Below, in pieces: positions 1 through 64,000 of a stretch of DNA of 64,000 bases (the stretch's first letter is position 1; each line of letters begins with the position of its first letter). The notes under the pieces were generated by a model. The model was not told where the DNA came from, did not search any database, and saw nothing but the letters and a program-made list of their open reading frames with translations. A program made the translations under genes and the position numbers. This DNA is from Loxodes magnus (lineage: Eukaryota; Ciliophora; Karyorelictea; Loxodida; Loxodidae): assembly GCA_946699065.1 (NCBI GenBank), contig CAMPDV010001815.1:39400-103399 (forward strand), written 5' to 3'.

Positions 1-2320
1 GCAGACTTCCTTCATTTTCTTCTAAACAACTATTATAAAATATTTTATCTCTTTTGTAAACTTATATGTTATCTCAGTCCATAAACTACTTAATCAAACT
101 CTAAGGAGCAGCCTAAGTTATTTCAGTTTATATTTATTTTCATCTGAATTCGTTTAAATTATCTCCATAATATTCCAAAATACTAAACTAATTTTAGTTA
201 TACGCACATAGCACTATTACATACAATTATTAGTTCTTTTCTAAAATTCTTGCTCCTTAAATTTTTATGTACTATTTCAAATTTTACTCTTTAGATAAAA
301 TTTCTTTTAATACGTAGTTTCCTTCTTATTCTTGTTTTTAAAGCTACTAAATTTTTAATATATTTTCATCGTAGTTTTTTGAAACTACAGTTGCAATATC
401 ATTATGAACTTTGAAATCTTCTATGAATCTTAGTCAGTGAATAGTAATTTAGTCTTTAGTGTTAAAAGTACTACCTTAAAAGTCTATTTAATCGAAGTTA
501 CATTCACGGAAATAAGTACATTATATTTTACATTTTCTTATCTTGCTTGAGCTTAAATTACACCTAACAAATACTCCATTTCTTAAATCCGCATTTTCAA
601 TTCTAAGATTATCGAAATCTTAGTCGATGAACTAGTAGCCTGCTTTAATAAGAATAGTTAGGGCATTAGAAGAAGCTACTTTTTATAATGGGTAAAGTTT
701 GGAGCTTTTAATAATACTCACCAATTACTTTATTAGGTCTTCATATTCAACTCCTGTTTTTGTTTAAATTAGTCCAACACAAAAATCAATTACTGCTGGT
801 TACTCACAGATTTATATCTGGTTGAAATTTTCTTCGATAATATTAAAATTTCCATCAAAAAAGAGTTTTTCCTCAAATATTCAATTTGAAAAATCAGGTT
901 CAAACAAATTAAGACACTAAAAATATTCAAATACACTTTTATGTATTCAATTATGGACATTTTCTTCCTCTTGCTGCTAATTCTATAGTTAGAAAGGTAA
1001 TGCTCTCAGTATAGCCTTTAGTTAATAATTTTTATATCCTCGTTTGTTAATAACTTCTTATAATTACTAAGATGTAAACTTTCCTTATGAATGTTGATCA
1101 TCTTAAAATTATTTTAAGCAAAGCTCCTTGCAAATTAAAAAGGTTTCTTAAATGAAAGATTTTATAAATTACTATGAATTTTCCTCCTCCTCATGATTAA
1201 TTTTACTGAGATATTCTTTCTAAATTTTGAACATTTCGATAAGAAAAGCATTATATATCATAAAATAGCTTCAAAATCCTTATTCTACCTTATTTTATAC
1301 TTCTAATTTTTCTTTTTCTTACTTTTCTTCATTTACTATCTAAAAAGAATCTAAATTTTCTGTCGTTGCTTAGATTTCAGATTTAGAATCAATTAAATCT
1401 TAATAAAGTTTTATTTTTGTTAGTAACTAAGTGATTTGAGTTAGAATGAACGGATTTTTTATTAATTCCATTAAGTTACTGTTTTTCTATATTATTGTCA
1501 TACATTCTTTTCCTGAGCTTATGTTCAACTATTTTGCCATGTTTTAATCTCGTTCTATGATTATATCAAAAAATTCTTAGATCATATTATTATCGAAAGG
1601 TTAAATGTAAATAATTTTGATATATTCATCACACTGCTTGCCATTTATTTTAGGAGAAAATAATTAATTATAATTCTCCTGCTTAATGATTTGCTAATAT
1701 CTAGATGTTGTAATAACTTTTATTTTTGGATAATCAGTAAAAATACTTTCTACTATTTTAGCTTGCTATTGTAATTCATCATATCCATCTAAAATGAAAA
1801 TCACTTCGCTATCATTCATTTCATTTATTTTTTATTTAATTTTCCTAAAGCGAACTTCATTTAATTTAGCTTTAATTGGATTTTATTCTTATGAATTACA
1901 AAGAGAAATTAAAATTGGAACTGTTTAATCTTCCTCAAGAAGTTTGTCATAAATTTTAAATGAGAGTGTTGTTTTTCCACTTCCTGAATCTCCAAATATA
2001 ACCAAATGTCTTGGCTGATTCGGTAATGTGTTTTTGCCTATATTAAAATCAGGCTTCAGGAATTAATATACCATTTCTAAGACATCTTGCTGATTTTGCT
2101 GGTCAATAATAGTATCAGCACATTTCAGTTTTACTAGATATTCTTTTTTCGAAACAAGAGAGCAAAAATCATCTTCCTCTTTTTATTTATCTATCTATCT
2201 TAAATTTTTTTCTCTATTTAAGTAATTTTTAATATCTATATCAAACTCTCTCTTTACTTTTTCAACAAAAACAAAATTCGACTAAATTTAATTTTCTTCA
2301 CTAAGAAAATTTTCTTGCAT
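1..2320 (-). CDS. NACHT-type NTPase with pentapeptide-like and propeller-like regions (C-terminal part cut by window edge)
   Basis: Read with TAA/TAG as Gln and TGA as Trp, the frame from ATG at 2320 is continuous to the window edge. A Walker A P-loop (GDSGSGKTT) sits at residues 110-118. A Walker B of NACHT type (ILDGYDEL) lies near 176-183, followed by a sensor-like TTSR near 204-207. This order is that of NACHT/STAND signalling NTPases, which switch between closed and oligomeric states on sensing a ligand. Further on, Cys/Asn/Phe-rich pentapeptide-like repeats (CNLSSSKIRKCKI) precede a repeat region. In-frame TGA codons fall at Trp-like places (GFWSYF, HNWIHKS). The remaining C-terminus is only visible in the second copy (28,488-32,900). 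Unlike that copy, this one has no frameshift before the P-loop/Walker B region. Ligand and pathway are unknown. Confidence 0.85.
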
Positions 2321-2631
2321 TATAATAGTGTAATATTTAACTTAATAAGTACTAAATATTATGAAATAATTTTTATTTTAGTAATGAAAATTAAGGAAAA
2401 TATTTAATAAATTATAATATGTTTTTTCTTTAAGCTAAAAAGGATAAATAAAATTTAGATTATCTTAAAATTAATTTTATATTAGCTTTATTAAATTAAA
2501 AATGAATCAATATGTAATAAAATAAAAAATAAATTTGTTATAAAAGTAGAAGCAAAAGTTAATATTGTAAAGATAAATTTCTTTTAGTATGATTTACTAA
2601 TTTCTATTTTTATGTAAATAGAATTAATTAA
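2321..2631. other. AT-rich spacer upstream of the NACHT gene
   Basis: About 310 bases of very AT-rich sequence between the NACHT start and the next gene's stop. I see no coding composition or clear motif. It presumably holds the NACHT promoter. Confidence 0.6.
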
Positions 2632-3379
2632 TCATTTTCGAAATGAAAGGTTTATCAGTTTTTTATTGAGTTATTTTCTGCCTGGTTATCAATGGCGGAA
2701 TTTTTCTTTAGTCTACTTCTAGTATAACCTCTTTTGGTTTGTGGTTGCTTCATGTTTTAGGTCTTGACAGCTAGGCTGGTTTGTCTTGTCCTGTATAAGT
2801 TCCTCTTGATGGAGTAACTCTCATCCTTCATTGGCTCTTAACATTCTTTGAATTATTCTCTCATTAATCGGAGTATCGTTGTCCTCCGAAAACTTAATAC
2901 TGCTCTAGTTTCACGGTTGCTTTTGCGAGTCTTTACTTCTCATCAATAGGATACTCCAACTCTCTCTATTAAAGCCATAGAATCTCAGTGAGAATTTTCC
3001 TTACATTCTTGACTAAGTCAAAGCTTTTTTCGCTATATCGGACTTACAATCTTTAGATTTTCTGCTAAGAATCCAGTGTGAATTTCCTTCAATAGATAAA
3101 TGGTCAATATTGAGAGCATTCCACTTTCGTTGTTACCACTCATCGTCTGATGTATGGCATAGATTTTCTTAAGCCCATATGTCTGGAGAAGTTTGATGGA
3201 ATCAGGAGAAGTGACACTCTATACTTACTCAATATCTTTCAGCTACCTTACAGATGTCGATCAAAGAGCTTCTACAACCTCAAGAAGTTGAGAAATAATT
3301 ATGCTCAAGCCAGACTTTCTCTCTAACATTTTCGTTCTGGTCTAAAGTTATGATGTAGGTCCTGCTCAAGATTCGACAT
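2632..3379 (-). CDS. Unknown Trp-rich protein, about 240 residues
   Basis: The frame ends at TGA (2632-2634). Its body reads as a balanced protein (for example SIEGNSHWILSRKSKDCKSD and INERIIQRMLRANEGWELLH). Trp is encoded by both TGG and TGA here; TGA occurs in TSWGC, RYWVS, FSWFH, QPWNQ and EGWEL. The second copy (33,212-33,953) differs by a 6-nt in-frame deletion that changes SQKQPWN to SQTWN and keeps the frame, which supports coding. The start is uncertain. The ATG at 3379 is in another frame and would need a short intron (a 13-nt GT..AG candidate) or an upstream exon. No family recognised. The many Cys, His and Trp residues could suit a metal-binding or transposase-like protein, but I cannot show it. 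Confidence 0.6.
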
Positions 3380-3752
3380 CTTTCAACGAAATATTATAAA
3401 ATAAAAAAAATGAATTTAATATATTTCCATATTAAAAATTTTATGTATTAATAAATAAAAATTTTAGTAAAAAGAACCGAGTAATTTTTGTAATTTATGA
3501 TATAAAAAAGTTATTTCAGAATGAAAAATTATTTTAGTATTATATATAATTTTATTCTAATACAATCATATTTCTAAATGTTACTATCAATCAACTTAAA
3601 AATATAAAATATATAGTTCTAAAATTAAGAATAAAAATGAAAAAATATTAAGTTCTAAGCGATAAATTGTAAAATAAATTTCTAATCATTCTTTTTAAAA
3701 ATAGTTTCTAGCTTTAAAAACTATAGTGATTATTAATTTTTATATTTTTATT
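3380..3752. other. AT-rich spacer
   Basis: Divergent intergenic sequence between a minus-strand gene to the left and a plus-strand ORF to the right. It is almost entirely A and T. Nothing else is seen. Confidence 0.6.
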
Positions 3753-4445
3753 ATGAATATTTAGTGAATAAATGGATTAAATCAAGAAGTATTAAATATT
3801 GTGTATGCGATAATCATACCCTTTGAAAACTAAATTTCTTCTTATTGTTGCAAGCAGATTAAATATAAATAGTTAGGAATGGATTTTATTAAGTTTAAAT
3901 CCCTACACTTTCAGGCTTATATTATAACCTTATAAAATTTCTCAAACTGTATGCTGATATATTAATAGTAAAAATGCTTTATATAAGCATCTAATAATTT
4001 AGCTATATTTGGTTAGAAAGAATTGAGTATTCAGTAAGTAACCACAATATACAAAGTAACGTTCTTTGAGGATATATAAGTAAGAATTTGCAATAGTTCA
4101 AACTTATTGTTATTAGAAAGTATTTTTTGATTGCTTACATCCAAGTTGTAATAATAAAGCACATATTAAACATCTTAGAAGGTCTATAATAAATATACAA
4201 CTAAAAATACCAAATTTGAATAACTCAAACTCATTTCATTTCTTACTACCACTTAAAGAGTAAAATGTAAGTTAGAGTATCTTCAATTATTTAAGATAAC
4301 AAAGAACAACGAAAAACGTTCTTAATATAAAAAATTGTAGAATAATAACGCTGTGAATTAAAAATTATATCTAAAATAGAAAATCACTTTTAGAAGTGTT
4401 TATTCAATAAATGTTTGTTTTGTGAGCTTAAATTAAACTATTTGA
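3753..4445 (+). CDS. Unknown protein, 230 residues
   Basis: ATG at 3753 to an in-frame TGA at 4443-4445. The product begins MNIQWINGLNQEVLNIVYAI and is rich in Gln, Leu and Lys. No domain was recognised. The best support is comparison with the copy at 34,327-35,019. Both are exactly 693 nt with the same TGA end, and differ by substitutions (several amino-acid changing) without a single indel, while the flanking AT-rich DNA is full of indels. Part of the middle (ISSYCCKQIKY) has a Cys pair. Because all three stop codons can be sense, an unrelated frame cannot be fully excluded. Confidence 0.5.
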
Positions 4446-4461
4446 TACCTTTTTACTATTT

Positions 4462-5532
4462 TCAATAAGTTAATAAAAAATGAAGTTGACTATTTAGCAT
4501 AATTTATTCATTAAGGATTAAATTTAAATTTAAAATTGGTACTTATAATTTAAGTATTAAGATTAATAATAGAAAATCATTTTAAATCAATAAATTAAGT
4601 TATGCTTTAGTTAATTTTTAATTAGTCTAATTGCTTATTTATTTTGAATTTTAATTTGTAACTTTAGCTAATTTTTACCTTTCTTGAATTTATGAATATA
4701 CATTTCTTGAGCGTTTATATGGGATTTTAAAATTCTTAAGTTTAGCTTCTATTCCTTCTATAGGCAGGAGTTGATTATTGATAATCCAGTCAGAAGGATA
4801 GGTCACTGTCAAAATCAAATGGATTTTGATTCTCATAAAAGATACCTTTCATGTAAATTTGTTGCTCAGACGTCGGTCTGGATCTTCTTTTTTTTATAGA
4901 TTTTACCCCGCGAATTGCAGTAAATGTTCATATATTTCTTAATCGTCCTCGTTTCCCTTTATTTTTGGTAATAAAACCTGCTCAGTATTCTTTTTATTGT
5001 TTCTAGAAATTCAGATAATTTTGATAGAGATGCCTTGTTTTCTTGCATGTATAGCATTTATTTTTTATTTCTTATAGGTCTTTCATGTTAGGAGAGTCGT
5101 TGAATAAGAAGAGAGGGGTGTTATGATTAGGAATCCATCATTCCATTGAAACTTGTATATACTTCATAACCTGTTCTTATAAAATTGAAAGCTTTTAATT
5201 AAGTTATGAGCTTTCTTGTTGCTTACCAATAACTCTTCAAGATTCCCAAGCTCTAATTTTAGTAACTTGATTTTCTCAAAACTTTTCTCAATATGAGTAA
5301 AATTTTCCAAGCTTCGATGCAAAAATTAAATGTTCATATATCGATCTTGCTTGAGCATTTTACTTCCTAGTTCAGCTCAGCCACGACTAATGAAAGGTCT
5401 TTTGATAAGGGAAAAATCGAATAACTGAGAGCGGTTGTTGTTTTATTTCGTCCTCAGTTTCTCATCAGTTGGTGGCATGTCTAGCGATGATCCTGATACT
5501 TTTAAAAATGGCTTGAAGGGCTTCTACTCCAT
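4462..5532 (-). CDS. Unknown protein, about 300-355 residues
   Basis: ATG at 5532 opens MEQKPFKPFLKVSGSSLDMP. About 300 codons of good protein composition follow, with a helical basic middle (SFEKIKLLKLELGNLEELLV) and a C-terminal part containing VTYPSDWIINNQLLPIEGIE. In-frame TGA reads as Trp in SRGWAEL, LLTWKTY and FTWKVSF. The last clearly coding residues are near 4645. The next in-frame TGA is at 4462-4464, so the true end may be a TAA near 4640. No family recognised. The equivalent region in block B (35,240-36,103) carries several single-base indels and looks broken, so only this copy appears complete. Confidence 0.55.
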
Positions 5533-5764
5533 TTGAGTGATGGTAACTTATTTTACTCCTTCTCGAATTTACTCCTCCTTTGAAGCTATTTAAAATACTA
5601 TTATTAAACTTTTTATTTTCTATATATTTTATCTTTCTAATTAATATTTCTCAGTTTATATGTTCCATTAGTTTTTTATTTTTGTCGTGTTAAATGATTA
5701 CTTTATTAACATGAGTATTCTTAAAATTGGAAATTATACTGATAAATTTTTTAACACTAGTCTA

Positions 5765-5799
5765 CTTCGTTAAAAAAAACGAAGACCGGCTTTTTTGCC
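5765..5799. other. Hairpin between divergent genes
   Basis: A perfect 7-bp stem CTTCGTT/AACGAAG with an A-rich loop (5765-5784) is followed by GGC-T6-GCC (5788-5799). It sits in the shared upstream region of the minus gene starting at 5532 and the plus gene starting at 5875, and is unchanged in block B (about 36,341-36,375). Its role is unknown. Confidence 0.5.
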
Positions 5800-5874
5800 A
5801 AATAAAATTAGAAAGGTAAAAATTAATAAGAATCTGAAGAGAAAAAGTAGAAATAATCAAAACTGAAAAAGAGA

Positions 5875-6620
5875 ATGTCCACACCTGCAAAGTAATAAGA
5901 AACTCCAGTTGACTAAGATCTTTCAGAAATTAATCTTAGTGAGGATCAAAATAGCATTGAGTAACTTACAGAATTAGTAAAAATTTTGCTTAATTAGGTT
6001 AAAAAGCTAAAGGAATAAAATCAAATATTGATAGAGAATGATGCAACCGTTGAAGATAGATTAATTAAATAAGAAAGAGAAATGGATGCCTATTGAAATA
6101 TTTAAACTGACTGCTCTTAGCAAATATAGTAAATGAAATTAGACTCATAGTTATAATTAATTAAATAAACAGAACGTTCATAATAGCCAGAACCAATGCG
6201 ATATTGGGGCAAATCAAATTTAAGAATAATTTTTAAACAATTAGCAAGGTTGTCAAATGGAAATTGAAAAGAGACCAAAAATTTATCAGAATACAATGTA
6301 AAGTAGAAAGTGCTTTACTGCAAGAAAAAAGAACACTAATAAAAATAGTGTAGAAATTTCTATGTATTCAAGAATGAATTTAATTATAGAGTTAAGAGAC
6401 TGACAGAAATAATTTATATTACTGAGAGAGGGTCTATTTATCAAATTAAAGAGACGAGCGCCAAAAGAATAGTAGAAAGGTAGATAGTGAGAGAAGAGAA
6501 ATGCAAGATTTAAGACAAGAAAAAATAGAAATGAAATAATAAACTTTTCCTTTTATCCACCAGACTATACTGATTGGAAAAAGGGAAATTGGTGAAAAAC
6601 CAAGAAGGCCTCTAAACAAT
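5875..6620 (+). CDS. Gag-like protein: coiled coil plus zinc knuckle
   Basis: ATG at 5875 gives MSTPAKQQETPVDQDLSEIN. A coiled coil (LVKILLNQVKKLKEQNQILI) and the family signature EREMDAYWNIQT follow. A CCHC-like knuckle (YCKKKEHQQKQC, first Cys of a classic knuckle missing) then leads into F..FK..F..R and RGSIYQIK. The same order and signature occur in the minus-strand gene at 16,263-17,104, which defines a family. Coiled coil plus zinc knuckle is typical of retroelement Gag/ORF1 proteins that bind nucleic acid, but no polymerase is seen nearby. The end is unclear. After about 6480 another frame (GEKPRRPLNNF) looks better, implying a short intron or frameshift. It converges with the gene at 6640-7230. 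Confidence 0.6.
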
Positions 6621-6639
6621 TTTATCTATAATAATAATA

Positions 6640-7230
6640 ATAATTTGCCTCTATTTTCTTTAAGGCTTCTGACAATTTCTTCTTCAATCAAAATTAGGTC
6701 ACTTTTATGTTAACTCATCTCCATTTTAAGTTGAAATTTTTGCTAGCTTTCTTCTATTTTCTCTATTCTATTTCCAATTTATGTCTACTTCTATTGCCAG
6801 CTTAAGATTGATTTTTTGTCTTATGAATGCTTCAGAAAGCATTTAAATCTCTTTCATGGGACATGAGTCTTGATTCGATTTCCTCCTGTTTGTTCAGACT
6901 CTCCATTAGCTTGTTATTGCTTTTTTCAGCTTCCTGACTTCTTCCTGGAGATTTAGCATCACTTTGTTGAGCTATTCCATACTCATCTAGCTAGAAGGAT
7001 TGAAAGAGACCTTCTAGGGAAGAGCAGACTTCATCTACTTCCTTGACTCTCTTATGAGGCTTAAGTTATTGCATGGATGATTTTCTTTGCTCGCTTCTGT
7101 TTTTCTTAACCTATGCTCCGGATTTTTAAGAAAAAGGTTAGGGTTAAGTTAAAGAAGACAAGCTGAAAGTGGCTTCTGGTTTCCTCTCCTTCTTGGAGGT
7201 GATATAGAAACTTGATTTGAAGCCTTCCAT
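6640..7230 (-). CDS. Coiled-coil protein related to the gag-like family
   Basis: ATG at 7230 gives MEGFKSSFYITSKKERKPEA, a Ser/Gln/Lys-rich leader, then SNNKLMESLNKQEEIESRLM and the signature HERDLNAFWSIH. That is the counterpart of ERE.DAYWNIQ in the two gag-like genes. After it the frame seems to shift into a long helix (LILIEEEIVRSLKENRGKLL), so an indel or small intron is likely near 6840. No zinc knuckle is visible, so this may be a shortened relative. It is tail-to-tail with the gene at 5875. The copy in block B has TAA instead of TTC as codon 4 and otherwise looks alike. Confidence 0.55.
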
Positions 7231-7569
7231 TTTATACTATTTTATTCAATAGATAATTTATAAATAAAAATATAACTAAAATAATTATTTTAAAATGTCC
7301 GTTTTTATAATATTACTTTCTTTCCTCAAAATTATATAAGATTTTACTTAGTTAAGAAAACATTTGTACTAAATTTTCAATTTACTAAGAATAAATTTTA
7401 AACAATTTATTAATTCATTTCTAAATTTTAAACAATTTTATTTTGTTATTTTTAAATAATTTTTTTAATTTTCTAGTGAAAGTGTTTTAAAATATAAATT
7501 AAGAATTAATTTTAAATTTAAATCATTTTAATTTAATTTTGCTTTAAGATTTTAATTTTGTAGTTATAA
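7231..7569. other. AT-rich divergent spacer
   Basis: Region between the starts of the coiled-coil gene (minus) and the kelch-like gene (plus). It is nearly pure A/T and must contain both promoters. No motif is recognised. Confidence 0.6.
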
Positions 7570-8481
7570 ATGGAGAATAAACTAAAATATTTTTCTAGAT
7601 GTATCTTCTTACGTAAGATTTTAAGAGAAAAAGGAAATATTTTAGGTAAAATTCCGCTTCTTCTGCTTAAGTATGAAATTCTACCTAATCTATGCTATAT
7701 TGAACTTTCAAAATACGTTGTAATTAACTTACGGGAAAAGAAGCTATAAGTTTGAGATACTTAAACTTAGAAAATAAAACTCTTAGAAATAGAAAATGAG
7801 AATATGAAAAATCCATAATCATTTATATTTTAACTGGATGATTAAAAACTTATATTTTCAAAAGACTCTCTTATTTTTTGTGAAAATCAGATTATTTTAA
7901 AAGAATACAAGTTAATTTATAATTATGAGGGAAATAAACTAACTCTTGATAAATAAAATAAATTGCTATATGTTATAAACTCATATCAATAAATGACTGA
8001 TTCATAATGTGAAGTGTTTGATATGAAAAAAAGGTAATCTAAATCTATTTAAGTTTGTCCTTATAGTGCTTTTGGAAATGGAGTAACTTATGCAAAAGAA
8101 AGTGTATATAATATAGGTGGATGAGTAGGACATATGAGCAAAGATATTTATTAATATGTTTGTATAAAAGACTAATGACTTAAGTTAGAAGATTTACTTT
8201 AACCTAAATCTCATGTGATGCAAAGTTTATTTATCTAGGAACTGGATTCAATATTACTTTTTGATGAATATTAGTATTTTGAGGGTACAGCTTTATATGA
8301 TTTTAAATAAATAATAAATCATGGACCGAATTTTCCTGTTCGATCTGGTGGCAGCTATCCAAACTTTTAGCCTTTGTTAAATAAAAAGAGAGTATATAGT
8401 TATGCAATAAATACTGATTCTTATGATCTTTGTGGATATGATATAAGAAAAAGAGAATGGAAGAAAGTTTTGAAAATTTGA
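7570..8481 (+). CDS. Kelch-like protein with shared FLRKI N-terminal module, 303 residues
   Basis: ATG at 7570 to TGA at 8479-8481. The N-terminal module (residues 10-41, RCIFLRKILREKG..., GKIPLLLLKYEILPNL) is shared with the SPRY protein at 17,227. The remainder is beta-rich with a kelch-type repeat: VYNIGGW (179-185) and DIYQYVCIKDQWLKL (192-206), then a second half ending YDLCGYDIRKREWKKVLKI. Kelch propellers generally bind other proteins. In-frame TGA codes Trp in QVWDT, IGGWVG and KDQWLKL, and the terminal TGA aligns with that of the copies at 38,143, 49,688 and 55,093. Three copies (A, B, C) are exactly 912 nt, which argues that they are maintained genes. Partner unknown. Confidence 0.8.
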
Positions 8482-9626
8482 GAGATTTTAACTTTTTATT
8501 TAAAATAAATAAATTTTAATTTTATCTCATAAGATTAATTATATTTTAATAAAAATGGAAAATAAAGAATAACCAAGTTTATTATATTTTTTAAATTAAT
8601 ACAAATTTAAAACTTATAAGAATATTTAAAAATCAAAATTTTTCAAATTGAATAAAATTTGAAAAAAGTCTTAAAAGTTCTTTAGTTATAATATGTTTAA
8701 ATATTAATTGATAGAATAAAATAAAAAATCCTTAATGATAAAGAGATTAATTAAAATTAAAATTTTTTAGTCTTATAATTTTTTAAGTTATTTTCTCTCT
8801 CTAAAATAGTAAAAAACACTTAAAATTGGCAAAATTATTTTTTAATACCTGCAAGTTAAAATAAAATACATTACACCAAAAAGAAAATAATTTGATACTT
8901 AAAAAAATTTAATTTACGAAATTGTATGATTTATGAACAGCCATATCTAATTTTTATACTTTTTAGATAGATTTTTTTTGTTTTTACTATATAAATAATC
9001 TTTTTTATTTTCATAGTAAAAACCTTATAAATAAAGATTATAGAAAATTGAATAATAAAATAATTAATATAAAAAGGAAATATAAAAGTTGGAATTATTT
9101 ATAAATTTTGTAAGTAAATATATTAAATTATTACAATTGCTTAAGTTTTTTGACTAAAATATATTAAAATATTTATTCAAATTTTAAGAATTTTAAGAAA
9201 TATTAATTTATTTAAGATATTCAAAACTTAACGGTAGTAATAAATTAAAATTTTTATTATTCTTTAAGATACAATTAAATTTTATCATATATTTATTTAA
9301 TTTTTCATTTTAGATATCATCAATAAAGTAGTTAATTTATTAAGAAAACTATCTTTTTTGTTATTTTTTTATTAATAGCTATGAAATATAATTTATACAG
9401 CTAATTAAATTTAGTATTATAAAAATGGAAAATTTCTTGAGAAAGTCTTTCTTAAAAGGATTAATTTCAGTCAAATTGCAATCAGTAAACTTTACTTCAA
9501 GACCTCAAAATTATGCAATAAGAAAATTTTAAACTTTTAATAAAAGTTAAGAGCTAGAAAGAAAAATTGATTACCTGATAATTTATATTATGTATATTAT
9601 ATTTTTAATAATCTTCAAATAAATAA
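8482..9626. other. AT-rich spacer
   Basis: Over 1.1 kb of very AT-rich sequence with many short poly-A and poly-T runs. No coding composition or structured repeat was identified. Confidence 0.6.
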
Positions 9627-9776
9627 AACGTATTTTGACAGTTCTAAGTAGCATAGATTAGGTAGAATTTCATATTTAAATAGAAGAAGAGGGATTTTAC
9701 CTAAAGCTTTTCCTTTTTCTCTAAGTATCTTACGTAAGAAGATACATCTTGAAAAATACTTCTATTAATTTTCCAT
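9627..9776 (-). pseudogene. 5' fragment of a kelch-like gene
   Basis: ATG at 9776 and about 50 codons match the start of the kelch-like genes (YFSRCIFLRKILREKG, then LGKIPLLLFKYEILPNLCYL). Similarity stops after ELSKYV, and AT-rich DNA follows. This is a truncated copy facing the intact gene at 7570, so the two form a long inverted similarity. A matching fragment is at 40,202-40,350. Confidence 0.8.
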
Positions 9777-10070
9777 TTTTATAAAGAAGAGTTGATTAAT
9801 TAATAATTTAAATTATTTTATTTTTATTATTTAATATTTAATAAAATAATTAAAACACTAGGTAAAAATGCTTTTGCATGATAAAAATCAACAAGCCTTA
9901 TCAAAATTCTTAAATGTTTTTTCTTTTAAACAAATATGAACCTAAAAATTAGTAAAATTTAATTTGCATTTTATAATTTTTTATTTGCTTTGAATCATAT
10001 TGATTCTTATAAAAGTAATATACTTCATATGCTATTATTAATATGGAAGGAACAATAATTAAAAAGATGG

Positions 10071-10345
10071 TGGGAACTGAGATTGACCTTCTGAATCATA
10101 CTTTCTGGTTTTATGGCTAGGAACAAGTTCCTTTCCTGTCGCTGAGAAAGTCCCTGGTCAAAGTCAACCTTTGCAAGGGAACACCTTCCTCTTGATTATC
10201 CACTCCTGGTAGGGGCTTGAAACCTGGCTGCCCATAGCGATGGAGCTCCCTGGCAGCTACTTTTCGAAAGCAACAGGATATCCCCGTTATCCCATGAAGG
10301 GAGTGTTGGGGTCGTTAAACTGCAAGAAGTTGCGGTCAAAAACTC
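10071..10345 (-). pseudogene. Decayed copy of dispersed ORF family 2 (SSIAM family)
   Basis: A GC-rich island related to the open frame at 26,906-27,207. Aligned in the minus direction it keeps GSSIAMGSQVSSPYQEWII, but other segments align only in other frames (for instance DFDQGLSQRQERNLFLAIK), so there are at least two frame changes. The short direct sequence AATATGGAAGGAACAA lies near both ends (about 10,039-10,054 and 10,365-10,380) and may be an insertion-site duplication of roughly 16 bp. An RNA-level function is an alternative. Confidence 0.55.
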
Positions 10346-10380
10346 TTTAAGTTGAAATTAATTAATATGGAAGGAACAAG

Positions 10381-11829
10381 AGTATGAAGTGATAAATAAA
10401 CAAGAAAAATTAATAAAAAGCACTTTATTAAAACGGGAAAAGAAAGACGGTATTAAAATATATCTTAAAATAAACATATATACTGATGAAAAAGAATAAC
10501 TCAAAGTTTATTCTGTTTAATTTTTTATATTTGAAAGAAATTTTTTTAATTCCTAAAAATAGAAATTTAAAAAAATTTCAGTAAATCATAAGATATTCTA
10601 GGTAGAAGTTTAAAATTTAAGGGTAATTTTCCTACCATCTTTATTATGCATTAATAATTTAAGAGTTATCTTTATTCTTAATTTTATGATAGATAGAAAA
10701 ATCCTTTTAACAATCCTTCTGAAAATTTGATATAATAGAATTTACTTGATTAATAAGATTAATTAATAATATAAAAAATATTTAATTTGTATAAATAAAA
10801 TAATCGAATAGATATCTTTCTTAAAAATTAACTACTTACGTAATGATAAATAAAATGAAAAATTTAATAATTAGATGATAAAATTAAATTGTATCTTACT
10901 AATAAAACAATTTTAATTAATTACTTTTGCTAAATTATTAATATCTTAAATAATTTAATATTTATTAAAATTAAAAAAATTGAATAAATATTTTAATATA
11001 TTGAGTCAAAAAATTTAAACAATTGTAATGATATTTTTACTTAGAAATTAAATAATTTTTCATTCTCTTTTTAACTTTTTTAATTAATTATTTTATTATT
11101 CAATTTTTAGTAATTCTTAATAAATAAAATTTTACTTTAAAGCATTTAAAATTATTTATATATTTAAAAAGGTAAAAGAATCTTTAAAAAATATAAAAAT
11201 AAGATATATTAGTTTTAAATTTAAATTATATTAGTAATTTTTCTTGTAGTTTCATATTTATGAAATTAAGATATTTAAATTTAAAACATTTATGGGGTTG
11301 ATTAAATTTAATGCTTTTTGATATTCCATTATTTAAATAAACAAAATTAAAACTAAAAATACATTAAAAAGTTAGACTAAAATGAGCTAGTTTATTTAAC
11401 TTGTAATTGCTTAAAAAGAAAAATTAATTTGAATAAATATTTGGATTTCTAAATAAATTATAATAAAGTAAATTAGTAAATTTTATTTTTGTAATTATTA
11501 GTATTAAATTAAGTATTATATAAGATTGTTTATTATTAATTTGCTAATATTTATTACTTTAATCTAAAAGTAATTTATAAATTTTATTTATATAATATAT
11601 CCTCTATTTCTTAAAATGAATAAGCAAAAGCATATCTATTACTTTCTTATCTTATCATGATATATTTATAGAAATTAAATATATATTATATTTATTTAAT
11701 TTATTTCATCTATATTTAGATAGAATTAGCAAGATATATTTTATTTAGTACTACATTAATTATAATAATTTTCTTAGTTTGCAAATAATTGGAAAAAGTA
11801 TTTCTTTAATGAGCTTATTAATATTGATG
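10381..11829. other. AT-rich spacer
   Basis: About 1.4 kb of A/T-rich DNA without recognisable coding composition on either strand. Short repeats such as ATTTAAATTT are frequent, as expected from the base composition. Confidence 0.6.
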
Positions 11830-12170
11830 AAGGAGATAGAAGATAAAAGATAAAAGAAGTGTAATAAGCATAAGAATTTATCAAATTGACTTAAAAAGAG
11901 AGAATTATATTTCTTATTTAAAAGAGTTTAATCTTATATGTCTACAAGAAGTTAAAGAAATATTAGAAAAAATTACATTGATATTTATCTGGTACAAATT
12001 TTTTAAAATCCTTGAATGCTAACTATTTTAAAAGATAAAAATTTCAAATTAGAATATTAAAGAGAGAAATTTCAGAAAAAATAGCTTCAAGACATATTTT
12101 ATGTTAGAGCTGATGATTAATTATAAACTTCTCTCGAAGTTAAGAAATATTTAAAATTCTAAAAATTAAA
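11830..12170 (+). pseudogene. Possible relic of an endonuclease/exonuclease/phosphatase-fold protein
   Basis: One frame reads KREN, then YISYLKEFNLICLQEVKEIL. This resembles the first conserved motif of the EEP fold (..DIICLQEV..), found in AP endonucleases, CCR4-type nucleases and LINE endonucleases. Nothing downstream shows the later catalytic motifs. The block B copy (42,350-42,760) has a one-base deletion inside the motif, so it is probably a dead fragment. Assignment rests on one short motif. Confidence 0.35.
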
Positions 12171-13127
12171 TTAAATAAAAATGTTCTTGCAAGTCACCAA
12201 TTTTTAGAACGAAAATAAATTATAAATAAAATAGGAAAAATTAAATAGATACATATGATTAATTAGTAAACATAGACTAGTAGACTAATTTTAAGTAATT
12301 TTTTAGGATTAAATTTAATGCTTTTTAAAACTAAGAGAGATAAGTTTAAAGATAAAAATAAAAAACCAAGAACAAACTTTAGTAAGAGATATAAATATTA
12401 AATAAAATATAGTTAAATTAGATAAATATTAGAAGCAGTAAAATATAAATTTAAATAAATGTAGTATGTTCTAATTAAATTTAAATATTTTGGTTTTAAA
12501 TTAATAACTAATAATTTTAAATTTGCTTAATTATCTTAATAAGCTTTTATTATTTATAAAATTTACTTTCATTTATCTTTAATTTTATTATCTTTTAGAT
12601 AGAATTTGCTTTATAATTTCTTTATCAAAAAAGCTCAACATTTGTAGCAATAAATGATTTTAATAGCTTTTTTCCTAATATTTTTATATTATTTTTACAT
12701 ATTAATTAAAAAAAGTGATATTTTAAACATTAAGCAATTAATCTTTAATTTAGAAACTAAAAAAGAATAGTTGAATAAATAACTTATTAGATAAAGTAGC
12801 TAGTTTGTTATTAAATTAATAGTTTAATAATTGTATTTTAAGAGAAAGTTAATTGATTCATATTAAATTAAAATAAGTTATAGTACTTCTGTTATTAATA
12901 AATATAACAACTATAGTTTGCTTTACATTCTTAAGCTACTCTAAGCTAATCTATTTTAAGACGAATAAATAAATTATCAAAGATATAAATTTTAATTAGT
13001 ATAACAGCAAAAAATATAAGCATTATTAAAGCAATTAATTAATATAGACTAACATTTATAATTAAAAATATAATATTTTTATATTATTTATTTAAGCAAT
13101 TTAATTAAAATTATTATAATAATTAAC
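12171..13127. other. AT-rich spacer
   Basis: Nearly 1 kb of A/T-rich sequence between the EEP-like relic and the small-gene cluster. Nothing supportable. Confidence 0.6.
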
Positions 13128-13372
13128 CATACCACTTCCACCTTTATTAGGTTCATCATTCTATCGAAGTTTCCTATTTTTTTAATTCCAGTCTTCGAAT
13201 GATCGCTTTCCTTAAAATATACCTTTTCGTTCTGATTTGACCCCTTTATATTATTTGAATTTTGCTTCAGTCAAGATCCCTGCTAGATTTTATTCGTTCT
13301 TTCTTTATATCAAAATTACAGTTTTTTAATATTATGAAACTTTTTAAGGTAGATTTTAGGTTCTAAATCCAT
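13128..13372 (-). CDS. Small protein or exon, frame uncertain
   Basis: Two frames look protein-like. One starts at an ATG at 13,372 (MDLEPKIYLKKFHNIKKLQF). The other, without ATG, contains SERKGIFQGKRSFEDWNQKN and ends LRQNDEPNKGGSGMVN. The second resembles the tail of the neighbouring gene at 14,105 (FINNDETNNGTPR), so I favour it and suspect an upstream exon. It opens the cluster of small genes. The block B copy has only substitutions here. Confidence 0.4.
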
Positions 13373-13414
13373 TTGATCGACAGCAACATATTATAAAGAA
13401 ATTTAACTTAAAAT

Positions 13415-13789
13415 ATGGATGGTGAGTCTTAAGCTAGTCTCTAGCTTGAGACTCAATATCGGAAAAAGCAGATCTTATTCTGTAGTCCGCGCCTCAGAAG
13501 CTCTCCTATTCATTATGCCGTCAACTTGATAGAAGCTTGGTGGAAAGCAAGGCATAGCTGAGGCAAAAATAAACTAAGATTTTTAACTATAGAAGATACT
13601 CAAGACTGATTTTTGTACTAGAATGAGAATTCCTTAAGAATTCCAACTCCGACCTTAGTCAGAATCACAACAATGGAGAGAAGAAGGTTTCATATTTGTG
13701 AATTAAAACAAGGATAAAAGAGTATCTAGACTATTTTATTAAAATATTAATCCGTGGATAGCCTATAATGGCAGACCCACGTTAATTAA
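13415..13789 (+). CDS. Unknown 124-residue protein
   Basis: ATG at 13,415 gives MDGESQASLQLETQYRKKQI, followed by SSPIHYAVNLIEAWWKARHS and PTLVRITTMERRRFHICELK. TGA reads as Trp in ARHSWGK and TQDWFLY. The block B copy (43,999-44,373) has about six substitutions and no indel across 372 nt. Immediately after the TAA at 13,787-13,789 the copies differ by a 4-nt indel in a TTAA tract, which suggests this TAA is the real stop. A near-perfect inverted repeat (13,424-13,454) lies in codons 4-13. No family recognised. Confidence 0.6.
13424..13454. other. Inverted repeat inside the small ORF
   Basis: GAGTCTtAAGCTAG and CTAGCTTgAGACTC are complementary over 14 positions with one mismatched pair and a 3-nt loop, so the transcript could form a strong hairpin just after the start codon. 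It is unchanged in block B. Confidence 0.6.
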
Positions 13790-13837
13790 TTAATTAATTT
13801 ATTTATAAAGAAATATGATTTTCGTCAACTCCACGAA

Positions 13838-14077
13838 TTAATAAAATTTTGTTTCTAATTGTTGTATTCTCTTATCTGCTGAATAATCATTTTCCTTTTT
13901 TTATTTTCGATAGTAGAAATTAGATATGTAATTTTTCCTTTCAAGTTCTTGTATGTTTCTTTAAATTTTAGAATTTTCCTCTTCCAAATTTTTTTGTTCT
14001 TTAAGTGCCGCTTGCTAATTGTAAATTGGTTAATATGAGCTCTTTTTAGAAGAGTCTTTTTGCAAGATATTTTACAT
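13838..14077 (-). CDS. Small coiled-coil protein, 79 residues
   Basis: ATG at 14,077 to TAA at 13,838-13,840. The product starts MQNILQKDSSKKSSYQPIYN and continues as a charged helix (LKEQKNLEEENSKIQRNIQE, then LERKN and ADKRIQQLETKFY), a coiled coil. The block B copy at 44,426-44,665 is the same 240 nt, without indels. It may be a separate gene or the last exon of the gene at 14,105. A one-base indel between them in block B favours separate units. Confidence 0.5.
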
Positions 14078-14104
14078 TTTAAGTTTTATATATAAAAAAA
14101 TAAA

Positions 14105-14427
14105 TTAGCGTGGTGTACCATTATTAGTTTCATCATTGTTAATAAATGAACCCAACTTTTATTGTAAATATTATTCAAGAAAATTTTCACGTTTCACTTG
14201 GCCTCCTTGATGCTCTTGTGCTATTTATGATTCCATTTCCAGCATGTCTAATACTTATTAATTTGATAGATTTAAATCAATTTCTTAATTGATAGGTTCG
14301 CCTCTATTTCTGCTCTTGTAACTTTGATCCACAATAAGTTAATTTATTTTTCCCTAACTGGATAATATTTTCTTCTTTTATTCATTTTTAGAATAAAATT
14401 TTACTACATTCTTTATCTATATTCTTT
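14105..14427 (-). CDS. Unknown protein, 5' end unclear
   Basis: The frame contains SSQGKINQLIVDQSYKSRNR, then SNQQVLDMLEMESQIAQEHQ and ENFLEQYLQQKLGSFINNDE, ending NGTPR and TAA at 14,105-14,107. Composition is good, with balanced charge and many Gln from TAA/TAG. No in-frame ATG appears before 14,245, so it probably has an upstream exon, perhaps joined to the ORF at 14,517-14,771. It resembles the ORF at 13,128-13,372 at its C-terminus. No family recognised. Confidence 0.5.
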
Positions 14428-14516
14428 AAATTTTTTAATAAGACTAGAAATAGAAAAAATTCAAATTCTTATGTTAAATAGCATTTGATTTAAATTATTT
14501 TAAATAAAAATTATAA

Positions 14517-14771
14517 TTATTCTTGGTCTCAATTATGTCTTCAGATTTTTCCAACTCCTGTCCAGATTAGAGGAAACTAGAGGACTTTTAGAATGGACTT
14601 AAATGTCCGCCATTTCAACCACTAATGCTGGGCTATTAGTCAGTTTCTTGTACCGCTAGAGAGAATATTCGAATAAGAAAGGCTCATAAAGTATATGTCC
14701 TTGTTTATCCTTGTAGGTCAATAGAGTCTAAACTGCATCGAATTATCTACTTAGCTGGACGCTTCGTCCAT
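14517..14771 (-). CDS. Unknown Trp-rich protein, 84 residues
   Basis: ATG at 14,771 gives MDEASSQVDNSMQFRLYWPT, then RINKDIYFMSLSYSNILSSG and a Trp-rich end (NWLIAQHQWLKWRTF, GVGKIWRHNWDQE). TGA encodes Trp in LYWP, RNWL, KIWR and HNWD. TAA at 14,517-14,519 is taken as the stop because the sequence turns AT-rich there; an in-frame TGA lies at 14,382. The start codon overlaps a GGACG-CTT-CGTCC hairpin (14,757-14,769). The block B copy is indel-free. It might be the first exon of the gene at 14,105. Confidence 0.55.
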
Positions 14772-14777
14772 TTTTCA

Positions 14778-15245
14778 ATTATATGTAATAAAATTTTCTA
14801 TAATTAAGTTTTTGTAACTTTAATTGTACTTTATAATAGTTTTTTAATCCATTCTATTTCATATAAACTTGAATAAAATTGTTCCCATTAATCATCTATT
14901 AGGTTAATCACTCATACAGAATACACATTAACTTGATTTCCATCACAAACGATTTTGATAGAACATATATAACACTTAATTTGTTAATTCCCTTCACTTC
15001 TAATTTTGAAGACTTTGACTGACAATTATTAAAACTAGCATACTAATTATTATCTCTAAGCTATTTTATAAATTTTATTTACTCTAATCAACATCATTAT
15101 CTACTCCATATGAGCAAAATTAATAATTCACTAAAATTTAAAATAATTAATATTACTAAAAATTCTAATCTAAAATAGTTCTTTACCTAGATGTCCAAAC
15201 TATGAAAATTTGTAATCGACTAATATTAAAATGATTAAGAAATAT
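14778..15245 (-). pseudogene. Relic of the 3' end of the NACHT gene
   Basis: Similar at the DNA level to 28,540-29,040, the TLDc-like and zinc-binding end of the NACHT gene. Examples are KCYICS for KCYVCS and the shared stretch ACTCTAATCAA...CATATGAGC. Several frameshifts and loss of the Cys ladder show it is dead. Since it lies inside the duplicated block, the NACHT gene was partly copied before the A/B duplication. Confidence 0.7.
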
Positions 15246-16262
15246 CTAATGTATAAGATAAACTTCAATTAAGTATATTTAAGATAATAAATTAATAATA
15301 AAAATATAAGTTTAAATAGTAGGAATTCTAATAAAAATTAGAGAAAAATAAAGAATATCATTTTTAAATAAGAGCTATTAATTTTATGACTATTACTAAA
15401 AACATATTATGAATAATAGTTCAGTATAAACTATAATTAAACCTGATTCATTTTTTACACCAATATTCTAATTTTTTAAGTAAGTATTATCAAGAAATTT
15501 ATAAGATATTATAAACATAATAGTTAAAATAGAAAACTATTTGGGAATTATTTTACTCTTAGTCTTTTTTACTTATAGTTTTTTCTAGCTTATAAATGAA
15601 AATAATTTTGATGACAGTAATATTTAATAATTTATATGAAGTGATTACATTTTTTATAATTTAATAGTTTTTCTATAAAATCTTAATCCATATTAAATTT
15701 TTGAATGTTCTACATTTTTAAATTTTATTAGCAAAAGTAATAAAGCTAATTCGTAGAATTGATTATCATTTAATATTATTTATTTTAATTAAAACTATTA
15801 ATTAATATCTAATTTAATTTAATTTTTAATAATATTTTAAATTTAGTTTTTTAATAAATTAAATCTTTGTTTTAATTTATATTGCAAAACAATTTTAAAT
15901 TTATGTTTAATTTATATCATTTTGTAGGATCTATTTTTATTTTAAACTCTTAAATAATATTCTAAATTTTAATTTCCAATTATTTATATAGTATAAGTTA
16001 AATAATTTTCATTACAAATTTCTTATTATCAATTTATTATATTTTTATAAAAATATGCTTCAAATCAAAATACATTTACGTATTATTATTTATTTCATAT
16101 TGCTAATTATTAATGTCAACAATTCTTATATCTTAAAAATATTAATTAAACTTTTCCTTCTTATAATCTTAACAATGTATTACCTTTTAAAATTAAGACA
16201 TTTTTTAATTATAATCTTTTATTTGCGAATCATATATGATAATGATAATTAAATTAAAATGT
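15246..16262. other. AT-rich spacer
   Basis: About 1 kb of A/T-rich DNA present in three near-identical copies (also at about 45,833 and 57,238). It contains a 65-codon hydrophobic reading frame that looks like a composition artefact. Nothing else is seen. Confidence 0.6.
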
Positions 16263-17104
16263 TCAACAGTGCTAATCTGGACACCGTTTAAAATAAGTTG
16301 TTTTATCAGCAACACTTCTCATCATTCTTGACTATCTAATGAAATTATCTTCACTAAGGTCTTCTCAATTTCTTTGATTTCTTGTTCTTATTATTTCAAA
16401 AGGTACTTCACATCATTTTCTTCTGTAAATATCTCCATGCTAGTTACAATAGAGCCTCTAGTATTTTTCTTATTCTTTACGCCTAAATTTTCTCTTGAAA
16501 TTCTAAAATTTTTAGCAATTCTTGTACAAATGTAACTTACTCTTACAGTAGTAGCGTTTTTTCCTTACTTATCTGATTGGTTTTCGATTTATAACCTCTT
16601 TTTATTCTATCTCCATCTAATTTGTCTAGTTAGTTATGTTTGTGCTAATATTCTTTTGCTTAATAAACTCCAACTCTTGTTTTTATACGATATTTCTAAG
16701 CCTTGATGTTTCTTATCTATGTTCAGTTTAAATGTTCCAATATGCTTGTAGTTCCCTTTCTTAATTAATAATTCTAATCTCTAAGTTATCTTATCCAAGT
16801 GATAATAAGTTTCTTAGTTCTTAATTTTCCTACTTAAGCACTTTAATCTCTTCCTAGAGATTGAATATTTCAAATACTAACTGTTAAATATTTATTTCCT
16901 TTTTAATTATCTTTGATGGAAGTTCTTTTCCTGCTATTATATTAGATTCCTTTCTTTTTATTACTTTAGGAGGTGTTTATTATAGTTATTAGGTTCTTTA
17001 TTAGTTTTGTAGTGAGGAGAAGAAGACTCTTGATACTTTTTATTCTAGAGCTTTTTATCTTCTTTGCTCAAGAAAAAGCTGAGAACAAGATTTTAAGACT
17101 CCAT
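16263..17104 (-). CDS. Gag-like protein: coiled coil plus zinc knuckle (second locus)
   Basis: Ends at TGA 16,263-16,265 (RCPDQHC-stop). The core frame reads LVFEIFNLQEEIKVLKQENQ, then the signature QERELQAYWNIQTE, a helix, and a knuckle YYCKSKLHLYKNC followed by F..FKRKFRRK and HGDIYRRK. It matches the gene at 5875 throughout, including the spacing from signature to knuckle. The ATG at 17,104 is in another frame than the core, so either a short intron near 16,960 or a frameshift is present. Copies are at 46,850 and 58,256. Coiled coil plus knuckle suggests nucleic-acid binding as in retroelement Gag. It is head-to-head with the SPRY gene. Confidence 0.65.
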
Positions 17105-17226
17105 TTTTATTTGAATTTTGCGAATCATATATTTATAGATTTTTAATAAAAGTTTATAAGATTAAATCAAATTTAGTTAATTTAAATCATTTTAAATTTA
17201 TAATTTTCAAATCTTTATTTTATAAA

Positions 17227-17943
17227 ATGTAAGCGCACCTTTTCTAGAACGAAAGCGCTTAGCTTTGTAAAATTCTATTTTTAAGAAAAATAGCAAAGAA
17301 GGGTTAAGCAAATTAAAATGGAGCTTATTTTGGTAGAATTCCCTTTTTACTTAGCAAATTTGAAATATTTCCAAATTTATCTGCTTTACCTTGTAAGTTC
17401 ATTTGAAGCGAAAAAATGAAAACTTCAAATTTTAGAATTGAAAATGAAGTGAAAATCATAAGCACATAAAATGGTGTATTCAAGTCAGCATTGATGGAAC
17501 CAAAACTTAAGCCTGGCTTAATTTATGAATTGGATTTTGAAATATATCAAAATAGAGCTTTTGATATTAAACTAGGATTATGTAAAAGTTCTTTTAATTA
17601 ATTTGAAACCTGTTTTTCAAATAACAATTTAGGTTGATCATGGTTTTCAGGTGAAGGAGAATTGAGACATAAATCTGGAAAAACTAGTAAAAAATATGGA
17701 ACAAAAACGACTTAAAAAAACATTATAAAAATGATAGTAGACACAAAAAAAGGAAATTTAAGCTACGATTTAAATGGAAAAAGCTAAGGAATCGCTTTTT
17801 AAAATGTACCTGCGTTTAAAACTGGTGAAATAAATGTTGCAATCAGCTTTAATGCAGATAATAGTTATTGCAAGCTATTAAAATCAAAAATGAAATACCT
17901 TTCTAAAAGACAGTAAAGAGAAAAACTGAAAACTAAAATTTAA
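17227..17943 (+). CDS. SPRY-domain protein with shared FLRKI N-terminal module, about 238 residues
   Basis: ATG at 17,227. Residues 14-51 carry the module CKILFLRKIAKKG..., FGRIPFLLSKFEIFPNL, the counterpart of the kelch protein's N-terminus. The C-terminal half is a SPRY (B30.2-like) fold: LGWSWFSGEGELRHKSGK (about 135-152), then GNLSYDLNGKSQGIAFQNVP (176-195) and INVAISFNADNSYCKLL. SPRY domains bind short peptides or partner proteins and occur in immune and ubiquitin-ligase proteins. TGA is Trp in GWSW and in the N-terminal FIWSEK. The stop is unclear: in-frame TAA codons at 17,914 and 17,941 are candidates and no near TGA exists. Copies are at 47,829 and 59,238. Confidence 0.8.
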
Positions 17944-17986
17944 AAAATAAATTTATTTTATAAGTAGATTAGAATATAAGCATTTT

Positions 17987-18436
17987 CTTCTTTTTAGTTT
18001 TTCCTTCATAAAATAAATATCCCTCAGTTTAAGCGCTAGAATCCCTAAAATTCCCAAATACGATTTCAAATGAAATAAAAGTTGACTTTTTTTAATAAAT
18101 AAAATGTCTATTACTTTCATAATTTTCTTTACCCTATTTATATAGCTCTTTGTAGAAGTTATATTATATCATTCTTTTAATAATTTTTAAGATATTTATT
18201 TTTATTTATTTGCTGATAGCTAGGATTGAATATTTTGGTATCTAGTAGCAGCATTAGAAATTTATTATTTCATATATTTATTTTGAAAAATTAAATTTAT
18301 TAGGCAATATAAGTTTTTTCTTTTTAATTGCTTTATCATAACTCTTTCTCATTAGAGAAAATTAAAATAAGCTAAATTAAATTTTAGCCAGCTTAAGGAA
18401 AAGAGAGAGAGTCTGAATATATAATTGAAAGTATCT
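17987..18436. other. AT-rich sequence past the duplication border
   Basis: Here block A leaves its similarity with block B. The sequence is A/T-rich with no clear gene. It could contain the 3' untranslated part of the SPRY transcript. Confidence 0.5.
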
Positions 18437-18949
18437 TCAAAAATAATTTAAATTATAAGAGTAGCAAAATAAATAATTAAAGAGATTTAAGTGCTTATAT
18501 ATAATTAAAAAAATATATTTATTTGTTAATTATTTTAGAAATAATCTATGAGAATCTGATTATTTCTACAATTATAATTTCCTTAACTTATTTGAAGTGA
18601 AATAGAAAAAAGGATATACATATTTAATATTTCTTACAAATAAAGCCTTTCTAACACTAAAGAATCTCTAGATTAGATAATTAATTGTTTCTTAGTAAAA
18701 TCTAAAAGACTTAAGATTTATTGGATAATTTTCTGTGATATAGCCAATTTCTGTTGCAAATCTAAGAAATTAAAGAAGTTGTAATAGTTTTATTTCCATA
18801 TAGCTTCTAATTATCCGCTTATCTTTAAAAGTAAAATTCTTCTTCAATTTCTTTTTTGCTGCCTTTGATCAAAATAACACCGTTTTTATTGTAAAAATAT
18901 TTAAATCTTAGTATAAGTTTAACTAAGTAGGCAATAGAAGTAATAGCAT
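18437..18949 (-). CDS. Possible protein, 170 residues, unknown
   Basis: ATG at 18,949 to TGA at 18,437-18,439. The frame has a better amino-acid mix than its surroundings: VLFWSKAAKKKLKKNFTFKD, then IRSYMEIKLLQLLQFLRFAT and EIGYITENYPINLKSFRFYQ. It stays plausible upstream to about 19,200, so the start may be earlier. There is no second copy to test it and no domain recognised. Confidence 0.3.
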
Positions 18950-21675
18950 TGTTTCTTTGATAATTATATGGTAAAGCTAAATCTAAATAGATTTTAAAAA
19001 TAAAGTTTCTCTTTTAATAGCCTACCTTATTATTTAAAGTAATAAACTATTTATCCTTAAATTATTCATAATTTAGACTTTTATTCTTTGCTAATATTTT
19101 AAGTTAAAATTTATGTTTTAGTATTAAAATAATTGAAGTCTACATAAAATTAGTTATTCTACAAGAGAAAATTCAATTAGCGAAGTTTAAAAAATCTAAA
19201 AAGTAATAAGACTAAAATATGAAAAATTAAATAAAGCATTTTGCATAAAAATATAAATAATATTTCTGACACAAATCATTTAGCAAGAAAATTATAAAAA
19301 ATTTCATAAAAATTGAGTCGAAGAAAAATTAAAATTTTGGAGAATCTCATGTAAAGTAATTTGTTCAAATCCATTAATGGTATCTTTATTTCTTAATATC
19401 AGATAAAAATAGTATTTAGCAGCTATTTAAAGATAGAAGTAGAAAGTAAGTTTGCTTTCCAAGGAATTTGAATTTTTAAAAATGTAGGGATATCCTTGAA
19501 GTAAAAAATAATGTAAATTTTAGAATAAAATGATCTAAAAATAATTTATTTAAGATGAAATTCTTATAAATATTCTATTAAATTAAAATTATAGCAAAAA
19601 ATAATAGATTTAATTTATTGAAGAATACTTTCAAATTTAGTGAAAACAAACTATGATAAGTATAATGCTTTATGAGAAAAAATAAATTTAAATTAATAAA
19701 TTAATATATTTAAAAATAATTGAACAATATTTATATTACTTAGAATATAAATAAAGCAAAAGATAGAAAAATAAATCTATGAAAGAAAAAGATATATAAC
19801 TTATAAATTGATTACTAAATAAAATTAAAAAATTGATAATAAAACATATAAAATAATTATTTTAGACAAAGCAATTTTAAATGAATAGATAAAGAAAAAT
19901 AATATACAGAAATAGTTTATTTAATAAAATTTTATTAAGAATTAATTTTAAATGATTGAAGTTTAACAATTTAATATTAGCTATTTCCTTTTTTAATATT
20001 AAAGCAAATTTTATTTTATTTTTCATTTATTATTTATTAAAAAAGAAAGCTAATTATAACAGTTATTTTAGTTGGAATTGTAAGAAATTTATTTAGTAGT
20101 CAATGTAAGAACAATCTAGATTATTTCAAAAACTCTTAGATAATAAATTTACAGGTAAGTTTATTAGAAAAATTCCATAAGAGATCATAGAAATGTATTT
20201 AAGACAAAATTATTGTTTATTTATACATTTTTAAATAAAGAAAGTTAGAACTATAATAAAATATTTTTATAATTAATAACTTATTATATTTTTTATTTAA
20301 AAATGAGATAATATAAATTCTAAATCTAATTATATTTCTAAAATTACTAATTTTCTAGAATTATATTTTTAAGATTTTGAATTATTCTAAACATACAAAA
20401 TATATTAAAAAAAGATAGGAAATTTAATTATGGATAGCTACTAATTATAAGGAAACTTTATTTTTTTCATTATTTTTTGATAAAATTAAAGTATAAGCTT
20501 TCTATAGAAGCATTTAAGCGAAACTTTTAGCAATTCTTTTATAAAATAAATTAGATTTTAGTTTATAGGACATAAAGTTTTATTTCTAAAGCTTTTATCA
20601 TAGATTTTTAAAACTTAGTTTAAATAAGTTTTATTAATTAATTCTAAGCTTTACTTATGTCTACTTTTCAAAATCTTTTAAATCATCAAACTTAAACTTT
20701 TAATGATTAAATACTCAAATTTAATAATATTTATTAGATTTGAATCATAGAGAGAAATATTTCATATCTTTAAGCTTAAAAATATATTATAATAAACCTA
20801 ATTCTGATTTAAGGACTTAGCATTAAATAATAATTATATAGCTAAGACTAAGAATAGATTTGTCTGCTTATACTAAAATTTTAATTTTTGTTGTTTTCTC
20901 TTAAAATTTAAGAATAAGAAAATGATTAAAAAAAGTAAAAAAACAAATCTAAATAAGTAATAAAGATAAATAAAATGTTTCTATGTTTTAGCTTTAAATA
21001 AAATAAGCCTAATCTTTATGTATAGAGTTAAGATAAATTGAAAGAAAATTGTTATTAAACAAATATAATTTATTCTAATAAAGTTAGATCTTACTAGTCT
21101 TTTAACTTTGAGATAAAATTAATTTAAGATTTAGAGTTTCTGAAGTTAGAAATTTTATTAATTTAATAAAATTATAAATGCAAAACAAAAAAATTAGATT
21201 AGTAATGAAGTAAACTAGCCATATCTATAGTTGTTTTAAAGAATAAAAATATTAATTCAAAATATTAAGTAGAAACAGTCCTATAGTTACTTATATGTAT
21301 TAGTAAGATATAACCAACTATATTATAAAATTTTTTAATCTCTTTTTTAGATTTTTAAGTTATTTCAATTTATATAATTAGCAGTTATTTTAAAATAATG
21401 ATGTATTTAACTCTTGATTAAGACTCTATTTAATATACAAGCTTATTAGATTAAATGATTTCTAAAATCTATTAAATATTAATGGTTTTGGTACTTTTAG
21501 TAATTAATCTTTGAGCAATAAATAATTTTATTTAAATTTAGGTTAATTATCTATTTACTAAGAAAACTACATTATAAATTTCCTATTTAATTATTTAAGT
21601 CTGCAAGTAATTTATCTTTAATATCTATATTTATATTAGTTCTTTTTGGATGCTAAGTTAAATTAATTAGCTTCA
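18950..21675. other. AT-rich unique region
   Basis: About 2.7 kb of A/T-rich DNA. Minus-strand frames here give long strings of Ile, Lys, Leu, Asn, Phe and Gln, which is what random A/T sequence yields under this code, so I make no gene call. Confidence 0.5.
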
Positions 21676-22471
21676 ATGATACGCAGAAATAACTCTACTT
21701 ATTTAAAGAATAATAGATATAATAAGTTTTGCATAGAAGAAATTAAAGCACAAAAATTACTAGAATTAAAGAAAAGTAGATGACAGATATTCAAGAAGGA
21801 AAAGCTATTAAATAAAAAATTGATTCTAAAATGAAGATGCTTAATTTTAATCGTATTAGCAACTAACTATATAATAAAGATTTTAGATTTCTCATTAAAA
21901 AATCTTAAATAATTTTATTTTCCTAGATTGACTAAAGAAATTTCAAAGGGGACAGTATAAAAATTTTATGTAACTACATAACTCAAAGGATTGAATAGAA
22001 ACTTATTTCTAAGAACATAAGATCCAACACTACCATTTGTTAACTAAAAATAAAAGCCAAGCATAAGAAAAATATTTTGAATTTAAAATTTGGTATAAAC
22101 AAGAAAAAAGTCATAATAAATGTTCTTTAATTTGATTTTCAAGCTCAAAGATTGCTGGATTTATTGATGAGAAACTGCAAGTAAGTAAATCTTAAATTAA
22201 AACGTGAAAAGAACGATGTTTGCATAAAGAATCAAATATCTCTTAAGAAATTATATACTTTAAAAGAATAAAAAATTGAAGAGTTATAAAATCTGAAATA
22301 ATCAAACATTTTTATTTTACTAGGAAAAAAATAGCAAAATAATATAAAGAGTTATAACAAATTATAATCAGGTCATTTAATTAATAATACATGCATTGCT
22401 TTTAAGGTAAGCAAAATTTAATAAGAGCCTCTAAATTTAAATAAATCTAAATTTATAGAGAAGAAACTTGA
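21676..22471 (+). CDS. Possible two-intron gene, unknown product
   Basis: ATG at 21,676 (MIRRNNSTYLKNNRYNKFCI) leads to TGA at 22,469-22,471. Removing a 20-nt GT..AG candidate intron (21,776-21,795, GTAGATGACAGATATTCAAG) and a 23-nt one (22,039-22,061) joins three frames. The result is SKMKMLNFNRISNQLYNKDF, then EKYFEFKIWYKQEKSHNKCS and SSSKIAGFIDEKLQ. The TGA end and tiny introns fit the rest of the window. The evidence is compositional only; a decayed gene would look similar. Confidence 0.35.
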
Positions 22472-23713
22472 TAAAAATTTAATGTTTTAATTATTTTATT
22501 TTCCATATAAATATTTATTAGATAAAAAATGAGAAAAAGACTTAAAGTATAAATTCCATGTTTTTATTATTATTTCATAAAAATTTTCGTTTAAAATATT
22601 TTTTTCTTATAAATTTTTTCTCGTCTTTACTATTACTTACGATTTACATTTTTAAAGTGATTTTTTTTTATTTATTTTTTAATTTTTTTAACTCTTTTGT
22701 AGAAATATTATTAAAATTTTTTTTTTAGATTGGTTTTACTAAAATGTATTTATTTTATTTTATTAAATGAAATATAATATAAAATTATAAATGCTTTAAA
22801 TTTTTCATCGAGTTTAACAGGTTTAAATTTTTATCATTTTTTTTATTTTTAAAACGAATAAATAAAGAAAATATTTAATATAATAGAAAAAATTAATTTT
22901 AGTTTAATAAAAGATATATTCAACTTAAAGAAAAATATACGCAGGAAAAGATTAATTTAAGATATTAAGAAAGAAGAAAAAGTAATTTGATATAAATTTA
23001 ATCTAAAGCACGGTCTTCATAAAATTTCTTTATAATCCTACTTTTAAGCTTGATGCTAATTATAAAAAAATATAAAATCAAGAAATTTGAAAGAAATTCT
23101 AAACATTCTTTAAACCTTTTTAAATAATAAAATGCACTTTTATTGTATAATCTTTGAGAGAAAAGTTTAAAAATATAAAATTTGTATCTAAAAATAAAAA
23201 AAAATCGAAATATTGAATGAAAAACATTAAAAATTAGAATCTTAAATAAAAAGTTAGAGATACTATTGAATAATAAGTCTCTTATTTATAATAAAAAATA
23301 AAATATATTTAATTAATGGAAAAAGTTATTTTATATTCATCAAGTTAAAACTTAAAACTTCATTAATTTTTTATGAAATAATTTTTGTGAAGAAATGATA
23401 GAACATTTTTTTACTCTCTTTTGCAATATCTAGACTGTTCCTAAATTTTTTTTTAATAATCTGAAGTCTGTTTAATGAGAAATGAACGTCTTAAAAAAAA
23501 TCAAAATAATCCAATATGTTAAGAAATTATTTTTAGATTTTTTATATTTACTCCTTCTTAAATGTAATAGTTTAATAACTTCTGAATAAATGTGATAAAA
23601 TTTCACTATAATTTCTTTTAATGAAGAAGAGAAAACTAATAATGATATAATTAGCATCTAAAAAATTAAGAAAAAATTATCAAAAATATATCAATAGAGA
23701 ATAGAATCAAGAT
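22472..23713. other. AT-rich spacer
   Basis: About 1.2 kb of extremely A/T-rich DNA with long T and A runs (for example near 22,660-22,740). Nothing supportable. Confidence 0.6.
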
Positions 23714-24090
23714 ATGAGTCATAAATAGTCATCCAAATACTTGAAAAAACTCACCCACGAAGTAAAGAAAAGAAAAAATGCCTAAAGTGAAATAATCAAA
23801 AATCTGGGCTTAAAATAAAAATACTAAAAAACGAAAATTTACGGTAATGGTACTTGAAAACTAAGAAAGTAAACAAAATTTAGAACAAGATTCAAATTAA
23901 TCTATTAGAATAAAGCTAAAGTGCTACATGATTATAATTTTGAAAATTTTTAAATTCCAATTAACTCCTAACTATGGTTTAAGAAATTTTTCTGACAGTG
24001 AATGTGATAAATCGGATCTACTTTCGATGTCAATTGTAAAAACATTGTGTAAAAAATTGATATGGTAGCCTTTATGGTTTTAAAATATCA
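23714..24090 (+). CDS. Possible unknown ORF
   Basis: From ATG at 23,714 one frame gives MSHKQSSKYLKKLTHEVKKR and KTKIYGNGTWKLRKQTKF. Later another frame (PNYGLRNFSDSECDKSDLLS) looks better. Slightly higher GC than its flanks and a reasonable residue mix suggest coding or a relic. It abuts the decayed family 1 copy at 24,095. Confidence 0.25.
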
Positions 24091-24094
24091 GATA

Positions 24095-24500
24095 TATAAA
24101 TATGATTATAGAACGAGTAAAACCTCGATGGCGCTCAGTTCTTTCAATATTATTATTAAAAGAAAGTGTTCTCATACTTCTTGTTGCCACTTTTACTGTC
24201 CAATGAGTCACGTCAGCTTCTCCAAATGAGTGATCTGTTTATTAAAGATTATTCTTTAATCTTGAATTAAATACTCGAGTCTTCTTGAATAAGATCAAAA
24301 TAAGATTTAGTAATTAAGTTATTAGTTAGCCCGTCACTCAAATGTACATACTGCTAGCAAGGACCCTCAGGTAAGTTGGGGTTTTTCTTTAGAGTTTTTC
24401 CACCTTTCTCTGTGGTGGTATCTAGTGCGAGATTATTCGCAATACATTATACACTGCTCCAGATTACATACTAGTTCTCCTGACCGCGACCAATATCCAT
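24095..24500 (-). pseudogene. Decayed copy of dispersed ORF family 1
   Basis: Full-length relative of the intact ORF at 27,573-27,953. It still shows TDHSFGEADVTHWTVKVATR and the ALNLI..LFK region in other frames, but the starting ATG TCG is replaced (ATATTGG) and frames are broken. The conserved DNA block around CTCGCACTAGATACCAC is kept. Confidence 0.65.
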
Positions 24501-24908
24501 ATATTCCTTATAAAAGGGAGTAAATTCATAATTCTGATATTTTAAGTTTAAACTATTACTTATGCAGCTTTTGTTGGATCATTATTAACCGAAGTTTTTT
24601 TATTTACTTCTGTTAGTTTTATTCTGGTGGCTAAGCTCACATTTTTCTATTATTCTTACTAAAAATTTAATTTTATTCAAGGCTTTTGCAAAAGTTAAAA
24701 TAACAAAAAAATGTTTAAATTATATGAATTTTTGAAATAAATTTTTATGAAATTAGAAAAAAATACTATTAGTATACTAATTAAACTTAATAGTTTTCAA
24801 AATTGCTTAAGTGGTATAAATGATAAATATATCAAAATTAAGATAAAAAAATAAATAGAAAATAAGTATAAAATAATTATTAATTAATTATCTAAAGTTA
24901 TATAAAAA
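24501..24908. other. AT-rich spacer
   Basis: About 400 bases of A/T-rich DNA between a family 1 relic and the next small ORF. Nothing recognised. Confidence 0.5.
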
Positions 24909-25154
24909 ATGGAGAACAGATGGAAGGTGAATGTGAATCCCGTTGTTTGCAATCAAGTAAGCGGAGATGCGTAGTTAATACTGAACACCGACACTGTTTG
25001 GAAACTTTCAACTTCAAGGGCGAAATATTCCATTCTGATCTCATCCTTTCTTGCCTTTTTTGAGGAAAGGTAAGTATTATTTAGGTAGTATCGTAGAGAG
25101 AAACAAGAAATTTAACCATTCTGTAGGTCCATTAAAGCAGAAAGGAGAATCTAA
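24909..25154 (+). CDS. Unknown small protein with a candidate 15-nt intron
   Basis: ATG at 24,909 gives MENRWKVNVNPVVCNQVSGD, then AQLILNTDTVWKLSTSRAKY and SILISSFLAFFEER, ending KAERRI with TAA at 25,152-25,154. The stretch GTAAGTATTATTTAG (25,070-25,084) is a textbook 15-nt ciliate-like intron. Its removal keeps the frame (FEER joined to QYRRE), so splicing cannot be inferred from frame alone. No family recognised. Confidence 0.5.
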
Positions 25155-25157
25155 CTC

Positions 25158-25189
25158 AATTTAATTTAATTTAATTTAATTTAATTTAA
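25158..25189. repeat. Short tandem repeat (TTTAA)n
   Basis: About six tandem copies of TTTAA directly after the small ORF. The location just past the TAA supports that codon being the end of the gene. Confidence 0.8.
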
Positions 25190-25945
25190 AATATTCTTAA
25201 AAAATTAAATTATAAGCTTAAAAAAAATCAAAAAATAAAAGGCTAAAATTAAAAAAAAATTTAAATAATTAAAATTATTAATTTATATTAAATATTAAGA
25301 AATTAAAAATCTAGTAGAAGTTATAAAAAAATTAAGTTGAAACTATTAATATCATGTTAAGTTAATTTTAATAATAGAAATAAGTGAGTAAAGCATGTAA
25401 GATCATTACAAAAATTTTTGTTGCATCTTAATTAAAACTTTAAATTTCAAATCCTCTTTTACATTATCATTATGAAATGATTATTATTTTATGAATTAAA
25501 AATATTAATTATACTAATTATATTAGCATAATAATATATGTCTAATTAAACAAATTTTTATTAACATTCGAACAGAAATTTAGCAACTTAAATTTTTTAA
25601 TTTTGCTTAAATCACCATAAATATCCAAATCGTAAGAAAAACCAAAGTAAGTAAAAATTTTGTATGCAATATTAATAAAATAAATAGAATATTGCATAAA
25701 ATTTTATTTATTAAAGAGGTAATTTCTTAAATCACTTATATAAAAAATAATTTATTTATTTGCAAAAATAAATTCTAAGACTTTCTCTGGTTTAAATATA
25801 AATATAAGGACTTATTTAAGATATTTAGGTTTACACGATAGATTTGTATTTTTTTAATAACAATTTAATCTCAAAAAACTAACTTTAATAGAATAATTTA
25901 GTATAATATCAAAAATGTTATAATTAAATATTGAAAAAAAGGGGA
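25190..25945. other. AT-rich spacer
   Basis: About 750 bases of A/T-rich DNA without a supportable gene. Confidence 0.6.
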
Positions 25946-26221
25946 ATGGTACAAGCAGTTAAATTCAACTAATTATTTTGGTTAATTGTACCCTTTAATT
26001 TGTGTATGGTGGTGTGCTTTCTTAACTATTTTTGGAATTTGAGATTTAGATAAGGAGGTTTGGAGTTTAATATTTCGCAATATTTACAATGGATTGCAGA
26101 TTCGATGATGACTTGGCATTATCTACAAATTAGGCGGAGAAGATCAATTCTCAAGCATAGATTCTAGTGAGGTTATTATGTGTTGTATTTAAGCTTTCTT
26201 TATTTCGAATTTGGTTCTTAA
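25946..26221 (+). CDS. Unknown 91-residue protein with one or two hydrophobic segments
   Basis: ATG at 25,946 gives MVQAVKFNQLFWLIVPFNLC and a hydrophobic stretch through VVCFLNYFWNL (likely membrane segment, about residues 9-35). RFRQGGLEFNISQYLQWIAD and SMMTWHYLQIRRRRSILKHR follow. TAA at 26,219-26,221 is the presumed stop, where the sequence turns A/T-rich. GC content is clearly above the surroundings. No family recognised. Confidence 0.45.
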
Positions 26222-26283
26222 GCAAAATTAAAATTTTTATATTAATTTTAATATAAAATCTATAAATTAAAAAAAAAATTTAA

Positions 26284-26475
26284 ATAAAATTTCATTAAAA
26301 TTATTTACTAATGCTTCAAGGGTAAATTCATTAATTATATCCACCACTTCAAGACCGAAAAATCTTACATAAGCATTCCCTCCAAGATCTTTGATCCACC
26401 TAGTAATCTATCTAAAATTAGAAATAAAATCAGATAATTCAAAATCTTACTCTCGCTGTTCTTTAATCGTACAAA
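26284..26475 (-). CDS. Fragment of an unknown protein
   Basis: About 60 codons of well-balanced protein: QREQDFELSDFISNFRQITR, then WIKDLGGNAYVRFFGLEVVD and IINEFTLEALVNNFNEI. No ATG or stop can be placed, so this is an exon or a gene fragment. Its residue mix is too rich in Gly, Asp, Glu and Val to be chance in this A/T background. Confidence 0.45.
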
Positions 26476-26905
26476 AATATTATATTTTAGTTATTATATA
26501 ATCACTTGAGATTTTTATTAAATTTTTAATCTATTATTAACTTTAATAGACACTTTATTCTATAAATATTAAGCTAGAATACTGGATTTCAGATTTTTTA
26601 TTGACTAAAAAAAAATATTTAGAATTTTTATTTAAGTAGCATGAAATATAATCTTTTTGCTTTTAACAAAAAGAATTAAATTATAAAAAAGCTATAATTT
26701 TTGTTCCTTTCAATTATAAACAGTTTAATTTTATTATTTTCCAGTTCGCCATTCGTAATTTTTTACATACTTTGCTTATTTTTACCTCAGTTAAAACAGT
26801 TATTTCATTAATGACTATAAAATAAATTTAACAATCTTTCTTTAAGATTTCAAAATTTAGCATAACTTCCACACAAAAAAAAATAAGAAAGAAAGTTATA
26901 GAGAA
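26476..26905. other. AT-rich spacer
   Basis: A/T-rich DNA with no coding signal seen. Confidence 0.5.
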
Positions 26906-27207
26906 TTATTTAATTATATAATATAATTTAAAAGATTGTGGGAGCTGAGATTGACCTTCTTGACTAAACTTTCTGGCTAGGAAAAAGTCCCTGTCTTGTT
27001 GCTGAGAAATTCTTTGGTCAGAGTCATTTTCTAAAGGGAACGCTGTCTTAGAGATTATCCGTTCTTGGTAGGAACTTAAAACCTGGCTGTTCATAGCGAT
27101 GGAGCTCTCTAGTAGCTGTTGTCTGTCACACAACAGGATTTCCTCGGTATTCTTAAAAAAGAGAACGTCTGGTTGTATAACTGGAAAGAAGTTTCCGGTC
27201 CCAAAAA
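26906..27207 (-). CDS. Dispersed ORF family 2, best-preserved member
   Basis: Open even in the standard code over about 75 codons. The frame extends upstream as GTGNFFPVIQPDVLFFKNTE, then LLCDRQQLLESSIAMNSQVL, SSYQERIISKTAFPLENDSD and a Gln/Arg-rich end. It ends at TAA 26,906-26,908. No ATG is in frame upstream, so it may be an exon. Related decayed islands are at 10,071 and 40,645. Function unknown; multicopy and dispersed, so possibly part of a mobile element. Confidence 0.5.
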
Positions 27208-27572
27208 TTCTTATATTTAAAATGAGATAAATAACAAAAATAAAATTTTAAATAATTAAATTAATATTAACTATAAGAAACTTTTAAATGGAAAAAAGAA
27301 TAAGCAATCATTTAAATGTTTATCAAAATTAAAATTAAAAATATAAATTAATTGAAAAGATTACATCCATAATCTAAAATATATTCTTTACTAAATTTAA
27401 GTTTGAAAAAATTAAAAATTTTTAATTTTAATTTTTAAATTTTTATTGAAAATAAGTTGCTAAAAAAAGGAAATTTATTTTTAGATAAATTATATTAATA
27501 TAAAAAATAGCAAATTAAGTTTTCAGAAATTTCAAATTAATTTCAGAGTTAATATATTATAAATAAATATGA
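27208..27572. other. AT-rich spacer
   Basis: A/T-rich sequence between two dispersed ORF families. Nothing recognised. Confidence 0.5.
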
Positions 27573-27953
27573 TTATAAAGCGCGTTGTACCTCGTTAGCG
27601 CGCATAGTATTTTTATTTAAAAACTTTCTCATACCTCTTTTTGCCCATCTAGCCTTCCAATAAGTCACATCAGATTGAACAAATGGGAAATCTCTATTTA
27701 TTTTAAATTATTCATGATTCTTGAACCAAATGTCTAGCCTTCTTGAAAAAGATCCAAATAAGAATTAGTTATTGAGTCATTACTAGCCAGTCAATCAAAC
27801 TTTCATACTGCTAGCATGAACCTGTGGCAAGTTAGACTTGTCTCTTCCAAGTTTGTCAACCCTTCCCCGTGGTTGCATCTAGTGCGAGATTTCTCGCAAT
27901 GCATCATACACTGCACCGGATTACCTACTAATTCTTCTTACCTCAGCCGACAT
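27573..27953 (-). CDS. Dispersed ORF family 1, intact member, 126 residues
   Basis: ATG at 27,953 opens MSAEVRRISRQSGAVYDALR and one frame runs unbroken: HQMQPRGRVDKLGRDKSNLP, VHASSMKVWLTGQQWLNNQF, FPFVQSDVTYWKARWAKRGM and EVQRAL. TGA is Trp in KVWLTG and QQWLN. TAA at 27,573-27,575 is the likely stop; a TGA follows at 27,543. Three decayed relatives in the window (24,095, 49,005, 60,413) align over the full length, which shows where the protein begins and ends. The basic, Trp-containing composition suggests nucleic-acid binding, but no family is recognised. The DNA also has short self-complementary parts (GCGAGAAATCTCGC). Confidence 0.6.
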
Positions 27954-28487
27954 CCATATTTTTAAAGCCTTGCTTGATAGAATTTTTATTGTGGGTATTT
28001 GTTGTTTGAATGATTTAATTAATTAAATTTATCTATCATCTAAGAAATTATCTAAAACAATACTTATTTATTTTTGTTCACATTTTTTAGGTAAATTAAA
28101 AGAAGTTAAAATGGATAGATTAAAAAATTAAAATTATTATTAAATTTGACTTAAATTTTTGTATAAAGTAAGTAAGCAAAGTAAAGAGAACATTAAAAAA
28201 AGAGAGACAATCATGAAAAAATTAAAAAAAAATTCGATGAGACTTGAGTATCAATAAAAATACCAAAAGGCAAACTTTTAATTAATTAATATTATTATCA
28301 ATATAAGAATATTAAAAGATGCATACATATATAAAATTAATTTTATAACTACTATTTTAAATATATTTATATCAGTATCACAAATATTTAATATTTAGGA
28401 TTTAAAAAATTTACTAATATTAATATTAATTTAAATATGATTTAATAAAATATCTATCAATATAATAATTTTTGCTTTTAAATTTAA
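27954..28487. other. AT-rich spacer
   Basis: About 530 bases, A/T-rich, downstream of the NACHT gene's TGA. Nothing recognised. Confidence 0.6.
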
Positions 28488-31400
28488 TCATAATTGTTTT
28501 CCTTCTACACAGATATCACAGTAAGCAACATTGTCGAAAATGTCGTAATAAAATTTTCTATATTTAAAGTTTTCTTTACACTAGAAGCATTTTATCTTAT
28601 TTTCTTAAATGTTTATTCCATTCTATTTCATTGCTTTTAGAGCTAAATTTGCAGGCACTTTTTTTCCTGTTAACCATCTATTAGGTTAGTGATACATACA
28701 AAACCGGATATTACATTCATAGCAGTTTCAATGCAGACCATTATTTTTAGAAGAGCATACATAGCATTTAATTTCTTCGTTTGATTCACTTTCCTTAATT
28801 TTTAACTTCAAGGAATGTTGCTGCTCACATTTATTGTAACTAGGATATTAATTATTTGCTCTAAATTTTTTCGATTCTATCAGATCAAATTTACTCTAAT
28901 CAAGACCTTTAACTATTCCATATGAGCTATTGAAATTAAATCATCCATTAGATCCAAGGCTTATTTTTAATTTAAATTCATTATTCTCAACTTTAAATAT
29001 CCAAGCTGGTAGATTCTTATAGCCATATAAATATTTGTTATCTATATCTCATTTCAAATTCTTATATAAAGAAGTACCAAAAAATATAAAATCAGAGAAG
29101 TTAGTAAATTTCCAGTCATTTAAATGTTTACTCTTTTATTCTGATTTCAAGTTTAAATACTGAGCTAAATCAATAATTTGAACACTCTTGAATTTTTAAA
29201 ATTAAATCCAGAAAGCAGTAGTAAATGAGTTTAATCTATGACTTTTATGAATCCTAAATAATCGTTAATATCATCTGTATAAAAGTGTTCTAATGCATCT
29301 ATTTGCTATACTACTAGTTAATCTTCTTCTATATATATAAAATATTTATCAGTTAAGTCAAATGATCATGTATTTTCTATCTGTTTAGACTTATTTATGA
29401 AAGTTTTCTAGGTAGTAAAAGTTAATTATGATGTATCGTGCTTAAAGTCTTGATAATCAACTTAGTTAAATTCGAGAAAAAGTTTGTTATCTTACATTTC
29501 CTATTTGATTATGCCTAAAAAATAATTTTCCTTGTAAAACACTAAATTGTTTATAAAGAAAGGGTTCTCATCTAAAATTATTTTATTTAGAAATGGCCAC
29601 CAACGAAAAATATATCCATTAATTTAATCATTTCCCTTTTAATAGAAAAAGACAATAACATTTTCCTGCTTTAAAATTTTAAAATTGCCTATTATGTTAT
29701 TCTAAAACTTGACTCCTGGATTATGTGTTTGGTTAAATCTCAGGTGATGTACTTTGTAGTTTTCACCGTTGATATAGAAAATATCGTATTGACTTATTAT
29801 GATGAGATCTTATTTCATAAATTAAAGAAAAAGTCCTTCGTTAGAATCATTTCTTATTTCTAAATTAGTTTAAGCTTACATTGTACCGTTCTTTCTCATA
29901 ATTCACATTCTTAAAATTATTCTTTCTTTTATTACTCTTTGCTTGCAAAAAGCTATCAACTCTAAATTATCTGAAATAGTGTAAATAGGTCATTCTTTCC
30001 TGATGACTGAATGTAACTATGTAAGTTCGGATTAAGAGCTTAAGAGAAGTTTTTCTAAGTTTATCATTCTTATTTATTTATCGTATTCAGCTATGATTCA
30101 TATAAATTTTTCTTCGCTGTTCACTCAGTTAAAAGATCCCATCACTTAGAATAATAAATTTCCATTCTAGATATCAATAACAGACAAGTTCAATATATTC
30201 GTAGTAATTAGCCACTTGGTGTTATTTTTTACAGGTGCTTAATCGTCTAAGTAAACTTCTACTATTTCATTCTTTTCCAAATCATGAATTCTTATAAAAT
30301 AATAGTGAAAAACTGCTAGTTTCTATTTATTTAATTGTTTGATGTATAAAATATTTCCTTCGTCAATGGATTTCATCGATTCAAGATTAATCAATGAACG
30401 TTTTTATTTTTGTCCTATGTCAATTAGAATTAACTTTTTTTATGCAATAATTCCATAAAAAAGAATTTTACCCTCTTTATAAACTTCCACATTAATCAGC
30501 TCCTCGGTTTCATTCAGATCTAAATCTATATGTAGAAGCTTTAATTTACCTTCTCTAAGCATGTGATCAAAAACCAGCAGACTTCCTTCATTTTCTTCTA
30601 AACAACTATTATAAAATATTTTATCTCTTTTGTAAACTTATATTTTATCTCAATCCATTCATTACTTTATCAAACTCTAAGTGGCAACCTAAGTTATTTC
30701 AGTTTTTATTTATTTTCATCTGAATTCGTTAAAATTATCTCCATAATATTCCAAAATACTAAACTAATTTTAGTTATACGCACATAGCACTATTACATAC
30801 AATTATTAGTTCTTTTCTAAAATTCTTGCTCCTTAAATTTTTATGTACTATTTCAAATTTTACTCTTTAGATAAAATTTCTTTTAATATGTAGTTTCCTT
30901 CTTATTCTTGTTTTTAAAGCTACTAAATTTTTAATATATTTTCATCGTAGTTTTTTGAAACTACAGTTGCAATATCATTATGAACTTTGAAATCTTCTAT
31001 GAATCTTAGTCAGTGAATAGTAATTTAGTCTTTAGTGTTAAAAGTACTACCTTAAAAGTCTATTTAATCGAAGTTACATTCACGGAAATAAGTACATTAT
31101 ATTTTACATTTTCTTATCTTGCTTGAGCTTAAATTACACCTAACAAATACTCCATTTCTTAAATCCGCATTTTCAATTCTAAGATTATCGAAATCTTAGT
31201 CGATGAACTAGTAACCTGCTTTAATAAGAATAGTTAGGGCATTAGAAGAAGCTACTTTTTATAATGGGTAAAGTTTGGAGCTTTTAATAATACTCACCAA
31301 TTACTTTATTAGGTCTTCATATTCAACTCCTGTTTTTGTTTAAATTAGTCCAACACAAAAATCAATTACTGCTGGTTGCTCACAGATTTATATCTGGTTG

Positions 31401-32900
31401 AAATTTTCTTCGATAATGTTAAAATTTCCATCAAAAAAGAGTTTTTCCTCAAATATTCAATTAAAAAAATCAGGTTCAAACAAATTAAGACACTAAAAAT
31501 ATTCAAATACACTTTTATGTATTCAATTATGGACATTTTCTTCCTCTTGCTGCTAATTCTATAGTTAGAAAGGTAATGCTCTCAGTATAGCCTTTAGTTA
31601 ATAATTTTTATATCCTCGTTTGTCAATAACTTCTTATAATTACTAAGATGTAAACTTTCCTTATGAATGTTGATCATCTTAAAATTATTTTAAGCAAAGC
31701 TCCTTGCAAATTAAAAAGGTTTCTTAAATGAAAGATTTTATAAATTACTATGAATTTTCCTCCTCCTCATGATTAATTTTACTGAGATATTCTTTCTAAA
31801 TTTTGAACATTTCGATAAGAAAAGCATTATATATCATAAAATAGCTTCAAAATCCTTATTCTACCTTATTTTATACTTCTAATTTTTCTTTTTCTTATTT
31901 TTCTTCATTTACTATCTAAAAAGAATCTAAATTTTCTGTCGTTGCTTAGATTTCAGATTTAGAATCAATTAAATCTTAATAAAGTTTTATTTTTGTTAGT
32001 AACTAAGTGATTTGAGTTAGAATGAACGGATTTTTTATTAATTCCATTAAGTTACTGTTTTTCTATATTATTGTCATACATTCTTTTCCTGAGCTTATGT
32101 TCAACTATTTTGCCATGTTTTAATCTCGTTCTATGATTATATCGAAAAATTCTTAGATCATATTATTATCGAAAGGTTAAATGTAAATAATTTTGATATA
32201 TTCATCACACTGCTTGCCATTTATTTTAGGAGAAAATAATTATTTATAATTCTCCTGCTTAATGATTTGCTAATATCTAGATGTTGTAATAACTTTTATT
32301 TTTGGATAATCAGTAAAAATACTTTCTACTATTTTAGCTTGCTATTGTAATTCATCATATCCATCTAAAATGAAAATCACTTCGCTATCATTCATTCATT
32401 TAATTTATTTTTTATTTAATTTTCCTAAAGCGAACTTCATTTAATTTAGCTTTAATTGGATTTTATTCTTATGAATTACAAAGAGAAATTAAAATTGGAA
32501 CTGTTTAATCTTCCTCAAGAAGTTTGTCATAAATTTTAAATGCGAGTGTTGTTTTTCCACTTCCTGAATCTCCAAATATAACCAAATGTCTTGGCTGATT
32601 CGGTAATGTGTTTTTGCCTATATTAAAATCAGGCTTCAGGAATTAATATACCATTTCTAAGACATCTTGCTGATTTTGCTGGTCAATAATAGTATCAGCA
32701 CATTTCAGTTTTACTAGATATTCTTTTTTCGAAACAAGAGAGCAAAAATCATCTTCCTCTTTTTATTTATCTATCTATCTTAAATTTTTTTCTCTATTTA
32801 AGTAATTTTTAATATCTATATCAAACTCTCTCTTTACTTTTTCAACAAAAATAAAATTCGACTAAATTTAATTTTCTTCACTAAGAAAATTTTCTTGCAT
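28488..32900 (-). CDS. NACHT-type NTPase with propeller, TLDc-like and zinc-binding C-terminus (complete locus, one frameshift)
   Basis: Full extent of the gene cut at the window's left edge. From ATG at 32,900: N-terminal helices, P-loop (residues 110-118), NACHT Walker B, helical region, and pentapeptide-like repeats. Then comes a long beta-propeller-like section (LLLLSGFNFKNSRVFKL near its end), a TLDc-like domain (FTNFSDFIFFGTSLYKNL, then LKISLGSNGWFNFNSSYGIV) and two zinc clusters (CYVCS...HWNCYECN...CMYH; CFQCK...AYCDIC). It ends GKQL-TGA at 28,488-28,490. A 20-nt intron at 29,141-29,160 restores frame between propeller and TLDc-like parts. Relative to copy A there is a 4-nt expansion (ATGA repeat) near 32,395-32,402 that breaks the frame between P-loop and Walker B, so this copy may be dead or misassembled. 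Confidence 0.8.
29141..29160 (-). other. Candidate 20-nt intron in the NACHT gene
   Basis: GTATTTAAACTTGAAATCAG. Removing it joins FKLLIQL to KQKSKHLNDWKF. The upstream frame (propeller) and downstream frame (TLDc-like domain) are both convincing and differ by exactly this shift. Confidence 0.6.
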
Positions 32901-33211
32901 TATAATAGTGTAATATTTAACTTAATAAGTACTAAATATTATGAAATAATTTTTATTTTAGTAATGAAAATTAAGGAAAATATTTAATAAATTAAAATAT
33001 GTTTTTTCTTTAAGCTAAAAAGGATAAATAAAATTTAGATTATCTTAAAATTAATTTTATATTAGTTTGATTAAATTAAAAATGAATCAATATGTAATAA
33101 AATAAAAAATAAATTTGTTATAAAAGTAGAAGCAAAAGTTAATATTGTAAACATAAATTTCTTTTAGTATGATTTACTAATTTCTATTTTTATGTAAATA
33201 GAATTAATTAA

Positions 33212-33953
33212 TCATTTTCGAAATGAAAGGTTTATCAGTTTGTTATTGAGTTATTTTCTGCCTGGTTATCAATGGCGGAATTTTTCTTTAGTCTACTTCT
33301 ATTATAACCTCTTTTGGTTTGTGGTTGCTTCATGTTTTAGGTCTTGACAGCTAGGCTGGTTTGTCTTGTCCTGTATAAGTTCCTCTTGATGGAGTAACTC
33401 TCATCCTTCATTGGCTCTTAACATTCTTTGAATTATTCTCTCATTAATCGGAGTATCGTTGTCCTCCGAAAACTTAATACTGCTCTAGTTTCACGTTTGC
33501 GAGTCTTTACTTCTCATCAATAGGATACTCCAACTCTCTCTATTAAAGCCATAGAATCTCAGTGAGAATTTTCCTTACATTCTTGACTAAGTCAAAGCTT
33601 TTTTCGCTATATCGGACTTACAATCTTTAGATTTTCTGCTAAGAATCCAGTGTGAATTTCCTTCAATAGATAAATGGTCAATATTGAGAGCATTCCACTT
33701 TCGTTGTTACCACTCATCGTCTGATGTATGGCATAGATTTTCTTAAGCCCATATGTCTGGAGAAGTTTGATGGAATCAGGAGAAGTGACACTCTATACTT
33801 ACTCAATATCTTTCAGCTACCTCACAGATGTCGATCAAAGAGCTTCTACAACCTCAAGAAGTTGAGAAATAATTATGCTCAAGCCAGACTTTCTCTCTAA
33901 CATTTTCGTTCTGGTCTAAAGTTATGATGTAGGTCCTGCTCAAGATTCGACAT
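33212..33953 (-). CDS. Unknown Trp-rich protein, copy B
   Basis: Copy of 2632-3379. It has a 6-nt in-frame deletion removing two residues before a TGA-coded Trp (SQTWN) and otherwise the same frame and TGA end (33,212-33,214). The start has the same problem as in copy A: the ATG at 33,953 is out of frame with the body unless a short intron is removed. Confidence 0.6.
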
Positions 33954-34326
33954 CTTTCAACGAAATATTATAAAATAAAAAAAATGAAATTAATATATTT
34001 CCATATTAAAAATTTTATGTATTAATAAATAAAAATTCTAGTAAAAAGAACCGAGTAATTTTTGTAATTTATGATATAAAAAAGTTATTTCAGAATGAAA
34101 AATTATTTTAGTATTATATATAATTTTATTCTAATACAATTATATTTCTAAATGTTACTATCAATCAACTTAAAAATATAAAATATACAGTTCTAAAATT
34201 AAGAATAAAAATGAAAAAATATTAAGTTCTAAGCGATAAATTGTAAAATAAATTTCTAATCATTCTTTTTAAAAATAGTTTCTAGCTTTAAAAATTATAG
34301 TGATTATTAATTTTTATATTTTTATT
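33954..34326. other. AT-rich spacer
   Basis: Copy of 3380-3752, with small indels. Nothing recognised. Confidence 0.6.
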
Positions 34327-35019
34327 ATGAATATTTAGTGAATAAATGGATTAAATCAAGAAGTATTAAATATTGTGTATGCGATAATCATACCCTTTGA
34401 AAACTAAATTTCTTCTTATTGTTGCAAGCAGATTAAATATAAATAGTTAGGAATGGATTTTATTAAGTTTAAATCCCTACACTTTCAGGCTTATATTATA
34501 ACCTTATAAAATTTCTCAAACTGTATGCTGATATATTAATAGTAAAAATGCTTTATATAAGCATCTAATAATTTAGCTATATTTGGTTAGAAAGAATTGA
34601 GTATTCAGTAAGTAACTACAATATGCAAAGTAATGTTCTTTGATGCTATATAAGTAAGAGTTTGCAATAGTTCAAACTTATTGTTATTAGAAAGTATTTT
34701 TTGATTGCTTTTATCCAAATTGTAATAATAAAGCACATATTAAACATCTTAGAAGGTCTATAATAAATATACAACTAAAAATACCAAATTTGAATAACTC
34801 AAACTCATTTCATTTCTTACTACCACTTAAAGAGTAAAATGTAAGTTAGAGTATCTTCAATTATTTAAGATAACAAAGAACAACGAAAAACGTTCTTAAT
34901 ATAAAAAATTGCAGAATAATAACGCTGTGAATTAAAAATTATATCTAAAATAGAAAATCACTTTTAGAAGTGTTTATTCAATAAATGTTTGTTTTGTGAG
35001 CTTAAAATAAACTATTTGA
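34327..35019 (+). CDS. Unknown protein, 230 residues, copy B
   Basis: Copy of 3753-4445. Identical length and the same terminal TGA (35,017-35,019). Changes include Thr to Met and Tyr to Cys, so it is diverging but not accumulating frameshifts. Confidence 0.5.
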
Positions 35020-35239
35020 TACCTTTTTGCTATTTTCAATAAGTTAATAAGAAATGAAGTTGATTATTTAGCATAATTTATTCATTAATGACTAACTTTA
35101 AATTTAAAATTGGTTCTTATAATTTAAGTATTAAGATTAATAATAGAAAATCATTTTAAATCAATAAATTAAGTTATGCTTTAGTTAATTTTTAATTAGT
35201 CTAATTGCTTATTTATTTTGAATTTTAATTTGTAACTTT

Positions 35240-36103
35240 AGCTAATTTTTACCTTTCTTGAATTTATGAATATACATTTCTGGAGCGTTTATATGGGATT
35301 TTAAAATTCTTAAGTTTAACATCTATTCCTTCTATAGACAGGAGTTGATTATTGATAATCTAGCCAGGAGGATAGGTCACTGTCAAAATCAAATGTATTT
35401 TGATTCTCATAAAAGATTCCTTTCATTTAAATTTATTGCTCAGACATAGGTCTGTATCTTTTTTCTATAGATTTTACCCCGCGAATTGCAGTAAATTTTC
35501 CTATATTTCTTAATCATCCTCGTTTCCCTTTATTTCTTGGTAATAAAACCTGCTCAGTATTCTTTTTATTGTTTCTAGAAATTCAGATAATTTTGATAGA
35601 GATGCCTTGTTTTCTTGCATGTATAGCATTTATTTTTTGTTTCTTATAGGTCTTTCATGTTAGAAGAGTCGTTGAATAAGAAGAGAGGGGTGTTATGATT
35701 AGGAATCCATCATCCCGTTGGAACTTGTGTATGCTTTATAGCCTGTTCTTATACTATTGACAGTTTTTAATTAAGTTAGGAGCTTTCTCGCTTGCTTACC
35801 AATAACTCTTAAGACTCCCAAGCTCTAATTTTAGAAACTAAATCTTTTCAAATCTTTTCTCAATATGAGTAAAATTTTCCAAGCTTCGATGCAGAAATTG
35901 AATGTTCATATATCTATCTGTCCCGAGCTTTACTTCCTAGTCCAGCTCAGCCACGACTAATGAAAGGTCTTTTGATAAGGGATAAATCGAATAACTGAGA
36001 GCGGTTGTTGTTTTATTTCGTCCTCAGTTTCTCATCAGTTGGTGGCATGTCTAGTGATGATCCTGGATACTTTTAAAAATGGCTTGAAGGGCTTCTACTC
36101 CAT
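35240..36103 (-). pseudogene. Broken copy of the 4462-5532 gene
   Basis: Matches the gene at 4462-5532 from its ATG (36,103) onward, but carries several single-base indels that shift the frame. There is an extra G in CCTGGATAC (about 36,066), an extra base in TTTCTTGG (about 35,536), and further ones near 35,788 and 35,813. Either a decayed copy or an error-prone assembly; copy A is intact. Confidence 0.65.
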
Positions 36104-36445
36104 TTGAGTGATGGTAACCTATTCTACTCCTTCTCGAATCTACTCCTCCTTTGAAGCTATTTAAAATACTATTATTAAACTTTTTATTTTCTATATATTT
36201 TATCTTTCTAATTAATATTTCTCAGTTTATATGTTCCATTAGTTTTTTATTTTTATCGTGTTAGATGATTACTTTATTAACATGAGTATTCTTAAAATTG
36301 GAAATTATACTGATAAATTTTTTAACACTAGTCTACTTCGTTAAAAAAAACGAAGACCGGCTTTTTTGCCAAATAAAATTAGAAAGGTAAAAATTAATAA
36401 GAATCTGAAGAGAAAAAGTAGAAATAATCAAAACTGAAAAAGAGA

Positions 36446-37190
36446 ATGTTCACACCTCCAAAGTAATAAGAAACTCCAGTTGACTAAGATCTTTCAGAAA
36501 TTAATCTTAGTGAGGATCAAAATAGCATTGAGTAACTTACAGAATTAGTAAAAATTTTGCTTAATTAGGTTAAAAAGCTTAAGGAATAAAATCAAATATT
36601 GATAGAGAATGATGCAACCGTTGAAGATAGATTAATTAAATAAGAAAGAGAAATGGATGCCTATTGAAATATTTAAACTGACTGCTCTTAGCAAATATAG
36701 TAAATGAAATTAGACCCATAGTTATAATTAATTAAATAAACAGAACGTTCATAATAGCCAGAACCAATTGCGATATTGGGGCAAATCAAATTTAAGAATA
36801 ATTTTTAAACAATTAGCAAGGTTGTCAAATGGAAATTGAAAAGATACCAAAAATTTATCAGAATACAATGTAAAGTAGAAAGTGCTTTTACTGCAAGAAA
36901 AAAGAACACTAATAAAAATAGTGTAGAAATTTCTATGTATTCAAGAATGAATTTAATTATAGAGTTAAGAGACTGACAGAAAGAATTTATATTACTGAGA
37001 GAGGATCTATTTATCAAATTAAAGAGACGAGCGCCAAAAGAATAATAGAAAGGTAGATAGAGAGAGAAGAGAAATGCAAGATTTAAGACAAGAAAAAATA
37101 GAAATGAAACAATAAATTTTTCCTTTTATCCACCAGACTATACTGGTTGGAAAAAGGGAAATTGGTGAAAAACCAAGAAGGCCTCTAAAC
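36446..37190 (+). pseudogene. Gag-like gene, copy B, frameshifted
   Basis: Copy of 5875-6620, starting ATG TTC ACA CCT. It gains one base near 36,770 (CCAATTGCG) just before the conserved RYWGKSN, and one near 36,889 (GCTTTTACTG) just before the zinc knuckle, so coiled coil and knuckle fall in different frames. Confidence 0.6.
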
Positions 37191-37803
37191 AATTTTATCT
37201 ATAATAATAATAATAATTTGCCTCTATTTTCTTTAAGGCTTCTGACAATTTCTTCTTCAATCAAAATTAGGTCACTTTTATGTTAACTCATCTCCATTTT
37301 AAGTTGAAATTTTTGCTAGCTTTCTTCTATTTTCTCTATTCTATTTCCAATTTATGTCTACTTCTATTGCCAGCTTAAGATTGATTTTTTGTCTTATGAA
37401 TGCTTCAGAAAGCATTTAAATCTCTTTCCTGGGACATGAATCTTGATTCGATTTCCTCCTGTTTGTTCAGACTCTCCATTAGCTTGTTATTGCTTTTTTC
37501 AGCTTCCTGACTTCTTCCTGGAGATTTAGCATCACTTTGTTGAGCTATTCCATACTCATCTAGCTAGAAGGATTGAAAGAGACCTTCTAGGGAAGAGCAG
37601 ACTTCATCTACTTCCTTGACTCTCTTATGAGGCTTGAGTTATTGCATGGATGATTTTCTTTGCTCGCTTCTGTTTTTCTTAACCTATGTTCCGGATTTTT
37701 AAGAAAAAGGTTAGGGTTAAGTTAAAGAAGACAAGCCGAAAGTGGCTTCTGGTTTCCTCTCCTTCTTGGAGGTGATATAGAAACTTGATTTTTAGCCTTC
37801 CAT
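37190..37803 (-). CDS. Coiled-coil protein related to gag-like family, copy B
   Basis: Copy of 6640-7230 with ATG at 37,803 (MEGQKSS...). The coiled coil and the HERDLNAFWSIH signature are kept, and so is the probable frame change after it. Confidence 0.5.
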
Positions 37804-38142
37804 TTTATACTATTTTATTCAATAGATAATTTATAAATAAAAATATAACTAAAATAATTATTTTAAAATGTCCGTTTTTATAATATTACTTTCTTTCCTC
37901 AAAATTATATAAGATTTTACTTAGTTAATAAAATATTTGTACTAAATTTTCAATTTACTAAGAATAAATTTTAAACAATTTATTAATTAATTTCTAAATT
38001 TTAAACAATTTTATTTTGTTATTTTTAAATAATTTTTTTAATTTTCTAGTGAAAGTGTTTTAAAATATAAATTAAGAATTAATTTTAAGTTTAAATCATT
38101 TTAATTTAATTTTGCTTTAAGATTTTAATTTTGTAGTTATAA

Positions 38143-39054
38143 ATGGAGAATAAACTAAAATATTTTTCTAGATGTATCTTCTTACGTAAGATTTTAAGAG
38201 AAAAAGGAAATATTTTAGGTAAAATTCCGCTTCTTCTGCTTAAGTATGAAATTCTACCTAACCTTTGCTATATTGAACTTTCAAAATACGTTGTAATTAA
38301 CTTACGGGAAAAGAAGCTATAAGTTTGAGATACTTAAACTTAGAAAATAAAACTCTTAGATATAGAAAATGAGAATATGAAAAATCCATAATCATTTATA
38401 TTTTAACTGGATGATTAAAAACTTATATTTTCAAAAGACTCTCTTATTTTTTGTGAAAATCAGATTATTTTAAAAGAATACAAGTTAATTTATAATTATG
38501 AGGGAAATAAACTAACTCTTGATAAATAAAATAAATTGCTATATGTTATAAACTCATATCAATAAATGACTGATTCATAATGTGAAGTGTTTGATATGAA
38601 AAAAAGGTAATCTAAATCTATTTAAGTTTGTCCTTATAGTGCTTTTGGAAATGGAGTAACTTATGCAAAAGAAAGTGTATATAATATAGGTGGATGAGTA
38701 GGACATATGAGCAAAGATATTTATTAATATGTTTGTATAAAAGACTAATGATTTAAGTTAGAAGATTTACTTTAACCTGAATCTCATGTGATGCAAAGTT
38801 TATTTATAAAGGAAATGGAATCAATATTACTTTTTGATGAGTTTTAGTATTTTGAGGGTACAGCTTTATATGATTTTAAATAAATAATAAATCATGGACC
38901 GAATTTTCCTGTTCGATCTGGTGGCAGCTATCCAAACTTTTAGCCTTTGTTAAATAAAAAGAGAGTATATAGTTATGCAATAAATACTGATTCTTATGAT
39001 CTTTGTGGATATGATATAAGAAAAAGAGAATGGAAGAAAGTTTTGAAAATTTGA
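38143..39054 (+). CDS. Kelch-like protein with FLRKI module, copy B
   Basis: Copy of 7570-8481, exactly 912 nt, ending at the aligned TGA (39,052-39,054). Substitutions are both silent (the Leu of PNLC changes from CTA to CTT) and replacing (IQELD to IKEME; EYQYF to EFQYF). The three internal Trp TGA codons are retained. Intact length with amino-acid change suggests a functioning, diverging paralogue. Confidence 0.8.
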
Positions 39055-40201
39055 GAGATTTTAACTTTTTATTTAAAATAAATAAATTTTAATTTTATCT
39101 CATAAGATTAATTATATTTTAATAAAAATGGAAAATAAAGAATAACCAAGTTTATTATATTTTTTAAATTAATACAAATTTAAAACTTATAAGAATATTT
39201 AAAAATCAAAATTTTTCACATTGAATAAAAATTTGAAAAAAATCTTAAAAGTTCTTTAGTTATAATATGTTTAAATATTAATTGATAGAATAAAATAAAA
39301 AATCCTTAATGATAAAGAGATTAATTAAAATTAAAATTTTTTAGTCTTATAATTTTTTAAGTTATTTTCTCTCTCTAAAATAGTAAAAAACACTTAAAAT
39401 TGGCAAAATTATTTTTTAATACCTGCAAGTTAAAATAAAATACATTACACCAAAAAGAAAATAATTTGATACTTAAAAAAATTTAATTTACGAAATTGTA
39501 TGATTTATGAACAGCCATATCTAATTTTTATACTTTTTAGATAGATTTTTTTTGTTTTTACTATATAAATAATCTTTTTTATTTTCATAGTAAAAACCTT
39601 ATAAATAAAGATTATAGAAAATTGAATAATAAAATAATTAATATAAAAAGGAAATATAAAAGTTGGAATTATTTATAAATTTTGTAAGTAAATATATTAA
39701 ATTATTACAATTGCTTAAGTTTTTTGACTAAAATATATTAAAATATTTATTCAAATTTTAAGAATTTTAAGAAATATTAATTTATTTAAGATATTCAAAA
39801 CTTAACGGTAGTAATAAATTAAAATTTTTATTATTCTTTAAGATACAATTAAATTTTATCATATATTTATTTAATTTTTCATTTTAGATATCATCAATAA
39901 AGTAGTTAATTTATTAAGAAAACTATCTTTTTTGTTATTTTTTTATTAATAGTTATGAAATATATTTTATACAGCTAATTAAATTTAGTATTATAAAAAT
40001 GGAAAATTTCTTGAGAAAGTCTTTCTTAAAAGGATTAATTTCAGTCAAATTGCAAACAGTAAACTTTACTTCAAGACCTCAAAATTATGCAATAAGAAAA
40101 TTTTAAACTTTTAATAAAAGTTAAGAGCTAGAAAGAAAAATTGATTACCTGATAATTTATATTATGTATATTATATTTTTAATAATCTTCAAATAAATAA
40201 A
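39055..40201. other. AT-rich spacer
   Basis: Copy of 8482-9626. Nothing recognised. Confidence 0.6.
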
Positions 40202-40350
40202 ACGTATTTTTACAGTTCTAAGTAGCATAGATTAGGTAGAATTTCATATTTAAATAGTAGAATAGGGATTTTACCTAAAGCTTTTCCTTTTTCTCTAAGT
40301 ATCTTACGTAAGAAGATACATCTTGAAAAATACTTCTATTAATTTTCCAT
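40202..40350 (-). pseudogene. 5' fragment of kelch-like gene, copy B
   Basis: Copy of 9627-9776, truncated at the same point after about 50 codons, so truncation predates the A/B duplication. Confidence 0.8.
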
Positions 40351-40644
40351 TTTTATAAAGAAGAGTTGATTAATTAATAATTTAAATTATTTTATTTTTA
40401 TTATTTAATATTTAATAAAATAATTAAAACACTAGGTAAAAATGCTTTTGCATGATAAAAATCAACAAGCCTTATCAAAATTCTTAAATGTTTTTTCTTT
40501 TAAACAAATATGAACCTAAAAATTAGTAAAATTTAATTTGCATTTTATAATTTTTTATTTGCTTTGAATCATATTGATTCTTATAAAAGTAATATACTTC
40601 ATATGCTATTATTAATATGGAAGGAACAATAATTAAAAAGATGG

Positions 40645-40919
40645 TGGGAACTGAGATTGACCTTCTGAATCATACTTTCTGGTTTTATGGCTAGGAACAA
40701 GTTCCTTTCCTGTCGCTGAGAAAGTCCCTGGTCAAAGTCAACCTTTGCAAGGGAACACCTTCCTCTTGATTATCCACTCCTGGTAGGGGCTTGAAACCTG
40801 GCTGCCCATAGCGATGGAGCTCCCTGGCAGCTACTTTTCGAAAGCAACAGGATATCCCCGTTATCCCATGAAGGGAGTGTTGGGGTCGTTAAACTGCAAG
40901 AAGTTGCGGTCAAAAACTC
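40645..40919 (-). pseudogene. Decayed copy of ORF family 2, copy B
   Basis: Copy of 10,071-10,345, nearly unchanged in sequence even though it is frame-broken relative to the member at 26,906. It is flanked by the same AATATGGAAGGAACAA direct repeats. Confidence 0.55.
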
Positions 40920-40954
40920 TTTAAGTTGAAATTAATTAATATGGAAGGAACAAG

Positions 40955-42349
40955 AGTATGAAGTGATAAATAAACAAGAAAAATTAATAAAAAGCACTTT
41001 ATTAAAACGGGAAAAGAAAGACGCTATTAAAATATATCTTAAAATAAACATATATACTGATGAAAAAAAAAAACTCAAAGTTTATTCTGTTTAATTTTTT
41101 ATATTTTAAAGAAATTTTTTTAATTCCTAAAAATAGAAATTTAAAAAAATTTCAGTAAATCATAAGATATTCTAGGTAGAAGTTTAAAATTCAAGGGTAA
41201 TTTTCCTACCATCTTTATTATGCATTAATAATTTAAGAGTTATCTTTATTCTTAATTTTATGATAGATAGAAAAATCCTTTTAACAATCCTTCTGAAAAT
41301 TTGATATAATAGAATTGACTTGATTAATAAGATTAATTAATAATATAAAAAATATTTAATTTGTATAAATAAAATAATCGAATAGATATCTTTCTTAAAA
41401 ATTAACTACTTACGTAATGATAAATAAAATGAAAAATTTAATAATTAGATGATAAAATTAAATTGTATCTTACTAATAAAACAATTTTAATTAACTACTT
41501 TTGCTAAATTATTAATATCTTAAATAATTTTATATTTCTTAAAATTAAAAAACTTGGATAAATATTTTAATATATTGAGTCAAAAAATTTAAACAATTGT
41601 AATAATATTTTTACTTAGAAATTAAATAATTTTTCATTCTCTTTTTAACTTTTTTAATTAATTATTTTATTATTCAATTTTTAGTAATTCTTAATAAATA
41701 AAATTTTACTTTAAAGCATTTAAAATTATTTATATATTTAAAAAGGTAAAAGAATCTTTAAAAAAATATAAAAATAAGATATATTAGTTTTAAATTTAAA
41801 TTATATTAGTAATTTTTCTTGTAGTTTCATATTTATGAAATTAAGATATTTAAATTTAAAACATTTATGGGGTTGATTAAATTTAATGCTTTTTGATATT
41901 CCATTATTTAAATAAACAAAATTAAAACTAAAAATACATTAAAAAGTTAGACTAAAATGAGCTAGTTTATTTAACTTGTAATTGCTTAAAAAGAAAAATT
42001 AATTTGAATAAATATTTGGATTTCTAAATAAATTATAATAAAGTAAATTAGTAAATTTTATTTTTGTAATTATTAGTATTAAATTAAGTATTATATAAGA
42101 TTGTTTATTATTAATTTGCTAATATTTATTACTTTAATCTAAAAGTAATTTATAGATTTTATTTATATAATATATCCTCTATTTCTTAAAATGAATAAGC
42201 AAAAGCATATCCATTACTTTCTTATCTTATCATGATATATTTATAGAAATTAAATATATATTATTTTATTTAATTTATTTCATCTATATTTAGATAGAAT
42301 TAGCAAGATATATTTTATTTAGTACTACATTAATTATAATAATTTTCTT
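40955..42349. other. AT-rich spacer
   Basis: Copy of 10,381-11,829 with scattered indels. Nothing recognised. Confidence 0.6.
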
Positions 42350-42760
42350 AGTTTACAAATAATTGGAAAAAGTATTTTCTTTAATGAGCTTATTAATATT
42401 GATGAAGATGATAGAAGATAAAAGATAAAAATAGAAGAAGTATAATAAGCATAAGAATTTATCAAATTGACTTAAAAAGAGAGAATTATATTTCTTATTT
42501 AAAAGAGTTAATCTTATATGTCTACAAGAAGTTAAAGAAATCTTAGAAAAAATTACATTGATATTTATCTGGTACAAATTTTTTAAAATCCTTGAATGCT
42601 AACTATTTTAAAAGATAAAAATTTCAAATTAGAATATTAAAGAGAGAAATTTCTGAAAAAATAGCTTCAAGACATATTTTATGTTAGAGATGATGATTAA
42701 TTATAAACTTCTCTCGAAGTTAAGAAATATTTAAAATTCTAAAAATTAAATAAAATAAAA
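42350..42760 (+). pseudogene. Relic of an EEP-like protein, copy B
   Basis: Copy of 11,830-12,170. A one-base deletion in the AAAGAGTTAATC stretch breaks the LICLQEV motif, and a 6-nt insertion lies upstream. A minus-strand frame of 74 codons here is a shadow. Confidence 0.35.
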
Positions 42761-43712
42761 ATGCTCTTGCAAGTCACCAATTTTTAGAACGAAAATAAAT
42801 TATAAATAAAATAGGAAAAATTAAATAGATACATATGATTAATTAGTAAACATAGACTAGTTAGACTAATTTTAAGTAATTTTTTAGGATTAAATTTAAA
42901 AACTTTTTAAAACTAAGAGAGATAAGTTTAAAGATAAAAATAAAAAACCAAGAACAAAACTTTAGTAAGAGATATAAATATTAAATAAAATATAGTTAAA
43001 TTAGATAAATATTAGAAGCAGTAAAATATAAATTTAAATAAATGTAGTATGTTCTAATTAAATTTAAATATTTTGGTTTTAAATTATAACTAATAATTTT
43101 AAATTTGCTTAATTATCTTAATAAGCTTTTATTATTTATAAAATTTACTTTCATTTATCTTTAATTTTATTATCTTTTAGATAGAATTTGCTTCATAATT
43201 TCTTTATCAAAAAAGCCCGACATTTGTAGCAATAAATGATTTTAATAGCTTTTTTCCTAATATTTTTATATTATTTTTACATATTAATTAAAAAAAGTGA
43301 TATTTTAAACATTAAGCAATTAATCTTTAATTTAGAAACAAAAAAAGAATAGTTGAATAAATAAATTATTAGATAAAGTAGCTAGTTTGTTATTAAATTA
43401 ATAGTTTAATAATTGTATTTTAAGAGAAAGTTTAATTGATTCATATTAAATTAAAATAAGTTATAGTACTTCTGTTATTAATAAATATAACAACTATAGT
43501 TTGCTTTACATTCTTAAGCTACTCTAAGCTAATCTATTTTAAGACGAATAAATAAAATTATCAAAGATATAAATTTTAATTAGTATAACAGCAAAAAATA
43601 TAAGCATTATTAAAGCAATTAATTAATATAGACTAACATTTATAATTAAAAATATAATATTTTTATATTATTTATTTAAGCAATTTAATTAAAATTATTA
43701 TAATAATTAACC
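42761..43712. other. AT-rich spacer
   Basis: Copy of 12,171-13,127. Nothing recognised. Confidence 0.6.
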
Positions 43713-43956
43713 ATACCACTTCCACCTTTATTAGGTTCATCATTCTATCGAAGTTTCCTATTTTTTTAATTCCAGTCTTCGAATGATCGCTTTCCTTAAA
43801 ATATACCTTTTCGTTCTGATTTGACCCCTTTATATTATTTGAATTTTGCTTCAGTCAAGATCACTGCTAGATTTTATTCGTTCTTTCTTTATATCAAAAT
43901 TACAGTTTTTTAATATTATAAAACTTTTTAAGGTAGATTTTAGGCTCTAAATTCAT
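43713..43956 (-). CDS. Small protein or exon, frame uncertain, copy B
   Basis: Copy of 13,128-13,372, with substitutions only (for example start MNLEPKI instead of MDLEPKI). The preferred frame again ends LRQNDEPNKGGSG. Confidence 0.4.
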
Positions 43957-43998
43957 CAGATCGCTAGCAACATATTATAAAGAAATTTAACTTAAAAT

Positions 43999-44373
43999 AT
44001 GGATGGTGAGTCTTAAGCTAGTCTCTAGCTTGAGACTCAATATCAGAAAAAGCAGTTCTTATTCTGTAGTCCGCGCCTCAGAAGCTCTCCTATTCATTAT
44101 GCCGTCAACTTGATAGAAGCTTGGTGGAAAACAAGGCATAGCTGAGGCAAAAATAAACTAAGATTTTTAACTATAGAAGATACTCAAGACTGATTTTTGT
44201 ACTAGAATGAGAATTCCTTAAGAATTTCAACTCCGGCCTTAGTCAGAATCACAACAATAGAGAGAAGAAGGTTTCATATTTGTGAATTAAAACAAGGATA
44301 AAAGAGTATCTAGACTATTTTATTAAAATATTAATCCGTGGATAGCCTATAATGGCAGACCCACGTTAATTAA
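43999..44373 (+). CDS. Unknown 124-residue protein, copy B
   Basis: Copy of 13,415-13,789. No indels before TAA (44,371-44,373); the first length difference, 4 nt, comes in the TTAA/TTTA tract directly after it. The inverted repeat near the start is intact. Confidence 0.6.
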
Positions 44374-44425
44374 TTAATTTATTTATTTATTTATAAAGAA
44401 ATATGATTTTCGTCAACTCCACGAA

Positions 44426-44665
44426 TTAATAAAATTTTGTTTCTAATTGTTGTATTCTCTTATCTGCTGAATAATCATTTTCCTTTTTTTATTTTCGATA
44501 GTAGAAATTAGATATGTAATTTTTCCTTTCAAGTTCTTGTATGTTTCTTTAAATTTTAGAATTTTCCTCTTCCAAATTTTTTTGTTCTTTAAGTGCCGCT
44601 TGCTAATTGTAAATTGGTTAATATGAGCTCTTTTTAGAAGAGCCTTTTTGCAAGATATTTTACAT
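44426..44665 (-). CDS. Small coiled-coil protein, copy B
   Basis: Copy of 13,838-14,077, same 240-nt length and same start and TAA end. Confidence 0.5.
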
Positions 44666-44691
44666 TTTAAGTTTTATATATAAAAAATAAA

Positions 44692-45014
44692 TTAGCGTGG
44701 TGTACCATTATTAGTTTCATCATTGTTAATAAATGAACCCAACTTTCATTGTAAATATTATTCAAGAAAATTTTTTAGTTTCACTTGGCCTCCTTGATAC
44801 TCTTATGCTATTTATGATTCCATTTCCAGCATGTCTAATACTTATTAATTTGATAGATTTAAATCAAATTCTTAATTGATAGGTTCGCCTCTATTTCTGC
44901 TCTTGTAACTTTGATCCAAAATAAGTTAATTTATTTTTCCCTAACTGGATAATATTTTCTTCTTTTATTCATTTTTAGAATAAAATTTTACTACATTCTT
45001 TATCTATATTCTTT
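44692..45014 (-). CDS. Unknown protein, 5' end unclear, copy B
   Basis: Copy of 14,105-14,427. The body frame (LDMLEMESQIAQEHQ-like) is kept. Several substitutions lie near FLEQYL, where the strand reads TTTTTTAG instead of TTTTCACG. Confidence 0.45.
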
Positions 45015-45103
45015 AAACTTTTTAATAAGACTAGAAATAGAAAAAATTCAAATTCTTATGCTAAATAGCATTTGATTTAAATTATTTTAAATAAAAATTA
45101 TAA

Positions 45104-45358
45104 TTATTCTTGGTCTCAATTATGTCTTCAGGTTTTTCCAACTCCTATCCAGATTAGAGAAAACTAGAGAACTTTTAGAATGGACTTCAATGTCCGCCAT
45201 TTCAACCACTAATGCTGGGCTATTAGTCAGCTTCTTGTACCACTAGAGAGAATATTCGAATAAGAAAGGCTCATAAAGTATATGTCCTTGTTTATCCTTG
45301 TAGGTCAATAGAGTCTAAACTGCATCGAATTATCTACTTAGCTGGACGCTTCGTCCAT
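45104..45358 (-). CDS. Unknown Trp-rich protein, copy B
   Basis: Copy of 14,517-14,771 with only substitutions (including Phe to Leu, Pro to Ser, Thr to Ile). All four TGA-coded Trp positions are preserved. Confidence 0.55.
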
Positions 45359-45364
45359 TTTTCA

Positions 45365-45832
45365 ATTATATGTAATAAAATTTTCTATAATTAAGTTTTT
45401 GTAACTTTAATTGTACTTTATAATAGTTTTTTAATCCATTCTATTTCATATAAACTTGAATAAAATGGTTCCCATTAATCATCTATTAGGTTAATCACTC
45501 ATACAGAATACACATTAACTTGATTTCCATCACAAACGATTTTGATAGAACATATATAACACTTAATTTGTTAATTCCCTTCACTTCTAATTTTGAAGAC
45601 TTTGACTGACAATTATTAAAACTAGCATACTAATTATTATCTCTAAGCTATTTTATAAATTTTATTTACTCTAATCAACATCATTATCTACTCCATATGA
45701 GCAAAATTAATAATTCACTAAAATTTAAAATAATTAATATTACTAAAAATTCTAATCTAAAATAGTTCTTTACCTAGATGTCCAAACTATGAAAATTTGT
45801 AATCGACTAATATTAAAATGATTAAGAAATAT
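45365..45832 (-). pseudogene. Relic of NACHT gene 3' end, copy B
   Basis: Copy of 14,778-15,245. The left edge of the 11.4-kb tandem unit (45,552) falls inside this relic. Confidence 0.7.
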
Positions 45833-46849
45833 CTAATGTATAAGATAAACTTCAATTAAGTATATTTAAGATAATAAATTAATAATAAAAATATAAGTTT
45901 AAATAGTAGGAATTCTAATAAAAATTAGAGAAAAATAAAGAATATCATTTTTAAATAAGAGCTATTAATTTTATGACTATTACTAAAAACATATTATGAA
46001 TAATAGTTCAGTATAAACTATAATTAAACCTGATTCATTTTTTACACCAATATTCTAATTTTTTAAGTAAGTATTATCAAGAAATTTATAAGATATTATA
46101 AACATAATAGTTAAAATAGAAAACTATTTGGGAATTATTTTACTCTTAGTCTTTTTTACTTATAGTTTTTTCTAGCTTATAAATGAAAATAATTTTGATG
46201 ACAGTAATATTTAATAATTTATATGAAGTGATTACATTTTTTATAATTTAATAGTTTTTCTATAAAATCTTAATCCATATTAAATTTTTGAATGTTCTAC
46301 ATTTTTAAATTTTATTAGCAAAAGTAATAAAGCTAATTCGTAGAATTGATTATCATTTAATATTATTTATTTTAATTAAAACTATTAATTAATATCTAAT
46401 TTAATTTAATTTTTAATAATATTTTAAATTTAGTTTTTTAATAAATTAAATCTTTGTTTTAATTTATATTGCAAAACAATTTTAAATTTATGTTTAATTT
46501 ATATCATTTTGTAGGATCTATTTTTATTTTAAACTCTTAAATAATATTCTAAATTTTAATTTCCAATTATTTATATAGTATAAGTTAAATAATTTTCATT
46601 ACAAATTTCTTATTATCAATTTATTATATTTTTATAAAAATATGCTTCAAATCAAAATACATTTACGTATTATTATTTATTTCATATTGCTAATTATTAA
46701 TGTCAACAATTCTTATATCTTAAAAATATTAATTAAACTTTTCCTTCTTATAATCTTAACAATGTATTACCTTTTAAAATTAAGACATTTTTTAATTATA
46801 ATCTTTTATTTGCGAATCATATATGACAATGATAATTAAATTAAAATGT
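45833..46849. other. AT-rich spacer
   Basis: Copy of 15,246-16,262, including the hydrophobic 65-codon frame at 46,642. Nothing supportable. Confidence 0.6.
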
Positions 46850-47706
46850 TCAACAGTGCCAATCTGGACACCGTTTAAAATAAGTTGTTTTATCAGCAAC
46901 ATTTCTCATCATTCTTGACTTTCTAATGAAATTATCTTCACTAAGGTCTTCTCAGTTTCTTTTATTTCTTGTTCTTATTATTTCAAAAGGTACTTCACAT
47001 CATTTTCTTCTGTAAATATCTCCATGCTAGTTGCAATAGAGCCTCTAATATTTTTCTTATTCTTTACGCCTAAATTTTCTCTTGAAATTCTAAAATTTTT
47101 AGCAATTCTTGTACAAATGTCACTTACTCTTACAGTAGTAGCATTTCTTCCTTACTTACCGGATTGGTTTTCGATTTATAACCTCTTTTTATTCTATCTC
47201 CATCTAATTTGTCTAGTTAGTTATGTTTGTGCTAATATTCTTTTGGTTAATAAACTCCAACTCTTGTTTTTATACGATATTTCTAAGCCTTGATGTTTCT
47301 TATCTATGTTCAGTTTAAATGTTCCAATATGCTTTGAGTTCCCTTTCTTAATTAATAATTCTAATCTCTAAGTTATCTTATCCAAGTGATAATAAGTTTC
47401 TTATTTCTTAATTTTCCTATTTAAGCACTTTAATCTCTTCCTAGAGATTGGATATTTCAAATACTAACTGTTAAATATTTATTTCCTTTTTAATTATCTT
47501 TGATGGAAGTTCTTTTCCTGCTATTATATTAGATTCCTTTATTTTTATTACTTTAGGAGGTGTTTATTATAGTTATTAGGTTCTTTATTAGTTTTGTAGT
47601 GAGGAAAAGAAGACTCTTGATACTTTTTTTATGCCTGCTTTTTCTCTAGAGCTTTTTTCTCTTCTTTGCTTAAGAAAATGCTGAGAAAAAGATTTTAAGA
47701 CTGCAT
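46850..47706 (-). CDS. Gag-like protein (second locus), copy B
   Basis: Copy of 16,263-17,104. Ends RCPDWHC-TGA; the Trp codon TGG here corresponds to TAG (Gln) in copy A. The N-terminal leader is longer (KKALEKKQAQKKYQESS) and again lies in a different frame from the coiled-coil core. Signature and zinc knuckle are kept. Plus-strand frames of up to 89 codons over this region are shadows. Confidence 0.6.
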
Positions 47707-47828
47707 TTTTATTTGAATTTTGCGAATCATATATTTATAGATTTTTAATAAAAGTTTATAAGATTAAATCAAATTTAGTTAATTTAAATCATTTTAAATT
47801 TATAATTTTCAAATCTTTATTTTATAAA

Positions 47829-48545
47829 ATGTAAGCGCACCTTTTCTAGAACGAAAGCGCTTAGCTTTGTAAAATTCTATTTTTAAGAAAAATAGCAAAG
47901 AAGGGTTAAGCAAATTAAAATGGAGCTTATTTTGGTAGAATTCCCTTTTTACTTAGCAAATTTGAAATATTTCCAAATTTATCTGCTTTACCTTGTAAGT
48001 TCATTTGAAGCGAAAAAATGAAAACTTCAAATTTTAGAATTGAAAATGAAGTGAAAATCATAAGCACATAAAATGGTGTATTCAAATCAGCATTGATGGA
48101 ACCAAAACTTAAGCCTGGCTTAATTTATGAATTGGATTTTGAAATATATCAAAATAGAGCTTTTGATATTAAACTAGGATTATGTAAAAGTTCTTTTAAT
48201 TAATTTGAAACCTGTTTTTCAAATAACAATTTAGGTTGATCATGGTTTTCAGGTGAAGGAGAATTGAGACATAAATCTGGAAAAACTAGCAAAAAATATG
48301 GAACAAAAACGACTTAAAAAAACATTGTAAAAATGATAGTAGACACAAAAAAAGGAAATTTAAGCTACGATTTAAATGGAAAAAACTAAGGAATCGCTTT
48401 TTAAAATGTACCTGCGTTTAAAACTGGTGAAATAAATGTTGCAATCAGCTTTAATGCAGATAATAGTTATTGCAAGCTATTAAAATCAAAAATTAAATAC
48501 CTTTCTAAAAGACAGTAAAGAGAAAAACTGAAAACTAAAATTAAA
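47829..48545 (+). CDS. SPRY-domain protein with FLRKI module, copy B
   Basis: Copy of 17,227-17,943 with the same length and an intact frame through SPRY. The TAA used as tentative end in copy A is AAA here, so the stop is either the earlier in-frame TAA (after LSKRQ) or a later TAG. The block A/B similarity ends about 40 bases downstream. Confidence 0.75.
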
Positions 48546-48589
48546 AAAATAAATTTATTTTATAAGTAGATTAGAATATAAGCATTTTA

Positions 48590-48990
48590 AAGATAAATAT
48601 AATTTTAAAGTTTAAATATTCATTAATAAAATACGTTAAATATATTTTTTATCTAAGTTCATTATTTTCAGTATTTACCAATTACTCGCAGATTCGTATT
48701 TTATCTGTTCTTGTTTTAATTATTACCAATTTCTCTTTTAATTAATTTTAATAAATCTCATAAATAATTTTTATTGATAGACTTTAGCTTTTCATCAAAT
48801 TTTATAACTTGGAAACTTCAATAATTTATTCAAATTTTTTTAATTTTAATTCTGATTATCTTTTATTTTTTAATTTCCAAATTAGTAAATTAATACTAAT
48901 TCTAATTTATCTTAGAATAATTATAAAATAAAATATATTTTTATCAAATTTATCATCTAAATCTATAAAATTCTATAATTCTAAGTTTTT
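48590..48990 (-). CDS. Possible coiled-coil ORF
   Basis: One minus-strand frame reads as a charged helix (LKLKKFEQIIEVSKLQNLMK, then RTDKIRICEQLVNTENNELR). It is A/T-rich and no ATG or stop can be fixed. Repeated at about 60,000-60,395. It could be chance. Confidence 0.25.
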
Positions 48991-49004
48991 ATTGTAAAAA
49001 GTGG

Positions 49005-49401
49005 ATGTCGGCCGCTGCAGAAAAACTAAAAGGTAATCTTGTGCAGTGTATACTGCATTGTGAGTAACCTCGCACTAGATACCACAACGGGTAGAGTGGA
49101 CAAGCTCAGAAGAGATAAACCTAACTCGTTTGAGGGTTCTCTCTAGCAGTATGAAAATTTGACTGAAGGGTTTGCTAATGACTAATTATTAATTCTTATT
49201 TGAACCTTATTCAAGATGACTGAAGTATTTAATTTAAGATTTATGGATAATTATTAATAAGAAGATTCCCCATATAGAGAAGCTGTAGTGATTAATTGGA
49301 CGAATAGAATAAAATCAAGAAGCAATAGAACAATTTTTTAATATTGAATATTAATAATAAAAGAGCTGAGCACCAATGAGGTGCTTCGTGCTCTATAATC
49401 A
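49005..49401 (+). pseudogene. Decayed copy of dispersed ORF family 1
   Basis: Begins ATGTCGGC like the intact ORF at 27,573-27,953 and aligns along its whole length (CAVYTALWVTSHQ; SSSMKIWLKG; EDSPYREAVVINW; EVLRAL). It has a one-base loss near codon 10 and another frame change near codon 80. Confidence 0.7.
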
Positions 49402-49687
49402 TCTTTATTTATTAGTTAATTAAATTTAAAAACAAAAAAATTTAGAAATATATAAAATATAAAATTTTATTTATTAATATTTTTTTCAAAATTTTTTTAA
49501 TCTGGAATTTAAATTTTAGATGAATGAAACTAAAATCTGAAAAAATCTCATATATATAGATTAATCAAAATTAATATCTTAAATATAAATTATGAATAAT
49601 AGAAATATAATATTACGTAAATTAAAAAAATCCAATGTAAAAACTAAAAATTTATTATTTTTAATAAAAAGTTAAAAGTTAAATCTC
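49402..49687. other. AT-rich spacer
   Basis: A/T-rich DNA between a family 1 relic and a kelch gene. Nothing recognised. Confidence 0.5.
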
Positions 49688-50599
49688 TCAAATTTTAAAA
49701 ATTTTCTTCCATTCTCTTTTTCTTATATCATATTCACAAAGATCATAAGAATCAAAATTTATTGCATAACTAAATACTCTCTTTTTATTTAACAAAGGCT
49801 AGAAATTTGGATAATTTCCTTCAGATAAAACAGGAAAATTTGGCCCATGCTTTATTATTTATTTAAAATCATATAGAGCTGTACCCTTAAAATACTAATA
49901 CTCATCAAAAAGCAATATTGAATCTAGCTCCTTTATAAATAAACTTTGTATCATATGAGATTCAGGTTAAAGTAAATATTCTAATTTAAGTCATTAGTCT
50001 TTTATACAAATATATTAATAAATATCTTTGCTCATTTATCCTGCATATCCACCTATACTATAAACATTTTCTTTTGCATAAGTTACTCCATTTCCTCTAG
50101 CATTATAAGGACATTTTTAAATGGATTTAGATTATTAAGTTCTCATATCAAAGACCTCACAATTTGCATCTTTATATTCATGTTATGAGTTTATCACATA
50201 TAGTAGATTATTTTATTTATCGAGAGTTAGTTTATTTCGCTCATATGTATGTATTAGTTTGCACTCTTTTAAAATAGTTTAATTTTCACAGAAAATTAGA
50301 GAGTTTTTTGAAAAAATAAGCTTTTAATCATCCAGTTAAAATATAAATGTTTTTGGATTTTTCATATTCTCATTTTCTATTTCTAAGAGTTTTGTTTTCT
50401 AAGTTTAGGCATCTCAAATTTATAACTTGATTTCCCGTAAGTTTATAACAACGTATTTTGACAGTTCTAAATAGCATAGGTTTGGTAGAATTTCATACTT
50501 AAACAGAAGAAATGGAATTTTACCTAAAATATTTCCTTTTTCTCTAAGAATCTTTCGTAAGAAGATACATCTAGAAAAATACTTTTCTTTATTATCCAT
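49688..50599 (-). CDS. Kelch-like protein with FLRKI module, copy C
   Basis: ATG at 50,599 to TGA at 49,688-49,690; 912 nt, the same length as copies A and B despite many substitutions. The module reads YFSRCIFLRKILREKG, GKIPFLLFKYEILPNL. The kelch repeat is VYSIGGYAG with DIYQYICIKDQWLKLE; Tyr replaces the TGA-coded Trp of copy A. The end is REWKKIFKI-stop. Conservation of the terminal TGA, with sequence diverging beyond it, is good evidence that it is the stop. Confidence 0.8.
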
Positions 50600-50862
50600 T
50601 TTTTTATTTATAAACTAAAGAAAGAATTAAATATACTCTTAATATTTAAATAAGAAATTTATGTATAATCTCTTTTAAACTAGTTTATATTTTAATTAAA
50701 TAACTAAAATAATAGGTTATAATTTAAATTTAAGTTATAAATATCAATAGGAATATCAAAAATTCTTAAGCATTTTTTATTTAAGTTAATGAGTAACTTA
50801 AAAATTAGTAAAATGATAATTACCTTTATATCCTTAAGAATTTAGTAAAAAGATTATAAGAT

Positions 50863-51396
50863 TCACAAGCAGACAATCAAATTCAATCTAAATTAAACTT
50901 AATGGTTAATAATCTGTAATTAAAATATCTAAGTAATTGAACGACAAATTATTAGTTTTAGGGTTAATTTAGACTGAATTTTATCCCTCTTACGCTTCTA
51001 AGCAGTTAATTAGATCCAACTTATTCTTTAACATTAATGACTCAACGATGCAATAATATTCGAATTTTTTTTGAATCATGGTTAGCATATATATAAATAA
51101 TATGCTTTATAATCGAGAATTAACATTAATTAAAAAAGTTTCTGGATTTATTAAGATAGAGAAATCAATAAAAAAAAGTAAAAAAGGTGCATATCAAAGG
51201 TTAATCACTTTAAAGTTTTTCAAATTTCTCATCTTCTTCTTTTTGCTGAAAATAGTTGCTCTTCAAATAGATGTTTAAAATTCTCTTTTTTCTTCAGCTT
51301 CTTCATCTTTTTATCTACATTTCTAGGTCGGTTAATTTCCAATTAAAATTTTTCGTGTTTTTCTTTTGCCTTTATCACTGTTTATAATTCTTCCAT
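50863..51396 (-). CDS. Small basic coiled-coil protein, up to 177 residues
   Basis: ATG at 51,396 gives MEELQTVIKAKEKHEKFQLE, then INRPRNVDKKMKKLKKKENF and a basic end (QLFSAKRRRWEIWKTLKW). The frame stays open to a TGA at 50,863-50,865, but after about residue 70 composition becomes A/T-driven. The real end may therefore be one of the TGA codons near RRRWEIW. The plus-strand 66-codon frame opposite it is a shadow. Repeated at 62,278-62,812. Confidence 0.5.
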
Positions 51397-51533
51397 GATA
51401 TAAAGTTTCTTTTTACTATATAATTTACTATCAATAAATCAAAAATTTAATTTAGAAGACTTATATATTTTATTTTATCCTTTTTTCCTAAAAAGTTTGT
51501 GTGTCTTAAATCTCTTTCTTTCTTCAAGTTAGA

Positions 51534-51790
51534 ATTTAAATTTAAATATCTAAATTATCACTAGGAGTAATTAAAGGTTAAGGTTATTAATTTATTTTCT
51601 ATATTGTTTTACAATATTAATGATTAAATAAGAGATTTTGTGATATGGTCTTTGTTTAATTCTTAATATTTTAGTTTTAGAGCTCACTTTTTTTATTTCT
51701 TAGATTGCAGCTGTGAAGATCATTTAAGGTTTCATCTGAGGATTTAAAAGCAGGACTTAATTTAACTTTTAATTTTATTTATTATATAAT
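51534..51790 (-). CDS. Unknown protein, C-terminal exon
   Basis: The frame reads SPAFKSSDETLNDLHSCNLR, then NKKSELQNQNIKNQTKTISQ and INQQPQPLITPSDNLDIQIQ, ending ILT-TGA at 51,534-51,536. Good composition; no ATG in frame, so the start is probably upstream or in another exon. Repeated at 62,938-63,195. Confidence 0.45.
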
Positions 51791-52732
51791 AAGATTAGCT
51801 AGTTGATATTTATAAAGGAAAAATTATATTTTTTAAGTAGCTAATTAAAGTTAAAATTTAATATTTTATATTAAAAATACAATTGCTTCCTTAATATAAT
51901 AAATTAGGTTTAAATAATTAGTATTATATTTTTTAGTATCTTATATCATTTTATGTTGATAAAAAGCTAACTATTATCTATCAAAATTTTTAAATGTTTT
52001 AGTAAGAAATTAGAAAGTTGGGTTATTAGTTTATATATGTTGCATAGTAAATTATTATCTTAATAAGTCTTTTTTTAATTTTCTCAAATTGAACCTTTTA
52101 AATAGTATGAATCATTATATATAATTGATAAATTAAAAAATCCATTAAATATTCTTAATATTGAAACTGAATATCACAATAAATTTCAATTCTAATAAAC
52201 CTTAAATTTCTTTTAATTGCTTCAAAATAATTTCGCTATATACTTAAATATTTAAACATTAATATCAAGAATTTTTTAACTAATAGAATTAACTAAATTT
52301 TGAAAAAATTAAATTAAAATAAAAAGAGCAAACTTAATTATATGATATCAATTAAAATAAAATTGGTAAAAGCATTAAATTTATTGCAAGAAAAGCCTTT
52401 TAAGCCTCTATAAATACTTTTAATGAGTCTTGCTATCTAGATCTTAACTAAAGGCTATTTAAGCAAATTATTTCTTTGTAGTTTTTTTAGATTTTTTACA
52501 AAATACGTTAGTAAATTATTAATCGTCCTTTATTGACAATAGGATCTCTTTTTAAGGATAACAGATAAGAAGAACATTAATATAGAGATTATTAGTAACA
52601 AGATTATCTGAATTTTACTAAATAGATATTAATAATTAGGAATATAATAGTAGCAATAATACTTTTATGAAATATTTTAAAAGTAAGATACAGTATTAGT
52701 TATATAAAGTAACCACTTAAAGATTTAAAAAT
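51791..52732. other. AT-rich spacer
   Basis: About 940 bases of A/T-rich DNA; partly repeated at the window's right end. Nothing recognised. Confidence 0.6.
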
Positions 52733-53373
52733 ATGCCCACTGCAAAGTTATTTATAGAATAATTCTAATAATAATAATATTTCCCATAAGCTACTTATCC
52801 GAAATTAAATAAATAATATCCAAGAGAAATAATTATTATATAGAAAGTCAGAACCTAAAGCTATAATTTTCGAAGACCTTTAAGACAGGCATTGGTCAAT
52901 CGAGATTCTATTTTATCTGTGGAGAATTAGATTAGTTTGAGCATGTTCTGGATTTTAATTGTTATATAGACATGCGGGGAGTGGATAATAGCAAAGATTG
53001 AATAATGTGACATTAGAAGATTAATAGCATATGACCAAAACTATATAAATTTGTTTCCAAAAATCAAATTAGAATACATTGATCTACAAATAATAAATTT
53101 TCATAGGATGCTATTTAAATGGATAATAGAATTATTTTAACTGAAAAATTAGTGATAAAAAAATTTTCATCTAAAAGAAGAAGTGAAAAACCAAGAAAAA
53201 GATGAAGAAAATAAGGAATATAAAGAGGAGTAAAAAGAAATGAAATACAAAAGGAAGTATAAAAGGAATGAAATGATGACGAAGATGATCTAGTTGAGGA
53301 TGAGAATGAAGAAGTGAAAAATTTTAAATAATATTATAACATTTTTATTTAAAAGAAGCAATTCCAACAATGA
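52733..53373 (+). CDS. Unknown protein with acidic tail, intron-containing
   Basis: ATG at 52,733 gives MPTAKLFIEQFQQQQYFPQA. Removing a 29-nt GT..AG candidate (about 52,850-52,878) joins it to a strong frame: RFYFICGELDQFEHVLDFNC, then YIDMRGVDNSKDWIMWHQKI and NKFSQDAIQMDNRIILTEKL. Trp from TGA occurs in KDWIMWHQ, SIWPK and IHWST. The end reads DDEDDLVEDENEEVKNF in a third frame and stops at TGA 53,371-53,373, so another short intron or frameshift lies near 53,250. Its tandem copy would begin beyond the window. No family recognised. Confidence 0.5.
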
Positions 53374-55092
53374 AAAGATGTCAAAAAACTATTTTATTTA
53401 AATTTAAATTTAAAATTCTATGCTTTATTTCTTCAAAAAGATTTTTAAATTATAAAATATATAATGAAATAGTTAAGAAAATAAGGAATTACAGTACTAT
53501 AAATTTATAATTTCTTATGCTCAAATTTAATTAAAGATTATTTGCAAAAAGAAATCATTTTGTTAATAAATTTTATTCTTTTTATTTTATTAATAATATT
53601 TTACATTTGGAAATCTAAAATTTAATGATATTAAATAAATTTTTCTATCAAATAATTATTTAACTTTTTAATACTTAAAAAATATCTTTTTTAATTGATA
53701 GTATTTTTGTTTAAATTTTTTATTTGATACTTAAAAAATAAATATTTTATGGCATAATAAAAAATAAGTATAAAAAGTAGGATATACAATTAAAATTTGG
53801 TTATTCTTATTTTAATATAAACTATAACTAAATATATAATAAATTATAAATTAATAATAAAAAACGTAATTTATATTAAATATGTATAAAATATAAAATA
53901 TTAATTTATTAAAAATACCTAAAATTAATTTTATTATATATTTTACTTAGTTTAATTGCTAATTTATGGATTTTAATGATTGGTTTATTTAATTTTATAT
54001 TTATAATTCTCTTTCTGAAATTAGGACTTAAATATTTTAATAAATTGATAGAAAAACTTATCTTTCTTTTTCATATAAGTTTAAATAAAAATATATAAAA
54101 TTAATTTAAATTTATCTAAATACCTTTATATTGAATTAATTATTAGTAGATCTTAATCTATTTCTAACTTTTTTTAATTAATTTAGATTATAAAAATAAA
54201 TTATTTTAAGATGCTTTTCTTATTAATATGTTTATTTAATTTTCAAAATTTTTTTTGTTATCTTGAAGAAGAATTTAAAATAAATCACCACATTTAAACT
54301 TGAAAATTATCTTAAAGTTATTCGTTTGGCAATTTTACAATTGAATAATTTTTACTTAAATATAAATATTTTTTCATTATAAGAGATTGCATTATTAAAT
54401 AAATCCATAAAATTATCTTAAATTGTTTATTATTATATTTCGTTGTCTTATTATTAGAGTAATGCCTTATTTAAAATGTTAATTATATACAAAAATTTAG
54501 TTTCTTTTTGATTAATTTGAATTAATTAAAAATAATTAATATTTTAATTAATCACTACTATTTTTCCAATATTTATGTTCATCTTTTTTTTAAATTATTC
54601 TTCTTTTATCCATTTTTTTAATTATTTATTTTTTTAATTTTAGAATTCTTTTTTTAATGTAATTTTTTTTAGCTTTCAAAATTCTTAAAAATAAATTTAT
54701 GTAAATATCAACTGATATTTACTCATTAAAAAAAGAAATTAAATTAAAAATTTATAAGATTAAAAAAATTTCAATTTAATACTTTTCCAAAATATTTCCA
54801 CTAAAATGAAGAAAAAACTAAAATATTTTTATTATTAAAAATTTTATTAATCTTATTATATAAATTTGTATTTTAATATAATATAAGATTAAAAGATTTT
54901 ACTGGACTTTTTTACAAATTTTTGGATTAAAGATAAATATTTAAATTTTTAAATATGTTTATAAATTTTCAATCTTTATTATCTTTTTAAAATACAAATA
55001 ACTTTGGTAATTTTTATTTTTTCTGATTTTATTGAAATATAATAAATATTATGAGATAAAATTAAAATTTATCTATTTTAAATAAAAACTAT
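53374..55092. other. AT-rich spacer
   Basis: About 1.7 kb of extremely A/T-rich DNA with no coding composition. Confidence 0.6.
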
Positions 55093-55983
55093 TCAAACTT
55101 TTAAAATTTCCTTCCATTCTCTTTTTCTTATATCATATCCACAAGTTTATAAACTTCCTTTTTTATTGCATAACTAAAAACTCTATTTTTATTTAATAAA
55201 GGCTAAAAATTTGGATAATAATGTTCAGATCGAACGGGGAAATTTGGTCCATGATTTATTATTTATTTAAAATCATATAGAGCTGTACCCTTAAAATTTT
55301 AATACTCATCAAATATTATAATTGAATCCAATTCCTTGATAAATAAACTTTGCATCACATGAGATTAAGGTTAAAGTAAATCTTCTAACTTAAGCCATTA
55401 ATCTTTTATACAAACATATTAATAAATGTCTTTACTCATTTTTCCTGTATATCCACCTATACTATAAACACTTTATTTTGCATAAGTTACTCCATTTCCT
55501 GTTGCACTCAAAGGACAATTTTAAATAGATTTAGATTTTTTTTTCAGATTAAACACTTCACAATTTGCATCTTTATATTCATGTTATGAGTTTATAACAT
55601 ATAGCAGTTTATTTTATTTATCGAGAGTTAGTTTATTTCCCTCATAATTGTGTATTGATTTGTATTCTTTTAAAATAGTCTGATTTTCAAAGAAAATTAG
55701 AGAGTTTTTAATCACCGAGTTGAAATATAAATGTTTTAGAATCTTTCATATTCTTATTTTCTATTTCTAAGAGTTTTATTTTCTAAGTTTAAGTATCTCA
55801 AATTTATAACTTGATTTCCCGTAAGTTTATAACAACGTACTTTGACAGTTCAGTGTAGCATAGATTAGGTAAAATTTCATACTTAAACAGAAGAAGCGGA
55901 ATTTTAGCTAAAATATTTCCTTTTTCTCTAAGAATCTTTCGTAAGAAGATACATCTAGAAAAATACTTTTCTTTATTTTCCAT
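55093..55983 (-). pseudogene. Kelch-like gene, copy D, frameshift near the 3' end
   Basis: ATG at 55,983. It aligns with copies A-C through RVFSYAIK, but lost bases within the Tyr-Asp-Leu-Cys region so that CGYDIRKREWKEILKV is in another frame, ending at the aligned TGA 55,093-55,095. Smaller length changes lie in the middle. Probably a recent pseudogene, or a gene with an altered last 30 residues. Confidence 0.65.
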
Positions 55984-56956
55984 TTATAACTATTAAATAA
56001 AAATAAAATAGTGAAATGCAATTAAAATGATTTAAATTTAAAATTTCTTCCACTAGAAATTATTTAAAATTATTTAAAAATATTTAAAATAATAAAAAAA
56101 TGATAAAAATTAATTCCTTGTAATTTAGGAGGTAAATAATAAATTGCTAAAAATTATTCCTAGCAAATTTAAAGATTATTAAGAATATTTTTCTTAACTA
56201 AGTAAAGATTTTTATAATTTTGAGGAAAGAAAAGAGTATAATTCAAATGGAGAGTTTAAAATAATACTTTAGTTCTATTTTTTTATTTATAAATTATCTA
56301 TTGAAATAAGAAAATATTTTGTTTATTAAGTATTTTTTATAAATCAATAACATTTCTTCTAGAAAGTAAAAGTTTATCTCTTTAAGTTGCGAAACACAAT
56401 AGTTTCAGAGTATTTTAAATTCTTTGTTCATTAATTAAGAGATAAAAGATATTAAAACTTGGATTTCTGAGATATCAATTCTTCTAAATGAAGTTAAATT
56501 TTTAAGAGTTATTAAATAAATAATTTAAAACTAAAATGAGAATAGCAAATAAAGGCAAAATTAAAATCTTTAATTAAGATTATTATATAAAATATATAAA
56601 ATAATTAAATATTATTTCATCATTTTATTTTTCCTTAGAAAATTATATATTATAACTTTATTATATTTTGCGTCTATTTATAAATACAATTTTGATATGC
56701 TAAATGTTAATAATATTTAATTAATATTCTAAATATTTGATTTTCTTTAAAAAGAATAATATTATTTATTAAGCGTAAAAGTTTAATTTCTGATTTAATT
56801 ACATTTTTTTTATGATTAAGAAAATATTATATTTACTATTTAAAAATTAAATTTAATGTGAAAGGATTTTATCTTAATTTTTTTATTTTTATCACAAAAA
56901 TGTATATTTTTTATAAATATTTATATTGAAATAAATTAAAAAATTTGCTAAAATAA
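55984..56956. other. AT-rich spacer up to the tandem junction
   Basis: Nearly 1 kb of A/T-rich DNA ending at the tandem-duplication junction. Nothing recognised. Confidence 0.6.
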
Positions 56957-57237
56957 ATATATAACACTTAATTGTTAATTCCCTTCACTTCTAATTTTGA
57001 AGACTTTGACTGACAATTATTAAAACTAGCATACTAATTATTATCTCTAAGCTATTTTATAAATTTTATTTACTCTAATCAACATCATTATCTACTCCAT
57101 ATGAGCAAAATTAATAATTCACTAAAATTTAAAATAATTAATATTACTAAAAATTCTAATCTAAAATAGTTCTTTACCTAGATGTCCAAACTATGAAAAT
57201 TTGTAATCGACTAATATTAAAATGATTAAGAAATATC
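56957..57237 (-). pseudogene. Truncated relic of NACHT 3' end
   Basis: Continues the relic seen at 45,552-45,832 but starts abruptly at the tandem junction. Confidence 0.7.
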
Positions 57238-58255
57238 TAATGTATAAGATAAACTTCAATTAAGTATATTTAAGATAATAAATTAATAATAAAAATATAA
57301 GTTTAAATAGTAGGAATTCTAATAAAAATTAGAGAAAAATAAAGAATATCATTTTTAAATAAGAGCTATTAATTTTATGACTATTACTAAAAACATATTA
57401 TGAATAATAGTTCAGTATAAACTATAATTAAACCTGATTCATTTTTTACACCAATATTCTAATTTTTTAAGTAAGTATTATCAAGAAATTTATAAGATAT
57501 TATAAACATAATAGTTAAAATAGAAAACTATTTGGGAATTATTTTACTCTTAGTCTTTTTTACTTATAGTTTTTTTCTAGCTTATAAATGAAAATAATTT
57601 TGATGACAGTAATATTTAATAATTTATATGAAGTGATTACATTTTTTATAATTTAATAGTTTTTCTATAAAATCTTAATCCATATTAAATTTTTGAATGT
57701 TCTACATTTTTAAATTTTATTAGCAAAAGTAATAAAGCTAATTCGTAGAATTGATTATCATTTAATATTATTTATTTTAATTAAAACTATTAATTAATAT
57801 CTAATTTAATTTAATTTTTAATAATATTTTAAATTTAGTTTTTTAATAAATTAAATCTTTGTTTTAATTTATATTGCAAAACAATTTTAAATTTATGTTT
57901 AATTTATATCATTTTGTAGGATCTATTTTTATTTTAAACTCTTAAATAATATTCTAAATTTTAATTTCCAATTATTTATATAGTATAAGTTAAATAATTT
58001 TCATTACAAATTTCTTATTATCAATTTATTATATTTTTATAAAAATATGCTTCAAATCAAAATACATTTACGTATTATTATTTTATTTCATATTGCTAAT
58101 TATTAATGTCAACAATTCTTATATCTTAAAAATATTAATTAAACTTTTCCTTCTTATAATCTTAACAATGTATTACCTTTTAAAATTAAGACATTTTTTA
58201 ATTATAATCTTTTATTTGCGAATCATATATGACAATGATAATTAAATTAAAATGT
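57238..58255. other. AT-rich spacer, third copy
   Basis: Third copy of 15,246-16,262. The 65-codon hydrophobic frame is broken here by an extra T near 58,084, which argues it is not a gene. Confidence 0.6.
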
Positions 58256-59115
58256 TCAACAGTGCCAATCTGGACACCGTTTAAAATAAGTTGTTTTATC
58301 AGCAACATTTCTCATCATTCTTGACTTTCTAATGAAATTATCTTCACTAAGGTCTTCTCAGTTTCTTTTATTTCTTGTTCTTATTATTTCAAAAGGTACT
58401 TCACATCATTTTCTTCTGTAAATATCTCCATGCTAGTTGCAATAGAGCCTCTAATATTTTTTCTTATTCTTTACGCCTAAATTTTTCTCTTGAAATTCTA
58501 AAATTTTTAGCAATTCTTGTACAAATGTCACTTACTCTTACAGTAGTAGCATTTCTTCCTTACTTACCGGATTGGTTTTCGATTTATAACCTCTTTTTAT
58601 TCTATCTCCATCTAATTTGTCTAGTTAGTTATGTTTGTGCTAATATTCTTTTGGTTAATAAACTCCAACTCTTGTTTTTATACGATATTTCTAAGCCTTG
58701 ATGTTTCTTATCTATGTTCAGTTTAAATGTTCCAATATGCTTTGAGTTCCCTTTCTTAATTAATAATTCTAATCTCTAAGTTATCTTATCCAAGTGATAA
58801 TAAGTTTCTTATTTCTTAATTTTCCTATTTAAGCACTTTAATCTCTTCCTAGAGATTGGATATTTCAAATACTAACTGTTAAATATTTATTTCCTTTTTA
58901 ATTATCTTTGATGGAAGTTCTTTTCCTGCTATTATATTAGATTCCTTTCTTTTTATTACTTTAGGAGGTGTTTATTATAGTTATTAGGTTCTTTATTAGT
59001 TTTGTAGTGAGGAAAAGAAGACTCTTGATACTTTTTTTTATGCCTGCTTTTTCTCTAGAGCTTTTTTCTCTTCTTTGCTTAAGAAAATGCTGAGAAAAAG
59101 ATTTTAAGACTGCAT
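58256..59115 (-). CDS. Gag-like protein (second locus), third copy
   Basis: Copy of 46,850-47,706 with the same RCPDWHC-TGA end. Extra T residues in two runs (about 58,455-58,460 and 58,480-58,486) shift the frame after the zinc knuckle, so it is either damaged or carries homopolymer sequencing errors. Confidence 0.5.
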
Positions 59116-59237
59116 TTTTATTTGAATTTTGCGAATCATATATTTATAGATTTTTAATAAAAGTTTATAAGATTAAATCAAATTTAGTTAATTTAAATCA
59201 TTTTAAATTTATAATTTTCAAATCTTTATTTTATAAA

Positions 59238-59953
59238 ATGTAAGCGCACCTTTTCTAGAACGAAAGCGCTTAGCTTTGTAAAATTCTATTTTAAGAAAAA
59301 TAGCAAAGAAGGGTTAAGCAAATTAAAATGGAGCTTATTTTGGTAGAATTCCCTTTTTACTTAGCAAATTTGAAATATTTCCAAATTTATCTGCTTTACC
59401 TTGTAAGTTCATTTGAAGCGAAAAAATGAAAACTTCAAATTTTAGAATTGAAAATGAAGTGAAAATCATAAGCACATAAAATGGTGTATTCAAATCAGCA
59501 TTGATGGAACCAAAACTTAAGCCTGGCTTAATTTATGAATTGGATTTTGAAATATATCAAAATAGAGCTTTTGATATTAAACTAGGATTATGTAAAAGTT
59601 CTTTTAATTAATTTGAAACCTGTTTTTCAAATAACAATTTAGGTTGATCATGGTTTTCAGGTGAAGGAGAATTGAGACATAAATCTGGAAAAAACTAGCA
59701 AAAATATGGAACAAAAACGACTTAAAAAAACATTGTAAAAATGATAGTAGACACAAAAAAAGGAAATTTAAGCTACGATTTAAATGGAAAAAACTAAGGA
59801 ATCGCTTTTTAAAATGTACCTGCGTTTAAAACTGGTGAAATAAATGTTGCAATCAGCTTTAATGCAGATAATAGTTATTGCAAGCTATTAAAATCAAAAA
59901 TTAAATACCTTTCTAAAAGACAGTAAAGAGAAAAACTGAAAACTAAAATTTAA
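59238..59953 (+). CDS. SPRY-domain protein with FLRKI module, third copy (frameshifted)
   Basis: Copy of 47,829-48,545. One T is lost in the TATTTTAAG run near 59,290, putting the ATG out of frame with the FLRKI module. Within SPRY a one-base gain and a one-base loss a few bases apart compensate (GKTSKKYG becomes GKNQQKYG). Probably broken or error-affected. Confidence 0.55.
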
Positions 59954-60412
59954 AAAATAAATTTATTTTATAAGTAGATTAGAATATAAGCATTTTTAAA
60001 GATAAATATAATTTTAAAGTTTAAATATTCATTAATAAAATACGTTAAATATATTTTTTATCTAAGTTCATTATTTTCAGTATTTACCAATTACTCGCAG
60101 ATTCGTATTTTATCTGTTCTTGTTTTAATTATTACCAATTTCTCTTTTAATTAATTTTAATAAATCTCATAAATAATTTTTATTGATAGACTTTAGCTTT
60201 TCATCAAATTTTATAACTTGGAAACTTCAATAATTTATTCAAATTTTTTAATTTTAATTCTGATTATCTTTTATTTTTTAATTTCCAAATTAGTAAATTA
60301 ATACTAATTCTAATTTATCTTAGAATAATTATAAAATAAAATATATTTTTATCAAATTTATCATCTAAATCTATAAAATTCTATAATTCTAAGTTTTTAT
60401 TGTAAAAAGTGG
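59954..60412. other. AT-rich region, possible coiled-coil ORF on minus strand
   Basis: Copy of 48,546-49,004; see the weak ORF at 48,590-48,990. Nothing more supportable. Confidence 0.4.
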
Positions 60413-60810
60413 ATGTCGGCCGCTGCAGAAAAACTAAAAGGTAATCTTGTGCAGTGTATACTGCATTGTGAGTAACCTCGCACTAGATACCACAACGGGT
60501 AGAGTGGACAAGCTCAGAAGAGATAAACCTAACTCGTTTGAGGGTTCTCTCTAGCAGTATGAAAATTTGACTGAAGGGTTTGCTAATGACTAATTATTAA
60601 TTCTTATTTGAACCTTATTCAAGATGACTGAAGTATTTAATTTAAGATTTATGGATAATTATTAATAAGAAGATTCCCCATATAGAGAAGCTGTAGTGAT
60701 TAATTGGACGAATAGAATAAAATCAAGAAGCAATAGAACAATTTTTTAATATTGAATATTAATAATAAAAGAGCTGAGCACCAATGAGGTGCTTCGTGCT
60801 CTATAATCAT
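60413..60810 (+). pseudogene. Decayed copy of dispersed ORF family 1 (tandem copy)
   Basis: Tandem-duplication copy of 49,005-49,401, essentially the same sequence with the same frame breaks. Confidence 0.7.
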
Positions 60811-61095
60811 CTTTATTTATTAGTTAATTAAATTTAAAAACAAAAAAATTTAGAAATATATAAAATATAAAATATTATTTATTAATATTTTTTTCAACAT
60901 TTTTTTAATCTGGAATTTAAATTTTAGATGAATGAAACTAAAATCTGAAAAAATCTCATATATATAGATTAATCAAAATTAATATCTTAAATATAAATTA
61001 TGAATAATAGAAATATAATATTACGTAAATTAAAAAAATCCAATGTAAAAACTAAAAATTTATTATTTTTAATAAAAAGTTAAAAGTTAAATCTC

Positions 61096-62011
61096 TCAAA
61101 TTTTTAAAAATTTTCTTCCATTCTCTTTTTCTTATATCATATTCACAAAGATCATAAGAATCAAAATTTATTGCATAACTAAATACTCTCTTTTTATTTA
61201 ACAAAGGCTAGAAATTTGGATAATTTCCTTCAGATAAAACAGGAAAATTTGGCCCATGCTTTATTATTTATTTAAAATCATATAGAGCTGTACCCTTAAA
61301 ATACTAATACTCATCAAAAAGCAATATTGAAATCTAGCTCCTTTATAAATAAACTTTGTATCATATGAGATTTAGGTTATAGTAAATATTCTAATTTAAG
61401 TCATTAGTCTTTTATACAAATATATTAATAAATATCTTTGCTCATTTATCCTGCATATCCACCTATACTATAAACACTTTATTTTGCATAAGTTACTCCA
61501 TTTCCTGTTGCACTCAAAGGACAATTTTAAATGGATTTAGATTATTAAGTTCTCATATCAAAGACCTCACAATTTGTATCTTTATATTCATGTTATGAGT
61601 TTATCACATATAGTAGATTATTTTATTTTATCGAGAGTTAGTTTATTTCGCTCATAATTATGTATTAGTTTGTATTCTTTTAAAATAGTCTGATTTTCAC
61701 AGAAAATTAGAGAGTTTTTTGAAAAAATAAGCTTTTAATCATCCAGTTAAAATATAAATGTTTTTGGATTTTTCATATTCTCATTTTCTATTTCTAAGAG
61801 TTTTGTTTTCTAAGTTTAGGGCATCTCAAATTTATAACTTGATTTCCCGTAAGTTTATAACAACGTATTTTGACAGTTCTAAATAGCATAGGTTTGGTAG
61901 AATTTCATACTTAAACAGAAGAAGTGGAATTATACCTAAAATATTTCCTTTTTCTCTAAGAATCTTTCGTAAGAAGATACATCTAGAAAAATACTTTTCT
62001 TTATTATCCAT
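61096..62011 (-). CDS. Kelch-like gene, copy E, mosaic of copies C and D
   Basis: Tandem copy of 49,688-50,599 with ATG at 62,011. It contains a stretch (about 61,474-61,532) identical to copy D rather than C, and a second D-like patch near 61,670-61,700. Four single-base gains in runs (for example GAAATC for GAATC, TTTATTTTATC for TTTATTTATC) break the frame. As sequenced it is not translatable as one protein; if those gains are errors it would be intact. Confidence 0.6.
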
Positions 62012-62277
62012 TTTTTTATTTATAAACTAAAGAAAGAATTAAATATACTCTTAATATTTAAATAAGAAATTTATGTATAATCTCTTTTAAACTAGTTTAT
62101 ATTTTAATTAAATAACTAAAATAATAGGTTATAATTTAAATTTAAGTTATAAATATCAATAGGAATATCAAAAATTCTTAAGCATTTTTTATTTAAGTTA
62201 ATGAGTAACTTAAAAAATTAGTAAAAATGATAATTACCTTTATATCCTTAAGGAATTTAGTAAAAAGATTATAAGAT

Positions 62278-62812
62278 TCACAAGCAGACAATCAAATTCA
62301 ATCTAAATTAAACTTAATGGTTAATAATCTGTAATTAAAATATCTAAGTAATTGAACGACAAATTATTAGTTTTAGGGTTAATTTAGACTGAATTTTATC
62401 CCTCTTACGCTTCTAAGCAGTTAATTAGATCCAACTTATTCTTTAACATTAATGACTCAACGATGCAATAATATTCGAATTTTTTTTGAATCATGGTTAG
62501 CATATATATAAATAATATGCTTTATAATCGAGAATTAACATTAATTAAAAAAGTTTCTGGATTTATTAAGATAGAGAAATCAATAAAAAAAAGTAAAAAA
62601 GGTGCATATCAAAGGTTAATCACTTTAAAGTTTTTCAAATTTCTCATCTTCTTCTTTTTGCTGAAAATAGTTGCTCTTCAAATAGATGTTTAAAATTCTC
62701 TTTTTTCTTCAGCTTCTTCATCTTTTTATCTACATTTCTAGGTCGGTTAATTTCCAATTAAAATTTTTCGTGTTTTTTCTTTTGCCTTTATCACTGTTTA
62801 TAATTCTTCCAT
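62278..62812 (-). CDS. Small basic coiled-coil protein, tandem copy
   Basis: Copy of 50,863-51,396 with one extra T in the GTGTTTTTTC run (about 62,772-62,777), which shifts the frame after about 12 codons. Confidence 0.4.
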
Positions 62813-62937
62813 GATATAAAGTTTCTTTTTACTATATATTACTATCAATAAATCAAAAATTTAATTTAGAAGACTTATATATTTTATTTTATCCTTTTTT
62901 CCTAAAAAGTTTGTGTGTCTTAAATCTCTTTCTTTCT

Positions 62938-63195
62938 TCAAGTTAGAATTTAAAATTTAAATATCTAAATTATCACTAGGAGTAATTAAAGGTTAAGGTT
63001 ATTAATTTATTTTCTATATTGTTTTACAATATTAATGATTAAATAAGAGATTTTGTGATATGGTCTTTGTTTAATTCTTAATATTTTAGTTTTAGAGCTC
63101 ACTTTTTTTATTTCTTAGATTGCAGCTGTGAAGATCATTTAAGGTTTCATCTGAGGATTTAAAAGCAGGACTTAATTTAACTTTTAATTTTATTT
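62938..63195 (-). CDS. Unknown protein, C-terminal exon, tandem copy
   Basis: Copy of 51,534-51,790, ending at the same TGA (62,938-62,940), with an extra A in a run a few codons before it. Confidence 0.4.
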
Positions 63196-64000
63196 ATTAT
63201 ATAATAAGATTAGCTAGTTGATATTTATAAAGGAAAAATTATATTTTTTAAGTAGCTAATTAAAGTTAAAATTTAATATTTTATATTAAAAAATACAATT
63301 GCTTCCTTAATATAATAAATTAGGTTTAAATAATTAGTATTATATTTTTTAGTATCTTATATCATTTTATGTTGATAAAAAGCTAACTATTATCTATCAA
63401 AATTTTTAAATGTTTTAGTAAGAAATTAGAAAGTTGGGTTATTAGTTTATATATGTTGCATAGTAAATTATTATCTTAATAAGTCTTTTTTTAATTTTCT
63501 CAAATTGAACCTTTTAAATAGTATGAATCATTATATATAATTGATAAATTAAAAAATCCATTAAATATTCTTAATATTGAAACTGAATATCACAATAAAT
63601 TTCAATTCTAATAAACCTTAAATTTCTTTTAATTGCTTCAAAATAATTTCGCTATATACTTAAATATTTAAACATTAATATCAAGAATTTTTTAACTAAT
63701 AGAATTAACTAAATTTTGAAAAAATTAAATTAAAATAAAAAGAGCAAACTTAATTATATGATATCAATTAAAATAAAATTGGTAAAAAGCATTAAATTTA
63801 TTGCAAGAAAAGCCTTTTAAGCCTCTATAAATACTTTTAATGAGTCTTGCTATCTAGATCTTAACTAAAGGCTATTTAAGCAAATTATTTCTTTGTAGTT
63901 TTTTTAGATTTTTTACAAAATACGTTAGTAAATTATTAATCGTCCTTTATTGACAATAGGATCTCTTTTTAAGGATAACAGATAAGAAGAACATTAATAT
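63196..64000. other. AT-rich spacer at window end
   Basis: Copy of about 51,791-52,580. Nothing recognised. Confidence 0.6.

Follow-up and report, generated by a model that had tools for sequence, protein, structure and literature searches.

The genetic code of Condylostoma magnum is NCBI table 28. All 64 of its codons are sense codons and stop meaning is assigned by position (PMC4967479), and a tRNA-Trp with an anticodon stem of 4 bp has been described for the organism (PMC13092985). Table 27, in which TAA and TAG specify Gln and TGA specifies either Trp or stop, has been described for Loxodes magnus (PMC11441545) and Parduczia sp. (PMC4967479). In L. magnus transcripts, UGA and UAA are depleted over about 20 codons before the stop whereas UAG is not, and introns are most often 17 nt long, compared with 15-16 nt in heterotrichs (PMC11441545). 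In the nonstop code of Blastocrithidia the three stops are also sense codons, TGA being read as Trp by a tRNA-Trp(CCA) with a 4-bp anticodon stem (PMC12153298, PMC13092985).

The window analysed here is a stretch of 64,000 nucleotides of L. magnus DNA, part of contig C1815; wider searches covered the assembly of 705,730,643 bases in 7843 contigs. With a probability of about 0.97, the window uses table 27, with TAA and TAG as Gln and TGA as Trp in the gene body and as stop at its end. This karyorelict code has already been published for the group and is not new. What is new is a set of kelch-type paralogues that serves as a clean test family: of its two invariant Trp positions, one lies near the stop and the other well away from it. 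Codes that lack a dedicated stop rank among the strangest on record, and this one was recovered by an initial annotation from the raw DNA alone. The source was there guessed to be a karyorelict, Condylostoma or a relative, which narrows to a karyorelict in view of a 17-nt intron and of the gene ends examined, which are TGA with one TAA exception. The following kelch features are found at the first locus:

7570 to 8481, forward strand: kelch-family coding sequence of 303 amino acids, with 14 TAA and 4 TAG (Gln), 3 internal TGA (Trp) and a TGA end
7753 to 7755, forward strand: internal TGA at codon 62, TGA in all five window copies in the DNA alignment
8122 to 8124, forward strand: internal TGA at codon 185, TGA in two of five copies and TAT (Tyr) in the 49-, 55- and 61-kb copies
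8176 to 8178, forward strand: internal TGA at codon 203, the kelch-motif Trp, TGA in four of five copies and TGG in the 55-kb copy
8458 to 8460, forward strand: C-terminal invariant Trp, codon 297, 7 codons ahead of the stop
8479 to 8481, forward strand: terminating TGA, aligned in all five window copies

That the frame is open under table 27 is in itself no evidence, since its content of standard stops (21 in 303 codons, about 30 being expected from base composition) is near chance. The kelch name is well founded for the family and marginal for the 7570 copy, whose Kelch match in Pfam (E 0.032) lies under the cut-off, while Kelch_1 was found in 21 of 34 members. A profile of the 34 members detected solved kelch propellers with an E-value of 6e-14. 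Masking of all stop codons in 17 members still led to solved kelch propellers (chain E 1e-6), albeit with no single stretch passing alone. With the stops masked, a single domain alignment, itself of low confidence, placed the codon-203 TGA column opposite a Trp of a solved kelch protein.

The remaining kelch copies of the window are:

38143 to 39054, forward strand: sister kelch copy, inside the 18-kb duplication
49688 to 50599, reverse strand: third kelch copy, its protein 83% identical to that of the first
54822 to 56305, reverse strand: block with the 55-kb kelch copy; deletions of 17 nt and 1 nt relative to the other copies disrupt its frame
61049 to 62013, reverse strand: block with a fifth, previously unlisted kelch copy, with four 1-nt insertions relative to the other copies

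Positions 1-17986 are duplicated at 30577-48588 with 98.3% identity, and 45552-52583 at 56957-64000 with 99.3% identity; both duplications are recent. The 7570 and 38143 copies are sisters, as are the 49688 copy and the fifth one. The four kelch paralogues that had been reported are thus not independent and represent three lineages, and the fifth had been missed. Because of the indels, the columns in the 55- and 61-kb copies align as DNA and not as one unbroken frame. Within this alignment, internal TGA does stand opposite Trp or Tyr codons, as had been said, and the final TGA is common to all copies. The further statement that similarity ends after the final TGA holds only in part: similarity to the 7570 copy runs on for about 40 nt in the 49- and 61-kb copies; in the 55-kb copy it extends for about 270 nt, and in the 38-kb copy it continues through the 18-kb duplication.

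Two further frames had been used in the initial annotation, under the names SPRY and NACHT:

17233 to 17859, forward strand: SPRY-domain frame with 7 TAA, 2 TAG and 2 TGA, with relatives at 47835-48461 and 59240-59869
29207 to 32846, reverse strand: P-loop NTPase-like gene (the NACHT frame), its frame broken by 4 inserted nt when compared with the copy at 5-2266 (reverse strand)

The SPRY name stands, with a Pfam match of 35.6 bits against a cut-off of 26.3. Against solved structures, the SPRY frame gave two weak matches that are of no use for TGA columns. For NACHT, the N-terminal piece of the gene reached 18.7 of 26.7 bits, its P-loop matches being mostly sub-threshold, and DUF87 and RNA_helicase just attained their cut-offs. 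Pentapeptide-repeat matches of the longer piece are below the cut-off. Between the two recent NTPase duplicates there are 9 synonymous and 12 nonsynonymous codon differences, with no sign of constraint. A Trp-rich possible frame of about 200 codons, 5 of them TGA, has no Pfam match and occurs at 2737-3342 and 33317-33916, both on the reverse strand. A Pfam search of all six frames of 2401-7200 gave no match at 0.001.

In the whole genome, at least 130 kelch members were found that are 48-100% identical to the query. The analysis covered 70 loci, many of them close relatives, and a set of 44 representatives with codon identity under 93%. On several contigs the kelch members have equal scores and similar places, perhaps as haplotypes or assembly duplicates. 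A coding-potential scan trained on two kelch copies mostly recovered kelch copies again and was replaced by another scan. Codon exchange was counted in 26 disjoint kelch pairs, which yielded 21 TAA-TAG, 15 TAA-CAA, 7 TAG-CAG and 6 TGA-TGG exchanges. The last correspond to 37 per 1000 codons, compared with 30 for AAA-AAG, and the rates of both TAA/TAG-CAA/CAG and TGA-TGG exchange lie inside the known synonymous range of 0 to 50 per 1000. By comparison, TGA-CGA gave 0/161 and TAT-CAT 9/1129. Single exchange rates are noisy, as is evident from the synonymous pairs CAA-CAG and ACA-ACG, for which there were no exchanges, and from TAA-AAA (18) and TAA-GAA (13), which were about as frequent as TAA-CAA.

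TGA columns unrelated to Trp had been named as evidence that would speak against the Trp reading. One column consists entirely of Trp codons and holds only 37 of the 91 TGA of the 44 representatives; the remaining TGA columns consist largely of Tyr or Leu codons or are mixed, and they contain a few TGG. At codon 62, for instance, the representatives carry TGA (16), TGG (2), Tyr (21), Phe (4) or Leu (1). A column vote, with the tested codon and all stop codons left out, favoured Lys rather than Gln at TAA and TAG; at TGA, Trp ranked behind Tyr, Leu and Phe. The vote failed for 25 of 60 ordinary codons and was judged uninformative because it was equally wrong for CAA and CAG, which came out as Lys, and for TGG, which came out as Tyr.

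The near-chance stop density of the 7570 frame, the indels in two of the five window copies, the NTPase duplicates without sign of constraint and the size and duplication of the kelch family are what would be expected of untranslated pseudogenes or AT-rich chance frames. This explanation is nevertheless exceedingly unlikely. The TGA at the kelch Trp is shared by 23 of the 26 pairs, and the substitutions downstream of it are distributed over the three codon positions as 149/80/223 (chi-square p 2e-15). The corresponding numbers for the 60 nt after the final TGA are 35/43/51, a weak third-position excess, and 144 gap columns occur in these 60 nt, against 7 of 7901 gapped codon columns in the coding sequence. 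These figures argue that translation continues past the internal TGA and that protein constraint stops at the final one. Moreover, 66 of 70 loci have ATG where the query starts, an in-frame TGA follows at most about 8 codons past the end of homology in 68 of 70, and the same codon use is seen in actin, eRF1, CCT and kinase genes.

Two columns of the family are invariant for Trp. About 101 codons before the end, at codon 203 of the 7570 copy, the 44 representatives have TGA (37) or TGG (7) and nothing else; about 7 codons before the end, at codon 297, they have TGG (43) or TGA (1). As the paralogues are related, the contrast was also counted by parsimony, which gave 7 changes versus 1 (p ~0.035, one-sided, by hand arithmetic). 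All Trp codons taken together, TGA occurs once and TGG 43 times in the last 20 codons, versus 89 and 14 times more than 35 codons from the end. For the Gln codons, the last 20 codons contain 10 TAG and 3 TAA, against 172 TAG and 601 TAA more than 35 codons from the end, nine of the ten near-end TAG forming a single column in related copies. Judged from these counts, the kelch family shows the published depletion of TGA and TAA near the stop with retention of TAG, the TAG part coming mainly from one column in nine related copies. The choice of codon at two invariant Trp positions reveals the position rule without RNA data, and the paired contrast is a tidy new illustration of this known rule.

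Outside the kelch family, an actin (L102) and an eRF1 (L080) could be aligned almost full length to solved structures with their stops masked as X, and the residues facing TAA, TAG and TGA were counted. In eRF1 versus the human protein, TAA falls on Gln in 7/13 and TAG in 2/7 cases, and CAA, the yardstick, does so in 2/7. Within the GGQ motif, Gln is encoded by TAA. In actin, TAA falls on Gln in 3/7 and TAG in 0/2 cases, and TGA and TGG each fall on Trp in 2/4, the other two TGA facing non-Trp residues. From these small numbers, the reassigned codons match their own residue about as often as ordinary codons do. Among the best 20 of 136 listed kinase domains, the Trp of the DxWSxG motif is encoded by TGG in 16 cases and by TGA in 4, and the near-identical pair L108 and L116 differs by TGG/TGA at this very position. 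Two other TGA were seen in kinase stretches, one in L118 where relatives carry Trp and one in L121 without a clear counterpart. The meanings assigned in the initial annotation are borne out by these data, Gln for TAA and TAG by codon exchange in kelch pairs together with eRF1 and actin, and Trp for internal TGA by kelch exchange, actin, the DxWSxG motif and the all-Trp column. Homology thus shows that TAA and TAG behave as Gln codons in the genes examined; homology and position together show that TGA is Trp within the gene body and stop at the gene end.

A 17-nt GT-AG intron was found in a Pelota gene, the excision of which restores the reading frame and takes out a TAG. Very short introns therefore exist, as would be needed if the in-frame stop codons lay in spliced-out sequence. 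The position of such codons within the conserved GGQ and DxWSxG motifs, and the gapless homologue alignments across them, make this a vanishingly improbable account compared with translation of the codons as amino acids.

The termination role of TGA, also claimed initially, agrees with the ends of kelch, eRF1 and actin genes, with the position effect and with the end of codon constraint. Both eRF1 genes end in TGA, and in both actins read the conserved C-terminal KCF is followed by TGA. The eRF1 paralogues L080 and L081 (C196) have no internal TGA; their final TGA is followed by two codons and then a second in-frame TGA. Two kelch loci are exceptional: L049 lacks an in-frame final TGA, and L027 has TAA at the stop position of its relatives, the 30 codons that follow being free of TGA. 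The latter, 1 of 70 loci, would fit a Condylostoma-type source (table 28), in which TAA and TAG terminate too and which has the same sense meanings (PMC4967479). Such a source is very unlikely given the TGA ends of 68/70 kelch loci, 2/2 eRF1 genes and 2/2 actins and the retention of TAG near gene ends (one column, nine related copies); the single intron read is 17 nt long, versus 15-16 nt in heterotrichs (PMC11441545).

Under table 27, TGA would be an efficient sense codon, and the chance that it is instead a stop with low-level readthrough is very small. The best 43 of 96 actin matches contain no TGA, and neither do 20 of the 22 CCT matches that are near full length, as might be the case for a poorly read codon. 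On the other hand, of the 103 TGA and TGG codons that the 44 kelch representatives carry far from the end, 89 are TGA, as are 37 of 44 codons in the all-Trp column. The best actin matches have nearly equal scores, often with many per contig; a lower-scoring actin on C15 has four internal TGA.

A pattern search of the genome for tRNA-Trp(CCA) gave 133 matches, versus 25 in a reversed control. All but four of those listed are on C67 and C148, in tandem arrays. Among the matches listed, the arrays span C67:482323-491201 and C148:155464-168457, the repeat period being about 187 bp in the former and about 241 bp in the latter. One tRNA-Trp(CCA) was read per array (L124, A-C; L125, U-C), and each has a 4-bp anticodon stem with the top pair unpaired. 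L126, outside the arrays on C110, is a tRNA-Trp(CCA) with a 5-bp anticodon stem, and the fourth place read (L127) was not recognised as a tRNA. The tRNA-Trp(UCA) pattern gave 13 matches, fewer than the 28 of its control; a search of this kind does not detect a tRNA that deviates from the pattern. For UUA/CUA anticodons, there were 738 matches versus 91 in the control, and for CUA 80 versus 8. Among 29 UUA/CUA matches listed, 10 were one identical Gln-like UUA match. Some others are presumably Lys or Arg tRNAs, to judge from their loop shapes. With UUA/CUA matches so abundant, high copy number seems not to be special to tRNA-Trp. ARAGORN and Rfam found nothing in the 64-kb window.

Elsewhere, 4-bp-stem tRNA-Trp has been linked to the reading of UGA, and it has already been reported for Loxodes (PMC13092985). 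The main text of the Loxodes genome paper (PMC11441545) does not mention tRNA, and a limited literature search, with the key eLife paper outside its scope, retrieved no report of tRNA-Trp arrays. It is conceivable, if doubtful, that TGA-reading tRNA-Trp is set by gene dosage, with the 4-bp-stem genes of the arrays set against a 5-bp-stem gene possibly serving TGG alone. In that case, how frequently TGA is read as Trp or as stop would be fixed by the balance of the two forms together with the distance to the gene end. From this genome and published work, it is likely that tRNA-Gln with UUA and CUA anticodons would read TAA and TAG, and that the release factor would win at TGA only near the poly(A) tail; the avoidance of in-frame TGA near gene ends is proposed to follow from the latter.

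No difference was found between the window and the karyorelict table 27 code of L. magnus and Parduczia sp., the meanings of TAA, TAG and TGA being the same. The likeness extends to the avoidance of TGA and TAA, with TAG kept, just before the stop and to the 17-nt intron (PMC11441545). The code of C. magnum resembles it in the positional meaning of stop and in the 4-bp-stem tRNA-Trp but differs in that its TAA and TAG also terminate, whereas the gene ends examined here are TGA, with one odd TAA exception. Blastocrithidia shares the sense use of all three stops and the Trp reading of TGA, but its TAA and TAG specify Glu and its TAA terminates (PMC12153298, PMC13092985).
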